Of a DNA stretch of 64,000 nucleotides, positions 1-64,000 are shown one piece after another. Where the stretch lies: NCBI GenBank assembly GCA_023823795.1, contig CP085710.1:3188001-3252000 (forward strand). Reading direction: 5' to 3'. Both the position numbers and the translations under genes were made by a program. Each line of letters begins with the position of its first letter. The first letter of the stretch is position 1. The notes under the pieces were generated by a model that worked only from the letters and a program-made list of their open reading frames with translations, searched no databases and was not told the origin of the DNA. This DNA is from Bacillus sp. F19. GTDB lineage: Bacteria > Bacillota > Bacilli > Bacillales > Bacillaceae.

Positions 1-1
1 T

Positions 2-337
2 GCATTTACTCATAGTTTTGGCAGGTTTAATGATTTAGATGGACATCTCAATGATGAGTTTGAAATTGAATATATAAATGAAGATAAACCGTACCATCAT
101 TATAAGATATTAGTTAGACCGGTTGAATGCGGGATAAAATTTGAGGACAAACACATAACCCAAACCGTTAAATTAAGGGATGGTAGCAAAGCTATTTATT
201 CCACAGCTACAGATGGATTTAATTTTCTTGCCTTTGAAAAGTATGGCTTTCAATACATTCTGAGCATTAGTAAAGATGTGACAACAGTCTCAAAAGAAGT
301 ATTAGCTGAAATCGCGGACTCAATAAGAAACAACTGA
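2..337 (+). CDS. C-terminal part of a hypothetical protein (DUF4367-like)
   Basis: An open frame enters from the left edge and runs 111 residues to a TGA. The last 50 residues (a KYGFQYILSIS strand, then a helix ending EVLAEIADSI) resemble the end of DUF4367 domains, found at the C-terminus of membrane-anchored Bacillus proteins of unknown role. The N-terminus and any membrane anchor lie outside the window, so the family call is tentative. It is the only plus-strand gene in the first 4 kb and runs towards the minus-strand gene ending at 524. Confidence 0.55.
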   Translation, partial: AFTHSFGRFNDLDGHLNDEFEIEYINEDKPYHHYKILVRPVECGIKFEDKHITQTVKLRDGSKAIYSTATDGFNFLAFEKYGFQYILSISKDVTTVSKEVLAEIADSIRNN

Positions 338-360
338 TATCATTAGGGGTGAGGATCTTC

Positions 361-434
361 GGCAATCGCCCCCGATTGTTGAATATCATTTATGTTGTCT
401 TATCGAAGAAAAGCGCCCGATTGCGGAATATTGA
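361..434. repeat. Two copies of the dispersed CCCGATTGTTGAA element
   Basis: Two copies of an intergenic motif lie here, one reading tcgcccccgattgttgaata and one reading gcgcccgattgcggaata. The first forms a CAATCG/CGATTG hairpin. About 13 copies occur between 0.36 and 33.9 kb, nearly always between genes and often just past the 3' end of a minus-strand gene. Confidence 0.6.
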
Positions 435-523
435 AAAATGTGAAAGTGCTGCAAAAATGGCTCCTCAAATACCGCGTAAGTTTAAAAATTAACATTCTGT
501 TTAAGTTATTATTTATTAAAAAT

Positions 524-1567
524 TCACTTCCCAACGAAGAAGTTTACAACTGCTCCATCTACTTGAGACCAGATTTCTGTAATACTCTTTTCTCTTAAAT
601 CGTAGAAGTTTACAGTTACTGTATTATCGTTCTTATCATTTATTTCTATCTGTTTATTTTTGTTAGCTAAAAAATAAAATCCACTTTTATCTTTGCTATA
701 CTCAGGTTCCCGCATACTTATTTTTGAATCTTGTAAGAGTAAGGTTTTGTTCTGACTCTCCATATCAATTGTTGCTACATTGTAAATTTGTTCTTCTAGA
801 TTATTAAAGTAACTAATTAAAACATCTTTCCCATCTGAAGATAACGAGGCACCTGTTAAGAAAGTTTCCAAAGAAGTTATATCTTTTACTTTTTGTCCAT
901 CTTTATTATAGATAGATAGAGTATAAACTGGTGGTTCAGGAGGAATCCCTTTCTTATTCGCTTGATCAATTTTTTCATACTCTTTTTTTACTGAATTCGT
1001 TACTACTAATAACTGTTCTTTATCAGGATTGTAATTAATCATCTTTACTGATGTGTCTTTATCTTGATTATCCCATTTATGAATTTCTTTGTTCTTTAAA
1101 TCATAAATAGCGAATTGAAAGTTACGATCGCTCCCACTCATCAAAACCCTCATAATTAGAAGTTGATTTTTCTCATCTAATTCTAATAAATCAACATGAT
1201 TAAATTCATTGGTAAGTTGTGCAGTTTGACTATTATTAAGATTCTTTTTAAAAAGTTGAGATGTTTTATTTTTTGTTTTATATGTAAAATATACTTCATT
1301 ATTTGATTTAGAATATGTTGCAGTAGGATACTCTGTTATCTCTTTTTTTAAGAGTATTTTATTCGTTTTTGTGTACAAATCATACTGAAAAAATATTTGA
1401 TTCAATTTCCTATCTACAAAATTCACATATAGATAATTCCCTTTAATACCTACAGTATTAGTTTGTTCAGCATAAACCAACATGTTTGTATTGTAGAAAA
1501 CAGAGATCAACAAAAAGATAATTACTGGAAATTTATTCAATTGAATCATACTCCTTTGATATTGCAT
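524..1567 (-). CDS. Secreted TolB-like beta-propeller protein
   Basis: A 347-residue protein with an N-terminal hydrophobic segment (FPVIIFLLISVFY) and a plausible signal-peptidase site after VYA. The rest is repeated short beta-strand units such as VYTLSIYNKDGQKVKDI and SKDKSGFYFLANK. This pattern is typical of WD40/TolB-like six-bladed propellers that work outside the membrane. No catalytic residues are evident. The start is uncertain: an in-frame TTG directly precedes the ATG at 1567, and the ATG at 1549 has an AAAGGAG only one base upstream, which is too close. Role unknown. Confidence 0.65.
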   Translation of the reverse strand: MQYQRSMIQLNKFPVIIFLLISVFYNTNMLVYAEQTNTVGIKGNYLYVNFVDRKLNQIFFQYDLYTKTNKILLKKEITEYPTATYSKSNNEVYFTYKTKNKTSQLFKKNLNNSQTAQLTNEFNHVDLLELDEKNQLLIMRVLMSGSDRNFQFAIYDLKNKEIHKWDNQDKDTSVKMINYNPDKEQLLVVTNSVKKEYEKIDQANKKGIPPEPPVYTLSIYNKDGQKVKDITSLETFLTGASLSSDGKDVLISYFNNLEEQIYNVATIDMESQNKTLLLQDSKISMREPEYSKDKSGFYFLANKNKQIEINDKNDNTVTVNFYDLREKSITEIWSQVDGAVVNFFVGK

Positions 1568-1621
1568 CAAAGGTTATGTTCCCCAAAATTCTCAATTAAA
1601 TTTAATGTGTAAGATCTTTAA

Positions 1622-1650
1622 AGCAAATAGCCCCCGTTTGTTGAATAGGA
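1622..1650. repeat. Dispersed CCCGATTGTTGAA element, variant
   Basis: One variant copy reads agcccccgtttgttgaatag. It lies between the minus-strand genes ending at 524 and 1725. Confidence 0.5.
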
Positions 1651-1724
1651 TCTTCAACAAAAAGTGCATTTACCCTTCTTGGATCAACGCACTGTAAGAT
1701 AAGTCATTTTAACCAATTGCATTA

Positions 1725-2340
1725 TTATGTACTCAAATTTTTTAATGCTTTTATTTGATATTTATCACGAATTTTAATAATAAGATTATAAATAAGGTAT
1801 CCAAAATTGACACCCAATACATTACAAATTACATCATCGATATCTGTAACGCGTCCCCATCCGCCAGCAAAGTTTTCTAAAAGCTGTAATAGCTCAATGG
1901 TTATTGATACTGCCAAGCCTAATAAGGTAACTTCTTTCAAACCTCCAAATTTATTCCATAAAATTGGTACCAAAAAACCTAAAGGCATTAATAATAAAAT
2001 ATTGCCGCCTACATTTTTAAGAATAAGTGAAATCATAAATAGGACATCGCCATCATAAGAAGTTCCTATTTGACTAATATTTTCAATAATAGTTACAAGA
2101 GGTACAACATTTATAGAACGGAAAACATTCACGTATTGATAATCAAATCCTATTGGGAGAGGAAATAAAGTCACAGCAGCAACCATACATATGTATATTA
2201 TAAAAAATAAATTAATTATTTCCTTGAACCAGTGTAAGTGTATTTGATTTCTTGTGTTTCCTTACGATTAAAATACCTCGAGCAATAAGATAACATATAA
2301 ACCCTAATAAAATTATTGAACTTCCATTAATCAAAAACAA
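1725..2340 (-). pseudogene. VanZ-like membrane protein, apparently frameshifted
   Basis: The frame from 2186 to 1725 (153 residues) has the VanZ-like hallmarks NILLLMPLGFLVP, an ITIELLQL helix and RVTDIDDVICNVLG. It begins abruptly at MVAAVTLFPLPI. A second frame just upstream (TTG 2340 to TAA 2212, 42 residues) encodes a membrane helix plus basic stretch that looks like the missing first segment. The main frame stays open upstream of its ATG into this stretch (WFKEIINLFFIIYIC) with no usable start. One frameshift near 2215-2240 would join them. VanZ relatives are membrane proteins, some linked to glycopeptide resistance. A sequencing error could mimic this. Confidence 0.55.
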
Positions 2341-2439
2341 TCCATCAACATCTCCCTTTTTCTTACTCCTAACTTATCCTGATTTTACCATAAATCTCTT
2401 AAACGGACCTGTCCCGTTTGGCAATAAAAAAGCCCTACT

Positions 2440-2475
2440 TCTTATTGAAGTAAAGCCCCCGTTTGTTGAAGATGC
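2440..2475. repeat. Dispersed CCCGATTGTTGAA element, variant
   Basis: A copy with agcccccgtttgttgaag follows an AT-rich stretch (cttcttattgaag) just past the 3' end of the ABM-domain gene. Same family as the copies at 361-434. Confidence 0.5.
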
Positions 2476-2509
2476 TCACCTTACGCCAACCGTTTGTAAA
2501 GTAAAACTT

Positions 2510-2806
2510 TTACGAAAGATCAACTTTTTGAAAGTGTTCAACTGTCGGGAATGGTTCATAAAAATGATGGAGTTGATTTTTCCATTCTTGATATTCGTCT
2601 GATTGTCTAAATCCAACTGTATGATCTTCTAAAGTTTCCCACCTTACTAATAACAAATATTTCCCCTCAGCTTCCATACAACGCTGTAGTTCGTGGGATA
2701 TATAGCCCTTCATTGCTGAAATAATTTTAGATGCCTTACGAAAAGCTTCTTCATATTCCTGTTCCATACCTTTTTTAACTTGAAGCATAACAGCTTCTAA
2801 TATCAT
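2510..2806 (-). CDS. Antibiotic biosynthesis monooxygenase (ABM) domain protein
   Basis: A 98-residue single-domain protein. It opens with ILEAVMLQVKKGMEQEYEEAF and has the central SAMKGYISHELQRC and YLLLVRWETLEDH strands typical of the dimeric alpha/beta-barrel ABM superfamily. Members include heme-degrading and quinol monooxygenases as well as non-enzymatic relatives. The ATG at 2806 is preferred over the adjacent TTG because GGGGGAG lies five bases upstream of it. No neighbour suggests a substrate. Confidence 0.75.
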   Translation of the reverse strand: MILEAVMLQVKKGMEQEYEEAFRKASKIISAMKGYISHELQRCMEAEGKYLLLVRWETLEDHTVGFRQSDEYQEWKNQLHHFYEPFPTVEHFQKVDLS

Positions 2807-2889
2807 CAAAGCTCCCCCTCTGTGTCCAATTATAGAATGAATATTTTCACTCTATATCTTCTTTTTATGATTAATAATCCCTTCAAAAA

Positions 2890-2992
2890 GAGCCCTTCTC
2901 TATTCAAGAAAGGCGCCCGATTGTTGAAGATCGTTCTGGAACATCCACGTTGCAAGGTTATTCAAGAAAAGCCCCCGATTGTTGAATAAGGT
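2890..2992. repeat. Tandem pair of dispersed CCCGATTGTTGAA elements
   Basis: Two copies 60 bases apart (gcgcccgattgttgaagat and gcccccgattgttgaataag), each preceded by a ttcaagaaa(g) arm. They lie between the ABM and SUKH genes. Confidence 0.6.
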
Positions 2993-3033
2993 TATTTAGC
3001 TGTTCTGCTCTGCATCGTCATAGTTTTGTAATA

Positions 3034-3060
3034 AAAAAAGACGGATTCCCCGTCCTTTTT
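3034..3060 (-). terminator. Rho-independent terminator of the SUKH gene
   Basis: A GACGG/CCGTC stem with a short loop is flanked by A and T runs. It directly abuts the stop codon of the minus-strand gene at 3059. Confidence 0.7.
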
Positions 3061-3421
3061 ATGACACAGCTTCTAAGAATTTATTAAATGTCCAGAACAT
3101 TACCTCTGGTTCCCATTCTCCTTCACCGTGCATAGCTGTCATTACAGGATATTTTTTATTACTTATATCAATGAAAATTGGGTCACCTACAAGCTCATCG
3201 TAACCAATGACATACCAACTTTCCTTCCAATCTCCTTCATCATTACCAGCTAAAGAATTTCCATCTTCATCAATACTGTAACCTAGCTGACCTTCTTCAA
3301 TTTCTTCTCTTGTGAACAGGTGAATTGATATGGTCTCGCCTTCAATATCATCTATTTTCACATCGATACTCTCAAGTTCCTCAATTTTACTCAATATGAA
3401 TTCCAAATCTTCGTTTAACAC
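3059..3421 (-). CDS. SMI1/KNR4 (SUKH) family protein, probable immunity protein
   Basis: A 120-residue acidic protein. The C-terminal motif (GYDELVGDPIFIDIS, PVMTAMHGEGEWEPEVMFWTFNKFLE) is diagnostic of the SUKH superfamily. In bacteria these proteins are mostly cytoplasmic immunity proteins against polymorphic toxins. The GTG start at 3421 has GGAGGGA eight bases upstream. No toxin gene is next to it, so it is an orphan immunity-like gene here. Confidence 0.75.
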   Translation of the reverse strand: MLNEDLEFILSKIEELESIDVKIDDIEGETISIHLFTREEIEEGQLGYSIDEDGNSLAGNDEGDWKESWYVIGYDELVGDPIFIDISNKKYPVMTAMHGEGEWEPEVMFWTFNKFLEAVS

Positions 3422-3496
3422 AATATATCCCTCCGATTAAAAGCAGATCTTATTTAAAATAGATTATACCATCAAACATAAAAAACCTTTTAAAAG

Positions 3497-3546
3497 TTAT
3501 CAAACAACGATTACACTTTGCAGCAATCGCCCCCGATTGTTGAATA
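3497..3546. repeat. Dispersed CCCGATTGTTGAA element with hairpin
   Basis: The copy caatcgcccccgattgttg forms a perfect CAATCG/CGATTG hairpin next to a second imperfect one (cgattacactttgcagcaatcg). It lies just past the end of the DUF3888 gene and could act as a terminator. Confidence 0.55.
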
Positions 3547-3560
3547 ACTCCTTTGCCTCA

Positions 3561-4250
3561 TCAATTAGTTTCTAATGGAATTTTACTAATATCAGAAACA
3601 TCTTTATGGTCGTATTTTATTACCTGAAAACTTGGTATGCGTAATGTGATTGTGTCAAAACCATAAGGCGGCATTCCAGCTCTCTCATAGGTAACAATCT
3701 GGATTGTGATATCGTATTTATCATCAAATTCATCTCGATCAATATTTATAATTCTTTGTGAATGAAACAGCTTTGATTCCCCATAAATAGTTTTTGTTGC
3801 ATCAAGAATTTCTTTCCCAATAGCCCTTAAAAATGCCTGCTCAAGCATTACTTCACTTCCAACCGTAGGTACCTTTTTCTTCTCAATCTTCACAGTTTTC
3901 CAAGTACTGTCCACATTATTTAGTGTATATAAAAGATTTAATCCATCTAGTTTGACTGCGTGAACGTATGCAATGTTTTCTTTCACATAAATCCTTGGTT
4001 CTCTAACCCAATTCCAAATATCCCTTTGAAGTACTAATAAGACTTCCTTACCTAAAGGTGAAATTTGCTCTTTTTCATTATAAAAGGGAAATTCCCTGAA
4101 GAAGTAAATATCTTTTATGCCTTTTAAATCAACATCAAAATAATACTTCTCAATAAATTCTTTATTTGGCGTTTCCTGTTTTGCTGCTAAAACAGCATTA
4201 GTATTTATAAAGAATAAAAAACAAAGAATCATACACATCTTTCTCTTCAT
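3561..4250 (-). CDS. Secreted DUF3888 protein
   Basis: A 229-residue protein with a signal peptide (MKRKMCMILCFLFFINTNAV, site near LAA). The C-terminal half matches DUF3888: an EQAFLRAIGKEILDATK helix, a YGESKLF...INIDR segment and the end motif GMPPYGFDTITLRI. The fold's function is unknown and it is common in Bacillus secreted proteins. A motif copy at 4345 lies upstream and another at 3526 downstream. Confidence 0.7.
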   Translation of the reverse strand: MKRKMCMILCFLFFINTNAVLAAKQETPNKEFIEKYYFDVDLKGIKDIYFFREFPFYNEKEQISPLGKEVLLVLQRDIWNWVREPRIYVKENIAYVHAVKLDGLNLLYTLNNVDSTWKTVKIEKKKVPTVGSEVMLEQAFLRAIGKEILDATKTIYGESKLFHSQRIINIDRDEFDDKYDITIQIVTYERAGMPPYGFDTITLRIPSFQVIKYDHKDVSDISKIPLETN

Positions 4251-4311
4251 TTGATCCCACCTATTTTTAAGTTGTATGTATCTTGCTCAGTACATTTTTA
4301 ATCCATCCTAT

Positions 4312-4368
4312 GGTACACAAAAAAGACGATTACATTGTTCTGTAATCGCGCCCGATTGTGGAAGATAG
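4312..4368. repeat. Dispersed CCCGATTGTTGAA element with upstream hairpin
   Basis: A GATTACA/TGTAATC hairpin is followed by gcgcccgattgtggaagat. This is the clearest example of the composite structure, stem-loop plus conserved tail. Confidence 0.55.
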
Positions 4369-4417
4369 TCATGAAGTACAACCCCTTTGATAACGACATA
4401 CGTAGAAAAAGTACCCT

Positions 4418-4552
4418 TTACTTTATAAATAAACATTCATCATCCCTAAGTGTTTCATCAGAATATTTAGTCATACTTTCTAAAGCTTTTAATCTGTCTT
4501 CAATAGACCAACATGATTTGTCTAGAAATAAATCCTCTCTCAACTCAAGCAT
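4418..4552 (-). CDS. Small hypothetical protein
   Basis: A 44-residue acidic, helical frame (MLELREDLFLDKS, WSIEDRLKALESMTKYSDETLRDDE) fills the space between the DUF3888 and protease genes. An AGAGG lies immediately before the ATG, which is too close, so the start may be wrong or the gene may be a remnant. No family is recognised. Confidence 0.35.
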   Translation of the reverse strand: MLELREDLFLDKSCWSIEDRLKALESMTKYSDETLRDDECLFIK

Positions 4553-4623
4553 CCTCTGAATTAAGAACCATATCTATGATTTTTCCTTTAAACAAATTAT
4601 TTTAAGACCAACCGTTATTAACT

Positions 4624-6114
4624 TTACGATCTAATTATAATTAAACTCCATTCATCCTGATCATATTTATTTCTCCCACGTCTAAAGTGTATTAAGTTAT
4701 TTCCATTACGAGCTATGACTCCCGGTTGCTCTAAGTTAGATTGGTTATAATTTTGATTATAACTATAAAGTTTCACGTCTTCGAATGTACCTAAGTTGGA
4801 GCCGATAATATCAGGGCGATCCCAATAATGTCCTGGAAACTCATTGGGTCTTCCAAAAGCATAAGCTATCCCCCCTGTAGATAAAGGAACAGCTACTCCG
4901 ATTTCTCCATCTTCTTTAGCCATTATTGAAGGGTTTCCGGATACATTTGTAACTATGATTTTTTCGGGACTCCATTCATCCTGATCATATTTATTTCTCC
5001 CACGTATAAAGTGTATTAAGTTATTTCCATTACGAGCTATGACTCCCGGTTGCTCCAAGTTAGATTGGTTATAATTTTGATTATAACTATAAAGTTTCAC
5101 GTCTTCGAATGTACCTAAGCTGGAGCCGATAATATCAGGACGATCCCAATAATGTCCTGGAAACTCATTGGGTCTTCCAAAAGCATAAGCTATCCCCCCT
5201 GTAGATAAAGGAACAGCTACTCCGATTTCTCCATCTTGTTTCGTGTATATTGAAGGATCTCCAGATATTTTTAAGCCAACAATTTTCTGCAAAATAAGAG
5301 ATTTCTCAATCAAATAAGAAATTCGCACCCCAAAATTATAACCAGTGGAATCAGTTTTGCAACCGCCATTTGTATGTACACCAACTAATGTACCATTTGG
5401 TGAAAGAAGAATTCCTGAACCAGATGTTCCTCCATCTGTATCTATGTCATTATATTCGATGCGGTAACTACTTATAGCAGTCGCAGGTCCTGCTTCTATC
5501 ATCTTACGATCCCCATTAGGATGCTGGATAATACAAAGCATATCTCCTACTGCAGCATCTACATTAGCAACTTGAGCAACCCCAAATATTTGTCCTGGAT
5601 TTCCTTGAAGTCTGAGAATAGCATAGTCTAATCCACCTTCTCTATATTCAACTAATCCTATAACATTAAAAGATTGTTCTGGTTTTGGATTACCGATTGA
5701 GTCTAACTGATAGTCAAAGTTCACATGCATATTTGTTGCAATCTCTGTAGAAGGAATTGGATCATTAGTTCCATTTATTCTTGGAACAATCCATCCTCCA
5801 GGGGATTGATCAAAACAATGTCCAGCTGTTAAAAATAAATCATCAGAAATAAGCGTTCCGGAACACCATCTAACGCCAGATACATTTCCTGGGTTGGTGT
5901 ATATACTTGCTAAGTTATTGTTCCATTGAACTTGTCCCACGGGAGCTTGGTGAGCACTCACAAAAGCACTTGTTACGCCTAAGTTTCCGTTATACTGTTC
6001 AACATGTTGTAAGTCATTTACAGGTCCACAAGGTGAAATTTCACCCGGTGGGTCTACATATACAATAGGTGGAAGATCTTCAGTTTCCTTAAGTTGTATT
6101 TTTGAATTTTTCAT
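4624..6114 (-). CDS. Trypsin-like serine protease with a duplicated C-terminal domain
   Basis: A 496-residue protein starting at the ATG at 6114, which has AAGGAG six bases upstream; a longer in-frame reading is unsupported. Residues 80-275 are a chymotrypsin-fold protease: LTAGHC gives His99, LDYAILRL gives Asp163 and GGTSGSG gives Ser231. Cys84 and Cys100 could pair. Residues from about 285 are two near-identical 108-residue units rich in Gly, Tyr and Trp (AFGRPNEFPGHYWDRPD, YNQNYNQSNLEQPGVIARNG, LIHFIRGRNKYDQDEW). They look like beta-propeller or lectin-like blades. No signal peptide is visible although the disulfide and repeat pattern suggest an extracellular enzyme. Confidence 0.8.
   Translation of the reverse strand: MKNSKIQLKETEDLPPIVYVDPPGEISPCGPVNDLQHVEQYNGNLGVTSAFVSAHQAPVGQVQWNNNLASIYTNPGNVSGVRWCSGTLISDDLFLTAGHCFDQSPGGWIVPRINGTNDPIPSTEIATNMHVNFDYQLDSIGNPKPEQSFNVIGLVEYREGGLDYAILRLQGNPGQIFGVAQVANVDAAVGDMLCIIQHPNGDRKMIEAGPATAISSYRIEYNDIDTDGGTSGSGILLSPNGTLVGVHTNGGCKTDSTGYNFGVRISYLIEKSLILQKIVGLKISGDPSIYTKQDGEIGVAVPLSTGGIAYAFGRPNEFPGHYWDRPDIIGSSLGTFEDVKLYSYNQNYNQSNLEQPGVIARNGNNLIHFIRGRNKYDQDEWSPEKIIVTNVSGNPSIMAKEDGEIGVAVPLSTGGIAYAFGRPNEFPGHYWDRPDIIGSNLGTFEDVKLYSYNQNYNQSNLEQPGVIARNGNNLIHFRRGRNKYDQDEWSLIIIRS
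4646..5240. repeat. Near-identical tandem duplication inside the protease gene
   Basis: A segment of about 270 bp starting at 4646 recurs at 4970 with very few substitutions, a period of 324 bp (108 codons). The identity is high enough to suggest recent duplication or ongoing gene conversion. Confidence 0.85.
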
Positions 6115-6482
6115 GGTTATCTCCTTTATATAACTAAAAGTATTAATATTAATTTTAACGAGATTCATTTAATTAATACTGATAAATTAAATATAAGATT
6201 ACCGACATTAAACCAATATTATTTGTTCAACAATCTGGCCCGATTGTTGCAAAGAAACAAATACTCACTATTCCACAATCCTGCCCTTTAATGGAATAAC
6301 TTACAAATTCAAGATGCACTATCTAATTTCCTTTCTTACTTCAGAATCTGGCCCGATTGCTGAACAAAATTAAAAAAGCACACATTTCATAAATAAGTTA
6401 TTATTTGTTCCAAAACTCGTCCTTTTCTGAACACGTTTCTTTTTGATTTGATCATCCCCTCTAAAGTGATTTTGGTATGTCA
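6115..6482. other. Gene-free stretch with two dispersed-motif copies
   Basis: No gene is visible. Copies of the dispersed motif lie near 6229 (ctggcccgattgttgca) and 6348 (ctggcccgattgctgaac), with an eroded third near 6280 (cctgccctttaatgga). The stretch sits between the protease ribosome binding site and the left end of the IS3-family element. Confidence 0.5.
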
Positions 6483-6490
6483 ACACTAAA

Positions 6491-7324
6491 CTAGACAGTT
6501 TTTTTAAGGTGTAAATTTTTGTATTCTCTTGGACTTAAATAACCCAATGTACCATGTATTCTTGTTCCATTAAACCAGTTCACATAATCAAATAGTTTTC
6601 TATTTAAGTCGGATAATGATTCGAAGTGGCGTTTTTTCACAAACTCTGTCTTGATAATTTTAAATGTTGCCTCCGCCACCGCATTATCATATGGACAGCC
6701 TTTCATACTCAAAGAACGCTTGATTTTAAATGTTGCTAGGGCTTCGTCAATCAATTTATTCTTGAATTCACTTCCTCGATCCGTGTGAAATAGCTTGATC
6801 TTGCTTAGATCGATTTCAATTGAAGAAATGGCTCGGTACACAAGCTGTACGTCCTTCTGCGGACCAGCACTGTACCCGATAATTTCCCGATTGTAAAGAT
6901 CAACAAATACACATATGTAATGCCATTTTTTCTCGACTCTCACATACGTTAAATCACTGACAACCACGTTGTAAGCTGCTTTTTGTCTGAACTCACGGTT
7001 AAGCTCATTCTTTTGTTTCGATTCGTTACACGTTGATGCATGGGGCTTGAACTGGGCAATGGTATAAGTGGACACTAGACCTTGCTCTTTCATCACTCTG
7101 CCAATCCGTCTTCTTGAAACCTGGTATCCACATTTCTGGAGTTCCACTTTAATTTTCCGCGTCCCATAGTTTTGGCGGCTGGCATGAAAGATTTCAATCA
7201 CCTTGAGGGTTACCTCATCTGTTTGAGGGTGAATTTTTTCTTCGTAATAATACGTGCTTCTTGGAATCTCGAGGACGTTACACATTGCTGATACCGAGTA
7301 TTTGTGGGTGTTGTTTCGAATCAC
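6491..7324 (-). CDS. IS3-family transposase OrfB (DDE catalytic subunit)
   Basis: A 277-residue frame with an N-terminal HTH_21-like segment (EIFHASRQNYGTRKIKVEL) and an rve integrase core. The catalytic triad is visible as VVSDLTYV (Asp), FHTDRGSEF (Asp) and CPYDNAVAEATFKIIK (Glu). The annotated GTG lies just after the orfA stop, but the frame stays open upstream, as expected when OrfAB is made by -1 frameshifting. Confidence 0.9.
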   Translation of the reverse strand: MIRNNTHKYSVSAMCNVLEIPRSTYYYEEKIHPQTDEVTLKVIEIFHASRQNYGTRKIKVELQKCGYQVSRRRIGRVMKEQGLVSTYTIAQFKPHASTCNESKQKNELNREFRQKAAYNVVVSDLTYVRVEKKWHYICVFVDLYNREIIGYSAGPQKDVQLVYRAISSIEIDLSKIKLFHTDRGSEFKNKLIDEALATFKIKRSLSMKGCPYDNAVAEATFKIIKTEFVKKRHFESLSDLNRKLFDYVNWFNGTRIHGTLGYLSPREYKNLHLKKTV

Positions 7325-7326
7325 AT

Positions 7327-7611
7327 TTACTTTCGTCCCATGATCAGCGCGGCTTGCTTTAAAATATCATTCTCCATTTCTAGCTGTTTATTTCTCTTCA
7401 TTACCTCAGCTAATTTCACTTGATCAGGCGTTAAATTATCTTTTTCTTTAAACGAACCTGAGTTGCGTTGTTGACTGATCCATTTATCCAGCGAGGAAGG
7501 CGTCAAATCGTACTCTCTTATAATTTCTTTACGTGGCTTTCCAGTTAGGTATAGTTGTACGATTTGTTCTTTAAATTCTTGTGTGAATGTTCGGCGCTCT
7601 CGTTTAGTCAT
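7327..7611 (-). CDS. IS3-family transposase OrfA (HTH subunit)
   Basis: A 94-residue protein. It has an HTH_Tnp_1 domain (RRTFTQEFKEQIVQLYLTG...LTPSSLDKWISQ) followed by a leucine-zipper-like tail (KRNKQLEMENDILKQAAL). AAGGAG lies upstream of the ATG at 7611. It ends three bases before the OrfB GTG, in the other register. Confidence 0.9.
   Translation of the reverse strand: MTKRERRTFTQEFKEQIVQLYLTGKPRKEIIREYDLTPSSLDKWISQQRNSGSFKEKDNLTPDQVKLAEVMKRNKQLEMENDILKQAALIMGRK
7357..7363 (-). promoter_or_regulatory. Candidate -1 ribosomal frameshift heptamer T TTA AAG
   Basis: On the minus strand, within the orfA codons ATT TTA AAG, the heptamer TTTAAAG sits in the X XXY YYZ register. The -1 frame is open from here through orfB, so slippage would give an OrfAB fusion transposase. 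Confidence 0.55.
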
Positions 7612-7823
7612 AGTAGAATCTCCTTTTTTCATTGTTTCCGTTAGTCTACTTGACCTTAAAATAATTGTCTAACTTAGTGTAGCCGATTCATTTCAAATCA
7701 ATATATGTTTTAGGCGGATATACAGTTCCTTACTTTAATTAAGGTAGGTTATATATCTAACACAGGGTGAGTTAAGGTGCATAAAAATAATATTATCCTG
7801 TATTTAGGAAAGGAATTGTATAT

Positions 7824-8654
7824 ATGGTTTTTTCAGATAAAAACAATATTTTTAATAGTAAAGCCGCAATATTACTTGCAGCAATGAGCTATCAGACATA
7901 TCCATTCTTTTTAGAAGGGAAACTTATCTTACCAAAAGGCTTTAAACTTCGATATACCATTCGTGCTTTTGCTAACGTAGAGGATCCTACGGAATTAGTA
8001 TTCGGTTTTATTGCCGAGTCACAAGATCAAATCATTATAGCGTTTAGAGGATATGCTGCATATCCTGCAGATCTTTTAGCATCCTATGACATATTTCAAG
8101 TTCCCTATCCTTTTGTTAGAAATGGGGGGAAAACCTCACGTGGATTTACATGTCTTTATCAATCAACAAGAAACAATTTAATCAGACAATTAAACAAACT
8201 TTCTACATCAAAAAAGCTGTTTGTTACCGGACACAACTACGGAGGAGCTTTGGCAACGTTAGCTGCTTTAGATATTGCAGTGAACACCGGGTTTAAAAAT
8301 CCTTTCGTGTATACGTATGGCAGTCCGCGTATCGGAGACCCTGTCTTTGCTTCCCGATTCAACCAAGTGGTAAAAAATAGTATACGAATTGTAAATATTC
8401 ATGACTCTTTTCCAACTTTCCCAGCAAAAAAGTATCCACCTCCTTTTACGGAGGAAGGATTATACTATCAACATGTAAAAACAAAGTATCCAATCTCTTT
8501 TCAGTTAAATAATACGCCGCGCAATGATGCGATTGCCTGTTATTTTAAATACCTCAGCAAAATGAATCCTGATTTTTCCAAAGCGTTATGCGATAAAAAT
8601 CCGGGATTTTGTCCCGATACCGAAATGTGTATTCCGTTTCGAGGAACATGCTAG
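7824..8654 (+). CDS. Class 3 lipase-family protein lacking the nucleophile Ser
   Basis: A 276-residue alpha/beta-hydrolase closely related to its neighbour at 8692. It keeps the class 3 lipase features AFRGY, TYGSPRIGDP, the HDSFPTFP acid loop (Asp194) and a candidate His217. But the nucleophile elbow reads TGHNYGGAL: Asn138 replaces the catalytic Ser, and Tyr replaces Leu. This requires two base changes in the Ser codon (AGT in the paralogue, AAC here). The C-terminus carries a conserved Cys cluster (NPGFCPDTEMCIPFRGTC). AAAGGAA precedes the ATG. It is probably catalytically dead and may have a binding or regulatory role. Confidence 0.8.
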   Translation: MVFSDKNNIFNSKAAILLAAMSYQTYPFFLEGKLILPKGFKLRYTIRAFANVEDPTELVFGFIAESQDQIIIAFRGYAAYPADLLASYDIFQVPYPFVRNGGKTSRGFTCLYQSTRNNLIRQLNKLSTSKKLFVTGHNYGGALATLAALDIAVNTGFKNPFVYTYGSPRIGDPVFASRFNQVVKNSIRIVNIHDSFPTFPAKKYPPPFTEEGLYYQHVKTKYPISFQLNNTPRNDAIACYFKYLSKMNPDFSKALCDKNPGFCPDTEMCIPFRGTC

Positions 8655-8691
8655 CGTCTAATGCCTTGAATATAAGAAAGGAGCTGCATAG

Positions 8692-9555
8692 ATGAATAAC
8701 TCAAGCATATACCATATTTTTAACCGTGAAGATGCGATATTGCTTTCGGCCATGATCTATCAGTCATACCAACTCTTTGAAAAGGAACCACTTGTCTTGC
8801 CAAAAGGATATAGCCTTCGATATACCATACGAGCTCTTGCTGGTGTTGAGGAGCCGGAAGCAGAAGTATTTGGTTTTATTGCAGAGTCACAAGATAAAAT
8901 CATTGTAACTTTTAGAGGAACCCGAACATTTAAGGACAATGAGTCGGACCAAGATTTATATCAAGTACAATATCCTTTTGTTAGAAATGCAGGAAAAACC
9001 CATCGCGGATTTACATGTATTTATCAATCGACAAGAAATGAATTGATCAGAGAATTAACCAAGCTTTCTACAACAAAAAGACTATTTGTCGCAGGCCACA
9101 GTTTAGGAGGAGCTTTGGCCGTGTTAGCTGCTTTTGATATTGCGGTGAACACCCGATTTAAAAATCCTTTCGTGTATACGTATGGCAGTCCTCGTGTCGC
9201 AGACCCTGTCTTTGCTTCCCAGTTCAACCAAACGGTAAAGAATAGTATTCGTATTTTCAATGTCCATGACATTATTCCTACTTTGCCGGATCAAGCGTAT
9301 CCGCCTCCGTTTACAAAGAACGGATTATTCTATCGGCATGTAGACAAGAAGGTTTCGCTCTCTTTCCAGCTGAACAGTTTACCTGTTCGCAATCATGAGA
9401 TTGTCTGTTATTTTAAAAACCTCAGCCAACAGAATCCATCTTTTACCAAATCATTATGTGATGAAAACCCGGGATTTTGTCCCGATACGGAATTATGTGT
9501 TCCGTTTATAGGAATATGTGGTGAGAAGACATCCACAAACAATGACAAGAAGTAA
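8692..9555 (+). CDS. Class 3 lipase (alpha/beta hydrolase)
   Basis: A 287-residue paralogue of the preceding gene, 37 bases downstream with its own GAAAGGAG site, so likely one operon. It has a complete triad: AGHSLGGAL (Ser137), VHDIIPTLP (Asp193) and His216 in FYRHV, plus the TFRGT oxyanion region. There is no signal peptide. The end has the same four-Cys tail as the first copy. It probably hydrolyses acylglycerols or other esters; the natural substrate is unknown. Confidence 0.85.
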   Translation: MNNSSIYHIFNREDAILLSAMIYQSYQLFEKEPLVLPKGYSLRYTIRALAGVEEPEAEVFGFIAESQDKIIVTFRGTRTFKDNESDQDLYQVQYPFVRNAGKTHRGFTCIYQSTRNELIRELTKLSTTKRLFVAGHSLGGALAVLAAFDIAVNTRFKNPFVYTYGSPRVADPVFASQFNQTVKNSIRIFNVHDIIPTLPDQAYPPPFTKNGLFYRHVDKKVSLSFQLNSLPVRNHEIVCYFKNLSQQNPSFTKSLCDENPGFCPDTELCVPFIGICGEKTSTNNDKK

Positions 9556-9677
9556 TGGGATTGAGTAATTCATTGAATATTATTTTATGAAATATTTTAA
9601 TATCAAATATTTTAATAGGTTTAATTGTAGCTTTATCGACCTTCTTTATCTAATAGCTTGCATTAAAGTAGCAGCAT

Positions 9678-9706
9678 AAAAGGATCTTCGTTTGGAGATC
9701 CTTTCT
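9678..9706 (+). terminator. Terminator after the lipase pair, next to dif-like site A
   Basis: AAAGGATCT and AGATCCTTT arms are separated by eight bases and followed by a T-rich tail. A closely similar hairpin lies just left of dif-like sites D, E and F. Confidence 0.75.
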
Positions 9707-9708
9707 TT

Positions 9709-9737
9709 AATGCCTATAATCTTTCATTATGTTAACT
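9709..9737 (+). other. dif-like (XerC/XerD-type) site A
   Basis: Left arm aatgcctataa, a seven-base spacer, right arm ttatgttaact. The right arm differs by one base from the B. subtilis dif right arm, ttatgtaaact. The spacer is one base longer than the usual six. Confidence 0.5.
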
Positions 9738-9846
9738 AGTTTTGTATAGAGTATTCATGTGATACTTTGGAAATCTCGAGAGTTTAGTTTAAAAAAACAC
9801 CTATATAGTGGTTTTATTTTGCCCTCCTGTGAAGTCTGGGAGTGCT

Positions 9847-10056
9847 TTATTTATTCATGTCTTGGAATAGTCTTTTGAATGTATTGAATGTTTCCATATC
9901 CCATTCACAAAGCCATTTAATATATCTGGCTTCCTCCTCTGACAATTCCCTTCCAGTTCCTGCCTTGATTATGTTTTCCAATTACTTATACTTCACTTCA
10001 TCACTAAGCCTAATAATCATCTCTAACAGTCCTTTCTCCTTGAATACTTTCCTCAA
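9847..10056 (-). pseudogene. Small plasmid-type protein gene with an internal stop
   Basis: A single minus-strand frame of 70 codons is interrupted by TAA at 9982-9984. Before it the frame gives KVFKEKGLLEMIIRLSDEVKYK, and after it LENIIKAGTGRELSEEEARY and a C-terminal FNTFKRLFQDMNK. The two halves read as one helical protein. I recognise no named family. It lies between dif-like sites A and B. Confidence 0.5.
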
Positions 10057-10094
10057 TTTTAACAATTAAAAAGGAGGCAGAGCAGGATTTATTA

Positions 10095-10132
10095 AAAAAG
10101 AATGGGTACCTATTAGATACCCATTCCTTTTT
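10095..10132. terminator. Bidirectional terminator beside dif-like site B
   Basis: AAGAATGGGTA and TACCCATTC arms are flanked by A and T runs on both sides. It can end transcripts coming from the transglutaminase gene (minus strand) or from the left. Confidence 0.75.
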
Positions 10133-10134
10133 TG

Positions 10135-10162
10135 TTTGCCGATAATTGACTTTATGTCAACT
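10135..10162 (+). other. dif-like site B
   Basis: Left arm tttgccgataa, spacer ttgact (six bases), right arm ttatgtcaact. It lies 22 bases past the stop codon of the transglutaminase gene. Confidence 0.55.
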
Positions 10163-10184
10163 AAAAATGTATAGAATATACATT

Positions 10185-10919
10185 TCAGGTCATCTGATTG
10201 TACACCTTATTTAAATAGAATAGATATCGATCAAATGAAATCGAACTTTCGTTATGGTGAACGACGATATGCTGGTATTTATAAATCGAATAATCTCGTT
10301 GCGACATCGAAAATTTCGCCAGGTGTTTAAAAGACGGTCTTGTAACTAAATTTGTCAGATAGGCTGATTGATTTGCTCCCGGCTTTCTCCTTTTATTCAA
10401 AGCATGAATCATTTGTTCAGCTGTCTTTATTGCTAATCCATGTCCAAAATACGTACCATCTCCTAAAACAACAGCATTTTCTCCTCTCCACTGAGGGGTT
10501 CGCGGATTAAAGTCCGGATTGTTGAAATATACAACATCTCCAGGCAAAAAACGGTGAGAATAAATTGATCTTAATCCGAGGTCAGGATCAGCATGCCAGC
10601 TGTATAAATAGATGTTTTGAAATAATTGATTAAACAAGTATTCGCCAATAAGACTTAGGACCGCATGGTAATAAATAATGACCTTTCCCGTTGCACATTC
10701 AAACGCATACTGTGAACTGTTAATGTAAATATCTTGAATTGCGTCAGAAGGTTTTACACCTTGCCACAGCTGGAATCCACCGGTACTCGTTAAATGCCAG
10801 TATTGAGGATTACAACGGGATCTTGCAAATACTTCAAACCCCACATTACTTTGATTCATGGCTCTTGCGCTTACTATGATGTTTTTTCTTAACTTGCGTT
10901 CAAACGATGATATATACAT
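10185..10919 (-). CDS. tgl: Protein-glutamine gamma-glutamyltransferase (transglutaminase)
   Basis: A 244-residue homologue of B. subtilis Tgl, which cross-links spore coat proteins through Gln-Lys isopeptide bonds. The active-site regions are clear: YAFECATGKVIIYY gives Cys75, WRGENAVVLGDGTYFGHG gives Glu147 and His160. Compared with Tgl it lacks roughly 40 N-terminal residues and has about 45 extra C-terminal residues. GGAGGAGG before the ATG supports this start. It sits alone between dif-like sites B and C, so it may be a mobile paralogue and not the housekeeping tgl. Confidence 0.85.
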   Translation of the reverse strand: MYISSFERKLRKNIIVSARAMNQSNVGFEVFARSRCNPQYWHLTSTGGFQLWQGVKPSDAIQDIYINSSQYAFECATGKVIIYYHAVLSLIGEYLFNQLFQNIYLYSWHADPDLGLRSIYSHRFLPGDVVYFNNPDFNPRTPQWRGENAVVLGDGTYFGHGLAIKTAEQMIHALNKRRKPGANQSAYLTNLVTRPSFKHLAKFSMSQRDYSIYKYQHIVVHHNESSISFDRYLFYLNKVYNQMT

Positions 10920-11007
10920 CCTCCTCCGTTACCACATTATTTTTAATAAAATAAATATATGGTTAACACTAGAGGTTCATGAGTAGATACTGTTGATCAA
11001 TCCCTTT

Positions 11008-11035
11008 GCTTCTTATAACATCGCTTATGTTAATT
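11008..11035 (+). other. dif-like site C
   Basis: Left arm gcttcttataa, spacer catcgc, right arm ttatgttaatt. It is the most diverged of the six but has the six-base spacing and shares its spacer with site D. Confidence 0.45.
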
Positions 11036-11192
11036 AAAAACAAGGCTTTCATGCAGGACATTTAATAAACTAGCATGAATATATGAACGTAAAAGTAAAA
11101 TGAAAGTAGGTGGCTTTTACGTATGCTAGTAAGTGAAATCATTCATAAAATTATGACGAAAGAAATGACCATTAAAGAACTAGCCGTATTGT

Positions 11193-11231
11193 AGGCTTGA
11201 TGACAGGGTTCTTGCTGTAGACCGCAAAGTA
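11193..11231 (+). repeat. Left inverted copy of the AGGCTTGGTGACAGGG element
   Basis: About 39 bases starting aggcttgatgacagggtt and ending gaccgcaaagta. It is the inverse of 12246-12284. The pair brackets the broken ParB-like gene like terminal inverted repeats. The full palindromic form occurs at 28459 and 29247. Confidence 0.6.
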
Positions 11232-11249
11232 AAGTAGCCAAGAGCACTT

Positions 11250-12005
11250 TTATCTGGAGAAAATCCAATTAATTATTCGTTTAAATTTGGATTCACTAGA
11301 TTCATTCACTTGAACCCTTGCTAGCATCTTTTGTGCCTCTAGCAGAAACACTTCTACCTCCTGTAAGTTTTCAAACGTTTTAAATGGTTTACAATATGGA
11401 TTATCGTCCAATTCATCTGCATAGTATGCCTTAGCAGATTCAGAATCTAACCCATAATTTTCTAAAATTATTCCCATTTCTTTTGCTTTTCTAAACAAAT
11501 TAGTTCTTTTAGGATCAGGGGTATTGACTGTTACTAAAGCATAAACAAGTGGAATTCCAGCGACCTTTGCAAATAGTATACGATGGTTCCCGTCAAAAAT
11601 ATAAAATTTATCTTTATATTCACTGAGGGTAATTGTATTGCTTCCTAGACCATCTCCGTTCATCTCTCTACGTTGCTCTGGAGTACTTGTCATATATTTA
11701 AAAAAGTACTCAGGATTCTCTAGAAACGTCCTACAGCACTCAGGTTGATTAGACCTTTCAAAAGCTTATATAACTGAATACTCTGAGTATTTAGAGTGAA
11801 ATGTACTAAAGATTTGTTGAGGGTTAACCAATTTTTCTACTTCAGTCTTTGTACAACAGAATGACTCAAATTTAGGCCAATCATTCATTTTTTTCAATAG
11901 ATAATCTGGTGGATTACTCCTGTCAATTCCTAGCTTTTGATAAAACAGGGAGATTTCTTCGAGCTCGTCCTGTTCAAAAGTATCAAATATTCTATGAGTA
12001 TCCAT
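11250..12005 (-). pseudogene. ParB-like nuclease-domain protein with an in-frame stop
   Basis: One minus-strand frame of 251 codons is broken by TAA at 11766-11768. The first 79 codons (MDTHRIFDTFEQDELEEISL...) and the next 172 (beginning AFERSNQPECC) are in register without any indel. The C-terminal part carries YIFDGNHRILFAKVAGIPLVYALV, the core of ParB/sulfiredoxin-like domains that bind nucleotide or DNA. A downstream ATG at 11693 could allow partial translation. The gene lies inside a pair of inverted repeats (11193 and 12246). Confidence 0.65.
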
Positions 12006-12245
12006 ATTTGTTGTTCCTTCCTTTCATTTGATCGAACCTAAAAGGCTTGAAGTAGCCAAAAGCACTCTAAAGTTGTGGTAAAAGTATTTGGTAATACTTT
12101 TGGACATATCTTTTGGTAATTATAGAATCCAATAGCAATCATTCAACTGCTAAATGGACAAAGTAGTTACAAAAACAGTGGTTTTTAGTAACCATCATTA
12201 GTTAATCGATCTGCAAATTGCTTCTTTGGTATTTCTGTAACAAAC

Positions 12246-12284
12246 TACTTTGCGGTCTATGACAGCAACCCTGTCACTAGGCCT
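12246..12284 (-). repeat. Right inverted copy of the AGGCTTGGTGACAGGG element
   Basis: Read on the minus strand it begins aggcctagtgacagggtt and ends gaccgcaaagta, matching 11193-11231 with few changes. Confidence 0.6.
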
Positions 12285-12432
12285 ACCTGATGGAAAACCA
12301 ATAGCAATCGAACCTTTACCTTTGCCAAAAGATCAACCACCATTACCAGAACCAATGCCTTATTCACAAAAGGATAAACATAACGAAAAAGAAGAAAATC
12401 TTGACCAACATCAAGCACAGAAAGATAAATAA
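12259..12432 (+). CDS. Small Pro/Lys/Gln-rich hypothetical protein
   Basis: A 57-residue frame whose first nine codons lie inside the inverted repeat. The remainder (PLPLPKDQPPLPEPMPYSQ, then a charged KDKHNEKEENLDQHQAQKDK tail) is hydrophilic and unlike random sequence. No ribosome binding site is evident. It may be a remnant whose original start was replaced by the repeat. Confidence 0.3.
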   Translation: MTATLSLGLPDGKPIAIEPLPLPKDQPPLPEPMPYSQKDKHNEKEENLDQHQAQKDK

Positions 12433-12445
12433 ATTTTGTGAAAAA

Positions 12446-12475
12446 AGGATCTTCGATTTGAAAGTTCTTTTTTTA
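12446..12475 (-). terminator. Terminator next to dif-like site D
   Basis: An AAAGGATCTT hairpin with an imperfect right arm (AAGTTCTTTTTTT). On the minus strand it lies just past the lipoprotein gene and site D. Confidence 0.5.
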
Positions 12476-12501
12476 TACCTATAACATCGCTTATGGTGAC
12501 T
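12474..12501 (+). other. dif-like site D overlapping a stop codon
   Basis: Left arm tatacctataa, spacer catcgc, right arm ttatggtgact. The right arm contains the TAA stop (12491-12493) of the minus-strand lipoprotein gene. Confidence 0.5.
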
Positions 12502-13000
12502 CGATTTCAGGTTCAGCAAATTGAACTAATTCAGGGTGCTCCTTCATATCTTTTAAAACTTTTTCTCTTTGTTCTTTTGCAAGTTCTATATCTGTTTCTT
12601 CTAACCTTTCAATGTGATACGAATCTTGTCCAACAATAAGTTTCCATTCTTTTTCTTTTTGTTTTATCGGTAATGTATATGTAGCTAAATTCCCATTTTC
12701 AACAAGTTCGATAGTTGCTTCAAACTCAGTTTCACTTATTTTTTTAAGGTTTATTATTTTAGTATCAGTAATATGTTGTTTAGAAAAAAGGATTGAATAT
12801 TGTTCCTTTTGATTTTCTTTATCCGGAAACCTTAAATCATCAGCATAATTTATAGCTGCTGCAATATTTTTTGTTTCTATGGCCTCCAAATAATTATCTA
12901 CAATATTTTTAACCTGTTCATCCTTAGTTAAAGTCTCGTCAGCTGAACAACCAGCTAAAAGTACTAACACTAGAGTACTCAAAACTATAAACCTTCTCAT
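12491..13000 (-). CDS. Lipoprotein of unknown function
   Basis: A 169-residue protein starting at the ATG at 13000 (GAGGGG about ten bases upstream). The lipobox LVLLAGC directs lipid attachment on the outer face of the membrane. The mature part (DNYLEAIETKNIAAAINYADDLRF, later EKEWKLIVGQDSYHIERL) resembles NTF2-like/DUF4878-type lipoproteins. It is the only gene between dif-like sites D and E. Confidence 0.7.
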   Translation of the reverse strand: MRRFIVLSTLVLVLLAGCSADETLTKDEQVKNIVDNYLEAIETKNIAAAINYADDLRFPDKENQKEQYSILFSKQHITDTKIINLKKISETEFEATIELVENGNLATYTLPIKQKEKEWKLIVGQDSYHIERLEETDIELAKEQREKVLKDMKEHPELVQFAEPEIESP

Positions 13001-13087
13001 TTTTACCATTCCCCTCTATGGAAATATTTACATCTTAAATTGTACCACAAGAATTTTTTCTATCTCCGCTTTAGTTCAACAAGAAGC

Positions 13088-13120
13088 AAAAAAGGATCTC
13101 CAAATTTGGAAGATCCTTTT
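13088..13120. terminator. Terminator beside dif-like site E
   Basis: AAAAAGGATCT arms pair with AGATCCTTTTT around an AAATTTGGA-containing loop. Same design as the hairpins at 9678 and 27963. Confidence 0.75.
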
Positions 13121-13122
13121 TT

Positions 13123-13150
13123 ATTGCCTATAAAGTTAATTATGTTAACT
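13123..13150 (+). other. dif-like site E
   Basis: Left arm attgcctataa, spacer agttaa, right arm ttatgttaact. This is the best match to B. subtilis dif, with six-base spacing and one mismatch in the right arm. The flank tgtataaagtattcatgtgatactt is nearly repeated after site A. Confidence 0.6.
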
Positions 13151-13329
13151 AGATCTGTATAAAGTATTCATGTGATACTTTGACGTTTTGTTGAACTAAA
13201 GGGTAAGAAAACAATAATTGCTTTTGAAATAATTGGAATAAGATGGAGGTATTAGAGGTAATTTGTGGAATTATATATCTAGTAATAATCCACCATAGGA
13301 AATATTCGGAAAGGAGGTTAAAATCATAT

Positions 13330-13857
13330 ATGTTTAAAAGAATAATAGTTCTTTATTTTTTTAGTATTAGTGTATTAGCAGGATGTTCGGACTTTTCAAA
13401 TATTAAATCATCAGAGAAAAGTGCATCTATAAAGGAATCTGAAAAAAGTGAGTCTTTAAATGGTGAAGAGAAAATTAAGCTAAATGATTTTGAAAAAATT
13501 AATTATAGTCCAATAGATCTTAGTGAAGCTAGTGAATTTAAACTTCCAGATTTTGAATTAGAGAATGCTGAATGTATGATATTTGGACCTATCGATTTAA
13601 AAAAATCAGAGAAAATAACTCTTACATTTCAATTACAATCTAATGATTCTATAAACCATATGGGTGTAGGAATCATTAAAGACTTCATTCCAGATACTGA
13701 GTCAAATTATGAGATAGAAAAGATTAATTCAAAATCTATTGACAATGAATTAAAAGTTACATATACATCTCCAGTGGATTCTCAATTTTCAATTAGTATT
13801 TTAGGAACGATGGCAGATAATGTCGACGTTAAAAATGGAAAAATAATCAAGCATTAG
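13330..13857 (+). CDS. Lipoprotein of unknown function
   Basis: A 175-residue protein. The ATG at 13330 is chosen because it starts a classic signal peptide (MFKRIIVLYFF) with lipobox SVLAGC and has AAAGGAGG upstream, at a slightly long spacing. The mature part is Ser/Lys/Glu-rich near the lipid anchor, then beta-strand rich. It overlaps the ribosome binding region of the next gene, so the two are co-expressed. No family recognised. Confidence 0.65.
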   Translation: MFKRIIVLYFFSISVLAGCSDFSNIKSSEKSASIKESEKSESLNGEEKIKLNDFEKINYSPIDLSEASEFKLPDFELENAECMIFGPIDLKKSEKITLTFQLQSNDSINHMGVGIIKDFIPDTESNYEIEKINSKSIDNELKVTYTSPVDSQFSISILGTMADNVDVKNGKIIKH

Positions 13858-13869
13858 GGGAGATTTATC

Positions 13870-14424
13870 ATAAAGAATCTATTTTATTATTTAGTGAGTA
13901 TTACAATATTATTTATTTCGTTGGCTTGTCCTACTATATCTGCTGAAGCTTCAAAGTCTACTAACACTTTAGATGATGATTTAATTTCCATAGATACTAG
14001 TATTGTGCCAGATTCATATGAGTTAGATGTACTTGTTAATAAAAATGACCCCAAAAAAGAAGACATTATCATTTTTGTAGACGATCATGTTTATAAAATT
14101 GTGAAGGGTAAATTAGTTGAGACTTCACCTATCTTTATGCCATATGCAACAGATAGCAAATCTGTAACACTTGATAATGGTTCTTACACTTCATGGAGTA
14201 AATATGCTTCTCAAGGTACAACAGTGCACACAGGATCAACCGGCCCTGCGGAACTAAGAGAACATAAAATAATGAATAGCAGTAATACAATTCTAAGTTC
14301 TATTAAAGGTAGCGCAGCTAGCATAGGGTGTCAAAAAACAGTAACATCGACTGGTACATATAAGTTCACTATCGTAAACCTTAGCGCAGCAACTCAAACT
14401 TGGAATTGGACCATTACTTTTTAA
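13870..14424 (+). CDS. Secreted protein of unknown function, apparent ATA start
   Basis: The frame extends upstream of the GTG at 13894 to an ATA at 13870, seven bases after GGGGAG, which overlaps the previous stop. Read from there it is 184 residues with a good signal peptide (KNLFYYLVSITILFISLACPTISA). From the GTG the peptide would lose its basic N-region and ribosome binding site. The mature region has a YTSWSKYASQGTTVHTGSTG segment and a terminal WNWTITF strand. Either ATA is used or an ATG mutated. Family unknown. Confidence 0.55.
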   Translation: MKNLFYYLVSITILFISLACPTISAEASKSTNTLDDDLISIDTSIVPDSYELDVLVNKNDPKKEDIIIFVDDHVYKIVKGKLVETSPIFMPYATDSKSVTLDNGSYTSWSKYASQGTTVHTGSTGPAELREHKIMNSSNTILSSIKGSAASIGCQKTVTSTGTYKFTIVNLSAATQTWNWTITF

Positions 14425-14550
14425 CAGCAAAGTTGAATTATAAGGAATAATAAGGCTCTTACCTTAAGAAAGAGCGCAATAAGCAGTATAAAAGGATCTT
14501 CGACTGGTCTTACCCCCGTCAAGTAGACAATGAATAAAAGGGTACACTAA

Positions 14551-15443
14551 TTAAGCAGCCGTAGCCCTAAATTCAGTAGGGCTGAGGTTGTTTAATTTCT
14601 TTTGAAAACGTTTATTATTATAAAACTTGATATATTTTCTTACTGCTGTTGTTACTTCTTTTGAAGTCTTGAATCGAGAACGGTAAAAACATTCTGTTTT
14701 AAAGTGGCTAAAAAAACTCTCTATACAAGCATTATCAAAACAATTTCCCTTTCGGGACATACTTACGTTTATATTGCTTCTTTTTAATAGTTGGTTATAT
14801 CTTATTGAGGTGTACTGAAATCCTTGATCGCTATGCAATAGGAGTCCTTTGACATCTCTTTTTTTTATGGCTGATTTTAAAGTGTCAGTTACTAGTTTAA
14901 GATCATTTCTTTCACTTATCTTATACGAAACAACCTCATTATTGTAAAGGTCCAATATTGTAGATAAATAGATTTTCTTTCCATTAAATTTGAGACAGGT
15001 TATATCTGTCACCCATTTTTCATTTGGGCGTGTAGCTGAAAATTCTCTGTTTAAATAGTTATCAGAGACGACACATTTTTCTTTACGTCCAAAGTGCCTC
15101 CACTTCTTTTTTCGTATCTTTGCTTGAATTCCATATCTCTTCATTAAACGATAAATTCTTTTATGATTAACTCTTAGACTGTAGGTCTTTTTTAACCAAG
15201 TTTTGATTCTTGGATAACCATAACTCCAATTAATATCAGGATCTTGTTGGCATTTAATAATTTTTGTTACAATTGATTGATCTTCCAGCTCTTTTTTTGA
15301 AGGGTTATTTTGGCGTTTAAACCATTTATAATAACCACTCTTTGAAACACCTGCTATTTTACATAAGGTGATGATACTAAATTGTTTTTTAAGTTCATGG
15401 ATTATTTTATATACTAACGATTTTTCTTTTCTTTTAACATCCC
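14551..15443 (-). CDS. IS3-family transposase OrfB (expressed by frameshift)
   Basis: The frame is open from about 15443 through 14551 although its first internal ATG is at 15144. The upstream part encodes the usual HTH_21 region (KKQFSIITLCKIAGVSKSGYYKWF...NWSYGYPRIKTWLKK). The core has WVTDITCL (Asp), LLHSDQGFQY (Asp) and NCFDNACIESFFSHFK (Glu). There is no start codon of its own, consistent with -1 frameshifting from orfA at an A-rich site near 15425. Confidence 0.75.
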
Positions 15444-15605
15444 CCTTTTCGCAGCTAAGAGCTTTTTTAGAAAGGCATTTTCTGCTTCTAATCGATTTAT
15501 TTTTTCTGCCTCACTTTCATAATATTTGTTAGGTCTACCTTTAAACTGGCTACGTGATGTTCCTCTTTTTTCCTCTAAGCCTTGGACTCCTTCACTTTTA
15601 TAATC
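15414..15605 (-). pseudogene. C-terminal fragment of IS3-family OrfA
   Basis: About 63 codons with DYKSEGVQGLEEKRG and the coiled-coil EAEKINRLEAENAFLKKLLAAKRG are typical of IS150-type OrfA ends. The two N-terminal HTH domains are absent. The open frame extends to 15734, but that extension is the wrong frame of another gene. Confidence 0.7.
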
Positions 15606-15709
15606 GATCGGGCAACGGATAACTCCTCTTTTAATTGACCTATATGGAAAAAAAGATACCCGATTAGAAGAATACAAACCGCATAGCCAATGATGATAGA
15701 TCGTTTCAT
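15575..15709 (-). pseudogene. Truncated small membrane protein gene downstream of tcpE-like gene
   Basis: The ATG at 15709 has AAAGGAG upstream and begins 14 bases after the TcpE-like stop. It encodes one membrane helix (KRSIIIGYAVCILLIGYLFF) and then HIGQLKEELSVARSII. From about 15605 it reads into the IS remnant and stops after a few foreign residues. It was probably a conjugation-operon gene cut by the IS. Confidence 0.5.
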
Positions 15710-15723
15710 CTCTCTCTCCTTTC

Positions 15724-16164
15724 TTATAGTCCAAGAATTAATTTAGGATGTTCAACCATGTACTCTTCTTCTTGGGTCATTTCGTAATACACGGGCTCTA
15801 ATTGAACGGTTTCGTTGGAGTAAAGAACTACTTCGTCATTGCAATACCGCTTTTTAGGGAATTTTATTGTAATCAAGTAAACTCCTAAATCCCACAAATA
15901 GTTATGAATCTTCTTTCCATCCTTCCTTAACTTATACAGAAGACCTGAGACCGCAAACGGAATGCCGATGTACAGGAAAACCGTTAAGCCTGGTATCAAG
16001 GAACCTATCCCATTGAAAAAGGTTCGGTATCTAAACATGATCGCTAAGATGAGAAGCGCAATGACTACTCTTGCAAGGGGTACACCAAACGGCAAGCTGA
16101 ATTTTCCAAGTCGATACAAAGTAACAGGTTCTTCGAAAACTCCTTTGTAGTTATAGGTTTTCAT
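15724..16164 (-). CDS. TcpE-family conjugation protein (ICEBs1 ConD-like)
   Basis: A 146-residue protein starting at ATG 16164 (GGGAGG upstream). It opens with MKTYNYKGVFEEPVTLYRLGKF and has two membrane helices followed by WDLGVYLITIKFPKKRYCNDE. This is the TcpE pattern known from ICEBs1 ConD and clostridial TcpE, inner-membrane parts of Gram-positive conjugation channels. Other channel genes (TcpC, the VirB4-like ATPase, hydrolase) are not here. So this is a relic of an integrative or plasmid conjugation system. Confidence 0.7.
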   Translation of the reverse strand: MKTYNYKGVFEEPVTLYRLGKFSLPFGVPLARVVIALLILAIMFRYRTFFNGIGSLIPGLTVFLYIGIPFAVSGLLYKLRKDGKKIHNYLWDLGVYLITIKFPKKRYCNDEVVLYSNETVQLEPVYYEMTQEEEYMVEHPKLILGL

Positions 16165-16379
16165 TTTCTTCCTCCCTTGCTTCAGCAAAACTAATTGCCG
16201 ATTAAAATATCTATTCCATTCTAGCTAACATTGTCAACGCTTTAAGTGACTAAATGAAATACATTTAGAGGCATATTGAAGAGCAGTGAGTTAAGTAAGT
16301 CAAAGTAAAAGTTTAGCGTTCCCACACCCACGTTATTCAGTTACATGTTCCTCCAATCCTTTTATAAGCAATTAAAAAA

Positions 16380-16417
16380 CCACCTGTCTAACTTTTGACA
16401 GAAGTTAGTTCAGGTGG
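16380..16417. terminator. Hairpin between the RepB fragment and the TcpE-like gene
   Basis: CCACCTG and CAGGTGG arms extend with imperfect pairing over 38 bases and are preceded by an A run. On the minus strand it would end the RepB transcript. The surrounding 16190-16490 holds no gene. Confidence 0.6.
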
Positions 16418-16490
16418 ATTATCTCGTTATGACCACAATGGCTTCGACGGCATTATGTATATCTGTAATAAATCCCATAGGGGGTCTTAT

Positions 16491-17309
16491 TTATAAGCTC
16501 AGAGATAACTGTTCTAAAAGTAAATTCTGATAAATATCTTGTAATTCTAAGTTTTTAAAGTCACTGATAAGCTGAGGTTTCAACCCAACTTCTTGCCTTT
16601 TTTTGATATCGTTTTTTATTGCCTCGATAATTGACTTCTTAATACTTTCTTCTAGTTCTTCAGGGGATTTTTTATTTTCATCACGATTATATAATTTAAT
16701 TTTTAACTCTTTGGTTTTTAGTAAAAAATCCTCAAATTCCTCTTGGCTTCCTCTTTTTTCAAAATAAAGCTGTTGTTTTTTTTCAGTAGATCCATTCTCC
16801 ATTATTTCTTTTTCAACTTGATCTATTTCCATCCAATCAGGAATTTTTTCAACACGTATTGGTTTCTTGGTTGTTCTTTGCTTTGATATCAGATTATTTT
16901 CAATGGCATTTCCATAATCCTTTTGTATTGCTTTTACAGTGTATGAACCTGTATGAGTGATTTGTGACGTTTTAAGACGCTCTTTGACATAGTTTACATT
17001 ACGCTCTATTTGATCCTGCGAGAACTCATTTAAGATCCATTCTAATTTATCTTCTCCTACCCCAAGTACAATTAGTTGTTCTCTCAACCCACTGGTTTCT
17101 TGTAATATAGGATTTGCTTTGGGAAGACCTCTAATGGATTCATTTTCACTTTTACCTTTTAAATCCACTTGATCTCCAAGTTCCTTCAGCCTTTTTAACA
17201 CTTTACCGTTAATCAGAAATTCAATACTAGTTACTTTTCTTCCCGTCTTTATCTCTGTAAAGATTATTTCAATATCGGTTTTTTCATTAATTTCTGATTG
17301 AGCTACCAA
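16491..17309 (-). pseudogene. Plasmid replication initiator RepB, N-terminally truncated
   Basis: A 272-residue frame. It begins abruptly with EINEKTDIEIIFTEIKTGRKVTSIEFLI, a motif from the second winged-helix domain of RepB/Rep_3 initiators, which bind origin iterons. The rest is the charged C-terminal extension common in Bacillus plasmid RepBs. The first domain is missing, and the sequence joins a Tn3 transposase fragment at about 17310. This supports plasmid ancestry for the region. Confidence 0.65.
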
Positions 17310-17311
17310 AA

Positions 17312-17530
17312 GTACGTGCCCTTAATATCTTAATAAATGCTATTAATGTTTGGAACACAGTATATTTAACAGAAGCAACTACAGTATTAAAGGAAAAAGG
17401 GTTATATAAGGAAGAGTTAATGCAGCACATATCCCCCTTAGGCTGGGAACATATCAATTTTCTTGGTGAATACTCCTTCGATTTTAGCAAGACGACAAAT
17501 ATAAAAGCATTAAAACCATTAACCATATAA
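17312..17530 (+). pseudogene. C-terminal fragment of Tn3-family transposase
   Basis: 72 codons reading VRALNILINAINVWNTVYL and ISPLGWEHINFLGEYSFDF, the highly conserved end of Tn3-family TnpA. Everything upstream is replaced by the RepB fragment. A 38-bp Tn3-type terminal repeat lies 57 bases downstream, as in intact transposons. Confidence 0.8.
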
Positions 17531-17587
17531 TAAAAAGGCCGAACTTCCTTAGAGTAGGAAAATCGGCTTTTTTCATGTCGAATTTTG

Positions 17588-17625
17588 CTTAGCGTATGTT
17601 TTCCGCGTTTTGCTACCGGGACCCC
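17588..17625 (+). repeat. 38-bp Tn3-family terminal inverted repeat
   Basis: Read outward it is 38 bases from CTTAGCGTATG to CCGGGACCCC. The reverse complement begins GGGGTCCCGG and ends ACGCTAAG, as in Tn3/Tn4430-type ends. It differs at one base from 20898-20935. Confidence 0.85.
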
Positions 17626-17641
17626 AGCATGTGGATTTCAA

Positions 17642-17845
17642 GTGGAAACAAAACGTGCAAAACCAATTATTACAAAAGAAGACTGTGAACGTGAATTAAA
17701 GACAATTTATAAAAAACATGGGCGAGTTTCATTTAATGAATTAAAAAATTTATCAACCATATCCCTTTCAACGTTTTTTAGAAAGTTCCATACTACAAAA
17801 ATAAGTGAGATCTGGGATGAGGTATTAAGTGATAAAAAAGCTTAG
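17642..17845 (+). CDS. Fragment with a homing-endonuclease-associated repeat
   Basis: 67 residues from a GTG. The core (ITKEDCERELKTIYKKHGRVSFNELKN...LSTFFRKFHTTKISEIWDEVL) resembles the HNH/homing-endonuclease-associated repeat, a small DNA-binding helix bundle. It starts right after the Tn3 terminal repeat, so it is probably the tail of a longer gene cut by transposition. Confidence 0.45.
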   Translation: METKRAKPIITKEDCERELKTIYKKHGRVSFNELKNLSTISLSTFFRKFHTTKISEIWDEVLSDKKA

Positions 17846-17910
17846 TCTCTTAGATCATGGTTATGAAAGCATTAAATGAATAGCTATGTCCAAATCAATG
17901 AAAAGAAGGG

Positions 17911-18114
17911 ATGTTTGGATTGAAAGAATTAGAATTAAGTCTTAGCACACTTAGAATGCAATATGAAATAGTTGCAGAAAAATGGAAATTAAGTAAGGAT
18001 GAAGATGATTTCAAAGATTGTATAACCTTACTTGCAGCGACTAATTTTCTGGAACAAAGACTTTACGGAGAGTCCATCACAAGCATTACTTCCATCTTTT
18101 CAGAAAGTGCATAA
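17911..18114 (+). CDS. Small hypothetical protein
   Basis: 67 residues with an AAGGG five bases before the ATG. It is helical (LKELELSLSTLRMQYEIVAEKWK; CITLLAATNFLEQRLYGESI), with no membrane segment and no known motif. It lies downstream of the HNH-repeat fragment in the Tn3-bracketed interval. Confidence 0.45.
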   Translation: MFGLKELELSLSTLRMQYEIVAEKWKLSKDEDDFKDCITLLAATNFLEQRLYGESITSITSIFSESA

Positions 18115-18252
18115 TCCCTATCAACATAGATATCTGTTATTAAGATTCGCAAGTTCCATTTCCTTTAAGAATACCATGTTGCTATAGGTATCATAAGGAG
18201 ATGAAAAGGGTAGAATTAATATTAAGAAAATTTAATAGGGAGGTTTATAGAA

Positions 18253-18375
18253 TTGAATAAAGCACTTGAAGAGTTTTTAGAAGAGTTAAAATATAACGCT
18301 ACAATAGAGGATACGTATACTGTGGAACTTTCGTATGTCATTGACAGAATTGAAAATATACTTGCAAATAAATAA
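18253..18375 (+). CDS. Very small helical protein
   Basis: A 40-residue frame from TTG with GGGAGG ten bases upstream: an ALEEFLEELKYNATIEDTY helix and then ELSYVIDRIENILANK. A terminator follows at 18401, which supports a real short transcript. Function unknown. Confidence 0.45.
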   Translation: MNKALEEFLEELKYNATIEDTYTVELSYVIDRIENILANK

Positions 18376-18400
18376 ATCAATATAAAATGAAGTTATAATA

Positions 18401-18424
18401 AGACCTTTCGTGGGTCTTTTTTTG
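18401..18424 (+). terminator. Terminator after the 40-residue gene
   Basis: AAGACC and GGTCTT arms with a short loop, followed by a run of seven T. Confidence 0.75.
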
Positions 18425-18640
18425 GCTGTGTTCATCTATATCTAACACAGTAAAGAAAGAAGTAGGGATATTATATATTATTGGATAGCTTTCTGACTTT
18501 TAAAAAAAGACTCCCGCGGTAACTATGTACCAGCAGAAGTCATAAGTATTAACTAAGCTTGTTGTTGTGATTCATGTTCTTCTTGATGACGTTATTTATG
18601 GTCATGAGTATCTCTCCCTAATTTAATATTTTTAGTTATC

Positions 18641-20020
18641 TTAATTTTCAGCATATGATACCAAGTTCAAATTATTATGAAAAATGTTTTCAGGATCATA
18701 ATGTTTCTTTAATTCTATTAAATGACTAAGGTGTTCTTCTGAATAAACATCTTTCAATCTATCTTTATCACCAATACCAATAAAATTGACATCGGCTCCT
18801 ACTGCATATGGTTCTAATTTTTTCCAAACACTCTCATTATAAGCGTGATTTTTATCTGCATCTTCACTTGAGTAAAACCTGTGTTGCATGTTTACCATGT
18901 AGGGTTTATTCCGGTGAGAAAATGCTGTATTATTTTCTGGTACGCGACTGATGGCCCCTCCAAGGACGCGTAATTCAATATTTAGATTAGAAGATGGATC
19001 CTGATTGATTTCATGTGCAAAAGCCTTTGCTTCTTGCTCGTCCAACGTTGTAATATACATATTTCGAGCATAGAATCCTAATTTAACATCTTCAGGCAGA
19101 ACCATCAGTAAATCTTTGTATGGTTGCGGTTTAACTTGATCTGAAATGATGTTCCCAATTTCCCGAAAGGGAGCTATGACTGCTTTACCTTTCTCTATAT
19201 TGCCAGTGTAACAAAATGATGCGGATATCACAGGCTTATGATGATATTGGGATGATAGAAACGGGACCGAAGATGCGGACATCAAATTAATAATCACAGT
19301 AAGTTCATCGGGTGCCTCGTAGGCAAGATTCACTATTTTCATCAAATCTTGCGTTTTTACCCCTTCATAATATATATTACCTCCGAGTACTTCTCCTACT
19401 TCAAAGAGATTGAATTCAAAATCAGTGATGATACCGAAATTACCAGCTCCTCCGCGTACACCCCAAAACAAGTCTGGATTCTCCTCTCTGCTTGCACGGC
19501 GAATCACCCCATCAGATGTGACCATCTCAACTGAGCGCAAAGCATCAATGGTAAGTCCATACTTGCGTGATAAAAATCCAATACCACTCCCTTGTGCAAG
19601 CCCTCCTACACCGACTGAAGCCGTGTCACCAGCGGGAATCGCCAGTTTGTGGGGATGAAGCACCTCGCTTACATCGCCCCAAGTATTACCTGGGCCTATA
19701 TGAGCAATCCTTAATTGGTGATTTACATCAATATGGTTCATGTCAGACAAATCAATCAATATTGAACGATTTGCTGTGTGATATCCAACAAAACAATTAT
19801 GCCAGCCACTTCGTATCGCTATAGAAAGCTGGTGTTTCTTGGAAAAATCAAGAACTTTTACAATGTCTTGAGCCTGTTTAACCTTTACAATGACAGATGG
19901 CGTGGTCTCTGCTGCCATATTCCAAACCTTTCTTGTCTTTTCAAAATCAGGGTCTGTTGGGAATACAATTGAACCTTTAATTTGTCGGTTCAGTTCCACC
20001 AACTTTGATTCAAAATTCAT
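18641..20020 (-). CDS. FAD-linked oxidoreductase, berberine-bridge-enzyme type
   Basis: A full-length (459 residues) FAD_binding_4/BBE-type oxidase. The flavin-attachment region reads IRSGWHNCFVGYH, so the usual Gly-Gly-His is Gly-Trp-His. The second attachment Cys is replaced in AGDTASVGVGG, so FAD would be held by His only. GGAGNFGIITDFEF and a C-terminal YDPENIFHNN are family hallmarks. Members oxidise sugars, alkaloids or aromatic alcohols. It is flanked by Tn3 debris and stands alone, so it is likely cargo. A purine-rich AAAGGAG precedes the ATG. Confidence 0.8.
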   Translation of the reverse strand: MNFESKLVELNRQIKGSIVFPTDPDFEKTRKVWNMAAETTPSVIVKVKQAQDIVKVLDFSKKHQLSIAIRSGWHNCFVGYHTANRSILIDLSDMNHIDVNHQLRIAHIGPGNTWGDVSEVLHPHKLAIPAGDTASVGVGGLAQGSGIGFLSRKYGLTIDALRSVEMVTSDGVIRRASREENPDLFWGVRGGAGNFGIITDFEFNLFEVGEVLGGNIYYEGVKTQDLMKIVNLAYEAPDELTVIINLMSASSVPFLSSQYHHKPVISASFCYTGNIEKGKAVIAPFREIGNIISDQVKPQPYKDLLMVLPEDVKLGFYARNMYITTLDEQEAKAFAHEINQDPSSNLNIELRVLGGAISRVPENNTAFSHRNKPYMVNMQHRFYSSEDADKNHAYNESVWKKLEPYAVGADVNFIGIGDKDRLKDVYSEEHLSHLIELKKHYDPENIFHNNLNLVSYAEN

Positions 20021-20439
20021 CGTGATTCATCTCCTTTATTGAATTGGCTTTGAATGGACGTTGAAGATCTTCCATTAAACGCTTTTTTATCATGCGTCTG
20101 CCTTTCTTTTCGACATTTAAAATGAACATAACAACACTTATTCAGATGAGAGTACCGCTTATTCTACTAAGTCCCCCCTATTGATGATTTACCCATACCT
20201 ATTAATCGCAATGGGTAGTAGTGGAATACTTTAGCATCCCTACCATCAGTATAGTTTGAAAATCTAAAGTCCAGTAAGTGAACGTTCTTTGAAAACATTT
20301 TTTTCCTTTTATTCTTTTAATACGAAAACCGTAGACTGAGTCTGGAGGTTAAACTGAGTGATAATTTTGAACAGATCCCAATAGATGGTGTTTTCCGCCC
20401 TAGTTGGAGACACCTAGTCATTGGAACAGGACACTTCAA

Positions 20440-20620
20440 GTGAAGAGGGGATTAATCGTATTAATTATGAGATTAGCACTTTTCAAGTCTTACATAAAAC
20501 TTGCGATGCAAAGAAATATGGGTATCCGGTTCGGAACGATACCGCAATCCAGAAGAAGATCTGCCACAGGATTTTGAACTGTATATGTTAAATACATTGT
20601 TTACTGAATTAAGATATTAA
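20440..20620 (+). pseudogene. Internal fragment of Tn3-family transposase, frameshifted
   Basis: GINRINYEI appears in one frame and RYRNPEEDLPQDFE in another about 80 bases later. Both belong in this order to the conserved central part of Tn3-family TnpA. At least one frameshift and a later stop make it non-functional. Confidence 0.65.
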
Positions 20621-20897
20621 GTATTCAAAATAGCTTTTCACTCAATTTTTCTTCTTCGAATACTTTAAATAGGGGTCCAAGTATCTTTTCGCGGAAAATA
20701 TACGCTAAGATTTTGCTCAGAAGACCTAAGATTCTTAACATCTTATTGATAAAGGATTTATAAAGGTTTATCTCTTGTGTAAATGTCCAATAATTTATCC
20801 CCTTATCTATGTTCAGTAAATAGTTCGAAGTTAAGTTTAGTTACATCAATGATGGTCTTAGAGTACAATAAACGTCACTTTTATATGTCGAAAATTG

Positions 20898-20935
20898 CTT
20901 AGCGTATGTTTTCCGCGTTTTACTACCGGGACCCC
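20898..20935 (+). repeat. Second 38-bp Tn3-family terminal repeat
   Basis: Same 38-base end as 17588-17625 with one substitution and the same orientation. The preceding bases (atgtcgaaaattg against atgtcgaattttg) are also similar, so transposon sequence inside the end is duplicated too. Confidence 0.85.
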
Positions 20936-21198
20936 TAGAAGTGGATCTTTAAACTTTCCTATAATATGTATTAAAGATAAATTGCTCATCCTTTTTCGAA
21001 TAACTTTATTACGTTGTTGCGTTACTGTGAAATATGTTATATTAAAGTAAGTCATTTTTCGGCAAATTTTTATTGCCATCCTCACCTATTATTGGTGGGG
21101 GTTTTTTACATCTAAAGAAATACATTTGTTCCAGATGCGGATTTTTATTTTTATAAAACTTTTATTCTGTTATTGCGTGTGTTTTAAGTGTTAATTTG

Positions 21199-21430
21199 CA
21201 CACAGGATTATCCACATGTAAATGTGGAAATTGAAGAAATAAAAGTATGGTACGGATCAGAAAATAAAGTGAAAACAATGTGACAATCGCTTGGCGTCCG
21301 GCAAATATTGAGGACGAAGGTAGCGATGAAGAGTTTGAGAGAGAAAACGAATATACTGTCCTTTATCCAGAAGGAGCTGTATTTGAGTTTTTTAAATGCA
21401 TTTCACTACTTGCTACAAAAAGAACCTAGG
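21199..21430 (+). pseudogene. Unidentified gene remnant
   Basis: One frame reads QDYPHVNVEIEEIKVWYGSE and ends at TGA near 21282. An adjacent frame continues TIAWRPANIEDEGSDEEFER and EYTVLYPEGAVFEFFK to TAG at 21428. The two look like one acidic protein split by a frameshift. A short hairpin (AACCTAGG...CCTAGGTT type arms) overlaps the end. Family not recognised. Confidence 0.35.
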
Positions 21431-21522
21431 AAAAATCCCAGGTTCTTTCTATAATTTAACGATAGATGATTTTAAATTGAAAGTGTAATACTTTTAAACT
21501 CCCAAATATTCATCATTATTTT

Positions 21523-22176
21523 TTATAATTCTACTTTCCATTTGATTTTTTTAAACGTCCTATATGAATATCTAACGAAGTCTAAAAATTTATAAGGTAT
21601 TTTCACCGGAATCTTATACAACGTTTTTTTATAGATCTTATAGTACGCCTTTACTAAATCATCCCATTTTTCATCTTGACCCTCTTTATAGAAGTCAGAT
21701 ATATCCACAACATACCCCCTGCCATCCTTCATCATTACGTTTTTACCGTGAACATCATATGGATTTAAACCTTGGCTTCGAGCAAAAGTAAGAGCTTGAT
21801 CGATATCTACAATGACACTCTCTGGTATTTTAATTCCTTTTGCGATTGCATCATACAGTGTAATTCCGTCTAATCTTTTTAAAATCAGATAATTTTGTCC
21901 CTTATATAGTAAGTTTGAAAACGCTGGATGTATGCCTAATTGGGTATATACATTCACTTCTTTTTCTAAAGCTTCAAAACTTCTCCCATATACTTTGACA
22001 ACTGCATTAGGATTAGATTTATGCGAAAATACAGCAGCATAATTCCCTGTCCCTAAGCATTTCCAATCCTTAGGGATATTTTTAGCAACAATTGGATCAT
22101 ATGGGCTTTTGCTTATTAGAATAACTTTATGAATAAGTTCTTTTTCTATCATATTTAAAAATGTGTTATTGATCAT
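21523..22176 (-). CDS. Small serine/threonine-kinase-like protein (YrzF-like)
   Basis: A 217-residue protein kinase-like fold, about the length of B. subtilis YrzF. It has a glycine loop (LGTGNYAAVF), a VVKVYG lysine strand, YLILKRLDGITLYDAIAKG as hinge, LNPYDVHGKNVMM as catalytic loop (Asp-x5-Asn with His in the loop) and VVDISDF in place of DFG. The key acids are present, so activity is possible. The substrate is unknown. It is a stand-alone gene. Confidence 0.75.
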   Translation of the reverse strand: MINNTFLNMIEKELIHKVILISKSPYDPIVAKNIPKDWKCLGTGNYAAVFSHKSNPNAVVKVYGRSFEALEKEVNVYTQLGIHPAFSNLLYKGQNYLILKRLDGITLYDAIAKGIKIPESVIVDIDQALTFARSQGLNPYDVHGKNVMMKDGRGYVVDISDFYKEGQDEKWDDLVKAYYKIYKKTLYKIPVKIPYKFLDFVRYSYRTFKKIKWKVEL

Positions 22177-22285
22177 TAGACTTCCTCAAATTCGAGTTGG
22201 ATTTTATATACTAATTTATTGAGAATTTAGCTTTGTTTAAACACGGCTCATAGCTAGCACCTTAATTTATAACATAGAATTAACT

Positions 22286-22618
22286 CTAAATGATTATATA
22301 AAATTCATCAACTTCTTCTGTATCTTCATCTATCCATTGCTGCCACGCAATATTCTTTACTGGACGGAGACGGCCTGTAATAAAACCTGTTTCGGTACGG
22401 TTGGCATTCCTGATTGTTAAACTTTCGTCTTTATCAGCAATAATCTCTTTCAATTCTCGTATTGTCATATCGTTATTTTTTTTACTTATTAATCTTTGGT
22501 TCTTTTTAACGATTTTGATGCTCGAATAATCATTTAATGTCCTCAGTACTTCTAGAATCGATTGAGGATGATCAAATTCAGAATGAATGATAAAGTCACC
22601 GGATAGTTTAACAAGCAT
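22286..22618 (-). CDS. Hypothetical protein, probably truncated at its N-terminus
   Basis: 110 residues from the first ATG, but the frame stays open upstream ([19 protein letters not shown]) with no start until it meets the IS4 transposase tail at about 22675. No ribosome binding site precedes 22618. The C-terminus reads RLRPVKNIAWQQWIDEDTEEVDEFYIII. It is likely the 3' part of a gene cut by an IS. No family recognised. Confidence 0.45.
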   Translation of the reverse strand: MLVKLSGDFIIHSEFDHPQSILEVLRTLNDYSSIKIVKKNQRLISKKNNDMTIRELKEIIADKDESLTIRNANRTETGFITGRLRPVKNIAWQQWIDEDTEEVDEFYIII

Positions 22619-22674
22619 AGCAGCATTCTTATTTGAATCCTTAACTACAAGATTTCTCTCACCATCTAATACAA

Positions 22675-23079
22675 GGATTACGTTGGCAAATCGAAATTTT
22701 ATTTAAAACGTGGAAATCATTCTTTCAAATTCATCAGTGTAAAAAGATAAAACCAGAAAGATGGGAGTGCCATTTGTATGGACAATTGATTGCCATTCTA
22801 CTCTGTTCTTCTATCATGTTTCAAATGCGGCAATTACTTCTTATGAAAAAGAAACGAGAACTGAGTGAGTATAAGGCCATATATATGATTAAAGATTATT
22901 TTCTTCTTCTTTTCCAAGCTATACAGAAAGACACCCAAGAGCTATCAAAGGTTCTACTTCGCCTGTTCAACCTCCTACAGCAAAACGGGCGAAAATCTCA
23001 TCGATATGAGAAGAAAACAGTCTTTGATATATTAGGTGTCGTTTACAATTGTACCATGTCTGATAATCAAGCGGCTTAA
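22675..23079 (+). pseudogene. C-terminal tail of an IS4-family transposase
   Basis: The frame carries [16 protein letters not shown], the YREK-like segment with the catalytic Glu of IS4-family transposases. It continues through [31 protein letters not shown] and the end [11 protein letters not shown]. The N-terminal two thirds and the left end are absent. Confidence 0.75.
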
Positions 23080-23191
23080 TTCAAAAAAGGAAACCCGTTA
23101 GGGTTTATTTCGTATGCAAATCTTTAAAGCATCTACATATAGACTTTCGAAAAAAAGAAACAATCTTGCTTATCATTGACGTTACATGAGC

Positions 23192-23760
23192 TTAGCTTGA
23201 TAGCGATGCATTCACGATAATTCCATTTTCAATTAACTCTCTGGACATACCAATCGTCATTGTATTTACTGCTCCTTTAGTCGATGCATAGTGAATGCTT
23301 TCTCCAGCCCCTCCAATACGAGCAGCAGCCGAAGATACATTAATGATTTTACCGTTTTTCTTTGGAATCATATGTCTTAATCGGCTTGCGAGCATAAAAG
23401 AACACTATTAACATTTAATCTAAACGTATCTTCCCATAGCTCTTCACTCATATCCATAAATGTGCTTTGCCGGATACCACCGCCAGCATTATTAACCAAC
23501 ACATCAACCGTACCAAATGAAGAAAGAGCTGCTTCAACCATTGAGTTCACTTCTTCTTTTTTCATCACATCAGCTTGAATGGCAATAGCATTTTCGCCTT
23601 TTTCTTGAATACGTTTGACAGCCTCCATAGCACCTTTCTCGTTTGAATGATAATTGATAATTACCTTTGCTCCTTTAGATGTCACTAATTCAGCTGTGGC
23701 AAGTCCAATACCTGAACTTGCTCCTGTAATGAGAATAACTTTCCCTGATAAGTCCTTCAT
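23192..23760 (-). pseudogene. Short-chain dehydrogenase/reductase, frameshifted and truncated
   Basis: The 5' frame (23760-23377) encodes a classical SDR Rossmann start with TGASSGIG, DVLVNNAGGG and RLNVNSVLLC. The continuation, with KIINVSSAAARIGG and the YASTKG active-site Tyr/Lys, is in another frame (23395-23192). It ends at GIIVNASLSS, where RVNxVxPG and about 50 residues should follow. One frameshift near 23385 and loss of the 3' end leave it inactive. Such enzymes reduce ketones or 3-oxoacyl substrates with NAD(P)H. Confidence 0.8.
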
Positions 23761-24463
23761 ACCTTTCCTCCTAACAAAATGGTTGTTATATTAATTCTTC
23801 AATTTATTTCGTTCAACCTTTTAAGTATGAATCTTTTATATGAAAATGACCTTTTTATTAGCAGCTTATTCACTAGCTTAATTTATTATTTCTTGTTAAA
23901 TTATCCCGTTAATTAAATAACTTAGAGCTTCAATTCACTTTCTAATAATTCCTTCTCTTATTCAAGAATATTGGCCCTTTAATTGAAGAATACTTCATAA
24001 GTAGAAGATGATTTATACAACATAAAAGTTATTATTATCTCTTTACGCAAATAAAAGACGCTTTCTTTATTTCAAGAAAGCGTCTTCTTTTCAGAAACAA
24101 TCTTCCATAATCTCGCCCTATTGTTAAGATCTTAAAAACAATATGTTATTAAGCTAACGTGTCTGTTTGTTTAAGTACATTTATTCGCATTCTATACGTT
24201 TTTGTACCAAATGATCTGCAAAGGACTTGCGACACCTTACCCTGCCAAGGTGTAAATTTAAAAGATTATAACTGCAGGATATTGTTTTACAATAAATGAT
24301 TTATACCGATGATATTGGCGACAGCATGTTTTATTCTGCCGCCATCCCACCACAGGTTTTTTTTCTTATACTATAGTCCAGAATGCATGGGAGACTGAGG
24401 GAAAGAACGTATCGATAAAAAATCTATTAAACTCTAAATTTCCCTGCTCCCCCTAATATGTCG
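23761..24463. other. Gene-free stretch with a terminator and a dispersed motif
   Basis: No gene is visible. A strong hairpin at 24053-24092 (AAAGACGCTTTCTT...AAGAAAGCGTCTT arms) and a decayed dispersed-motif copy near 24110 (tctcgccctattgttaag) are the only structures. Confidence 0.5.
24053..24092. terminator. Strong bidirectional hairpin terminator
   Basis: GACGCTTTCTT and AAGAAAGCGTC arms with a short loop, bordered by A and T runs. Confidence 0.75.
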
Positions 24464-25618
24464 TTACGGAAGTTGCCAAGCTACATTATAGTCATCGTAT
24501 CCGCCATAGTACTGCCAGATTTCTGCCTGTTCGTCAGTACCTGGGAAATCCAGCCAATCTGAATTGCTCGTTGTCAAATCTGAAGGGATGTCAACTGGGT
24601 AATAAGCAACCCAATACGCACCCGGAGTGCTTGGTGAGAAGGTCCCCATTGTGATTTCCCAGCTCCATGGAGACGAATAGGTACCAGGTTGTACACCTTC
24701 TCCATGTTGATTTAGATATTCAACAAATGCGTTATAAATCGATTGATTATTTGCATAGTCATATTCATTCATCCCCGTTAATGCGGGTTCTACATCAATA
24801 AAGATAACCGGTCTGACTTTCGAACCATAGACACTTTTCATAACTTCGTAGGTTTCCAGTGCTAATTTCGCCTGTTGTTCCCCCCATATAGTTGGAGAAA
24901 TTCCTTCTGGCGCCATTTGCATCCCGGATAAAAACCAATAACCGTAAAGGTAGCTGGCATCCTCTGCTCTTACACTACTAAAATAAATTCCACCGCCAGT
25001 GCTTGCGTCAAATTGCACCTTGCTGCCATAACCTAATTTCCCAATATAAAAATCTTCACCTTCAGGATTCGCTGATGTAGCGGAATCCGATCCGAATGCA
25101 TACTCCGTCATAACATCCGGTTCATTCGAATCTTCCAGTGGGTCATTGGAAAAAATGGCTGATTTTTGGGCTGCATGCATGGTCGCTGTTTCACTGGCAT
25201 GCTCACTTGCCTGCGATTTTCCCTTTTTATTTTCTACCTTATGTTGATTCTCTGCTTTTCCTTCTGCTTTAGAGTGTGCAGGGACCTCAGGTCTTGCAGA
25301 ATCTACAGGAGCTGATTTTTCACTGGCATGCTCACTTGCCTGTGATTCTACCTTTTTATTTTCTACCTTATCTTGATTCTTCGTTTTCACTTCTGCTTTA
25401 GGCTGTGCAGGAACCTCAGGATTTGCAGGGTCTACTGAAGTTGCTTTTTTGCTGGCAGTTTCGGAACTGTTTGCTTGTACAGCTTTAACAGGTTCCCCTT
25501 TTGCTTTATCAGGTCCAGCCGCTGCAGTGAGATGGCCTCCTGACATCAATCCAAATGACATTACTGTAGTGACTATAAAAGATTTTACAAGTTTTTTTGT
25601 GTTAAGGTATTTTTTCAT
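24464..25618 (-). CDS. Secreted protein with DUF1906/GH25-like domain
   Basis: 384 residues from ATG 25618, which has GAGGAG ten bases upstream; the ATG at 25639 is poorer. There is a signal peptide (LVKSFIVTTVMSFGLMSGG). A hydrophilic linker at about residues 45-150 contains two 40-residue repeats (PEVPAQPKAE..., VENKKVESQASEHASE). The C-terminal 210 residues form a TIM-barrel-like domain with VRPVIFIDVEPALTGM and WAYYPVD, ending AEIWQYYGGYDDYN. This resembles DUF1906 glycoside-hydrolase-like domains related to GH25 muramidases. It is probably a cell-wall or spore-surface protein. The next gene has a similar low-complexity design. Confidence 0.65.
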   Translation of the reverse strand: MKKYLNTKKLVKSFIVTTVMSFGLMSGGHLTAAAGPDKAKGEPVKAVQANSSETASKKATSVDPANPEVPAQPKAEVKTKNQDKVENKKVESQASEHASEKSAPVDSARPEVPAHSKAEGKAENQHKVENKKGKSQASEHASETATMHAAQKSAIFSNDPLEDSNEPDVMTEYAFGSDSATSANPEGEDFYIGKLGYGSKVQFDASTGGGIYFSSVRAEDASYLYGYWFLSGMQMAPEGISPTIWGEQQAKLALETYEVMKSVYGSKVRPVIFIDVEPALTGMNEYDYANNQSIYNAFVEYLNQHGEGVQPGTYSSPWSWEITMGTFSPSTPGAYWVAYYPVDIPSDLTTSNSDWLDFPGTDEQAEIWQYYGGYDDYNVAWQLP

Positions 25619-25672
25619 TCCAATTTTGCTCCTCTTCATTATCGTTACATGTAGCTAAATACGTAGTAAACG

Positions 25673-26560
25673 TTAAGAAAAAGGAGCTACTTTTGGCGGT
25701 GGTGAAGGTGGAGCATTCATCCATTGAGAACAGTACTGAACCTCGCGGGAATGATAGATATTGCCAAGGGTCAAACCTAAATCCCAGTCAAACCAATGTG
25801 CATCAAAGCTTATCGTGCTTGCACCCGGCCTGAACGGCTCATGTGACTCTCCTCCAGACGTTTGCATGCGTTGTGGAGGATTATTCATGATCTCAATATC
25901 CCCAGGGTGATTCCTATTTTCAGGTGGCGTCTTGTTTTCTCGGTCTTTTAACGGTTTCTGCGACCCTTTAAGAGAACCACTCGTCTTTATTGAGACGGTG
26001 GATCCAGTATCTTCTATAAAAGCTTCTGACTTAGCATTTAAACTTGGAGGCTGGATGTTGGTTTCTGATGCCTCAGACTTTGATTGGTTTGAGGAGAGTG
26101 ACTCAGGTGACTTAGGGACCACCGGAAGCTTGTTCGTGACAGCCATTGGCATCGCTCTTCCTGTTTTTCCTGTATCTTTCACCTTTGCAGCCGTTTCTGC
26201 AGATTCACTAGCGTTTACATTCTTATCTAAAGACGGAGGCACTACCTTTTCAACACGCCTATTGGTCTTGTTTGGTGACTTTGAAACAGGCTTTACTGGT
26301 ACGGTTTGATGGGTACCAGGATTCGTCACTGGTTTTTGAACCATTCCACCTTGACTTTTACTTTCGTTTTTTGGTGTAACGGAAACTGCTTTTTCCGAAG
26401 CCTTTGGTTTTTCGATATTATCTAAAACGTGAGTATGTACTGCAGAGTTTTGAGGTTCCGTTTGATCGGCTGCTCTGTTTTTCTCTGCAAATGCATTATT
26501 TGGCAGGAAAGCGGCTGCCCCTAAAAATAAACCCATCAGAATAAAATGTCGGATGTGCAT
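25673..26560 (-). CDS. Secreted low-complexity protein, unknown
   Basis: 295 residues from ATG 26560 with a perfect AAAGGAGGTG site; the longer frame is not supported. There is a signal peptide (HFILMGLFLGAAAF, site at AFA-EK). About 190 residues of Pro/Ser/Lys/Thr-rich linker follow, then a short ordered C-terminus (FDAHWFDWDLGLTLGNIYH) and a proline tail. It lies 54 bases upstream of the DUF1906 gene on the same strand. Shared linker character suggests they act together at the cell surface. Confidence 0.6.
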   Translation of the reverse strand: MHIRHFILMGLFLGAAAFLPNNAFAEKNRAADQTEPQNSAVHTHVLDNIEKPKASEKAVSVTPKNESKSQGGMVQKPVTNPGTHQTVPVKPVSKSPNKTNRRVEKVVPPSLDKNVNASESAETAAKVKDTGKTGRAMPMAVTNKLPVVPKSPESLSSNQSKSEASETNIQPPSLNAKSEAFIEDTGSTVSIKTSGSLKGSQKPLKDRENKTPPENRNHPGDIEIMNNPPQRMQTSGGESHEPFRPGASTISFDAHWFDWDLGLTLGNIYHSREVQYCSQWMNAPPSPPPKVAPFS

Positions 26561-26608
26561 GATTTCACCTCCTTTCAAAAAGCAGAGTGTGATCACTTCT
26601 ATAGACAT

Positions 26609-27039
26609 AATTCGACATTTTTAGTTAATTTTTGTCGGTTGTCTGTTCCTTCAACAAAGAAAGAGTTCTTTCGACCTAAGCTCGATCTATAATAGATGAG
26701 GCGAATTTCCCTGAACAAAAAAGGAGGATTTATTTATAAGTTATGACATTAGTTGTCTATCAAAATGAAAAAAGCCGATCTTCAAATTTGAAAATCGACT
26801 CTAAATAATTAACCTAAACACCCGATTGTTGAACAAGAAACTAATAACATTTACCCCATCAGGTTCCTTCACTTTATGTTTTATAACCACGTTTCAAATT
26901 CAAGCAGTTAACTCAATCATTAATTTCATAAAAAAGAAGCTTATCTTGTTCCTGATAAGCCCCCGGGATCTTAGTAAGGCAGGTGTGTACTTTCTTAAAT
27001 AGGAAAATCTATTTCCTATTAGATCTAAATAATCAAAGT
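26609..27039. other. Gene-free stretch
   Basis: No gene is visible. It holds the upstream region of the secreted-protein operon, one dispersed-motif copy at 26817 (cacccgattgttgaacaag) and a small GCTTATC/GATAAGC hairpin near 26940. Confidence 0.45.
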
Positions 27040-27055
27040 CCATAGGTCTTGCTAA

Positions 27056-27943
27056 TTGTTTACGGTTACAGTAGTTACAGCTTTTTATGATTACCTGTAC
27101 CGTAATGGAGAGTTAGAACAGGACGTTCGTGACAGGCTTATAAAAGAAGTATTTACTGGGGGACGGAGACGGTACAAGAGCTTCCTCCATCATGTAAATG
27201 CAGGTAAGCCTGTAAACAAAAGGGGAACTTGTTTTTTATTAGTCTGGTCTTCAGGTGGTATTGTGTTTGACACTTTGCGAACAGCTGCTGTACTTGGAAT
27301 ACCAGGCTTGCCACCTGTCGTAGATTGGCCAGGGTTCGCAACCAGAACGATTAGTCTCATAGCTGCCATACTGCTTGCTACAGCGACCATCTCTTTTCAA
27401 CGTATATCCCGAGGGGCATGTATTGTATGTGGTCAAGGTCCTTCGGTGAAAATCCAACCTGACCATAAATGGTTCGGCTATGCTGCATTTATACTAACTT
27501 TTCCATATCCTTTATTAAAACTTTATTGGTCCTTCGGTGGAACCCTAGGAGGTGGCCAAAATTTCAATCAACATTCTGCTTATGGAGAAATAATAGTATT
27601 TGGCGTTTGTGCACTACTTTGTCTTGCTCTTGTACAAAAATGGGGGCGTATTTTTCCTAGCTGGGTACCATTTATTTCTGGGAAAAAAGTTCCTCGATTC
27701 ATTCTAATCACCGGAGGTTGGGTTGCTGCATCCATGACAGTTTCAATGGGATTTTTGGCAATATTGGGATCTCTTATGGAGGTATTAGGTCTTGCCGATG
27801 GGCCAATGAATTTCGATGACACAGGTTTGCTAGTATCTATGGTATATGGAGGATGGTTGTTGCTGGGTATAGCGATTACTGGAGCTACTTTGAAATATCA
27901 AAAGCAAACCAGGGGTAAATGTTCAAAGTGTGGAAAAGTTTAA
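27056..27943 (+). CDS. Chimera: tyrosine-recombinase fragment fused to a membrane protein
   Basis: The first 55 residues (VVTAFYDYLYRNGELEQDVRDRL, RRRYKSFLHHVNAGKPVNK) are the core-binding region of a tyrosine site-specific integrase. From about residue 56 the protein changes to six or so membrane helices plus two CxxC knuckles (RGACIVCGQ and GKCSKCGKV), typical of an unrelated conserved membrane protein. The TTG start at 27056 has no clear ribosome binding site. A recombination joined two genes in frame and removed the integrase catalytic domain and probably the membrane protein's start. Confidence 0.65.
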   Translation: MFTVTVVTAFYDYLYRNGELEQDVRDRLIKEVFTGGRRRYKSFLHHVNAGKPVNKRGTCFLLVWSSGGIVFDTLRTAAVLGIPGLPPVVDWPGFATRTISLIAAILLATATISFQRISRGACIVCGQGPSVKIQPDHKWFGYAAFILTFPYPLLKLYWSFGGTLGGGQNFNQHSAYGEIIVFGVCALLCLALVQKWGRIFPSWVPFISGKKVPRFILITGGWVAASMTVSMGFLAILGSLMEVLGLADGPMNFDDTGLLVSMVYGGWLLLGIAITGATLKYQKQTRGKCSKCGKV

Positions 27944-27962
27944 ATAATCTTTATAGACACAT

Positions 27963-27993
27963 TAAAAAAGGATCTTTAATCAAAGATCCTTTT
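27963..27993. terminator. Terminator beside dif-like site F
   Basis: AAAAAAGGATCTTT and AAAGATCCTTTTTT arms around a TAATC loop. It serves the gene ending at 27943 and, on the other strand, the one ending at 28018. Confidence 0.8.
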
Positions 27994-27995
27994 TT

Positions 27996-28023
27996 AATGC
28001 CGATAAGTTCTATTATGTTAACT
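27996..28023 (+). other. dif-like site F overlapping a stop codon
   Basis: Left arm aatgccgataa, spacer gttcta, right arm ttatgttaact. The stop codon of the minus-strand gene (28018-28020) lies in the right arm, as at site D. Confidence 0.6.
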
Positions 28024-28206
28024 AGATTTGTATAGGGTATGCATTAGGATCTTTACATCCTGAATAAATACTCTTTCTTTTGTAGATACATCTAATTTAG
28101 CTTGTTTTACAATTTCTTTTTCATCTTCAACAGATTGTATAATCACAGACCCATGAACTGGTTTATTCTCTTTCCATACAGAATAGTTTACTTCGAACGT
28201 TTTCAA
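28018..28206 (-). CDS. Small hypothetical protein ending in dif-like site F
   Basis: 62 residues from a TTG at 28206 preceded by GAGGAGAGAA. The reading from 28296 has no ribosome binding site. The sequence (KTFEVNYSVWKENKPVHGSV, VEDEKEIVKQAKLD, VFIQDVKILMHTLYKSS) looks like a small alpha/beta protein and resembles no named family I can state with confidence. Confidence 0.5.
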   Translation of the reverse strand: MKTFEVNYSVWKENKPVHGSVIIQSVEDEKEIVKQAKLDVSTKERVFIQDVKILMHTLYKSS

Positions 28207-28296
28207 TATTCTCTCCTCACTCTCGTATCCTATAGTCGCAGTTTGGTTGCCTGATGGCAACCTTTTAGCCTTAATGGCTAATAACGAAAAATACAT

Positions 28297-28778
28297 AAAA
28301 TTAGGATTGCAAAAACTAGGGCGAATTGCTATTTAATATAAGAGTGAGAGGAACAAGCTTTGTGATGTTCAAAAAAACCTTATATATCAATAGTTTGAAG
28401 ATTTTTCATAGTTGGTAATTTTGCCAACTATGAAATCATAAAAAAAGAGCCACTTTTAAGGCTTGGTGACAGGGTTGCTGCTATGAACCGCAAAGTAACC
28501 CTGTCACCAAGCCTTTATGAGTAGTTATGCTGTTAAATTAAACTAGAGGTGATTCAGACGAGTTAACAAACAAGCAACCAACATTCTCGTCCTCAAGGTT
28601 GCTTGTTTGTTGAAGAAATGAAGATTGGAGGTAACCTTGTATGCATAGAGATAGGTAGCCTTCTATGCATCAGTTACATGGCTTGTTCTAATGTATTCGA
28701 TGCAGTGTTAAGGGGTGTTAGTTTATTCGTCCATTTTGAATACCAACATTCAATCTGGCTTTCTTGGAAGGTGATGTA
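28297..28778. other. Gene-free stretch with a palindromic element
   Basis: Besides the 56-bp palindrome at 28459 it contains a pair of related runs near 28630-28665 (ggtaaccttgtatgcatag and ggtagccttctatgcatc). No gene is supported. Confidence 0.45.
28459..28514. repeat. 56-bp palindromic element, copy 1
   Basis: 18-base arms (AGGCTTGGTGACAGGGTT and its perfect complement) flank a 20-base centre, gctgctatgaaccgcaaagt. It occurs again inverted at 29247-29302, and as separated half-copies at 11193 and 12246. Confidence 0.8.
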
Positions 28779-28928
28779 ATGGAGAACAAATGCACTTATT
28801 GTTGGCAGAAATCAGATGATTTGAAGCCATTACCACTAGAACTCAAAGGTGATGACAGAGAAAGGTTTTGCCCGAAGTGCTACCCATCAGTATTGAAGGC
28901 TGTAAAAAACTTGCCCTGGAATAAGTAG
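28779..28928 (+). CDS. Small zinc-ribbon-like protein
   Basis: 49 residues with GGAAGGTG ahead of the ATG. Two knuckles, ENKCTYCWQ and ERFCPKCYP, are 28 residues apart and would bind one zinc ion. This resembles small plasmid- and phage-borne Cys-pair proteins of unknown role. Confidence 0.55.
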   Translation: MENKCTYCWQKSDDLKPLPLELKGDDRERFCPKCYPSVLKAVKNLPWNK

Positions 28929-29089
28929 GGTACCAATCGTGCTGCTAAATTATCCTTTAGCACGGTAAAGTTGTGAAGTGTCATTTTAGCAGCAGGTTTT
29001 GCTAATCTCAAATAGCCCTAAAAAATTTTTCCGCTAGTTTTTCGGGATCTTTTCAGGCACAAAAAAAAGAAGACAAGGAATAAGTTTGA

Positions 29090-29278
29090 TTACTTAAACC
29101 CTGCCTTATTTAGATGGTTGGTAACTGTTTGTCGAGAAACACCAAATGAATTAGCAATCTTTGTCTTTCTAAAACCCTGTTCAAACAGTGAAATCATTTT
29201 CGTTATTTCAACGTCAGTAATTCTCTTTTTCTTAGGTTTAGCTAATAGGCTTGGTGACAGGGTTACTTTGCGGTTCAT
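29090..29278 (-). CDS. Resolvase-type helix-turn-helix peptide starting inside the palindrome
   Basis: 62 residues. The C-terminal 43 (RITDVEITKMISLFEQGFRK, IANSFGVSRQTVTNHLNKAG) form an HTH like the DNA-binding end of serine recombinases or IS regulators. The ATG lies in the centre of the 56-bp palindrome, so the first nine codons (MNRKVTLSP) come from the repeat. It is either a small regulator mobilised by the repeat or a recombinase tail given a new start. Confidence 0.45.
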   Translation of the reverse strand: MNRKVTLSPSLLAKPKKKRITDVEITKMISLFEQGFRKTKIANSFGVSRQTVTNHLNKAGFK

Positions 29279-29302
29279 AGCAGCAACCCTGTCACCAGGC
29301 CT
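29247..29302. repeat. 56-bp palindromic element, copy 2 (inverted)
   Basis: Same arms as 28459-28514 with one change in the outer right arm and the centre in the opposite orientation. The two copies bracket about 730 bp carrying the zinc-ribbon and HTH genes. Confidence 0.8.
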
Positions 29303-29305
29303 AAT

Positions 29306-30144
29306 TAAAACAAAAGGCGGACATGGAATGAGGAGAAATACTAAAACTTGCTGGACTAGTATGTGGCGTTGTTTTCAAACACCCTCTATAACGTTCCGTT
29401 ATTTCAAAAATTATGTGAAAAATCGCTCGACTTGGCATGAATAACGAATCGTATGTCTGTAAGCATCACCGACACCTAACATAAAACGGAGCATCACCCT
29501 TAGAAAGGCGATATTGTACAGGTAGTCGCTAGATTCTCCTTTTTTACATCGTTTTAACACATGCTCCGTAATGGACCCGACATCATCTCATCTGGACTTA
29601 TGAAGATATCGCGATTGTATGATCTTCATTCGAAATGTAAATACTGTAACTGGTACGAGGCTTACTTTGTTAAAGATCTATTTCAATGAAAGAGGGTGAC
29701 AATCTTGAATAGAATTCTTAATCTCCAAAAAATCAATTTTGCAGATGAAAGAGGCGATAATAAACCGGTCAGCTGTACTTCCTGTGACAGCTATAGCTGT
29801 AACAAAAAGCCTGAATGATTTAAAAGCACATACGTAATGAAGTAAGCAGAAAGGAGCCTAAGCCCTTTCTGCTTGTATCCTTTACTGGAATCCGTATTGA
29901 CGTTACGGAGGAGTTCTAAGGAGGTTCAGACATATGAATGAAAACGCAATAAACGTATGGTTCAACGTTTTTATGACAAACAATAAGGTGCCTCTTCAAG
30001 GCTGGAAAATACATATTTCGTTTATTCCGCAGCATTGCCAAGACGTCCTTCGCAAGGTTGCTTCTATTTGTATTCAGCATCAGGTTGCGTTTAAATTTCT
30101 ACTGGATACCCGATTAGTGACATTATCGGGAGGTAAGATGTGGT
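29306..30144 (+). repeat. Tandem duplication, upstream copy of the lanthipeptide unit
   Basis: This segment matches 30345-31325 at high identity. It includes the end of a remnant frame, about 350 bp of leader DNA, a precursor gene and the first part of lanKC. Compared with the downstream copy it lacks 111 bp inside lanKC and stops matching at the KMWS codons. Confidence 0.85.
29705..29818 (+). CDS. Class III lanthipeptide precursor, copy 1
   Basis: 37 residues from TTG, four bases after GAGGGTGACAATC. The leader contains ILNLQKINFADE, matching the leader-helix LQ motif recognised by class III synthetases. The core ends SCTSCDSYSCNKKPE. In it Ser-x2-Ser-x2-Cys (SCDSYSC) is the labionin/lanthionine motif. 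The core differs from copy 2 while the leader is nearly identical, so they should give two products of one synthetase. No protease site is obvious. Confidence 0.8.
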   Translation: MNRILNLQKINFADERGDNKPVSCTSCDSYSCNKKPE

Positions 30145-30158
30145 CGTCGTTTTTTTAA
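29934..30158 (+). pseudogene. Truncated LanKC stub from the duplication
   Basis: 74 codons matching the start of the LanKC at 31003, with the same ribosome binding site (AAGGAGG). Residues 7-43 are missing (MNENA joins directly to NVWFNVF) and the match ends after LSGGKMWS, with a stop three codons later. It retains only part of the lyase-like domain and cannot act as a synthetase. Confidence 0.85.
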
Positions 30159-30167
30159 TAAGGATCG

Positions 30168-30200
30168 AAAAAAACGCTTGGTTTATCAAGCGTTTTATAT
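30168..30200 (+). terminator. Terminator after the LanKC stub
   Basis: AAAACGCTTG and CAAGCGTTTT arms with a short loop. It would separate the copy 1 precursor transcript from copy 2. Confidence 0.75.
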
Positions 30201-30240
30201 GCTTAAATCTGTTGTGATTTAACAAAGTTCTACTGATAGC

Positions 30241-30378
30241 ATATTAATAGGTCTCGATGGTGCCAAAGAAGTGAGAAACTCTGGTTTTCAAAATATAGAG
30301 GTTTTAACAGAAGATACAGTTTTCGAGGGTATCCAACTAATCAAAACAAAAGGCGAACATGGAGAGGAGAAATATTAA
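30241..30378 (+). pseudogene. C-terminal remnant of an unidentified protein
   Basis: The frame reads ILIGLDGAKEVRNSGFQNIE and VLTEDTVFEGIQLIKTKGE to TAA with no start. The end of this frame (IKTKG...HG) is also found at 29306, so the duplication boundary lies inside this former gene. Confidence 0.4.
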
Positions 30379-31325
30379 AACTTGCTGAACTAGTATGTGA
30401 CGTTGTTTTCAAACACCCTCTATAACGTTCCGCTATTTCACAAATTTATGTGTAAAATCGCTCGATTTGGCATGAATAACGAATCGTATGTATGTAAGCA
30501 TCACCGACACCTAACATGAAACGGAGCATCACCCTTAGAAAGGCGATATTCCTTTTTGCGATACTGTACAGGCAGTCGCCCAATCCTCCCTTTATACATC
30601 GATTGACACATACTCCACAATGGACCCGACATCATCTCATCTGGACTTATGAAGATATCGCGATTGTATGATTTTCTTTTGAAATGTAAATACTGTAACT
30701 CGTACAAGGCGTGGTTAGTTAAAGGTCTTTTTTCAACGAAAGGGGGTGACGATCTTGAATAGAATTCTTAATCTCCAAAAAATCAATTTTGCAGATGAAA
30801 AAGGTAGAGGTGATGTGGCAGAACACCCCCACCCCCAAAGCTGTACTTCCTGCACCAGCCATAGCTGTAACAGGCCTGAATGATTTAAAAGCACATACGT
30901 AATGAAATAAGCAGAAAGGAGCCTAAGCCCTTTCTGCTTGTATCCTTTACTGGAATCCGTATTGACGTGACGTAAGGAAGAGTTTTAAGGAGGTTCAGAC
31001 ATATGAATGAAAACGCAATGCGTATCATCCCATCGGAGTGGTACGAATCATTCGATCGTTACTTGCCTGATGAAGATTTGCTCAAGATTGTGCGTCCGAT
31101 TCTTCCCGCCAATTGGACAACACGACGTACAAACGTATGGTTCAACGTTTTTATGACTGACAATAAGATGCCTCTTCAAGGCTGGAAAATACATATTTCG
31201 TCTATTCCGCAGCATTGCCAAGACGTCCTTCGCAAGGTTGCTTCTATTTGTATTCAGCATCAGATTGAATTTAAATTTCTAATGGATACCCAATTAGTGA
31301 CATTATCGGGAGGTAAGATGTGGTC
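30345..31325 (+). repeat. Tandem duplication, downstream copy of the lanthipeptide unit
   Basis: Partner of 29306-30144. It has an extra 16 bases near 30550 and the full start of lanKC. Confidence 0.85.
30755..30883 (+). CDS. Class III lanthipeptide precursor, copy 2
   Basis: 42 residues from TTG after AAAGGGGGTGAC. The leader (NRILNLQKINFADEKG) is almost the same as copy 1. A six-residue extension rich in His and Pro precedes the core SCTSCTSHSCNRPE. Two Ser-x2-Ser registers overlap, one ending in SCTSHSC. It lies 119 bases upstream of lanKC and is presumably co-transcribed with it. Confidence 0.8.
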   Translation: MNRILNLQKINFADEKGRGDVAEHPHPQSCTSCTSHSCNRPE

Positions 31326-33675
31326 GCGGGAGGCGGGAGGAAAATTTATTACCATTTACCCTGCCGACATGATGCAATTTAGAGAGGTGATTGAGCAGCT
31401 TTACTTGTCTCTAAAAGATTATCAAGGCCCCCATATTCTATCAGATAAAAGGTATAAAGATTCGCATACGGTTTATTACCGGTACGGAGGCATCCGTGGC
31501 TACAATCTATTAACACCTGAAGGTGACAAAAGATACTATCTCCTCTCGCCAGACGGAGAACATCATCCCGATCTAAGAATGCCTTACTTTACTCCTCCTT
31601 CGTGGGTAGATGATCCTTTTCCTCAGGATATAGAAGAAGGCGGAGAGGAGTTATTGCTCAATAATGGGAGATACCGAGTGGATAACTCCTTGAATTTTTC
31701 GATGATCGGAGGTGTGTATCTGGCAACGGATTTAACAAACGACACAAAAGTTGTCATTAAAGAAGCAAGACCGTTTACCCAAGTCAACGCAGATGGAACG
31801 GATGCAACAAGTCGACTGGCGAAGGAATTCGACATCTTAAAATTGCTTGCAAACAGTGGAGTTACGCCTAAACCTATCGATTTATTTCAAGACTGGGAGC
31901 ATACTTTTCTCGTCGAGGAGTTTATCGAAGGTATGATGCTTAACAAATTTATAGTCACTCATATTCCTTGGAAATATCGTTCGCCTTCAGATGATGTGAG
32001 GAAAGCGTACCTAGAGAAGCTATTTAAAATCTGGGCCAATATTGCATGTTGTCTTGCTGCATGTCACGCCAAAAACCTAGTTTATTGTGATCTATCTTTA
32101 ACAAATGTGATTGTACAGGCTAATAACGACTACGCAGTTAAATTAATTGATTTCGAAGCAGGTTATCGCAAAGGGATAGATACGCCATCTAAGCTGATTA
32201 CCCCTGGCTTCAATAGTCCTACTTCAGGGCAAGACCCTGGGTTTGAAGACGATATCTACTCGCTTGGATCCATTATGCTGGCTACACTGCTTCCAATTAA
32301 TAGGCTTTTAGAACTGGATCCATCGAAAACCGATTTATTTATCCAGTCGCTCGGAGCTGATGTCGGTTTACCGGAAGCGATGCTCCAACTGATTAAACAA
32401 TGCCTGAGCCACGAAGCAACTAAAAGACCTACAGCCGAGCAGGTAGTTAATCGTATTAAAGCGATCCAAATTGAGATTGAACCAGTGCCTCCGACCGTTA
32501 TTTATCCAAAAGAAGAATTGCTGAATAAGGTTGGAAAGGCAGCTCAGTATATTATACATAGTGCAGACTATTTCAGAAGTGATCGCTTATACCCTGCGGA
32601 CCCTAGAGTATTTCGTTACCACCCGCTTAACATCGCTTATGGCGCTTCTGGTGTAGCCTATGCTCTACATAAACTGACAGGTTCTGTGCCGAAAACAACT
32701 ATTCATTGGATGCTGTCATGCTCAGCAACAACCGATAATTGTCCCCCTGGATTGTACACAGGATTTTCCGGGATTTCTTGGGTCATGCAGGAGTTGGGTT
32801 TACATGAAGTTGCTTTGCATATGATACAGAAGGCTTATGAGCATCCGTTGCTATGGACTTCGGCTAGCCTCTACTCGGGTTGTTCCGGCTTTGGGTTATC
32901 CTGCCTTAACTTGTATCTCGCAACCAAAGATAAACGCTGGTTAAATGTTGCGATTGAAGTTGGAGATCATATTATCCAAACGAAGCAGGATAATTCTGAC
33001 GGAAGCTATTGGCTGGATTATGACGGGGTTGCTTGGAACGGTCTAACCCGAGGCTCAAGCGGAGTTGCGCTTTACCTGCTTTATTTAAGTATGGTAACAG
33101 GAGAAGGTAAATACTTGGAGGTTGGAGAATCGGCACTGGCGTTCGACCTAGCACGTCTCAAAGAGAACGAGCCCGGACATGTTAGTGTTCCTAGAGGGCA
33201 AGCCTTTAACCCAGAAGGTGTTCTGTCCCATTATTGGTACGACGGATCGGCTGGCGTTGCGACTGTGCTTCTTCGTTATTGGGCATACACCAAAAAAACA
33301 GCATATATGGATGTGCTAGAAAAACTCGCTAAAGATACCTGCAAAAAATATACCAGCTTCCCTTCGTTATTCGTAGGACTATCTGGACTAGGCAACTTTC
33401 TGCTAGATTTCTATCAGTTTACAGATGATCCGCAATATCTGCAAGAGGCGTACCGTGCAGCTAACGGCGTGATGTTGTTTACGATAGAAAAACCAATGGG
33501 CATCGCGTTTCCAGGTGAGCAGCTCAGTCGAATTTCAACAGATTATGCGACTGGCTCGGCTGGAATCGCTCTCTTTTTACACCGTCTGGCTCACCACGAT
33601 CAGAAGATGAACAATTTCAATTTTACGCTGGATAAGCTGTTTCAGAATTACAATCATTTCATTAACGCCAACTAG
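31003..33675 (+). CDS. lanKC: Class III lanthionine synthetase LanKC
   Basis: 890 residues, the expected LanKC length. Residues 1-205 are the phospho-Ser/Thr lyase-like domain. Residues 225-490 are the kinase: VVIKEAR (Lys253), Glu275, YCDLSLTN (Asp363, Asn368) and LIDFE (Asp383). Residues 505-885 are the LanC-like cyclase, with GASGVAYALHKL and GLYTGFSGISW repeats; where class I/II enzymes have WCYG this one has HYWYDGSAG, so zinc ligands are absent, the mark of class III. It phosphorylates and eliminates Ser/Thr in the precursors and forms lanthionine or labionin rings. AAGGAGG precedes the ATG. No transporter or peptidase gene follows. Confidence 0.9.
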   Translation: MNENAMRIIPSEWYESFDRYLPDEDLLKIVRPILPANWTTRRTNVWFNVFMTDNKMPLQGWKIHISSIPQHCQDVLRKVASICIQHQIEFKFLMDTQLVTLSGGKMWSREAGGKFITIYPADMMQFREVIEQLYLSLKDYQGPHILSDKRYKDSHTVYYRYGGIRGYNLLTPEGDKRYYLLSPDGEHHPDLRMPYFTPPSWVDDPFPQDIEEGGEELLLNNGRYRVDNSLNFSMIGGVYLATDLTNDTKVVIKEARPFTQVNADGTDATSRLAKEFDILKLLANSGVTPKPIDLFQDWEHTFLVEEFIEGMMLNKFIVTHIPWKYRSPSDDVRKAYLEKLFKIWANIACCLAACHAKNLVYCDLSLTNVIVQANNDYAVKLIDFEAGYRKGIDTPSKLITPGFNSPTSGQDPGFEDDIYSLGSIMLATLLPINRLLELDPSKTDLFIQSLGADVGLPEAMLQLIKQCLSHEATKRPTAEQVVNRIKAIQIEIEPVPPTVIYPKEELLNKVGKAAQYIIHSADYFRSDRLYPADPRVFRYHPLNIAYGASGVAYALHKLTGSVPKTTIHWMLSCSATTDNCPPGLYTGFSGISWVMQELGLHEVALHMIQKAYEHPLLWTSASLYSGCSGFGLSCLNLYLATKDKRWLNVAIEVGDHIIQTKQDNSDGSYWLDYDGVAWNGLTRGSSGVALYLLYLSMVTGEGKYLEVGESALAFDLARLKENEPGHVSVPRGQAFNPEGVLSHYWYDGSAGVATVLLRYWAYTKKTAYMDVLEKLAKDTCKKYTSFPSLFVGLSGLGNFLLDFYQFTDDPQYLQEAYRAANGVMLFTIEKPMGIAFPGEQLSRISTDYATGSAGIALFLHRLAHHDQKMNNFNFTLDKLFQNYNHFINAN

Positions 33676-33678
33676 CAT

Positions 33679-33718
33679 AAATCCCTCGACGCTCTCACCT
33701 AAGCGCCGAGGGATTTTC
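33679..33718 (+). terminator. Terminator of the lanKC transcript
   Basis: AAATCCCTCG and CGAGGGATTTT arms directly after the lanKC stop. Confidence 0.85.
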
Positions 33719-34160
33719 CTGGCGGTTACGATGGCCCGTCGTTGTCGATTGCTAAACACAGAGCAGGAACAATAATAAGTGCTATATTTACAAGTGAGCT
33801 ATACTATCACAATACCGGTTAATGGAAGTTCTTTGCTTATTTAATAATAGGGCGCGATTGTAGAACAAAGAGCAGTCGCTTTTTTACTGGTAAGATCCGA
33901 AATGTTCTAAAAATGATTGATGTAGATAATCAAGAAACCCAGCATCTTCACATGAGAAGGATGTGCAAAATAACTCCTAAAGTGACAAGTACCTCTTGGA
34001 CGTCCAAAAGGTACTCAACCTCGTTTTGTTACCATAACTAGGGATTATCGGTAGTTCATTGGTGTTGATCGTCCCAATACAATCAAGAACAATTTTAAAA
34101 TAGATGAGGTTCCATTACTATTGATACCCGGTAGTTCAACAAAGACATTTCATAAAATGC
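33719..34160. other. Gene-free stretch
   Basis: No gene. It contains the last copy of the dispersed motif near 33848 (ggcgcgattgtagaaca). Otherwise it is decayed sequence. Confidence 0.45.
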
Positions 34161-34295
34161 TTAAAACGGAGACCAGGAAGGTTGAATGTCATTCGCTGAA
34201 TTATTAGTGAGACGGGTCTGATTGGTCCCATCCGCATCCATCACGTAAAGCTGATAGTTTCCGTCACGATCAGATACAAAGGCAATTTTACTCAT
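34161..34295 (-). pseudogene. TolB-like propeller fragment
   Basis: 44 codons reading [20 protein letters not shown], then [18 protein letters not shown]. This is one and a half PD40/TolB blades, which occur in tandem in complete periplasmic-type propeller proteins. The rest of the gene is missing. Confidence 0.65.
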
Positions 34296-34370
34296 CAAAA
34301 CCCATGTAATGGAACATATATTTTCACAACAAATATTCATGATTTGTGTGACGGAATCGTCGTCCGTTAA

Positions 34371-34478
34371 TTAAGCTGAATCATCTCATTAGTTACCAAT
34401 TTTAATGTGCCTGATTTGGTGCCACAAGTCGTTTCCACCGTTACAAAATCACCTATGTTTATACCAGATAATAGGTTA
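34371..34478 (-). pseudogene. Unidentified C-terminal remnant
   Basis: A short frame reads NLLSGINIGDFVTVETTCG and [17 protein letters not shown] to TAA, an SH3-like beta pattern with no start. Probably debris. Confidence 0.35.
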
Positions 34479-34520
34479 CTACATGAACACATGAATCATC
34501 AAACTCCTTAATTTATTTTT

Positions 34521-34787
34521 GAAACTGCCATTGCAGTCATTTTTGGAATCATCGTTATGTATGATGCACAGGGAATTAGACGCCATACTGGTGAAATTGC
34601 TAAACTTATTAATGATATCGACGGTGAAATGGCTGTTATTTCGGAACATCTTCCGGGACTTGGCCATATTAAAAGGAAGGAAGAATTGAAAGAAGTTCTT
34701 GGTCATTAGCCATTAGAGGTAGCTGGAGGAGCCATTTTAGGAGTTTTAATTGGACTTGCCAGCGCAAAGCTTGAGGATAATGTTTAA
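34521..34787 (+). pseudogene. Divergent PAP2 family (YuiD-like) remnant with internal stop
   Basis: The frame reads IVMYDAQGIRRHTGEIAKLI and KRKEELKEVLGH, then TAG at 34707-34709, then PLEVAGGAILGVLIGL. This is the C-terminal half of DUF212/divergent PAP2 proteins such as B. subtilis YuiD. The TAG replaces a Gln codon (CAG) by one change. The N-terminal half is absent. Confidence 0.75.
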
Positions 34788-34838
34788 TTGTTAAGAATAG
34801 ATAAGTCGAAAAGAGCCGCTCTTTTTTACTGTTTTATT

Positions 34839-35124
34839 TTATTGGACAGTAATCCCTTCAATATCTATTACATATGGTATAGAACTGGTTTCAACTCCAG
34901 TTTCGTCTGAATTTGGAATGATTTTTGATGTCTCTTCGTTTGTTAGACCAATGTATTCACCCAATTGTTTAAAATCCATTAATTCCGCTTCATTTGTATC
35001 TTCAATCTGTTTTATCACAATGGCTTGATTAACGGACTTCTTTAAGAAATCTGAAAAAAACCATGAAACAATCATGATCGATATGACTAAAAAGATAAGG
35101 AAAAGAAATGTAGTATTGCTTCAT
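34839..35124 (-). pseudogene. Small membrane-anchored protein, apparent frameshift near the start
   Basis: The main frame (from ATG 35075, 78 residues) reads upstream without a start codon into a membrane helix (FLFLIFLVISIMIVSWFFSDF). An ATG at 35124 with a good GAGGGG site begins MKQYYIS in another frame. A one-base slip in the AAAAGAAATG run near 35100 joins them into a protein with a proper N-terminal anchor. The mature part (QAIVIKQIEDTNEAELMDF) is of unknown family. Confidence 0.45.
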
Positions 35125-35239
35125 GATATCCCCTCATCTCTTTTTTATTATAAAAATTACGGTTATGGAAGACTAAAAGATCATAAACAAAAGAGAGCTG
35201 AAAATTATTTACAGCTCGCTTTTGTTTATCATTTTTCAT

Positions 35240-35866
35240 TCAGCTTTCGTCCACACTTTTTATAATACCGCAAGCCTGCCTGTCTCCTGCATCACCTGTT
35301 TTTATCGTTTCTTCATCTGGACCCGGTTTTCCTTCTGATTGATACCGGTCAGGAATATTTGCAGCGTTATCCGGATTTGCATGAACAATAATGGCTTTTT
35401 CCTGTTCCATTAACTGATCCATAGTTACCCTGTCAAATGCTGCTGAAAATTCTGCTTTGCCATCTTCATTTACAAATAAAGAAGGCATATCCCCGGCATG
35501 TTCAGAGTGGCTGCTTTCATCAGGATTAAAGTGACCCTCAGCTGTTGTAAATGGACCTCCTTCTGCATCGGGCTCACACACACCCTTTTCGTGAATGTGG
35601 AAACCGTGATATCCAGGTTCGAGCCCTTCCATGTTTGCTTCAATCATCATATGATTGTCATGCTCAGTGAACGTAACGGTGCCGACATTTTTATTTTCCG
35701 TATCCTTTATTTCAGCAATTGCGCCAGATTTCAACTCTTCATTAGCTGTTTTTGCAGCTTCTTCCATGTTTGTTTTTTCAGTATCCTCCTTAGTCCCGCC
35801 TGAACAACCGATTGTCATCACCATTGCAAAAAACGGCAGCATCCATTTCCACATTATTTTTGACAT
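35240..35866 (-). CDS. sodC: Cu/Zn superoxide dismutase-family lipoprotein
   Basis: 208 residues with lipobox TIGC and a Glu/Lys-rich spacer, then a SodC domain. Visible motifs are GYHGFHIHEKGVC (copper His pair), GHFNPDESSHSEHAGDMPSL (zinc and bridging His, Asp) and GDAGDRQACGII (disulfide Cys). The position usually holding the C-terminal copper His reads IVHANPDN, which keeps a His. It is anchored outside the membrane and disproportionates superoxide; some Bacillus homologues (YojM) are poorly active. AGGAG precedes the ATG. Confidence 0.85.
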   Translation of the reverse strand: MSKIMWKWMLPFFAMVMTIGCSGGTKEDTEKTNMEEAAKTANEELKSGAIAEIKDTENKNVGTVTFTEHDNHMMIEANMEGLEPGYHGFHIHEKGVCEPDAEGGPFTTAEGHFNPDESSHSEHAGDMPSLFVNEDGKAEFSAAFDRVTMDQLMEQEKAIIVHANPDNAANIPDRYQSEGKPGPDEETIKTGDAGDRQACGIIKSVDES

Positions 35867-35998
35867 TCTCTCACTCCTCCTTACTATCTTTGTTCCACTT
35901 AATTGGGAAGGTAAAACAATATCAGTTAAAGATGAGAAAAAAGTCTGAAAACCCCTTGATCCTTTAGTTCTTCTTTCTCTTACCAGAGATAGAACTCT

Positions 35999-37867
35999 TT
36001 ACCCGAGCTCCCGCTTAGCTATTTTTTCTAAAAGCATGTTTTTAAACCGCTCAACGTCCATTGTTTCTGAGCTCTTCCCGCCATGTACTCTTACATTTAC
36101 AGCATTTTTTTCAATCTCCTGATCTCCAATGACAAGCATATAGGGAACCCTGCTTTTTTGTGACTTGCGAATTTTATAATTCAGTTTTTCGCTGCTTCTG
36201 TCTATGCATACTCTTAGCCCGCATTTCTCCAGTTGATTTTTCAGCTTTTCGGCATAGTCAAGATGAACTTCAGCCAATGTGATTATCGCAGCTTGAACAG
36301 GTGCAAGCCATAATGGGAAGCTGCCGGCAAAATGCTCAATCAAGATGCCAAGAAATCTGTCGAGAGAGCCTGATATTGCCCTGTGAATGACGACAGGTCT
36401 TTGCTTTTCATTTTTTTCATCGATGTAGCTTAGATAAAATTTCTCAGGCATTTGAAAATCGAGCTGCACTGTTGCACACTGATGGCTTCTTTTCATTGCA
36501 TCTTTTATATGAAAATCGATTTTAGGACCGTAAAAGGCTCCATCACCTTCATTTAATTGATAAGGAAGGTTTAAATCTTCAAGCACGTGTTTCAGTGATT
36601 GTTCGGCCTTCTCCCAAAGCAGATCAGAACCCATTGAGTTCAGGGGCCTAGTGGATAGTTCAACAGAATAATCAAAGCCGAAAGTACGATAAACCTTGTC
36701 TATCTGAAGAAGCACACTTTTAATCTCATCTTCAATCTGATCTGGCCGGACAAACAAGTGGGCATCATCCTGACAGAAAGTGCGGACTCGGAGCAGCCCA
36801 TTCAGCGCTCCGCTGTATTCGTGCCGGTGAACCTGGCCGAATTCTGCGAGTCTGACGGGAAGGTCCCGGTATGAATATAGCTGGTTTTTATAAATCATCA
36901 TGTGTCCTGGACAATTCATAGGCTTTAATGCAAACTTCACTTCATCCACATCCGAAAAATACATATTTTCATGATAATGATCCCAGTGCCCTGACTGCCT
37001 CCACAGCTTTTCATTTATCATTAATGGAGTCTGCACCTCATGATAGCCTGCTTCCCTTTGAACCTCTCGAAGAAAATTCTGCAGCTCATTTCTCATCAAT
37101 TGACCGTTTGGCAAAAAAAATGGCATACCAGGAGCCTCTTCTGAAAACATGAACAGCTCCATTTCTTTTCCAATCTTGCGGTGATCCCGCTTTTTTAGTT
37201 CCTCAAGCTCTTTTAAATGGAGTGCTAATTCTTTTTTACTTGAAAAGGCAATACCTGTAACCCTCTGCATGACGAGATTTTCTTTATCTCCCTTCCAGTA
37301 GGAACCGGAAACAGCATTTAACTTAAATGCTTTAATAAATTTTAATGAAGGCAAATGAGGCCCGCTGCATAAATCAATAAATTCTCCAAGCTTACTGATG
37401 GAAATTAGGTTACGATCCCTTTGTTCATGAAGAAGCTCAAGTTTCAGTGCCTCTCCTTTTTCAGAAAGAACAGCTGCGGCTTTTTCATATGGCAGTTCCA
37501 GCTGTTCGAGTTCCTGCTTTTCATTCATTATTTTCTGCATTTCCTGTTCGATCATCGGCAGTTCTTCTTCACTGATGCTGTGAGGCAGCTGAAACTCATA
37601 GTAAAACCCGCTGTCCTGATAAGAGCTGCTTCCCAAAATCGCCCCTTTATACAATCTCTTTACTGCCTTGGCAAGAACATATGAGCAAGTATGATTCAAG
37701 AAAACCTGACGTTCATCAGATTCAATTGTAATAAGCTCAACTTCTGAGATGTCATCCACTATGTCATGTAAACTTAAGACCTTTCCATTTACCTTCCCTC
37801 CAATTACCTTATTATTTTCTTGATTGAGATGATTGGCCAAATCCTTCAACAAAATTTTATGCTCCAT
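35999..37867 (-). CDS. thrZ: Threonyl-tRNA synthetase (ThrZ-type)
   Basis: 622 residues from ATG 37867 (AGGAG upstream). It has the N-terminal TGS and editing domains, then class II motifs: motif 2 in RLAEFGQVHRHEYSGALNG, MNCPGHMMIYK around the zinc Cys, and motif 3 in RAISGSLDRFLGILIEH. The C-terminal anticodon-binding domain starts at about residue 520. Two T-box leaders upstream mean it is induced by uncharged threonyl-tRNA. B. subtilis has a constitutive thrS and a T-box-regulated thrZ; this gene matches the second pattern, but the symbol rests on that analogy. Confidence 0.85.
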   Translation of the reverse strand: MEHKILLKDLANHLNQENNKVIGGKVNGKVLSLHDIVDDISEVELITIESDERQVFLNHTCSYVLAKAVKRLYKGAILGSSSYQDSGFYYEFQLPHSISEEELPMIEQEMQKIMNEKQELEQLELPYEKAAAVLSEKGEALKLELLHEQRDRNLISISKLGEFIDLCSGPHLPSLKFIKAFKLNAVSGSYWKGDKENLVMQRVTGIAFSSKKELALHLKELEELKKRDHRKIGKEMELFMFSEEAPGMPFFLPNGQLMRNELQNFLREVQREAGYHEVQTPLMINEKLWRQSGHWDHYHENMYFSDVDEVKFALKPMNCPGHMMIYKNQLYSYRDLPVRLAEFGQVHRHEYSGALNGLLRVRTFCQDDAHLFVRPDQIEDEIKSVLLQIDKVYRTFGFDYSVELSTRPLNSMGSDLLWEKAEQSLKHVLEDLNLPYQLNEGDGAFYGPKIDFHIKDAMKRSHQCATVQLDFQMPEKFYLSYIDEKNEKQRPVVIHRAISGSLDRFLGILIEHFAGSFPLWLAPVQAAIITLAEVHLDYAEKLKNQLEKCGLRVCIDRSSEKLNYKIRKSQKSRVPYMLVIGDQEIEKNAVNVRVHGGKSSETMDVERFKNMLLEKIAKRELG

Positions 37868-37895
37868 TTTAAACACTCCTCTTTAATCTAAAAAG

Positions 37896-38125
37896 ATAAA
37901 AAAACGCACTCATCCCTATAATAGGGACGAGTGCGTTTACCCGTGGTTCCACCCAGCTTTCCATTCTAAAAAAGAATGGCTCCAGCGCTTTAACGCAGCG
38001 TCTGCTGCACGGCATTTCCTCCGTGCAGTTCCAAGGCGGTAAGTTCATTTTTCAGCATTAGGAAGTTCTCAGCTTTCCTTCCCTCTCTGTAAACCGGCAA
38101 AATGACTCATGTCCTTATCTGTACT
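37896..38125 (-). promoter_or_regulatory. T-box riboswitch 1 (promoter-distal, next to thrZ)
   Basis: On the minus strand: a stem I region beginning near ggacatgagtc, a possible ACC threonine specifier in aacttaccgcc, the conserved T-box ggtggaaccacg, and a terminator hairpin (AAAACGCACTC...GAGTGCGTTTT) just before the gene. Uncharged threonyl-tRNA would stabilise the antiterminator. Confidence 0.85.
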
Positions 38126-38141
38126 TCTTTTATGAAATTAA

Positions 38142-38376
38142 AAAAACGCACTCATCCCTAAAATAGGGACGAGTGCGTTTACCCGTGGTTCCACCCAGCT
38201 TTCCATTCACTTTTTTTAAAAAAAGAATGGCTCCAGCGCTTTAACGCAGCTTCTGCGGCACGATATTTCCTTCGTGCAGTATCAAAGGCGGTAAGTTCAT
38301 TTTCTGCGTTAGGAAGCTCTCAGCAATCCTTCCCTCTCTGAAAACCGTTTAAAATGACTCATGTCCTTTTCATCAC
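38142..38376 (-). promoter_or_regulatory. T-box riboswitch 2 (promoter-proximal)
   Basis: A second, near-identical leader with the same aacttaccgcc segment, T-box ggtggaaccacg and terminator stem. Two complete terminators in series mean two antitermination events are needed before thrZ is read. Confidence 0.85.
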
Positions 38377-38701
38377 TTTTCAAATAATTATTTTCGATTT
38401 TACAATACATTCCATTAGAATTCAACTATTATTTTACAATATTCATCGGATTTTTTTGTGTTCCAGCTTTGGTGATAAAATCTTAAAAAAAGCAGCGGAA
38501 GGTTCGTTTGTCAGAATTTTATCGGATGAATAAAGGGAATCAGATAGGTAAGAGGTATTTTCCGATAGTTTATCTTAAGTTTAAGATCATTAAAAAGTGT
38601 TTCAGATAGGTGGCACATGATTTCAGCTAGTTTGATAGCCGGGCAAATGCTTTTTAGCTAAAAAAATGGAACAAAAAAACACCAATCCCATGATTGATGC
38701 A
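38377..38701. other. Gene-free stretch upstream of the T-box array
   Basis: This presumably contains the thrZ promoter. It also has loosely repetitive sequence (cagataggt twice, tagtttgata/tagtttatc). No gene or clear promoter boxes can be asserted. Confidence 0.4.
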
Positions 38702-39322
38702 CTAAGAAGCAAAAAAAGTTTCGTTATTCTTATAAATCAAGTATCGCTGCAAGCCCCGTGTTTGTTCAAAAGCATTTTCCGCATGTTTTTTAGCTGAAGT
38801 TTTGTTTCCTTGTTTATGAGAAACTTCAGAAAGGACGCTTTCTTTCATCCAGCCTTTAGGCAGCTGCTCTGCCAGTCTTTTCGCCCCTTCATATTGTCTG
38901 GATTCAGCTGCGATTAAGGCCTCATAATAGGTTCTGTAAACAGGTGGTTTGATAGAAACGGCATGTTTTTTAGCTTCGGCTATATCGTTTCGGTAGAGTG
39001 CAAATGTTGTATTCATTAGTGCCTGCCGGTGAGAGTTTTTGTATTTGGCATTAAATTTAGCCAGTGCTGCTTCTGCCTCATCGTCCAAGTTATTGGCAAT
39101 AGCATAATAAAAATGATACATCGGGTTTTTCTGATGCTTCAGGATGAATTTTTCAGATTTATGAACATCCTTTGAAAACAGAATCGGACTGATTTGGACA
39201 TACATATACCAGCTCATTGAGATGATCAGCAGTAATGCAATCAAATAGAATGGAGCCTGTATAAATCCAAGCAGAAAACATAACAAAAAAACAAATGAAT
39301 AGAATAGTACGTGCTGTTTCAA
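38702..39322 (-). CDS. Membrane protein with TPR-like C-terminus
   Basis: 206 residues from a TTG at 39322 (GAGGGGG nine bases upstream); the ATG at 39391 lacks a site. Two N-terminal membrane helices (LFYSFVFLLCFLLGF; FYLIALLLIISMSWYM) are followed by alpha-helical pairs such as YYAIANNLDDEAEAALAKF and YYEALIAAESRQYEGAKRLA. These look like tetratricopeptide hairpins on the cytoplasmic side. It is a conserved Bacillus type of unknown role. It follows the hydrolase gene on the same strand. Confidence 0.6.
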   Translation of the reverse strand: MKQHVLFYSFVFLLCFLLGFIQAPFYLIALLLIISMSWYMYVQISPILFSKDVHKSEKFILKHQKNPMYHFYYAIANNLDDEAEAALAKFNAKYKNSHRQALMNTTFALYRNDIAEAKKHAVSIKPPVYRTYYEALIAAESRQYEGAKRLAEQLPKGWMKESVLSEVSHKQGNKTSAKKHAENAFEQTRGLQRYLIYKNNETFFAS

Positions 39323-39400
39323 AAATGGTGCCCCCTCTTTATGTACTCTAACCTTATGATACTTACTAAAGAGGAAGGAATCAATGTGCAAAATGCAGTC

Positions 39401-40210
39401 TTATTCTAAAAACCTTACAAACTCTCGATTGAATTTCTCAAGCTCGTCATAAAACAGACCGTGTCCGCTGTACTTAAAGGGAATAATTTCTGAATCTTTT
39501 ATCCCCTCATTCATAAGCTTTGCAAAAATAAACGGACATATCAGGTCTTTCATTCCGTGGAAAATAGCGGTGGTTACGTTAATTTTCCCTAAATCCAAAC
39601 GGAGATCCTCATCCCGGAGCGATACAGCAGTCAGAGCTGTACCATGGCCAGAACCTTCAAGACCAAGATTCTGGAACCAGTTTTTAAAGCTGTCGGTAAG
39701 ATATTTTGAAAAGAAAATTTGACCAAAACCAGATAGCATTTCCGGACGGTCCTTAAAGGTTTGGTCTATCAATTTGTTTACCTCTGATTTGGACATGCCG
39801 TAAGGATAATCAGGCCGCTTTGTGAATGACGGCGCTGCTGCCCCAAATAGGGCAAGCTTTGAAACTTGGTGTTCTCCATGTCTGGCCATATAGCGAATAG
39901 CAATCGCCCCGCCCATTGAAAAGCCGGCTAATGTGATTTCTTTAAGCTGAAGGGAATCTATCACGGCCCGGACATCATCTGCGAGTCTGTCATAGGAATA
40001 GCCGGTCCACGGCCTGTCTGATTTCCCAAAACCCCGAATGTCCATTGCAATGCACCTGAATCCAAGACGCGGCAGCTGGTTCACCTGATACTCAAACATT
40101 TTATGATTAACGGGCCAGCCATGAATAAAAAAGATGACACGGCCATCTTTTGGGCCAAGGTCCTCTACAAATAAATTGACATCTTCCTCTGCTTTTATAT
40201 AATACCCCAC
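39401..40210 (-). CDS. Alpha/beta-fold hydrolase
   Basis: 269 residues from GTG with GGGGGAG upstream. Classical hydrolase elements are HGWPVNHKMF (oxyanion), GFSMGGAIA (nucleophile Ser), FHGMKDLICPF (acid region) and SGHGLFYDEL (His). It is closest in look to haloperoxidase/esterase-type enzymes. Third gene of a likely TIR-40947-hydrolase operon (gaps of 27 and 50 bases). Confidence 0.8.
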   Translation of the reverse strand: MGYYIKAEEDVNLFVEDLGPKDGRVIFFIHGWPVNHKMFEYQVNQLPRLGFRCIAMDIRGFGKSDRPWTGYSYDRLADDVRAVIDSLQLKEITLAGFSMGGAIAIRYMARHGEHQVSKLALFGAAAPSFTKRPDYPYGMSKSEVNKLIDQTFKDRPEMLSGFGQIFFSKYLTDSFKNWFQNLGLEGSGHGTALTAVSLRDEDLRLDLGKINVTTAIFHGMKDLICPFIFAKLMNEGIKDSEIIPFKYSGHGLFYDELEKFNREFVRFLE

Positions 40211-40260
40211 GTTTCACTCCCCCTAAAAACCTTTTCTCACCTTATAAAATGAACTGCTTC

Positions 40261-40947
40261 CTATGAGAAAAAGCCTTTTTCCTTATTCTTTTTCAGGGCA
40301 ATATGGCTTGGATAATTTTGCTCTGTCATCGATATCCATTCAGACACTTCCTTCAGCATACCCTGCACTTGCTCACGTGTTAAACCTTCCTCAGCAGCTC
40401 TGTACCAAATATCCTCCATAATCGAGCTTAAATTCCTGGGATAGGAAACATGATCATGACGGAGAACATAGCTTAATATTGGTTCAGCATCCCGCCCTCC
40501 CTGCTCACTTTGAGACATGTGCTTGATGAGCCAGCCTTCTTCGTTGCGGAGCAAAGTGTACCGGTCATGATTCCCCCATTTCCGTGTAAAAACATCCAGA
40601 TAAAAGGTCTCTCCAAGGGTTTGGTCAACCGGCTCATCATTTGCATGTGTATCGTCCAAATAATTCAAGAGCTCTTCTACTGGGCGAATATGGTGATAGA
40701 ATTCCGGGTGCTCAGGCTTCATTCCCCGCAGACGGAGGGTTTCACGCTGAAGCTTCGGTTTTGGATCGAGCGTCATATGCAATTTGTGAGCTGCTTTCCC
40801 CATTTCTGTATACACTTTTTCAATTTTTTCGTAAGACTGTTTTTGCCGTTCTTCTCTAGTTAAATTAAGAAAATGCACAATGACATCCAGTTTCTCTTCT
40901 ATTAGCTTTCTTATTTTTTTCTGCACAGGACTTAGTTCAACTTTCAT
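40261..40947 (-). CDS. Conserved hypothetical protein in the TIR operon
   Basis: 228 residues from ATG 40947, which has GGAGG seven bases upstream. It is all-helical and charged (KIRKLIEEKLDVIVHFLNL, EKVYTEMGKAAHKLHM), with a beta segment FYLDVFTRKWGNHDRYTLL. No catalytic motif is seen. It begins 27 bases after the TIR gene's stop. Family not recognised. Confidence 0.5.
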   Translation of the reverse strand: MKVELSPVQKKIRKLIEEKLDVIVHFLNLTREERQKQSYEKIEKVYTEMGKAAHKLHMTLDPKPKLQRETLRLRGMKPEHPEFYHHIRPVEELLNYLDDTHANDEPVDQTLGETFYLDVFTRKWGNHDRYTLLRNEEGWLIKHMSQSEQGGRDAEPILSYVLRHDHVSYPRNLSSIMEDIWYRAAEEGLTREQVQGMLKEVSEWISMTEQNYPSHIALKKNKEKGFFS

Positions 40948-40974
40948 CGCCATACCTCCAATCAAATCAAGACC

Positions 40975-41772
40975 TTACCAGACATCCCTGCTGAATTTTA
41001 TATCTATTTTTTCACTTTGATGCAAATAAGGTTCATATTTTGAATCTCTGATTTTTACTGATAGAAAAACAATTTTATTTTCCAGGCTGTACAACTTTAT
41101 ATCTGCCGGGTGAAGTGTATAGTTAAAAGAAGCCCCATTTTCATCTTCTACCTCTAATTTCAATACATCCAGCTGAATATCATGCTCCTCAGGGTTCTTC
41201 AGACGCAGCCTTATCTGAAGGCACAGACTGTCTTTAGGATCGATCCGGATTCCCTCTAAACTGCATGTGATCAATTTACTGTCTCTTTTTTCATCATCTG
41301 CAAGCTGATTAACGTTGCGAATCGCCTGCTCACATATTTTCACCAAAAATGTACCGGGGGGCTTCTCAAGCTTAAAAACTTCTCTCGCATTCTCAAGAAA
41401 TTCATACAGCCGGTCCAAGTCATTCAGCTTGAACGAAATCTGATTTGGATTTATGGCTCCTTTCATTTCCTTATAATCAAAAGCCGGCGTTAATATGGCC
41501 GTGTATTTTTTATTCAAAATCCAGCAGGCGCCCATTTCGTTCAAGCATGCAGGACTTCTATAATAATGTTCAGACAGCACATAAATGACCCATGAATTAC
41601 CGCTTAGTTTTTTGTGAAGATAATCATATATATCCTCATCATTCGGAATGTGATAACCTGGATACGAACTGCATACAATATTCGGGACCTTGAGCATCGT
41701 CAGTAAATTAACCAATTCCCGTACGTATACTTCATCACGGTGAGCATGGCTAATAAATATAGTATCGATCAA
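40975..41772 (-). CDS. TIR-domain protein
   Basis: 265 residues from TTG. Residues 1-150 form a TIR domain: DTIFISHAHRDEVYVRELV, then YVLSEHYYRSPACLNEMGACW, where the Glu of NEMG is at the NADase catalytic position. The C-terminal 100 residues are beta-rich (LQIRLRLKNPEEHDIQLDVL), probably an Ig-like ligand-sensing domain. Bacterial TIR proteins commonly cleave NAD+ or make cyclic ADP-ribose signals in antiphage defence such as Thoeris. No ThsA-type effector is adjacent, so a defence role is inference only. Confidence 0.75.
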   Translation of the reverse strand: MIDTIFISHAHRDEVYVRELVNLLTMLKVPNIVCSSYPGYHIPNDEDIYDYLHKKLSGNSWVIYVLSEHYYRSPACLNEMGACWILNKKYTAILTPAFDYKEMKGAINPNQISFKLNDLDRLYEFLENAREVFKLEKPPGTFLVKICEQAIRNVNQLADDEKRDSKLITCSLEGIRIDPKDSLCLQIRLRLKNPEEHDIQLDVLKLEVEDENGASFNYTLHPADIKLYSLENKIVFLSVKIRDSKYEPYLHQSEKIDIKFSRDVW

Positions 41773-41887
41773 GAGCTGGGTCTCCTCCCCTCATTTAAAT
41801 CCTTCTACGGCTTTGTGCAGTCACTTGAAATTATATTCGCTCTAGTAGAGAGATATGAACGATTGCAGTAGAATCCTCAGGTGAAAA

Positions 41888-41913
41888 TAGCGTTCTTTAA
41901 TGAGAAGAACGCT
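41888..41913. terminator. Hairpin upstream of the TIR gene
   Basis: AGCGTTCTT and AAGAACGCT arms, with a TAATGAG loop. No long T tract follows; it may end the minus-strand transcript of the gene at 42052. Confidence 0.45.
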
Positions 41914-42051
41914 AGGGGAACTAATAGACTTCAACTAAAACCGACTATTGGTTTGTTTTTTTGATCATATATGACATCATTCTACAATTTAATTCTCAGG
42001 GAAATCTCTCAAAGAGCCTTCGTATTGACCTTCCGAGGTCGGAGTCAGTGC

Positions 42052-42267
42052 CTAGCCATTCCAGTATGCTTCTTTATCTTTCTCCTTTGCAGCCGGCTTT
42101 TCACCTGAATTAGTAATGACAGTAAACGCATTTCCCAAAAAAGCAATGACATTAACTGAGAGAAGCGGAAAGCCAGCAAGTATACCAATCGAAATCACTC
42201 CATAAACTTCGAACAGGTGTAGGGCCGCCATAATAAAAACAGACGCAGATGCGATAAATAATTCCAT
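42052..42267 (-). CDS. Small membrane protein
   Basis: 71 residues with two membrane helices (ASASVFIMAALHLF and ISIGILAGFPLLSVNVIAFLG) and a short charged tail (KPAAKEKDKEAYWNG). AGAGGAA precedes the ATG. Function unknown. Confidence 0.55.
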   Translation of the reverse strand: MELFIASASVFIMAALHLFEVYGVISIGILAGFPLLSVNVIAFLGNAFTVITNSGEKPAAKEKDKEAYWNG

Positions 42268-42447
42268 ACATTTTTCCTCTATAATCCATTTTATATATTT
42301 AAAAAATCGAAACCTGGTACCACTTTAATATGTTTTCCTTTAGTAAAAGGTCCTGTTACTTAAAATTGAAAAATTTTACAAAATATGAAACTATCCTTTT
42401 CTTAAATCCGTTTCATGCATGTAAAACACAATAAAGGAAAGAAAAAC

Positions 42448-42780
42448 ATGAAAAAATGGAAAGTGGTTTCAGCAACCGTCTTTACGGCAGCAGCATAAAT
42501 GATGACAGTGCCTCAGGCAGGCAGTGCCGAAGAAAATATTCCTTATATCTTCACGCTTCCTGAATCCGGGATTGTAAAAGAAGGCTCACGGGGTGTACAT
42601 GTTGAAATTCTGCAGCGTTCCTTAAACAAAGCAGCAGAAGCTAAACTGTCGGTTGATGGTGTTTTTGGCCCTAAAACAACAAAAGCCGTGTACTATTATC
42701 AAACGGCTAAAAAGTTAAAAGCGGATGGAATTTACGGACCTAAAACAAGAAGCACGCTTGAGAAGGTATTAAACGACTAA
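42448..42780 (+). pseudogene. Peptidoglycan-binding protein with a stop in its signal peptide
   Basis: An ATG at 42448 with AAAGGAAAG upstream starts a signal peptide (KKWKVVSATVFTAAA) that hits TAA at 42496-42498. The frame continues directly with MMTVPQAGSAEE, a normal signal-peptidase region, and a PG_binding_1 domain (VKEGSRGVHVEILQRSLNKA, VDGVFGPKTTKAVYYYQ, DGIYGPKTRSTLEKV). Reinitiation at the ATG right after the stop would give a 93-residue protein without a signal peptide, hence not exported. Confidence 0.75.
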
Positions 42781-42959
42781 TTTGGTTTCTCCCGCAAAAA
42801 GAGCAGTGGAAAGCTGTTCTTTTTTAAATGGCTGCAGCATATTCACCTATTATCTTCTGACGGATAAAGAATTGAGGTTAATTGACAAACAAGTTTCAGC
42901 CTGGTTTTAGATTAGGCATAAGGAATAAAGGAACGCTGCTTATTAGTTGCGCCCCTTTT

Positions 42960-43574
42960 TTATTTTATTTTTATATTACCCTTCATCAATTCAGCTATTT
43001 GCATGGCATTTTCAGTATTCAATTTTTCAAGTTGATTGATAACGTCCTGCTGTCTTTTTGCGGGATGATTCTGGCTGAGTTTGCGTTTGCCTTCCAGCTT
43101 GTCTATTTTTATCTTAAAGCCGACAATTCCTCTGCTCAAGCCTTGAATATAAGAAGGCTCTGCACGATCCAATCGGTAAGAGCTATCTGGTTTTTCATAT
43201 TTATTTACAAGTGCTTTTAATGTTTTCATCAATTCTATTTCGTTTTCTATAAGCTCGGCTCTGCCATAAACATGTGCAGCTGTATAGTTCCACGTGGGCA
43301 CAGCATCTTGTGTCTCATACCATGAGGGTGATATGTAGGAATGAGGTCCTGAGAAAACAGCCAGCACCTTTTGATTCAGCAGGTCTTTCCATTGCGGATT
43401 CTGCTTGGCCACATGTCCGTAAAGGCAATTTTCTGTTCGATCTAATGAAAGTGGAAGGTGTGTTGCATACGGGAGGCCTTCATGCTGTGAAAAAAGCACA
43501 GCAAAGCTATTCTCCTCTATAATTCTGTATATTTCTTCTTTTTCATTCATTTTAAAGTGTTTTGGAATATACAT
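42960..43574 (-). CDS. paiB: FMN-binding transcriptional regulator/protease synthase homologue PaiB
   Basis: 204 residues. The start (MYIPKHFKMNEKEEIYRIIE), YATHLPLSL, GHVAKQNPQW and VLAVFSGPHSYISPSWYE with VPTWNYTAAHVYG are PaiB hallmarks of a split-barrel FMN-binding fold. In B. subtilis PaiB acts with the acetyltransferase PaiA on protease and sporulation gene expression; no paiA is adjacent. AGGGG precedes the ATG. Confidence 0.85.
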   Translation of the reverse strand: MYIPKHFKMNEKEEIYRIIEENSFAVLFSQHEGLPYATHLPLSLDRTENCLYGHVAKQNPQWKDLLNQKVLAVFSGPHSYISPSWYETQDAVPTWNYTAAHVYGRAELIENEIELMKTLKALVNKYEKPDSSYRLDRAEPSYIQGLSRGIVGFKIKIDKLEGKRKLSQNHPAKRQQDVINQLEKLNTENAMQIAELMKGNIKIK

Positions 43575-44190
43575 ATTCTACCCCTCTCTAATCACTTTTC
43601 TGATATTAAATTTCCATCTGGCTCCTGGTTTGATCTGTGCATTCTGCAATTTGCGGATTTTGCAGTCTCCATTTCTTTCAGCCGGAATTTTGCATGTAAA
43701 GTCTTTGTTCGTTTCTTTCATCTGAAATCCTTCTTTTTAAGCTGAAGTCTACTGCATTTTCTTGCTTAGCGGGACAGCGGAGAGATCTTAGGCAGCAATG
43801 GCCTGTCATTTAATTAATATCACTCTCTTCAGCTGCATTCGGTTTTGATCATTTAGCCAAATTTATGAATTTTATAGCCAAAATCAGAAATGTTCTAGCC
43901 AATTTCCCCTTTTATCCAGCCGAATTCGGCATTTATTTAGCCAACCGCTTTTTCCTAATAGCCAGAAATTAAATTTTTTAATCGATGTTTGTTTTTACTA
44001 GCTAAAATACCTATTTGTTAGCTGAAACCTTGGTTTATCAGCAGTATCTTCTTCTAAAAAAAATCAATGCATCTGCATTCCTGTTTTAAGACCTCTTTTT
44101 GGAAAGGCCTGGATCTTCTCATATAGCAAAAAAACTTCCTTTTTAGCCAAGCTTTCAATCTAAGCCGGTTCGATTCCAGTAAAAAGCACA
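43575..44190. other. Gene-free stretch with a degenerate spaced repeat
   Basis: No gene is supported. From about 43850 to 44040 the motif TAGCCAAA/TAGCTGAAA recurs every 19-24 bases in AT-rich sequence (for example agccaaatttatgaatttta, agccaaaatcagaaatgttc, agccaatttccccttttat). It reads like an old, diverged tandem array. Confidence 0.5.
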
Positions 44191-44217
44191 AAAAAACAGC
44201 CCTGAAATAAGGGCTGC
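44190..44217 (-). terminator. Terminator of the cold-shock gene
   Basis: CAGCCCT and AGGGCTG arms; on the minus strand a T-rich run follows, 20 bases past the csp stop. Confidence 0.75.
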
Positions 44218-44234
44218 CCGGACGTTTATATGGA

Positions 44235-44435
44235 TTATGCTTTGCGAACGTTAGTTGCTTGAAGTCCACGTTGACCTTGCTCAGTTTCAAATGTAACTGA
44301 TTGGCCTTCTTCTAATGTTTTGTAGCCTTCGCCTTGAATAGCTGAGAAATGAACGAATACGTCTTCTCCACCTTCAACTTCGATGAATCCAAAACCTTTT
44401 TCTGAGTTAAACCATTTTACTTTACCTTGTTCCAT
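44235..44435 (-). CDS. csp: CspA-family cold-shock protein
   Basis: 66 residues from ATG 44435, preceded by AGGAGG. The single OB fold has both RNA-binding motifs, KGFGFIEVE (RNP1) and DVFVHFSAI (RNP2). It is an RNA chaperone of single-stranded RNA/DNA. A long AT-rich leader with a TGTGTTTACACAC-like palindrome lies upstream, typical of cold-responsive csp genes. Paralogue letter cannot be assigned. Confidence 0.92.
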
Positions 44436-44722
44436 GTTATGTTGCCTCCTAGTGTGTAAACACACAATGTATTACTATTCTTGTTCATGTTCAGTTCAAT
44501 CAAGACGTATGCTTTTTGAAACTTGTACTGCGAACAAAAATAATTCTCCTTCATCATAACAGTTCGACAAGTGAATAGCAATTTTATTTCAAATTTTTCC
44601 TTTTAAAACACAAAATGAGGAATTAATTCCTATATTTATTCATTTCATTTCATAATTTCGCACTTCTATTATACCAATGCGGGATCAGCATTTCATTCTG
44701 CACTTTTTTTACACAAAGAAAA

Positions 44723-44742
44723 AAGCCTCATATGAGAGGCTT
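44723..44742. repeat. 20-bp target duplication, left copy (terminator stem-loop)
   Basis: The palindrome aagcctcatatgagaggctt directly abuts the IS left end. The identical 20 bases recur at 46285-46304. Confidence 0.8.
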
Positions 44743-46284
44743 CAGATTGTAGACAAAAGGCATTCGGATGAACTCTATCCGAATGCTTTTTGTCATTTCT
44801 GGGGCTAATTTGATGTTTGTAGGCCTATTCGTTGACTATTTTTATACCGCTTTCGCTGGCTTCCATGTCCAGGATGCCAACTTTTTCAAGTTCATGGCAG
44901 CAAAAGTAAGCATCGCCTGCATGGACAATTTTTTGAGTCCTCTCAACGTTGTCCAACGCATACCATGCTTTTCTTTTGCATCTGCAAAGACACGCTCTAT
45001 CGTTTCTTTGCGTTTTGCATAAATTGTTTTGTTCTCTTCTGTATGACGAAGGTGTTCAGCTTCATCTAAGTATTCTTGCCAGAGATGCCTTTCAATCAAT
45101 TTCTGATGATTTTGGCTCTCCGTACATTGGCTTAGGAATGGGCAATTTTCACAAACCTTCGGATCGGAAGAGTATTGTCTGTATCCTTTTTTCGTAGTAG
45201 TTCTGTAAGGAAGCACTTGATCGTGCGGGCATATGTAACAATCAAAATGTTCGTCATACACATAATCACTTTTCTTGAAAAATCCATCTTTTGTTTTTGG
45301 CCGTGTATAAGGAAAAACCGGACGAATTTCTTTTTCGTTCAAATAGTGAGCAAGAGCAGGGTTCTTGTAAGCAGCATCGGCAGCAACAGCAACAGGTTTC
45401 TTGTGAAGCTCAGTTACTTGATCAGTAGAGGCTCGAATATTGCACTGTCGTGCACGTTACCAGGCGTAACGATTGTCCCCAGAACAAATCCTTTTTCGTC
45501 AGAGGCTGTGTGAAATGAGTAAGCGAACTGTTTTGTTCTTTCATCTTTTACGTAATAGCCACTTTCCGGATCCGTCGTACTTTCTTTAATCACTTTCTCT
45601 TCCGGTTCAAATTTATCTGGGGAAAAGGCTTTTTCCGTTTTCTTCGCGGTCTAGATTGAGTTCGTTTTGGAGCCTTTCCTCATATGATTTCGTTTCTTTT
45701 CGTACGATCTTTTTCTGATACTTTCGTTTATTAGCACTAGCCTTTACGTGAGTTGAATCAATAAATACCTGTTCTCCATTGACCAGTTTCTTATCAATCG
45801 CCTCTTTTAAGATGCGGTAAAATATCTGCTCAAACAGATCTGTATCCTTAAAGCGCCGTTCATAGTTTTTACCGAATGTTGAGAAGTGGGGCACCTTGTC
45901 ATGAAAACCAAAACCCAAAAACCAACGGTAGGCTAAGTTGGTTTCAATCTCTTCAATGGTTCTTCTCATGGATCGAATACCGAAAAGGTATTGGATGAAG
46001 GTCATTTTAATCAATATGACCGGATCAATACTTGGACGACCTCGATCTGCGGAATAGACTTTCTCTACTAATGGATAGATGAAAGAAAAATCGAGAGCTT
46101 GTTCAATTTTACGGACTAAGTGATCTTCCGGCACCAACTGTTCAAGTGTAATCATTTCTAGTTGATCGCGATTCATTTGATTATTTTTAGACAACATCCA
46201 AATCACCTCTGTATTGTTCTATTTTCATTATATAAAAAAACTGCCGACAAATCCCCCAAAAAGGGGGGATTTGTCGACAGTCTG
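44743..46284 (-). mobile_element. IS1182-family-like element, degenerate, inserted in a terminator
   Basis: 1542 bp with 15-bp inverted ends (CAGATTGTAGACAAA against CAGACTGTCGACAAA) and a perfect 20-bp direct duplication outside. Inside is one transposase gene broken by two frameshifts. Each end also has a hairpin (cattcggat/atccgaatg; ccccccaaaaagg region), as is usual for elements targeting terminators. Confidence 0.8.
44842..46206 (-). pseudogene. IS1182-type DDE transposase with two frameshifts
   Basis: The N-terminal frame (46206-45613) has RGRPSIDPVILIKMTFIQYL, YRWFLGF and VFIDSTHVKASANK. It is thrown out of frame at an A run near 45630. A middle frame continues SPDKFEPEEKVIKESTTDPE and VLGTIVTPGNVHDS. 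A second shift near 45425 leads to the C-terminal frame (VAADAAYKNPALAHYLN, then CPFLSQCTES and ERVFADAKEKHGMRWTTLRG). The parts add up to a full-length protein, so only small indels inactivate it. Confidence 0.85.
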
Positions 46285-46304
46285 AAGCCTCATATGAGAG
46301 GCTT
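46285..46304. repeat. 20-bp target duplication, right copy
   Basis: Identical to 44723-44742. With the following TTTTTT it keeps an intact terminator for the small spore-protein gene at 46316. Confidence 0.8.
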
Positions 46305-46315
46305 TTTTCTTTCAA

Positions 46316-46447
46316 CTAGTACATAAAAGTAGAACCAACAATAATTAACAAAATAAACAAGACAACAATCAATACAAAACTGCTTCCACACCCGCCGCTG
46401 TGAACAGGGTAAGAAGGATAAGAACATCCGCAGTCATAACCGTACAT
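46316..46447 (-). CDS. YjcZ-family small sporulation protein
   Basis: 43 residues: a Gly/Cys/Tyr-rich head (MYGYDCGCSYPSYPVHSGGC) followed by a single membrane helix (FVLIVVLFILLIIVGSTF). This is the signature of the YjcZ/YhcC-type tiny sporulation membrane proteins of Bacillus, often present in many copies. GAGGTG lies upstream. Its terminator is the hairpin duplicated by the IS. Confidence 0.85.
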   Translation of the reverse strand: MYGYDCGCSYPSYPVHSGGCGSSFVLIVVLFILLIIVGSTFMY

Positions 46448-46554
46448 AAACAAACACCTCTTCATTTTTGATTTTCTTTACATGTTACTTTATGAGATAG
46501 GTGGTTGTCCCGTATGTGCATTCGCCCATTTACGTAAAAAAGAAAAAATAATCA

Positions 46555-47337
46555 TTAAAGCAAATTTTTAAAAATATTCTCCTGCTCTAGCACTTTTACG
46601 AATCCAAGCTTTTCATAAAAAGCTCTGGATGCTGCTTCATTGACCGTTATAAGGTAAGCACATGCTGCTCCGAGCCGCTTTGACTCATTTAAAAGACATT
46701 TCATTAAAGATGAGCCATATCCCCTCCGCTGATATTCATCCAATATCGCTACCTCTTCAATTTTTGCAATGTTTGTGACAGGGGAAATGTAAAGCTCCGC
46801 GCTGCCGATCGGCACTTCATTTTCATAACAAACGTAAAGACGTATTTCTTTTGATAGATAAAAAGGTTTTTTCCGCTTCATTTTATTTTTTGCGAATGAC
46901 GCGCTAATATGTCTGGCATCATAAAGCTCCATGGCATGACATGCATCATGAAGGGCATCACCCTCACCGAGCTTTGTTATGACTTTGGTGCAGGTTTCCA
47001 GATGTTTTAAATCATGATAATAATACAAGTCAAGATCGCAAAAGTAGTCCTCAGATGTTAAATAGGACAGCATTTTTTTATCTACCCTTGCATTAAGAGG
47101 AAGCTTAACATGTATGAAACTGCGATTTAATGCCTGCCTGGTTGACGAGAGCACTTCTCTTAATAGGATGGGGTGATAAGGAGTCGTCATTTTAGCAAAA
47201 TGATGACTGTACATCCCTTTTAGCGCATCATCCTTGAATGCTTTATAAAGCGCTGTTTCTTTCACGCGGCAAAATAAATGCAGATACTCTTCTTCCGCTG
47301 TATCCAGCTCTTTGGAAAAATTCATCATCCTAGCCAT
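46555..47337 (-). CDS. GNAT-family N-acetyltransferase
   Basis: 260 residues. The C-terminal 110 residues are a GNAT domain with EIRLYVCYENEVPIGSAELY, the acetyl-CoA loop VAILDEYQRRGYGSSLM and ASRAFYEKLGFVKV. The N-terminal 140 residues form a helical extension of unknown role. The gene overlaps the VOC gene by 8 bases, implying translational coupling. Confidence 0.8.
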   Translation of the reverse strand: MARMMNFSKELDTAEEEYLHLFCRVKETALYKAFKDDALKGMYSHHFAKMTTPYHPILLREVLSSTRQALNRSFIHVKLPLNARVDKKMLSYLTSEDYFCDLDLYYYHDLKHLETCTKVITKLGEGDALHDACHAMELYDARHISASFAKNKMKRKKPFYLSKEIRLYVCYENEVPIGSAELYISPVTNIAKIEEVAILDEYQRRGYGSSLMKCLLNESKRLGAACAYLITVNEAASRAFYEKLGFVKVLEQENIFKNLL

Positions 47338-47716
47338 TCATTGGTTCGAAATACTCAATCCACTGACCATCTGGACCTTTAAGAAAGAGATATTTCGCTC
47401 CATTTGGCAATGGTGTGATTTTGTCATAAATAAATTCGGCACTAAGGCTGCGCAGCCTTTCCTCTTCGGATTCGATATTGCTTACCTTAAAAGCAACATG
47501 ATGCACTTTTCCTTCTGCAGGGAGATTTGAATTGTACCCTTCTATCAATTCGACGATAATGGAATTATTTATTCCTAAAAAAGCAAGCTTCATATTCCCG
47601 TCAGTATGTAAAAATTGATCCATCAGTTCTAACCCTGCGACAGATTGATAAAACTCAATTGATTTCTCTATATCCGCTACTTGTATCCCAACATGTTCAA
47701 ACCCTTTAATTGTCAT
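47330..47716 (-). CDS. VOC-family (glyoxalase-like) protein
   Basis: 128 residues with the paired beta-alpha-beta repeats of the vicinal-oxygen-chelate fold: FEHVGIQVADIEKSIEFYQSV, VHHVAFKVSNIE and YLFLKGPDGQWIEYFEPMNG. The metal positions His8, His68-type and Glu near the end are present. Substrate unknown. The first gene of a two-gene operon with the acetyltransferase. Confidence 0.8.
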   Translation of the reverse strand: MTIKGFEHVGIQVADIEKSIEFYQSVAGLELMDQFLHTDGNMKLAFLGINNSIIVELIEGYNSNLPAEGKVHHVAFKVSNIESEEERLRSLSAEFIYDKITPLPNGAKYLFLKGPDGQWIEYFEPMNG

Positions 47717-47879
47717 AGAGATATCCTCTCCTCTTGCATTTGTTTATAAGATTATATCAAATTCCTATGATTCTATCAGAAAAGGTTGATTTTTCCGAAA
47801 AAAAAATCTACATCACATTCAGTGCATTAAATATGTATACATTTTTTCTTACAATGTGATTGCAGTGGGTCTAGCTGGC

Positions 47880-48216
47880 AGCGACCTGCATTAGAAGCTT
47901 TTGTCCCGTCGCCAAAGCGCAGAAATCGTCACCAGTCAGCCAAATAGGGTACAGCCTTCTAATAAAGGAATCATTCCAGCGAATCGTCGTCCCTTCATTT
48001 AATATTGATGCAAATGTCAGCCTGACTGATGACGGAACAATGGAGCTTCCTGCTGATGACAAGCTGACAGCCTTGCAGGAAAACGGAACCTTTCCCGCAA
48101 CGTTCCAAATAATAGGATTTTGGCTGTTATTGTCTTTGCCATTTCTTTCATCATTTATGATTACCAAAAATGGCAGGAGAGTATTTTTAGTGATAACTGG
48201 AAATAGCTTTTTTTAA
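47880..48216 (+). pseudogene. Unidentified gene remnant
   Basis: A plus-strand frame without a start reads SQIGYSLLIKESFQRIVVPS, NIDANVSLTDDGTMELPADD and then a hydrophobic stretch (IIGFWLLLSLPFLSSF) to TAA at about 48214. It looks coding but has no beginning; upstream frames contain stops. The minus-strand frame over it is a shadow. Function unknown. Confidence 0.35.
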
Positions 48217-48260
48217 TCAGTAACATTTTCCTGCATTCCGCCAAATTGCACTCCAATTAA

Positions 48261-48292
48261 AAAAGGGCAGCCCGCAGGCTGTCCTCTTACGT
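48261..48292 (-). terminator. Terminator of msrAB
   Basis: GGGCAGCC and GGCTGTCC arms with A and T runs, just past the msrAB stop. Confidence 0.7.
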
Positions 48293-48294
48293 TT

Positions 48295-49242
48295 CTATTG
48301 AAAAAGCACCAAATATTTTCCGTATCCCTCTTTTTCAAGATCTTCTTTAGGAACAAATCGGAGTGATGCCGAGTTAATGCAGTATCTGAGGCCGTTTGGA
48401 CCTGGTCCGTCGTTAAACACATGACCGAGATGAGAATCGGCAGATTTGCTTCTGACCTCTGTACGGATCATGAAATGAGAAAAATCTTTTTTCTCTACAA
48501 CTTCATGTTCGGTAATTGGTTTGGTGAAGCTTGGCCAGCCGCAGCCTGCATCGTATTTATCTGTTGAGCTGAAAAGCGGTTTACCTGAAACGATATCCAC
48601 GTAAATACCGTCTTGTTCATGATCGTAATACTCATTTTGAAATGGACGCTCCGTGCCATTATTTTGAGTGACTTCATACTGAATAGGCGTTAGTTTTTCT
48701 TTCAGATTGCTTTTGTCCCAATGGTCTTTTATATATGCATCGCGTCCTGAGCCTTTGCGGTACTGATTATATCTTACAGAACTTTTTTGATAGTATTGCT
48801 GGTGGTAGTCTTCTGCTTCGTAAAACGGTTTGGCCGGCAAAATCTCTGTAACAATCGGCTTTTTAAAGCGTCTGCTTTCTTCAAGCTGCATTTTTGATTT
48901 TTCCGCAAGCTGCTGCTGCTTTTCATTATGAAAGAAGATGGCTGTGCGGTAGGAATCTCCTCGGTCATAAAATTGACCGCCGGCATCCGTCGGATCAATT
49001 TGCTGCCAGTATAGTTCAAGCAATCTCTCGTACGGAAAAATATCAGGATTGAATGCAATTTGCACGGCCTCATAATGACCGGTTGTCTCACTGCAGACTT
49101 CTTCATACGTTGGATTTTCTTTATGTCCGCCAGTATAGCCTGAAGTTACGCTGCTAATGCCAGGCAGTTCATCAAACGGCTGAACCATGCACCAGAAGCA
49201 GCCTCCAGCAAATGTGGCAAGCTCTGTTTTTTTCTCAGTCAT
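48295..49242 (-). CDS. msrAB: Fused methionine sulfoxide reductase MsrA-MsrB
   Basis: 315 residues from ATG 49242 (GAGGAGGAG upstream). Residues 1-160 are MsrA with the catalytic GGCFWC. Residues 175-315 are MsrB with [36 protein letters not shown]; the Cys of RYCIN is the nucleophile. The pair reduces both S- and R-methionine sulfoxides in oxidised proteins. B. subtilis has separate msrA and msrB at the same map position, so this is a fusion of neighbours. The MsrB zinc-binding CxxC pairs appear to be absent. Confidence 0.92.
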
Positions 49243-49423
49243 CTTAACTCCTCCTCTTCGAGTGAATCTATGTTCCAATTATATCATTTCCAGCTTTAAA
49301 TCCCAGAATTCTGCTCTCTTCCTCCATTCTTCTTGACAATCTATGTTTGTTTCATTACATTTAATGAATATTTATGTAGATGAACGATGCCGTTCTCTAT
49401 TGTTCTGCCCGGGAGGTTTGGAA

Positions 49424-49849
49424 GTGGAAAATCGTGAACAAATGATGTATGAAATGGAATCCCTAATGAGGAATATCGTTCGGCAGCTCAGAAATGAAAT
49501 TAACCATGTGCTCAGCAACGTATTGTCGCGAAACGAATTTATAGTTATGAAGAGCTTAAAAGATAACGGCCCGTTAAATTCAAGCGTATTGGCTAAAGAG
49601 CTGGATGTTTCGGCAAGCCATATTACAACCGTAACGGATTCTCTGATTGCCAAAGAGCTGATTACAAGAAAAAGGTCTCCAAACGATCGCCGCATCACCG
49701 TCATTGAACTCTCTGAACAGGGACATCTTGTATTAGCAGAATTTGAAAATAAGAAAACCGAATTTTTTTCAAAGCGCTTTCAGTGCTTTACAGATGAAGA
49801 GCTTTATCAGCTGATTCAGCTTTTCGGAAAACTCGACCGCTCCAAATAG
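49424..49849 (+). CDS. MarR-family transcriptional regulator (YpoP-like)
   Basis: 141 residues from GTG 49424 with GGGAGG seven bases upstream, the length of B. subtilis YpoP, which sits at the same place beside msrAB. The winged helix-turn-helix reads LNSSVLAKELDVSASHITTVTDSL and ELITRKRSPNDRRITVIELS. It is divergent from msrAB, and may control it, although this is inference. Confidence 0.85.
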   Translation: MENREQMMYEMESLMRNIVRQLRNEINHVLSNVLSRNEFIVMKSLKDNGPLNSSVLAKELDVSASHITTVTDSLIAKELITRKRSPNDRRITVIELSEQGHLVLAEFENKKTEFFSKRFQCFTDEELYQLIQLFGKLDRSK

Positions 49850-49927
49850 AGTTCAGTAATCTCAGGCAAATACATAATCTTCCCTTGTAATGGAAAAAAT
49901 ACCACTATAACAAGAGGAGGTTTCAAT

Positions 49928-50188
49928 ATGACTGCACCTTATCTGTGTCCGAACTGCAAAACGAATCGAACAAGGTTTAATTTAATTGAACAGACGGCAA
50001 AGTCCGTTAAGCTTGATCCTCAAACCGGAAGCGTTGTTCAGGAATTTTCTCAAGAAGCACTCGAACCTTTTCACCTAGCCTATAAAGGCCCGCATTATAA
50101 AGTTCAATGCGGCGTGTGCGGATTGATTGAGGATGAACTCACGTTTGTGAAGCTTGCCCAATTGAATCAAAATGGAAAAAACGCTTAG
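49928..50188 (+). CDS. Zinc-ribbon hypothetical protein
   Basis: 86 residues with knuckles [10 protein letters not shown] and [10 protein letters not shown] flanking a beta-rich middle ([20 protein letters not shown]). AGGAGG precedes the ATG and a terminator follows. It is probably a small DNA- or protein-binding accessory. Family not named. Confidence 0.6.
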
Positions 50189-50203
50189 CTAAGCGTTTTT
50201 TTC
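50176..50203. terminator. Bidirectional terminator
   Basis: AAAAAACGCTTAG and CTAAGCGTTTTTT form a perfect stem between the convergent zinc-ribbon and hydrolase genes. Confidence 0.85.
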
Positions 50204-50205
50204 AT

Positions 50206-51006
50206 TTATTTTTTGCCGTTTTTTTCGAGAAATTCAACTATGAATTCTGTTGTGTGTTCAGGCTCCTCAAGCATTCCCATATGTCCGCTGTTTTCAAGCA
50301 GGCGTTCAGTTATATGATTTCCCTTATGTAAAAGCGTTTTTTCCTTAGGAATAATTTGATCTTCTCTGCCTGCTATAAGCAGAATGGGCAGTTCTTCTTT
50401 TTTCAGAACCTCCTGGAGGTCAGCCCGGTTTTTCATAGCCTCTAATGCACCTATTGCCCCGTACTGAGAGGTTTTAAAACCGATTTGTTTTGCTGACTCT
50501 ACTTCACCCTTTAATCTTTCCAAATTTCCTGGAGCAAATAGCTTTGGAATTAAGTCTTCAACAAAACCTTCTATCCCCTCTTCCTCAATCCGTTTCATTC
50601 CCTTTTCACGATTAGCTTTTCCGCCTTCATCATCAGGAAGTGCTGTTGAATGCAGAAGCGAAAATGAGTGAAGCATATCTGAGAATCGGTTTGCAAATGC
50701 AAGCGTTACATACCCTCCCAGAGAGTGGCCGATCATGGTCACTTTGTCAATTTCGAGAACTTGAATCAATTTAGCAATATCATCTGCCATTCGTTCAATC
50801 CTGAAATCACCTTTAGCTGTGCTTGAATGGCCATGCCCTCTTAAGTCAACAGCAATAACACGATGCTTTTTTGACAGTTCTGGAATGATTTTTTTAAAGT
50901 ATTCGCGGCTGCCGCAAAACCCGTGCAGCAGAATAATACAATGTCCGGCTCCATCATCTGAGTAAGAGAGTGTGACTTCTCCAACGTTTTGATCATAATG
51001 CTCCAT
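50206..51006 (-). CDS. Alpha/beta-fold hydrolase
   Basis: 266 residues from ATG 51006 (GGAGG upstream). HGFCGSREYF, DLRGHGHSS and MIGHSLGGYVTLAFANRF give the oxyanion loop and nucleophile Ser; IAGREDQIIP and ENSGHMGMLEEPEHT supply Asp and His. It resembles menaquinone-pathway MenH-like and esterase-type hydrolases. Substrate unknown. Confidence 0.8.
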   Translation of the reverse strand: MEHYDQNVGEVTLSYSDDGAGHCIILLHGFCGSREYFKKIIPELSKKHRVIAVDLRGHGHSSTAKGDFRIERMADDIAKLIQVLEIDKVTMIGHSLGGYVTLAFANRFSDMLHSFSLLHSTALPDDEGGKANREKGMKRIEEEGIEGFVEDLIPKLFAPGNLERLKGEVESAKQIGFKTSQYGAIGALEAMKNRADLQEVLKKEELPILLIAGREDQIIPKEKTLLHKGNHITERLLENSGHMGMLEEPEHTTEFIVEFLEKNGKK

Positions 51007-51155
51007 TTTAAATACCTCCAGATTTAGACGTCTAGTGTAAGCTACCCTACTTGCTGCCAACTAAAACATGGTTTAGTGGAATAAATAAAATTAGTGACAT
51101 TTACCTATCTCCCCTCATATGTTAATGACGAATGAATAGATGGGAGTGCGCTAAA

Positions 51156-51917
51156 ATGAATGGGAAGAATAAATATGCCGAAAAAGCCATGATGTACGAT
51201 TTGCTTGCCAAATTTTACAAGTACAGCGATCCTCAGAAGCATGTCATGTATTATCAAAAACATTTAAATGAGATGCAAAAATGGATGTATAGCATGCAAT
51301 ATCAGTCAGCACGTTTGCCGCAGGCTCAATTGGAGCCCGGAATGTCAAGAGTCAGAGTGATTCATGCATCGCCAGACGCTCCAGCTGTAGATATTTACAT
51401 TAACGGGAAACTGACTCTGCAAAATGTAAAATACAAAGAAATCAGTGACTATCTCGAATTTCCAGCAGGACAGTACAGGGTAGATCTATATGCTGCCGGA
51501 ACAACAAACCGCCCTGTTCTGACAGATATGTATATGCTTCTGCCGGGAATCACTTACACAATTGCGGCAGCAGGAAATCTATCTGCACTCAGGCTGATTC
51601 CATTTGTTGACAGAACGTTCGTGCCGGCAGGAGAAGCAAGTGTTAAGTTTGTCCACTTATCTCCCGATGCTCCTGCTGTTGACATTGCAGTTAAAAATGG
51701 AGACATCCTTTTTAAAAATGTTCCATTTCTCGAAGCTACAAAAAACATTAAAGTGACTCCAGGAAGAGTAGATTTGGAAGTTCGTATTGCCGGCACGGAC
51801 AATGTCGTCCTGACTGTTCCTAAAGTTCAATTTAAAGCAGATACAGCCTATACGATTTTTGCAGTTGGATTTGCAAATGGCACACCACAGCTAGAAGTTA
51901 TAGTCACTATTGGATAA
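51156..51917 (+). CDS. DUF4397 domain-containing surface protein
   Basis: 253 residues. Two DUF4397 repeats each begin with a VRVIHASPDAPAVDIYINGK-type motif (second: VKFVHLSPDAPAVDIAVKNG) and end with a YTIAAAGN/YTIFAVGF strand. These are Ig-like beta domains of unknown function in surface proteins. No signal peptide is obvious. The N-terminal helix (MMYDLLAKFYKYSDPQKHV) is typical of Bacillus members. GGGAG precedes the ATG. Confidence 0.8.
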   Translation: MNGKNKYAEKAMMYDLLAKFYKYSDPQKHVMYYQKHLNEMQKWMYSMQYQSARLPQAQLEPGMSRVRVIHASPDAPAVDIYINGKLTLQNVKYKEISDYLEFPAGQYRVDLYAAGTTNRPVLTDMYMLLPGITYTIAAAGNLSALRLIPFVDRTFVPAGEASVKFVHLSPDAPAVDIAVKNGDILFKNVPFLEATKNIKVTPGRVDLEVRIAGTDNVVLTVPKVQFKADTAYTIFAVGFANGTPQLEVIVTIG

Positions 51918-52086
51918 AAAATCTATTTTTTAACAAATTGTAAAATTACTAAGCGAATGTAAAAAGCATGTTCAGTTTTCGTAAAAATGACATTTTTCCT
52001 CCAAAAATGGATTATGATGAGTTTGACCAGCAGACATGCAGGTTAAAAAATCTCATTCAGATAGGTTACAAGGGAGGAAAAAGAAA

Positions 52087-52302
52087 ATGAAGAAAGATAT
52101 GCTATTAAAAGTTGGGGCTTCTTTATTGGCAATCTCATTAATGACTGCTTGTAACGACACAGAAACGGACGCACCTGAAGAAGACAACATGGAAGAAACA
52201 GAAGGTACAGAAGAAGAAACTACTACTGAAGAGGGCACTGAAGAAGAAACTACTGAAGAAGCACCTGAAGAAGGAACTGAAGAAACTGAAGAAGGCAAAT
52301 AA
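52087..52302 (+). CDS. Small Glu/Thr-rich lipoprotein
   Basis: 71 residues from ATG 52087 (GGGAGG upstream). Signal peptide LLKVGASLLAISLMTAC with lipobox, then an almost uninterrupted run of Glu and Thr (repeats of EEETTTEEGTEE type). The repetitive acidic tail probably varies in length and may bind cations. A terminator follows. Confidence 0.7.
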   Translation: MKKDMLLKVGASLLAISLMTACNDTETDAPEEDNMEETEGTEEETTTEEGTEEETTEEAPEEGTEETEEGK

Positions 52303-52317
52303 TCGTTCGATAGACAA

Positions 52318-52347
52318 AAAGGAGGCATATCGCCTCCTCTTTGTAAT
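52318..52347. terminator. Terminator between the acidic lipoprotein and YpmT-like genes
   Basis: GGAGGC and GCCTCC arms with A and T runs on both sides. Confidence 0.8.
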
Positions 52348-52350
52348 GGA

Positions 52351-52548
52351 TTAATTGTTTTTCCGTCTTTTCTTTTCATCTTTTAAATGAAGTGAATAAA
52401 CGGCTGCACTCAGAAAAATTGCACAATATGAGACATTCATAAACACCTCATCCGTTTTTTCCTCTACATAGGCAAAATATGCTATTCCTCCAAAATACAT
52501 GGAAATGAATAAGCCTGCCACACTAAATAACATATATACATCTTTCAT
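52351..52548 (-). CDS. ypmT: Small membrane protein (YpmT-like)
   Basis: 65 residues with two membrane helices (YMLFSVAGLFISMYFGGIAYFAY and VSYCAIFLSAAVYSLHL) and a basic tail. Length, topology and position between msrAB and the ypmS cluster match B. subtilis YpmT. Function unknown. Confidence 0.65.
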   Translation of the reverse strand: MKDVYMLFSVAGLFISMYFGGIAYFAYVEEKTDEVFMNVSYCAIFLSAAVYSLHLKDEKKRRKNN

Positions 52549-52561
52549 TCACATCACCTCT

Positions 52562-53677
52562 TCATTTTTTCTTTTCTTCGATTATTCTGGCCTGTTCATT
52601 TTCATATGCCACTATATAAGAAGCTTTATATTTCTGCTCAACTTTATTGCCGTTTTGTTTGATCTCAGCGATTACGTCTGCATCAACTTGAATCTTTTCA
52701 CCTTTTTTCTCTGTATTGAGATGTTGAATTTTGATAGACAACAAATCGTTAAACTGATTTCTAAAGGCTTCATATGACCTTTCAGACTTTAAACTGCTCC
52801 CTAATAATGAATAGGCCGTTACATAGTCGTGGAAGTCAATACTTTCTATGTAGTAGCTGATTAAATACTCTGCTGTTTCTAACTTTTTATTTTCACTTAT
52901 TTCCTCTGAAACGTCAAGACCCAGATCTGTTGGAAGAGATTTCATCGGGTTTTGTGACCAGCTTTCTGCAAGTGGAAGTATATCTTCAATAGGTATGCTG
53001 AATCCGATTTCTCCTTCTTCCATTCTGGCGGAATTCATTCCGATGACTTGTCCATCATTCCGTTCCAAAAGGGGCCCCCCGCTGTTTCCGGGTCCAATAG
53101 GTGCAGAAATCTGATGAACTCCCGAATACTTGTAGGGAGGCAGATCAAAATCTCGATTTGTTCCGCTGATGATCCCTGTAGTAACAGTATTTTGCAAACC
53201 AAGCGGACTTCCAAGCGCTACTATTTCCTGTCCAAGCTCTGCATCATGATGCTTTGATATCCGCACCGGCTCCTGATTCTTTAATCCTTCTACTCTCACT
53301 AACGCAACATCCGTTTCAGTGCTGATTCCAATCACATGCCCGTTAAATCCTTTCGCATCGGTGGTTCTGACTTTAACATCTTTAACACCTGCTACGACAT
53401 GCGCGTTTGTGATAATGTCTCCCATTTTATTATAAAGAAACCCTGAACCAACTGTTCCATCTGCAAGCTCCACCATGACAACCTTCTTTTGGGCTTCCCT
53501 GATAATTTCTTTTAATTCAAGTTCTGTCTCCTTCTGCTTTTCCTTGTTTTCAAGGAGGATTTCTGACTCGGCGAATACATTATCTGCTGCAGAATACTGA
53601 ATGCGGAAATAGCCAAAAACCCCTGCTGAAATAATTAGAATAGACAATGTGATGCTTATTATCCAGTTTTTTTTCAT
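52562..53677 (-). CDS. Membrane-anchored HtrA-like trypsin protease
   Basis: 371 residues from ATG 53677. One N-terminal membrane anchor, then a trypsin fold: DIITNAHVV (His), TDVALVRVEG (Asp), GPGNSGGPLL (Ser). There is no PDZ domain. The last 110 residues form an SnoaL/NTF2-like stalk (LISYYIESIDFHDYVTAYSLLGSSL). It would act outside the membrane in protein quality control. It lies 60 bases after the zinc-ribbon gene at 53738 and is likely its operon partner. Confidence 0.8.
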   Translation of the reverse strand: MKKNWIISITLSILIISAGVFGYFRIQYSAADNVFAESEILLENKEKQKETELELKEIIREAQKKVVMVELADGTVGSGFLYNKMGDIITNAHVVAGVKDVKVRTTDAKGFNGHVIGISTETDVALVRVEGLKNQEPVRISKHHDAELGQEIVALGSPLGLQNTVTTGIISGTNRDFDLPPYKYSGVHQISAPIGPGNSGGPLLERNDGQVIGMNSARMEEGEIGFSIPIEDILPLAESWSQNPMKSLPTDLGLDVSEEISENKKLETAEYLISYYIESIDFHDYVTAYSLLGSSLKSERSYEAFRNQFNDLLSIKIQHLNTEKKGEKIQVDADVIAEIKQNGNKVEQKYKASYIVAYENEQARIIEEKKK

Positions 53678-53737
53678 ATTCCTGCCTTTCTTATCCTTTA
53701 ATAAATACTTCACAAAGCTGATTGCAAAAAAAAACGA

Positions 53738-54886
53738 TTAGTCTTGGTACAACATGATATTTTCAATAGTGAAAACAACATCGTCATTTACGCCATATGT
53801 GATGTGTTCGAATGCTGCCTCTTTTCCCGGTTTCAATTCATTCGGATAGACGTTTGTTTTGCCTCTTTCAATCTCTTTTCCATCTTTGTCAGAAACCGTG
53901 AATTGGACGGTTATAGAGTGAATGGCAGATTTAGAAGTATTTTTAATTTTTCCTGAAGTTTTTGCATCTCCGAATTCATCTACTGTCACTTTTGTTTCTA
54001 AAACCTTAACAGCTTCATCTTTTAAGCGTTTTTCCTCTTTTGCAACTGTAACAGCTCTCTCTATCCTTTTTTGTTCAGCCTGTTCGAAAGCCGTTTTTTC
54101 AGAAAGGATTTTATCTTTTAAAGACAATAGCTTTTCATTGTCCCCATCATATTGCAATGCTTTATCAACTGTCACAATGGCTGAGTTGAATTGCTTTTGA
54201 GTTAAATCCTCCTCAGCATTCGCTGAACCAATCATTACCATTTTAGATTTGATTTGTTCTTTCACTATGTCTGCTTCAGCTGCGTCAAGAACAGTGACCT
54301 CTTTAAGTTTTTCAGCTAACTGATCAATGGAATTCAGTTCATTTATTTGTTCTTTGATTTCTCCGACCGTTACATTCATATCTGCCTTGCTGAGTTCAGA
54401 CTGCAGGCGGCTGTAAAGGGGAGATGAATGTCCGCTGATGATTCTGGTTAATAAATCAATTTCTGTTGAGGCTTGATCATAGTTGCTTTTTTGAATATGT
54501 TCTTTAATTTGTTCTAAATCCTGATTATATTCCTGAATCAGCATAATCAGCTCTTTTTCCTGTTTAAGCACATCATATCCACTTCTTAATTGGATGCCCT
54601 TTTCAGCATATTGAAGTGCTTTACTGTATTCTCCTGCTAAAGCTGATTGCTCTGCTTTTTTTTGAAGCGTAACTACTTCTTCATTTTTTGCTGCTTCATG
54701 CTCGTATACAGCAAATAATAGACTTGAAACTAAAACAAAACTCACAGCAGGAAGTATGTATAAAGAACGTTTGGATAAACGATAGAGTTTCCGTTCCCTG
54801 TCATTCATAAATAATTTTTTTCCGCAATGCGGACAGTAGTTTGAGAATTTTTCAATCTCTTTTTCTCCGCAATAATGACATTGCAT
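53738..54886 (-). CDS. Zinc-ribbon, membrane-anchored coiled-coil protein
   Basis: 382 residues from ATG 54886 (GAGGAGG upstream). An N-terminal zinc ribbon (CHYCGEKEIEKFSNYCPHCGKK), a membrane helix (LYILPAVSFVLVSSLLFAVY), then long helices with TPR/coiled-coil character (AEQSALAGEYSKALQYAEKG). The C-terminal FxLD-type domain (VKVLETKVTVDEFGDAKTSG, IHSITVQFTVSDKDG) is an Ig-like fold. Probably a sensor or scaffold for the adjacent protease. Confidence 0.7.
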   Translation of the reverse strand: MQCHYCGEKEIEKFSNYCPHCGKKLFMNDRERKLYRLSKRSLYILPAVSFVLVSSLLFAVYEHEAAKNEEVVTLQKKAEQSALAGEYSKALQYAEKGIQLRSGYDVLKQEKELIMLIQEYNQDLEQIKEHIQKSNYDQASTEIDLLTRIISGHSSPLYSRLQSELSKADMNVTVGEIKEQINELNSIDQLAEKLKEVTVLDAAEADIVKEQIKSKMVMIGSANAEEDLTQKQFNSAIVTVDKALQYDGDNEKLLSLKDKILSEKTAFEQAEQKRIERAVTVAKEEKRLKDEAVKVLETKVTVDEFGDAKTSGKIKNTSKSAIHSITVQFTVSDKDGKEIERGKTNVYPNELKPGKEAAFEHITYGVNDDVVFTIENIMLYQD

Positions 54887-55203
54887 TGAAGCTGCCTCCT
54901 CTGCCGGCATGTCCTAACTGCCTAATTTCAACTAAATCTTTCATAAGTATACATGCTTCATTTTGATCCTACTACTATCATTTATTCTTATTAATCCACT
55001 GAAAATATGACTTAATTCCTATTCATCGGACTAAGGAATCTGTAAAAGGGTTTGCTTTTTATAATGAAGTTCCCATCATAAATAGCTTTCTTTTATTTTT
55101 ACAGCCTTAAATTCACTTGCTGCGAATCATTCGGTGACTTTTGAATGATTTTCAAATAAATAAAACACCATATTCAAGTCAGAATATGGTGTTTTTAACG
55201 TAA

Positions 55204-55788
55204 TCAGTATTGAATATCCATTGGAACATACAATTTAAATTTTATATCGTCATTTTTCAGATCAAATGATTCTGCTTTTGCACGCAGGTTATTTTTAAAT
55301 TTAAGTTCTGTAATTTGAACATCAATGCTTTCATTTTTCGGATCAATGTATACATATTCCGGCAATGGATAGGTCTTTTTAATATAGCTCATCACGTACG
55401 GAACAGGTATAGGCAGACGGCCTATAGATAATTGCTTCACTTTAAGCAGCATGTTGCCGTCCTCTTTCACTTGAGGATCGAAGGAAAGAGTAAGATCAAC
55501 GTCTTTATTGAATGCTTTTACGGTGCCGTATAAATTCACTTCTTTGTCAAGTTCTACGCGGTAATTCAGCTCTTTTGCTTTTGCTTCTTTAACCAGGTAA
55601 TAATTAATCAGCAGATTTAGATCTTTTTTTGAAGAACTCACGGTAAAAGGAATCGTATCTGAGCTTGTCAGCTCTGCTGTCTCTGTCTGAGGCCGTTCAG
55701 CAGGCAGAAAAGGTGATACGATGATAAAAAGCAGAAAGATAAGGTTTAAGCTGAGTAAAACAATAAAGGCTGTTTTCCATTTTCTCAT
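55204..55788 (-). CDS. ypmS: YpmS-family membrane protein (DUF2140)
   Basis: 194 residues from ATG 55788, aligned with B. subtilis YpmS, which also starts with a MxKWK segment. One membrane helix (VLLSLNLIFLLFIIV), then an extracytoplasmic DUF2140 domain with INYYLVKEAKAKELNYRVEL and VKQLSIGRLPIPVPYVMSYI. Function unknown. It is 27 bases after ypmR, in the same operon. Confidence 0.8.
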   Translation of the reverse strand: MRKWKTAFIVLLSLNLIFLLFIIVSPFLPAERPQTETAELTSSDTIPFTVSSSKKDLNLLINYYLVKEAKAKELNYRVELDKEVNLYGTVKAFNKDVDLTLSFDPQVKEDGNMLLKVKQLSIGRLPIPVPYVMSYIKKTYPLPEYVYIDPKNESIDVQITELKFKNNLRAKAESFDLKNDDIKFKLYVPMDIQY

Positions 55789-55814
55789 ACAGTAATCATC
55801 CAATCTTTTTAAAT

Positions 55815-56609
55815 CTAGTCTGAGAGGCTTGAGTATACTCTGTCTGCTATTAATGAATACCCTGTTTCACTCGGATGAAACTCATCAATATAGAGAAGTT
55901 TCCCAACCGATTTATTAGAAAAGAGGTCTTGGGTAGGGACAAAAATGGCATTTCCGTCTTCCATGATAATGCGGTTTGATGTCTGATTCCATTCTTCTAC
56001 AATCGTGTCAATTTCACTGAGCTCAGGGAGCATAAATTTAAAAGGGTTATATAAACCTGTATATACAATGACTGCATCTGGGTTTGCTGTCCGGACCGTC
56101 TTCATTATTTTTTTGAACCGTTTTTCAAATAGAGGCTGTTCCTCGCGATATGGTTCAAGTTTAAGGTTTATAATATGATTGCGTGTAACCTTCATAATAT
56201 CATTTCCGCCAATTGTCATCATAATGATATCGGCATCTCTCAATTTTTCAATGACTTTTTCATTTCCAAGAACTTTTATCAAATCGGTCGTTTTATGACC
56301 TCTGACTCCAAAATTGGACACATCTACAGACGAAATGTTTTCTTCGCGCTGCAGCAAATCACTGACATCGCCGACGTAGCCTCCATTATTATCGGCATCT
56401 CCTACACCGGCGGTTAATGAATCTCCTATAGCAACTATATTTAAATTACTGGGGACAAAGTTTTTGGGGATGGGTTCCTTCATCAGATGCTCTTTATTAT
56501 TGACCGGTTTTGCAGCCATATCAGCAGGATTCCCTGATAATGCATTACAGCCGGAAAGCAGCATCAGTAATCCCATGAGCAAAATAAACAGATTTCGTAT
56601 CGTAATCAT
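55815..56609 (-). CDS. ypmR: SGNH/GDSL-type lipase-like lipoprotein (YpmR)
   Basis: 264 residues with lipobox MLLSGC. SGNH blocks are AIGDSLTAGVGD (catalytic Ser), NFGVRGHKTTDL (Gly), TIGGNDIM (Asn) and DEFHPSETGYSLIADRV (Asp/His). It is an esterase or lipase anchored outside the cell, like B. subtilis YpmR. The AGGGG lies directly against the ATG, so the true start may be a few codons later. Confidence 0.85.
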   Translation of the reverse strand: MITIRNLFILLMGLLMLLSGCNALSGNPADMAAKPVNNKEHLMKEPIPKNFVPSNLNIVAIGDSLTAGVGDADNNGGYVGDVSDLLQREENISSVDVSNFGVRGHKTTDLIKVLGNEKVIEKLRDADIIMMTIGGNDIMKVTRNHIINLKLEPYREEQPLFEKRFKKIMKTVRTANPDAVIVYTGLYNPFKFMLPELSEIDTIVEEWNQTSNRIIMEDGNAIFVPTQDLFSNKSVGKLLYIDEFHPSETGYSLIADRVYSSLSD

Positions 56610-57002
56610 CCCCTTGCACCGTTCTTTTAGCCTATGATTATATCATGTATTTGCGTACAGTTACAGCAAAAACGGATGAGCATCAGCACTATTCATTTAT
56701 GCTTCCATACAATTAAGATTGATGCCTCATCATGGCAGGTTATACTGTATATTTCCGCAGTGATATTGAATCTTAAGCTGAACCATCAGGAAAGCTGTTT
56801 TTTCATCCTTTTCCCTGTTTTCGATTGATTCTCAATAAATGAAGGAACCATTCTTTGTAATAAAATAAAAAACGCTATTTTTCCTCTCAGAAAAATAGCG
56901 TTTTTTCTATCGCTTATATACTTAACATCTCATACAGTGATTTGCGCATATGTAAAAAAACAGATTAAAAAATTTGAGCAGTTGATGAAAGGAGCAGGTA
57001 TT
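56610..57002. other. Gene-free stretch with a strong terminator
   Basis: Upstream region of ypmR, followed by a hairpin terminator at 56866-56908. I see no gene. Confidence 0.45.
56866..56908. terminator. Long perfect hairpin terminator
   Basis: AAAACGCTATTTTTC and GAAAAATAGCGTTTT arms separated by CTCTCA; symmetric A and T runs suggest it works both ways. Confidence 0.85.
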
Positions 57003-57089
57003 ATGGAATCGCCGCTATCAAAGAGATCCATTCTTAAAAACAAAAGCGGCCTGTGGTTTAATAATCTGAAAGTGCTCAAATATTCTTAG
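57003..57089 (+). CDS. Very small basic peptide
   Basis: 28 residues (MESPLSKRSILKNKSGLWFN...LKVLKYS) with GAAAGGAG eight bases before the ATG. The ribosome binding site is good, but the short length leaves this uncertain. Confidence 0.35.
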   Translation: MESPLSKRSILKNKSGLWFNNLKVLKYS

Positions 57090-57147
57090 CCGCATGACTT
57101 TTAATTACACTATTTGATGGCTGCAGAACCAGAATCATATTGCTCTA

Positions 57148-57398
57148 TTAATACCCAGTATAGTACCCAGCAGGTGCATATGATTGCCAATAAGGCTGAT
57201 GTGGATAATTTTGATGACAGGTGTGTTTTGTATTTCCTGCACGTTCTTGTCCGCAGTTTTTATAAGGACCAATATATGTAAGACGTTTATATAATTGCTG
57301 CTGTCCTTTTTAAATAAGGTGCTTTTATTTACGTCAAACGTGTATTGAACGGATGGAGAAGTATAATCCATATATGAAACCATATCCTTTCGCTTCAC
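57148..57398 (-). pseudogene. Frameshifted Tyr/Pro-rich coat-like protein
   Basis: The 5' frame (GTG 57398 or ATG 57383) reads MVSYMDYTSPSVQYTFDVNK and STLFKK. After an A5 run near 57315 the sense continues in another frame as QQQLYKRLTYIGPYKNCGQE and ends PHQPYWQSYAPAGYYTGY at TAA 57148. That Tyr/Pro/Gly-rich end resembles small spore coat proteins. A one-base indel in the A run would restore one protein of about 80 residues. Confidence 0.5.
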
Positions 57399-57524
57399 CT
57401 CTTTGATTGGATTGTCAATTTAGGTGTATTGTATTCTCGGTAAATCCAATAGGTGAATATCATGAAATATCGAAACTTTATCTGTAATGGAGCAAAAAAA
57501 TCCGCAATCTGCGGATTTTTTTCA

Positions 57525-58097
57525 TTACTGTATCTTTTTTACATCATCAATTATTTCATCATAATCTACATTTTCTACTCCGTCATAGTCTTTCATGACC
57601 TTGCCGTTCTGATCAATCAAATAAAACAATGTTCCGTGAATGACTTGATTCTGTCCTTCAGGCTTTTGAACGATCGTTTTAAAGCTGCTTTTTGCAAAGT
57701 TGTCGATTTCCTTTTGAGAATACCCGGTCAGGAAATCCCAATTTTCAAGTGAAAGAGGATATCTGCCTGCAAATTCCTTTAATTTCTCTGGGGTGTCCAC
57801 TTCAGGGTCAACACTGAATGAGACGAGCCGCACATCTAATCCAGCTTCTTTCAACTGCTTCTGCAATTCTGTCATATGCGCCGTCATTGGCGGACAAACC
57901 GTATCACAGCTTGTAAAAATGAAATTTGCTACCCAGATTTCCCCTTTTAGATCATTCAAACCGACTGGCTTTCCATCCTGATTTATGTAGGAAAAATCAG
58001 CAATTTCATAATTAAGAGCTCCTTTTATACCGCTGGAACCGCATCCTGATAAGAGAGTAATAGTAAGTAAAAGTAATAGTATATAGTGTTTTTTCAT
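57525..58097 (-). CDS. ypmQ: SCO1/SenC-family lipoprotein (YpmQ)
   Basis: 190 residues. Lipobox LLSGC, then a thioredoxin fold with FTSCDTVCPPM (CxxxC copper site) and VIHGTLFYLIDQNGKV, where the His completes the copper ligands. SCO proteins deliver copper to the CuA site of cytochrome c oxidase. AAAGGTGACT precedes the ATG. Same order as in B. subtilis next to ypmR. Confidence 0.9.
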   Translation of the reverse strand: MKKHYILLLLLTITLLSGCGSSGIKGALNYEIADFSYINQDGKPVGLNDLKGEIWVANFIFTSCDTVCPPMTAHMTELQKQLKEAGLDVRLVSFSVDPEVDTPEKLKEFAGRYPLSLENWDFLTGYSQKEIDNFAKSSFKTIVQKPEGQNQVIHGTLFYLIDQNGKVMKDYDGVENVDYDEIIDDVKKIQ

Positions 58098-58308
58098 TGC
58101 AGGGAGTCACCTTTCCTTTATAATCCAATATGAAAAGTTTAACAAAACATTAAGAGATTGGGAAGCACATGCTTGAAAGTGGTTACACAGTTCAAATGAT
58201 TGACACAATTATCCTCCCTTCATGATGCTCTCAAAGTCAGCAATAAAAGCGTCATAGTTAAATTTAACCGCAATTCGGTGAACGGGGTAATCAGCAGATC
58301 TAATACTG

Positions 58309-58750
58309 ATACTTTCAAATTTAATTCCGATACTTTCAAATTTAATTCCGATATTTCAGATTTAATTCCGATATTTTCAAATTTAATTCCGATACTTTCA
58401 AATTTAATTCCGATACTTTCAAATTTAATTCCGATACTTTCAAATTTAATTCCGATACTTTCAAATTTAATTCCGATACTTTCAAATTTAATTCCGATAC
58501 TTTCAAATTTAATTCCGATACTTTCAAATTTAATTCCGATACTTTCAAATTTAATTCCGATACTTTCAAATTTAATTCCGATACTTTCAAATTTAATTCC
58601 GATACTTTCAAATTTAATTCAGATACTTTCAAATTTAATTCCGATACTTTCAAATTTAATTCCGATACTTTCAAATTTAATTCCGATACTTTCAAATTTA
58701 ATTCTGATACTTTCAAATTTAATTCCGATACTTTCAAATTTAATTCCGTA
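58309..58750. repeat. 21-bp minisatellite, about 20 copies, open on both strands
   Basis: The unit tttcaaatttaattccgatac repeats head to tail with only scattered single changes; the first copies are slightly shortened. As 21 is divisible by three, one plus frame (LIPILSN) and one minus frame (SELNLKV) stay open throughout. Neither frame has a convincing ribosome binding site. It lies between ypmQ and the degV-like gene, which are transcribed leftward. Confidence 0.95.
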
Positions 58751-58817
58751 TAAATGTGAACAACCTCACGAAAGACCCCATAAAAAAACACATGGCATTG
58801 TCCATGTGTTTTTCAAA

Positions 58818-59660
58818 CTATTCAGCAAAATACATAAATCCTATGGCACCTGGACCAGTATGTGTTGAAATAACAGGCGTTGTGTAGTATATCTCAATTG
58901 GATAGTCTGCATTCATTTCGAGGAGAGCATTTTTTAAGTTTGTTGCAAGCGCTAATGAATCTGCATGCACGATGCCAACAGCTTTTACTGTTTTGTTTTT
59001 CACATCTTCAGCGAACTGTTTGACGAGAAATTTCACAATTTGTGAGTGGCTCCGCACCTTTGTGACAGGGGTATAAACGCCATCTGCAAGCGAAGCAATC
59101 GGCTTGATATTAAGAAGTGAGCCAATCATCGCTTTGCCTCTGCCGATTCTGCCGCCTTTCACCAGGTTTTCAAGTGTATCTACCGTTACGAAAAGCTGGC
59201 TGTTTTTGCGAATGTGTTCAATCCGTTCGAGAATTTCCTGTTTGGAGGCACCTGCCTGGGCCATTTTTGCAGCTTCAATCACTTGAAAGGCCAGTGCCCT
59301 TGAAATAAACATGGAGTCGATTACGGTAACATCTGCATCTGTCATGCCCGCTGCACTTTCGGCTGAACGAACGGTGCCGCTCATGCCCCCGGTCATATGT
59401 ATAGAAATGATACTGCTGCCGTCTGCACCGAGTTCATCGTAAACTTGTGCAAACTTTCCAACAGGCGGCTGAGAGCTTTTGGGAAGCTCGTCCGCTTCTT
59501 TCATTTTTTTTATAAATTCTTCCGGCCCTATGTCCACACGGTCAAGATAAGACTCATTGTCTATCACGATCGTCAGCGGAACTACTTTAATATCGTATTT
59601 TTCGATCATGTCATGACTTAGATCTCCTGTGGAATCAGTCACAATTTTAACCTTTGTCAA
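58818..59660 (-). CDS. DegV-family fatty-acid-binding protein
   Basis: 280 residues from TTG 59660, with AGGGAAG eight bases upstream; the GTG at 59669 abuts that site. It has IVTDSTGDLSHDMIEKYDI, SSQPPVGKFAQVYDEL, HMTGGMSGTVRSAESAA and a C-terminal THTGPGAIGFMYFAE. DegV/FakB proteins bind fatty acids for phosphorylation by FakA. It is encoded between ypmP and ypmQ homologues. A terminator-like hairpin (acatggcattgtccatgt) follows. Confidence 0.88.
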   Translation of the reverse strand: MTKVKIVTDSTGDLSHDMIEKYDIKVVPLTIVIDNESYLDRVDIGPEEFIKKMKEADELPKSSQPPVGKFAQVYDELGADGSSIISIHMTGGMSGTVRSAESAAGMTDADVTVIDSMFISRALAFQVIEAAKMAQAGASKQEILERIEHIRKNSQLFVTVDTLENLVKGGRIGRGKAMIGSLLNIKPIASLADGVYTPVTKVRSHSQIVKFLVKQFAEDVKNKTVKAVGIVHADSLALATNLKNALLEMNADYPIEIYYTTPVISTHTGPGAIGFMYFAE

Positions 59661-59762
59661 CGGTATCACTTCCCTAATAATCTAACTATCTTGTATTATA
59701 CCCTCAATTCTCATTTTAACAAAAGAAAAGACCGCAAGTTGTTTATGCGGTCTTACAGCGTG

Positions 59763-60014
59763 CTACGCGTTATGTTTTAAAATGTCAGGTTGATAAATGG
59801 CTTCATAATCTGGCCACTTTATTGATTTTTTCAAGTAATCCCTGAACGAATAAATATCGTTTGGATGGTTCTGTGCTGTGATCTTTGATAAAAACGTCTG
59901 CAGTCGGATTTGAACGAGAAATCGGTATTGATTATCTTCCTCCAATACTGGAATGTCTGTGATTTTTACCTTATGTCCATTTAACAGCTTGAACTCTAGG
60001 CTCTTGAATAACAA
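59763..60014 (-). CDS. ypmP: YpmP-like protein (DUF2535)
   Basis: 83 residues from TTG 60014 (AGAGG upstream), the length of B. subtilis YpmP; the ATG at 60035 would add seven residues. KSLEFKLLNGHKVKITDIPVL and IRLQTFLSKIT are the family features. Function unknown; it lies downstream of ilvA as in B. subtilis. Confidence 0.8.
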   Translation of the reverse strand: MLFKSLEFKLLNGHKVKITDIPVLEEDNQYRFLVQIRLQTFLSKITAQNHPNDIYSFRDYLKKSIKWPDYEAIYQPDILKHNA

Positions 60015-60116
60015 GTTATCAATCCTCTTTTTCACCCGTTTCTTATATTATAACCCAACTAAAAGCAGAAGTCTGTCTAATTGTGTCAGTAAAGGCTAAA
60101 ATTTTCATTAAAAAAA

Positions 60117-61385
60117 TCAGATGAAAAGATGAAATAAACTGCTGTCTTTTTTCACTTCAGTAAATGGAAAACCTTTTCGCTGCATTCTATTCAGCAAACC
60201 CGTGTAGTCCTCTTTGTTTTTCAGCTCAATTCCAACAAATGCAGGTCCGCTGTCGCGATTGTTCTTTTTCGTATATTCAAATCTGGAAATGTCATCGTTT
60301 GGACCGAGCACTTCATCGAGAAATTCTCTAAGTGCGCCGGCGCGCTGAGGAAAATTCACAATAAAATAGTGCTGCAGCCCTTCATACATCAGCGAGCGCT
60401 CTTTCATTTCCTGCATGCGGCCAATGTCATTATTCCCTCCGCTCACAATACAGACAATGTTTTTCCCCTTGATTTCGTCTCTGTAAAAATCAAGGGCAGC
60501 GATTGGAAGAGCACCTGCAGGCTCGGCAACAATTGCATTCTCATTGTACAGGCTTAAAATCGTGGTGCAAACTTTTCCCTCCGGCACAAGGATATGATCA
60601 TCTACAGTCTGTCTGCAAATCGAAAAATTGTGATCTCCAATCCGCTTCACTGCTGCTCCGTCCACAAATTTATCAATATTTTCAAGCTCCACCACTTCTC
60701 CGGCTGTAATCGATTCCGCAAAAGAAGGTGCCCCCTCTGGTTCAACTCCAATGACCTTTGTACCCGGGGAAACTTGTTTAAAATAAGTCCCGATACCTGA
60801 TATCAGTCCTCCTCCTCCAATACTTGCAAATACGTAATCAAGCTCTGCATCGCAGTCATTAAGAATTTCAATGGCAATCGTTCCCTGTCCGGCGATGACC
60901 TCTAAATCATCAAATGGATGAATAAAGGCCCTATTCTCTGACTCGCTGCATTCTCTTGCCTTTTTATATGAATCATCAAACGTGTCGCCAGTAAGTATAA
61001 TCTCAATATGCCCTCGTCCGAAAAGCTCTACCTGGGATACTTTTTGTCTAGGGGTTGTGGATGGCATAAAGATTTTGCCGTGAATATTCAATTGCTTGCA
61101 AGAATAGGCTACCCCCTGCGCATGATTCCCGGCGCTGGCACAAACAATGCCATTAACGGTTTCTTCTTTTGTCAGCTGTTTAATTTTGTTATAGGCGCCT
61201 CTTAATTTGAAAGAACGTACTATCTGAAGATCTTCTCTTTTCAAATAGACGCTGCAATCATATTTTTCAGAAAGGCGTTCATCTTTTTGAAGAGGTGTAT
61301 GAATGACAACATCTTTTAACAAATGGTGCGCCTTTAAGATGTCTGCCACATGAATGGCGGGTTCAAGATTCATCATTTGTTTCAT
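60117..61385 (-). CDS. ilvA: Threonine deaminase (threonine ammonia-lyase)
   Basis: 422 residues from ATG 61385 (AAAGGA upstream), the same length as B. subtilis IlvA. The PLP enzyme has REDLQIVRSFKLRGA (Schiff-base Lys), ASAGNHAQGVAY, SIGGGGLISG and VSGGNNDIGRM. The C-terminal ACT-like domain (YFIVNFPQRAGALREFLDE) binds isoleucine or valine for feedback control. It makes 2-oxobutanoate from threonine, the first step to isoleucine. No T-box was seen upstream. Confidence 0.95.
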   Translation of the reverse strand: MKQMMNLEPAIHVADILKAHHLLKDVVIHTPLQKDERLSEKYDCSVYLKREDLQIVRSFKLRGAYNKIKQLTKEETVNGIVCASAGNHAQGVAYSCKQLNIHGKIFMPSTTPRQKVSQVELFGRGHIEIILTGDTFDDSYKKARECSESENRAFIHPFDDLEVIAGQGTIAIEILNDCDAELDYVFASIGGGGLISGIGTYFKQVSPGTKVIGVEPEGAPSFAESITAGEVVELENIDKFVDGAAVKRIGDHNFSICRQTVDDHILVPEGKVCTTILSLYNENAIVAEPAGALPIAALDFYRDEIKGKNIVCIVSGGNNDIGRMQEMKERSLMYEGLQHYFIVNFPQRAGALREFLDEVLGPNDDISRFEYTKKNNRDSGPAFVGIELKNKEDYTGLLNRMQRKGFPFTEVKKDSSLFHLFI

Positions 61386-61844
61386 AGGGTAAAATCCTTT
61401 CTGCATCAATGATTTAATTGGAACATTATATCATGAATATTCATAATTAAAAGTTATTATTAAAAAATTCTCATAATTTCTTAACATTGGTGGTTATTTT
61501 CTTGGAATTTGAACTTAAGAATGCCGGGGAGCCATTCATTGTTTTGTTGTAGCAGATGAAGACAATGGCCGTTTTATGATCAGAATGAGGATCCGGACGG
61601 CAAGGTTTTAACCCCGCACACGAATGAACACAATGGATCAGTGAAAACAGGTCAAGGGAACAGTTTGAAAACCAGCCACAGTTTAAGAAGTTATTGGAAT
61701 AGTTATAAAGGGATTGATGCTGGATGCCTCAATCCTTTTTTCCACTAGCACCATTACATTTCATCCTCAGGTAAACCCAGTTCATTCAACTTGCCTGACG
61801 CTTTCATCTCAAAATTTTCTAAAAAAATAAATCTTATTGGTTCC
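61386..61844. other. Gene-free stretch with a decayed frame
   Basis: Between the divergent ilvA and yplP genes. A plus-strand frame without a start (WPFYDQNEDPDGKVLTPHTN to about 61746) looks like an old coding remnant. No T-box or other riboswitch is recognisable. Confidence 0.4.
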
Positions 61845-61845
61845 A

Positions 61846-61872
61846 ATTAGTTGTGTTTGGGTGTTATAATAA
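61846..61872 (+). promoter_or_regulatory. Probable sigma-A promoter of yplP-yplQ
   Basis: A perfect TATAAT -10 box ends near 61871. A TTG-type -35 candidate (ttgtgt) lies about 15 bases upstream, a short spacing. It is the only good promoter-like sequence ahead of yplP. Confidence 0.4.
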
Positions 61873-61900
61873 ACCCAATTAATCATTTAAGGAGCTGAAA

Positions 61901-63004
61901 ATCATCGAAAAACATGCACCCGCTTATTATTTTGATGATATTATTGGAGACCATCCACTTTTCATTGAAAAAAAATATATAGCTAAAAAGCTCGCAAAAG
62001 CAGATTTGCCGATAATTATCGAAGGTTCAACCGGAACCGGCAAGCAACTGTTTGCGAATGCCATCCATAATGGGTCAGAGCGGGCACAAAAGCCGTTTGC
62101 GGCAATAAACTGCAGTACATATTCAGAAGATGTCCTTGAATATGAACTTTTCGGCAATGAACACGAAAATAAACAAGGGCTTTTTGAAAAAGCTGATGGC
62201 GGAACTGTTTTTCTTAAAGAAATTTCAGACCTGAGTATGAAACTTCAGGCGCAATTGCTTCGTGTTCTGCAGGATAAACAAGTGCAGAGAATTGGATCCT
62301 CAAAGCCTGGTATGGTGGATGTACGAATTATTGCCTCATCAACCGTTCATTTAAAAGCGTTAATTGATGAAGGGAGCCTGCGCGAAGACTTCTACTATTA
62401 TCTTAACGTATTGAAGCTGACGCTGCCGTCTTTAAACGAACGGAGCAGCGATATTCCTATCCTGTCCGCTTCATTTATAAAGCAGCGGGGCCAGGACGTC
62501 CGCATGGATAAAACGGTTTTGGACATTCTAACGAAATATCAATGGCCTGGAAATGTGCTGGAACTTAAGAATACTATTGATTATTTACTAACAGTCTGTG
62601 ACGGCCGTTCCATTCAGCTGCACGATCTTCCTAAAGAACCATTTATGTCGCAGGAGTCTGCCAAACAGAAAAAAGAACCAAAAAATCAAAAGGATAAGCC
62701 GTTGACTCTAATGGACAAACAAGAATATCTTTTTATTCTGGAATGCATCCGTTCAAGCAATGAGGAAGGGGAGCCTGCAAGCCGAAGAATGATCTCTGAC
62801 AGCAGCAAGAATTCGCGTCACCCTCTAACCCCTCAGCAGGTTAGGCATCGACTCGATTTCCTAGAGAAAAATGATTATGTGACAAAAGGACGGGGGCGTG
62901 CGGGAACGAAAATTACACTTGAAGGCCTGGATTTTCTTCAGTCCTTAACGGAAAATCTTCAAACGATAAATAAGGAGGCAGCGCAAAATGGAGTACTCGA
63001 TTAA
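61901..63004 (+). CDS. yplP: YplP-like sigma-54-type AAA+ regulator, degenerate
   Basis: About 367 residues. The frame extends upstream of the TTG at 62006 to an AAGGAG (61889-61894) and ATC codons at 61901 and 61904; a CTG at 61895 is the only other option. The added N-terminus (EKHAPAYYFDDIIGDHPLFI) matches the usual start of this AAA+ domain. Walker A is EGSTGTGKQ. The GAFTGA loop that contacts sigma-54 is absent (ELFGNEHENKQGLFEKADGG). Walker B reads FLKEI instead of FLDEI. The C-terminus is a winged-helix-like region (PLTPQQVRHRLDFLEKNDYV). It is therefore unlikely to open promoters with sigma-54 in the usual way. Confidence 0.75.
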   Translation: MIEKHAPAYYFDDIIGDHPLFIEKKYIAKKLAKADLPIIIEGSTGTGKQLFANAIHNGSERAQKPFAAINCSTYSEDVLEYELFGNEHENKQGLFEKADGGTVFLKEISDLSMKLQAQLLRVLQDKQVQRIGSSKPGMVDVRIIASSTVHLKALIDEGSLREDFYYYLNVLKLTLPSLNERSSDIPILSASFIKQRGQDVRMDKTVLDILTKYQWPGNVLELKNTIDYLLTVCDGRSIQLHDLPKEPFMSQESAKQKKEPKNQKDKPLTLMDKQEYLFILECIRSSNEEGEPASRRMISDSSKNSRHPLTPQQVRHRLDFLEKNDYVTKGRGRAGTKITLEGLDFLQSLTENLQTINKEAAQNGVLD

Positions 63005-63629
63005 AGAAGAAATTGCAAACGCCATAACACATGGGATTGGTGTCCTGCTAAGTATACCCGCACTGGTCTATCTTATCATCTTTGCCTCAAAGTACGGTGA
63101 CGCCTGGCATATAGTCAGCTTTTCAATCTTTGGCGCAACCATGATCCTTTTATATCTTTTTTCAACCTTGCTGCACGCAATTCCTCACCGCAAGGCAAAG
63201 GATGTTTTTGAAATTCTGGATCATTCCGCCATCTATTTGCTTATTGCAGGCACATATACGCCGTTTCTGCTCGTTCCTCTCCGGGGAACACTTGGCTTTA
63301 CCCTGCTTGGTATTGTATGGGGACTTGCAATCGCAGGAATCGTGCTGAAAATTTTCTTCGTTAAGAAGTTTGTTATTTTATCAACACTTGCCTATATCCT
63401 GATGGGATGGCTGATTATTATCGCCATAAAACCTCTATATGCATTTTTAAGTCCTGAGGGATTTGCGCTGCTCCTTACTGGAGGACTGCTGTATACGATC
63501 GGAGCGATCTTCTATGTATGGAGAAAAATACCATATCACCACGCCATCTGGCACGGCTTTGTTCTAGCCGGCAGTGCAGCAATGTTTTTCTGTGTCCTGT
63601 TCTATATACCGGATGTACCATTTATATAG
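62988..63629 (+). CDS. yplQ: Hemolysin III family protein (YplQ)
   Basis: 213 residues with seven membrane helices and the PAQR/HlyIII motifs EEIANAITHGIGVLLSIPAL, IFGATMILLYLFSTLLHAIP, LDHSAIYLLIAGTYTPF and HAIWHGFVLAGSAAMFF. The Ser-His-Asp-His set forms the zinc site of PAQR hydrolases. It overlaps yplP by 17 bases and has AAGGAGG, so the two are coupled, as in B. subtilis. Confidence 0.92.
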   Translation: MEYSIKEEIANAITHGIGVLLSIPALVYLIIFASKYGDAWHIVSFSIFGATMILLYLFSTLLHAIPHRKAKDVFEILDHSAIYLLIAGTYTPFLLVPLRGTLGFTLLGIVWGLAIAGIVLKIFFVKKFVILSTLAYILMGWLIIIAIKPLYAFLSPEGFALLLTGGLLYTIGAIFYVWRKIPYHHAIWHGFVLAGSAAMFFCVLFYIPDVPFI

Positions 63630-63637
63630 GTAATATA

Positions 63638-63676
63638 AAAAACTCTCATATGGCTTTGCCTTTGAGAGTTTTTGCG
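63638..63676 (+). terminator. Terminator of yplPQ
   Basis: AAAACTCTCA and TGAGAGTTTTT arms with a 15-base loop directly after the yplQ stop. Confidence 0.8.
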
Positions 63677-63775
63677 ATTATAATCCTTCATTCTTTCAGC
63701 TGTTTTCTTTAAATCATTTCCTGAATAGTCTTCTGCCAAGAATAGCTTATATACTCTTACATTTACGTTTGAAGG

Positions 63776-64000
63776 TTTAAACCCTAGCCGCCATACTTTC
63801 CCATATTGACATAGGCCCCGTCAATAGCTACAGAACGATTGGAACGCCGGCTCCCGCTGCCATGCGCCATGCACCTGTTTTGAACTCGATTAAATCTTCT
63901 CCTGAGCTTCATGTTCCTCAGGAAAAATAATCAGGGAATGACCCGCCTAAAGCTTTTCCACGCCATCTTTTTAAAGTAAGAACAGCCTGTCATCTTTTTT
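63776..64000 (-). pseudogene. PlsC-type acyltransferase remnant
   Basis: Minus-strand pieces in shifting frames read GHSLIIFPEEHEAQEKI, EDLIEFKTGAWRMAAGAGVPIV and IDGAYVNMG in this order, with stops between. This is the central part of 1-acylglycerol-3-phosphate acyltransferases (FPEG box, then GAxxxAxxxGVPIVPV). Several indels and stops show long decay. It runs off the right edge. Confidence 0.6.

Follow-up and report, generated by a model that had tools for sequence, protein, structure and literature searches.

Here we report a class III lanthipeptide locus in the genome of Bacillus sp. F19, in which a single LanKC synthetase very probably modifies two duplicated precursors, whose leaders may be removed by an M16 protease pair. 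The locus lies within a 64,000-nucleotide stretch of contig CP085710.1, referred to below as the window. An initial annotation of this DNA had recognized the class, the one intact LanKC and the two precursors, but it overlooked the duplication behind them and named a register of their cores that is not the conserved one. The features of the locus are as follows.

29301-29704, plus strand: start of copy 1, the region upstream of lanA1, aligned to 30337-30754 and 81-95% identical by block
29705-29818, plus strand: lanA1, TTG start, 37 aa, core SCTSCDSYSC, an open frame whose core recurs in relatives
29844-29874 (ends approximate), plus strand: stem-loop between lanA1 and the lanKC remnant, fold z-score of -3.9 for 29818-29940
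29934-30158, plus strand: lanKC remnant, 74 aa, a shortened and internally deleted lanKC copy 3' of lanA1
30337-30754, plus strand: copy 2, the region upstream of lanA2, aligned to 29301-29704
30755-30883, plus strand: lanA2, TTG start, 42 aa, core SCTSCTSHSC, an open frame
30909-30939, plus strand: stem-loop between lanA2 and lanKC, terminator-like on the minus strand only
31003-33675, plus strand: lanKC, intact class III lanthionine synthetase (lyase, kinase, cyclase), 890 aa

The product of the intact lanKC gene scored 843 bits (2.6e-253; cut-off 575) with the class III model NF038151 and 527 bits with the class IV model, under its cut-off of 650, and an identity as class IV LanL was dropped on these scores. 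Its RamC_N (residues 31-208), Pkinase (235-483) and LANC_like (543-867) domains represent all three modules of a class III LanKC in a single chain, which matches the solved LanKC chain 8sao_B at 5.5e-84. The kinase and lyase residues are in place (K114, K253, E275, D363, N368 and D383, with a DFE motif at 383-385). The zinc ligands are missing, which separates the enzyme from class IV LanL: Y746 and F790-V791 occupy the ligand positions, the latter pair standing where zinc-dependent cyclases carry a Cys-His motif. The complete LanKC without zinc ligands described in the initial annotation is confirmed. The ligand positions were mapped onto ThurKC of Bacillus thuringiensis using PMC10604976, which also reports DFE in characterized labionin-forming LanKCs. 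This motif discriminates little, because its Glu is present in 41 and its Phe in 21 of the 43 LanKCs that we compared.

The lanA1 and lanA2 genes encode short peptides with an L-x-LQ leader beside lanKC. The initial annotation had proposed them as two TTG-start frames with a common ILNLQ; both frames are open, and the longer leader segment RILNLQKI is common to the two. Alternative longer GTG starts (29696 and 30746) fall within the ribosome-binding stretch, and related peptides start a few residues ahead of the leader L-x-LQ; by our reading, the TTG codons at 29705 and 30755 are therefore the better starts. In leader and core the peptides partly match the curated families NF038160 (lanthi_III_c) and NF038154 (lanthi_III_a), and they score under both cut-offs, with 24.8 (lanA1) and 19.4 (lanA2) versus 27 bits for the former family and 21.6 and 19.9 versus 22 bits for the latter. 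Frames that are short, begin with TTG and fall under the curated cut-offs could have opened by chance beside a LanKC, but this is extremely improbable, as the same leader and core stand beside related LanKCs and a ribosome-binding stretch, again by reading, is in place. The combined pattern of leader and core, [ILVM]L-x-LQ followed by S-x2-S-C-x3-S-C, was composed after the peptides were known; it occurs twice in the window versus one match in 200 mononucleotide shuffles. Its core part alone is not rare, with 21 matches in 200 shuffles.

Conservation of the precursor frames beside related LanKCs, on which the initial annotation had staked its reading, was found in three loci. The nearest LanKC found, from Paenibacillus sp. 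GSMTC-2017 (locus L027), is 61% identical, and the three precursors beside it share this leader and core. Two further relatives, L018 and L006, encode a single precursor apiece in the stretches searched; the LanKC identity is 53% in one of the two and 47% in the other. The core shared among these three loci and the window is S-x2-S-C-x3-S-C, and its recurrence together with the leader beside the closest LanKCs found indicates, at the level of sequence, that the precursors are real genes. The Ser-x2-Ser-x2-Cys register named in the initial annotation is indeed present in both window cores, but it is not the conserved one, since outside the window it occurs in a single L027 core out of three and is absent from L006 and L018. 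A further spacing of both window cores, S-x2-S-x5-C (S1-x2-S4-x5-C10), is kept in all three loci. L-x-LQ is present in 17 of 17 aligned peptides, which were picked by hand from the candidate frames, with other candidates omitted. The earlier remark that these cores were not recognized among described class III products agrees with the open-access literature, where, judged from titles and abstracts, no product with the core of the window and L027 was found. A histidinobutyrine product of the noursin type, suggested by the core His of lanA2, was set aside, as the lanA1 core has no His and the NorKC subgroup was described from Streptomyces and Saccharothrix (PMC10206099).

In a tree of LanKC proteins, the window enzyme groups with both LanKCs of L027, those of L018 and L006, and two LanKCs from Chloroflexota (support 100/100). 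The tree has 43 rows, drawn from 42 fetched loci and the window, minus L029 (no long frame with the N-terminal motif) and with two rows for L027; rows start at the first Met of a stop-to-stop frame, and some are therefore short. Loci L011, L013-L017, L021-L024 and L056-L106 lie outside it. A core sequence of the window type is also present in Paenibacillus and in a Chloroflexota genome, and the core pattern was not found in the two Ktedonobacteria members of the group. It is unlikely that this core, with the extra Cys of SCTSC (C-x2-C-x4-C), marks a separate class III family that spans several LanKC lineages and more than one phylum, in which the rings would depart from the usual labionin spacing and the spare thiols would engage in a disulfide or bind a metal.

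LanKC is missing from seven sibling genomes, and the gene set was probably acquired horizontally. A single-protein search of genome contigs returned no relative; relatives were recovered by the alignment-based search. Among the 397 sampled genomes of the order, NF038160 gave a weak match in four, including the host, and none above its cut-off; of the other three, one corresponds to the L008 locus, and the stretches L141 and L143 are without a leader and core frame. The DNA of the locus had no match in a plasmid collection, where the LanKC protein matched 97 records, the best at 39% identity (Deinococcus).

Alignment of the two upstream regions and their genes identifies the precursor pair as a tandem duplication that carries a dead lanKC stub. 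The duplicated units are 93% identical, with 56 of 830 aligned bases differing. The remnant protein is 85% identical to the intact LanKC, matches RamC_N at 8.9e-17 and covers positions 41-106 of NF038151. Because lanA1 precedes only this 74-residue remnant, one LanKC would serve both precursors. The lanA1 and lanA2 leaders differ by one nonsynonymous and one synonymous codon in 17, too few for a selection test. We suggest that lanA2 originated by tandem duplication of the upstream region, lanA and the 5' part of lanKC, after which one lanKC copy would have decayed and both precursor frames remained open. That the lanA1 and lanA2 peptides act together as a two-component product is very unlikely; the two different cores served by one LanKC, and the three precursors of L027, would fit such a product, but lanA1 and lanA2 are tandem-duplication paralogues with similar cores, the searched stretches of L018 and L006 each contain a single precursor, and sharing of a cluster is common, with 57% of class III precursors being the sole one in theirs (PMC7268733).

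Pfam recognized no exporter or leader protease in 20 flanking frames between 18.6 and 43.6 kb, in agreement with the initial annotation; seven of these frames matched no family, so that an exporter or protease of an unfamiliar type may be among them. The gene directly downstream of LanKC is of transporter type in 8 of the 10 relatives read (MFS-type in 6, ABC-type in 2), and a tblastn search of the window with the MFS proteins of four relatives found no MFS remnant (best E 0.13). Export has possibly been lost at this locus, and it is conceivable, if doubtful, that the whole is a relict: a cluster acquired horizontally, deprived of its exporter, partly duplicated and without a secreted product, whose LanKC and precursors are intact because decay is recent. 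Besides the missing downstream transporter, such a history would account for the decayed lanKC copy, in which 7 of 61 codons have changed nonsynonymously and 1 synonymously, and for the surroundings of the locus, where an element with inverted repeats (28459-29302) abuts the left end of the duplicated unit and repeated DNA flanks the locus on both sides. Against it, the LanKC is full length with every checked catalytic residue kept, both precursor frames are intact despite the differences between the duplicates, and export may proceed through one of the ten MFS homologues that the genome encodes at other sites, the best of which is 27% identical.

The missing leader protease is itself ordinary, as class III loci usually have none in the cluster (PMC8960859, PMC10885120). 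An alpha/beta hydrolase at 39404-40210 has a secondary S33 match, and its surrounding DNA is also present in the LanKC-free siblings G046 and G049. About 1.07 Mb from the locus, at C1:2148343-2150909, the genome encodes two adjacent M16 proteins, which score 607 bits as YfmF and 705 bits as YfmH. According to PMC8960859, homologous M16 pairs cleave the leaders off class III peptides in other Bacillota, Bacillus subtilis YmfF/YmfH having about 4% of the efficiency of the dedicated pair; the pairs tested there did not work on a precursor that is not a member of group Pre_24. Assignment of YfmF/YfmH is weak because of that failure and because lanA1 and lanA2 have no QAAD leader site.

In the class III pathway that we favor, the genes would be expressed and LanKC would bind the ILNLQ portion of either leader, by analogy with ThurKC. 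The enzyme would then phosphorylate and eliminate core Ser/Thr residues, and its cyclase would close thioether rings, as lanthionine or labionin, without zinc on the compact S-x2-S-C-x3-S-C core. The leader would most likely be cut off by the general YfmF/YfmH pair, and the exported peptide may be bioactive.

The paenithopeptin (ptt) and bacinapeptin (bcn) systems likewise combine a LanKC with several short precursors, and in bcn the M16 pair also lies outside the cluster (PMC8960859). At the level of general patterns, their cores, of the form S-(x)2-S-(x)2-5-C, accommodate the S1-x2-S4-x5-C10 spacing of the window; in contrast, the window core carries three Cys, and no methyltransferase or transporter was recognized in the window. 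ThurKC (chains 8sao, 8sap and 8sam) is also zinc-independent, and the window LanKC has equivalents of its lyase lysines and DFE, whereas V791 replaces its proposed general base Asp. A two-component zinc protease is reported for the leader in the ThurKC pathway, and the ThurKC cluster, unlike that of the window enzyme, also encodes a methyltransferase and seven precursors that are nearly identical to one another (PMC10604976). Unlike the window, the Paenibacillus locus L027 has an MFS-type gene next to it and encodes another LanKC, which is divergent and has Asn in place of the catalytic Asp.

The locus is of a familiar class III kind, and its core sequence is little studied. With it, a LanKC group found in more than one phylum gains a member; the cores of this group come near, but stay under, the curated precursor families. 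The determinant of lanthionine versus labionin formation in zinc-free cyclases is named as an open question in PMC10604976, and very short cores with at least three Ser/Thr and two to three Cys would be handy substrates for studying this choice. The decayed duplicate illustrates one route to class III loci with multiple precursors.

A promoter scan gave 5 sites versus a shuffle mean of 5.4, i.e. no excess, and two microRNA matches in Rfam, far under their gathering scores, were put down to chance. Neither hairpin of the window is followed by a T-run on the plus strand. A hairpin between lanA and lanKC is also present in all three relatives folded (L027, L018 and L006).

The locus comprises the following features:

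28459-29302, element bearing inverted repeats of 56 bases whose two arms are also palindromic, adjoining the left end of duplication copy 1 (29301)
29093-29278, resolvase-type HTH fragment inside this element
29705-29818, lanA1 (precursor 1), open frame of 37 residues, TTG start, core SCTSCDSYSC
29934-30158, lanKC remnant of 74 residues, assigned by LanKC homology
30755-30883, lanA2 (precursor 2), open frame of 42 residues, TTG start, core SCTSCTSHSC
31003-33675, + strand, intact lanKC, open frame of 890 residues

The two small TTG-start genes that the initial annotation had placed upstream of the class III lanthionine synthetase LanKC are thus both open, and the two-precursor locus stands, but its origin had gone unnoticed: the unit 29301-30146 aligns with 30337-31326 at 93.3% identity (830 ungapped positions, 56 mismatches), and therefore the locus is a tandem duplication. 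The duplication has left two copies of the upstream region and lanA, and one of lanKC. In the remnant, 37 codons are deleted after MNENA and LanKC homology stops at about residue 108; eight codons over 61 are changed, 7 of them nonsynonymously, as expected for a dead copy. Directly left of copy 2, positions 30235-30336 hold the tail of an unidentified frame that has no counterpart in copy 1, and a sibling genome (G050) matches 30261-30418 at 80%.

The intact LanKC scored 843 bits with the class III model NF038151 (cut-off 575) and 527 bits with the class IV model, below the cut-off of 650. Pfam domains follow the order RamC_N, protein kinase and LANC_like, and the closest solved structures by sequence are LanKC chains (8sao and others). 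The kinase residues K253, E275, D363, N368 and D383 and the lyase residue K114 are retained, and in the cyclase F790, V791 and Y746 stand where other classes have their zinc-binding residues, in agreement with the earlier description of a complete LanKC devoid of zinc ligands. These positions were mapped via residues of Bacillus thuringiensis ThurKC named in PMC10604976, with a numbering offset of three derived from the DFE motif.

The leaders of lanA1 and lanA2 are near-identical (MNRILNLQKINFADE[RK]G). A leader+core pattern, composed after both peptides had been seen, matched only lanA1 and lanA2 in the window. When the window was shuffled 200 times at the mononucleotide level, one match arose in total (21 for the core part alone). 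Across all collected sequence (1.86 million bases, overlapping loci counted), the pattern gave 21 matches, representing 10 distinct peptides at seven loci including the window. The same core type occurs beside related LanKCs, in three precursors of Paenibacillus sp. GSMTC-2017 (L027; ...ISVSSCDSHSC, ...VSVSSCDHHSC and ...VSISSCDLHSCYS) and in one each of loci L018 (...SISSCDVQSC) and L006 (...SISSCDTGSCMRH). Together with the window pair these make seven group peptides. At core position 7, the middle Ser of the Ser-x2-Ser-x2-Cys register proposed initially, four of the seven have H, L, V or T instead of Ser, so the conserved positions are instead 1, 4, 5, 9 and 10, and that register gives way to S-x2-S-C-x3-S-C, found in all 7. 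It was absent from the peptides picked at the two Ktedonobacteria members of the tree group. Cores of this form also occur at L008, outside the tree group (SASSCFAGSC), and at two loci left out of the tree, Chloroflexi AL-N1 (L029; SCTSCSMNSC) and Actinobaculum (L093; SWSSCSIWSC). The window precursors are real and conserved, and their core is uncharacterised: an open-access literature search returned no paper with SCTSC together with lanthipeptide, and the listings and opening abstract lines of papers on labionin/class III, andalusicin, LanKC with Chloroflexi, and paenithopeptin named no product with this core, consistent with the initial failure to recognise it. The peptides may already be catalogued, for example in the supplementary precursor list of PMC7268733.

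Three places in the host genome encode M16 peptidases; two are adjacent and match YfmF (607 bits) and YfmH (705 bits) at C1:2148343-2150909 on the chromosome contig, ~1.07 Mb from the locus. According to PMC8960859, M16 pairs, even when encoded outside the cluster, cleave the leaders off the precursors of the Bacillota class III lanthipeptides bacinapeptin and paenithopeptin, B. subtilis YmfF/YmfH shows weak leader removal, and M16 pairs failed on a precursor of another group. Because of that failure, removal of the window leaders by YfmF/YfmH is no more than plausible. Alternative class III leader proteases are of the M1, S8 and S9 types, as reported in PMC10885120.

A hairpin separates the precursor stop from the lanKC start in each of the two window copies. 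One also occurs at this place in L027, L018 and L006, the three relatives that were folded, with sequences unrelated between loci. We infer attenuation only tentatively, because the shuffle control covers window copy 1 alone (z -3.9) and no T-run follows the window hairpins on the + strand.

Flanks were read for ten relatives. An MFS-type gene lies directly downstream of LanKC in six (L006, L007, L008, L018, L027 and L029); the calls for L006 and L007 rest on reading, and the four genes scanned matched TIGR00900 below its cut-off. By reading, ABC-type genes occupy this place in L009 and L028; L050 has one upstream and none directly downstream, and the short stretch of L019 has neither type. 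As first noted for the window, no transporter was recognised nearby: Pfam showed none among 20 flanking frames, of which 7 matched no family; one of these 7, 27056-27940, looks from its sequence like a membrane protein of unrecognised type. A tblastn search of the window with the MFS proteins of four relatives detected no MFS remnant (best E 0.13). Ten MFS homologues are encoded elsewhere in the host genome (best 27% identity). In an otherwise ordinary kind of system, what is particular to this locus is the duplication and the missing exporter.

LanKCs at E 1e-60 or better were found in 3 of 81 genomes of the host family, its own counted, and in 0 of 7 same-genus siblings; the other two of the family are 31 and 32% identical to the window LanKC and stand beside arrays of a different precursor. 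Overlapping samples of the order and class, each including the host, gave 15/397 and 12/398 genomes. LanKCs of the Deinococcus plasmids NC_017792.1 and NZ_CP097152.1 are 36-39% identical to the window's, nearer than the family's other LanKCs. Among the matches listed in a scan of the best 80 of at least 573 named relatives, L027 was top (61% identity), and a Ktedonobacteraceae genome (L028), Tengunoibacter (L050) and Chloroflexi AL-N1 showed 50, 47 and 46%; L018 (same class) and L006 (same order) share 53 and 47%. A tree of 43 rows places the window LanKC, at 100/100 support, in one group with L018, L028, L050, L006 and the two LanKCs of L027.

The right flank from 34519 onward is kept in four sibling genomes, and the DNA left of it is absent from sibling stretches reaching 4.8 to 13 kb past that point. 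A 20-kb DNA search across the genus gave scattered matches, mostly repeats, and none to the LanKC gene in siblings (<=37 candidate places per genome scored). This comparison, together with the cross-phylum LanKC tree, points to horizontal gain of the locus. Repeats found elsewhere in the genome lie on both sides of it (22678-23208, 27222-28044 and 33831-34056).

The N-terminus of the AL-N1 LanKC (L029 8001-10688) lacks a single long frame, with an open frame from 8370, so this LanKC gene is a pseudogene or an assembly error. Beside its three precursors and intact LanKC, L027 encodes a second, divergent LanKC (4394-7105, - strand), with Asn in place of the catalytic Asp of the kinase (VCCNLSITN); it is possibly a kinase-dead partner. 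Downstream of the L027 lanthipeptide locus, 12728-15959 reads as an SbnA/SbnB-like pair (2,3-diaminopropionate) and an adenylate-forming enzyme.
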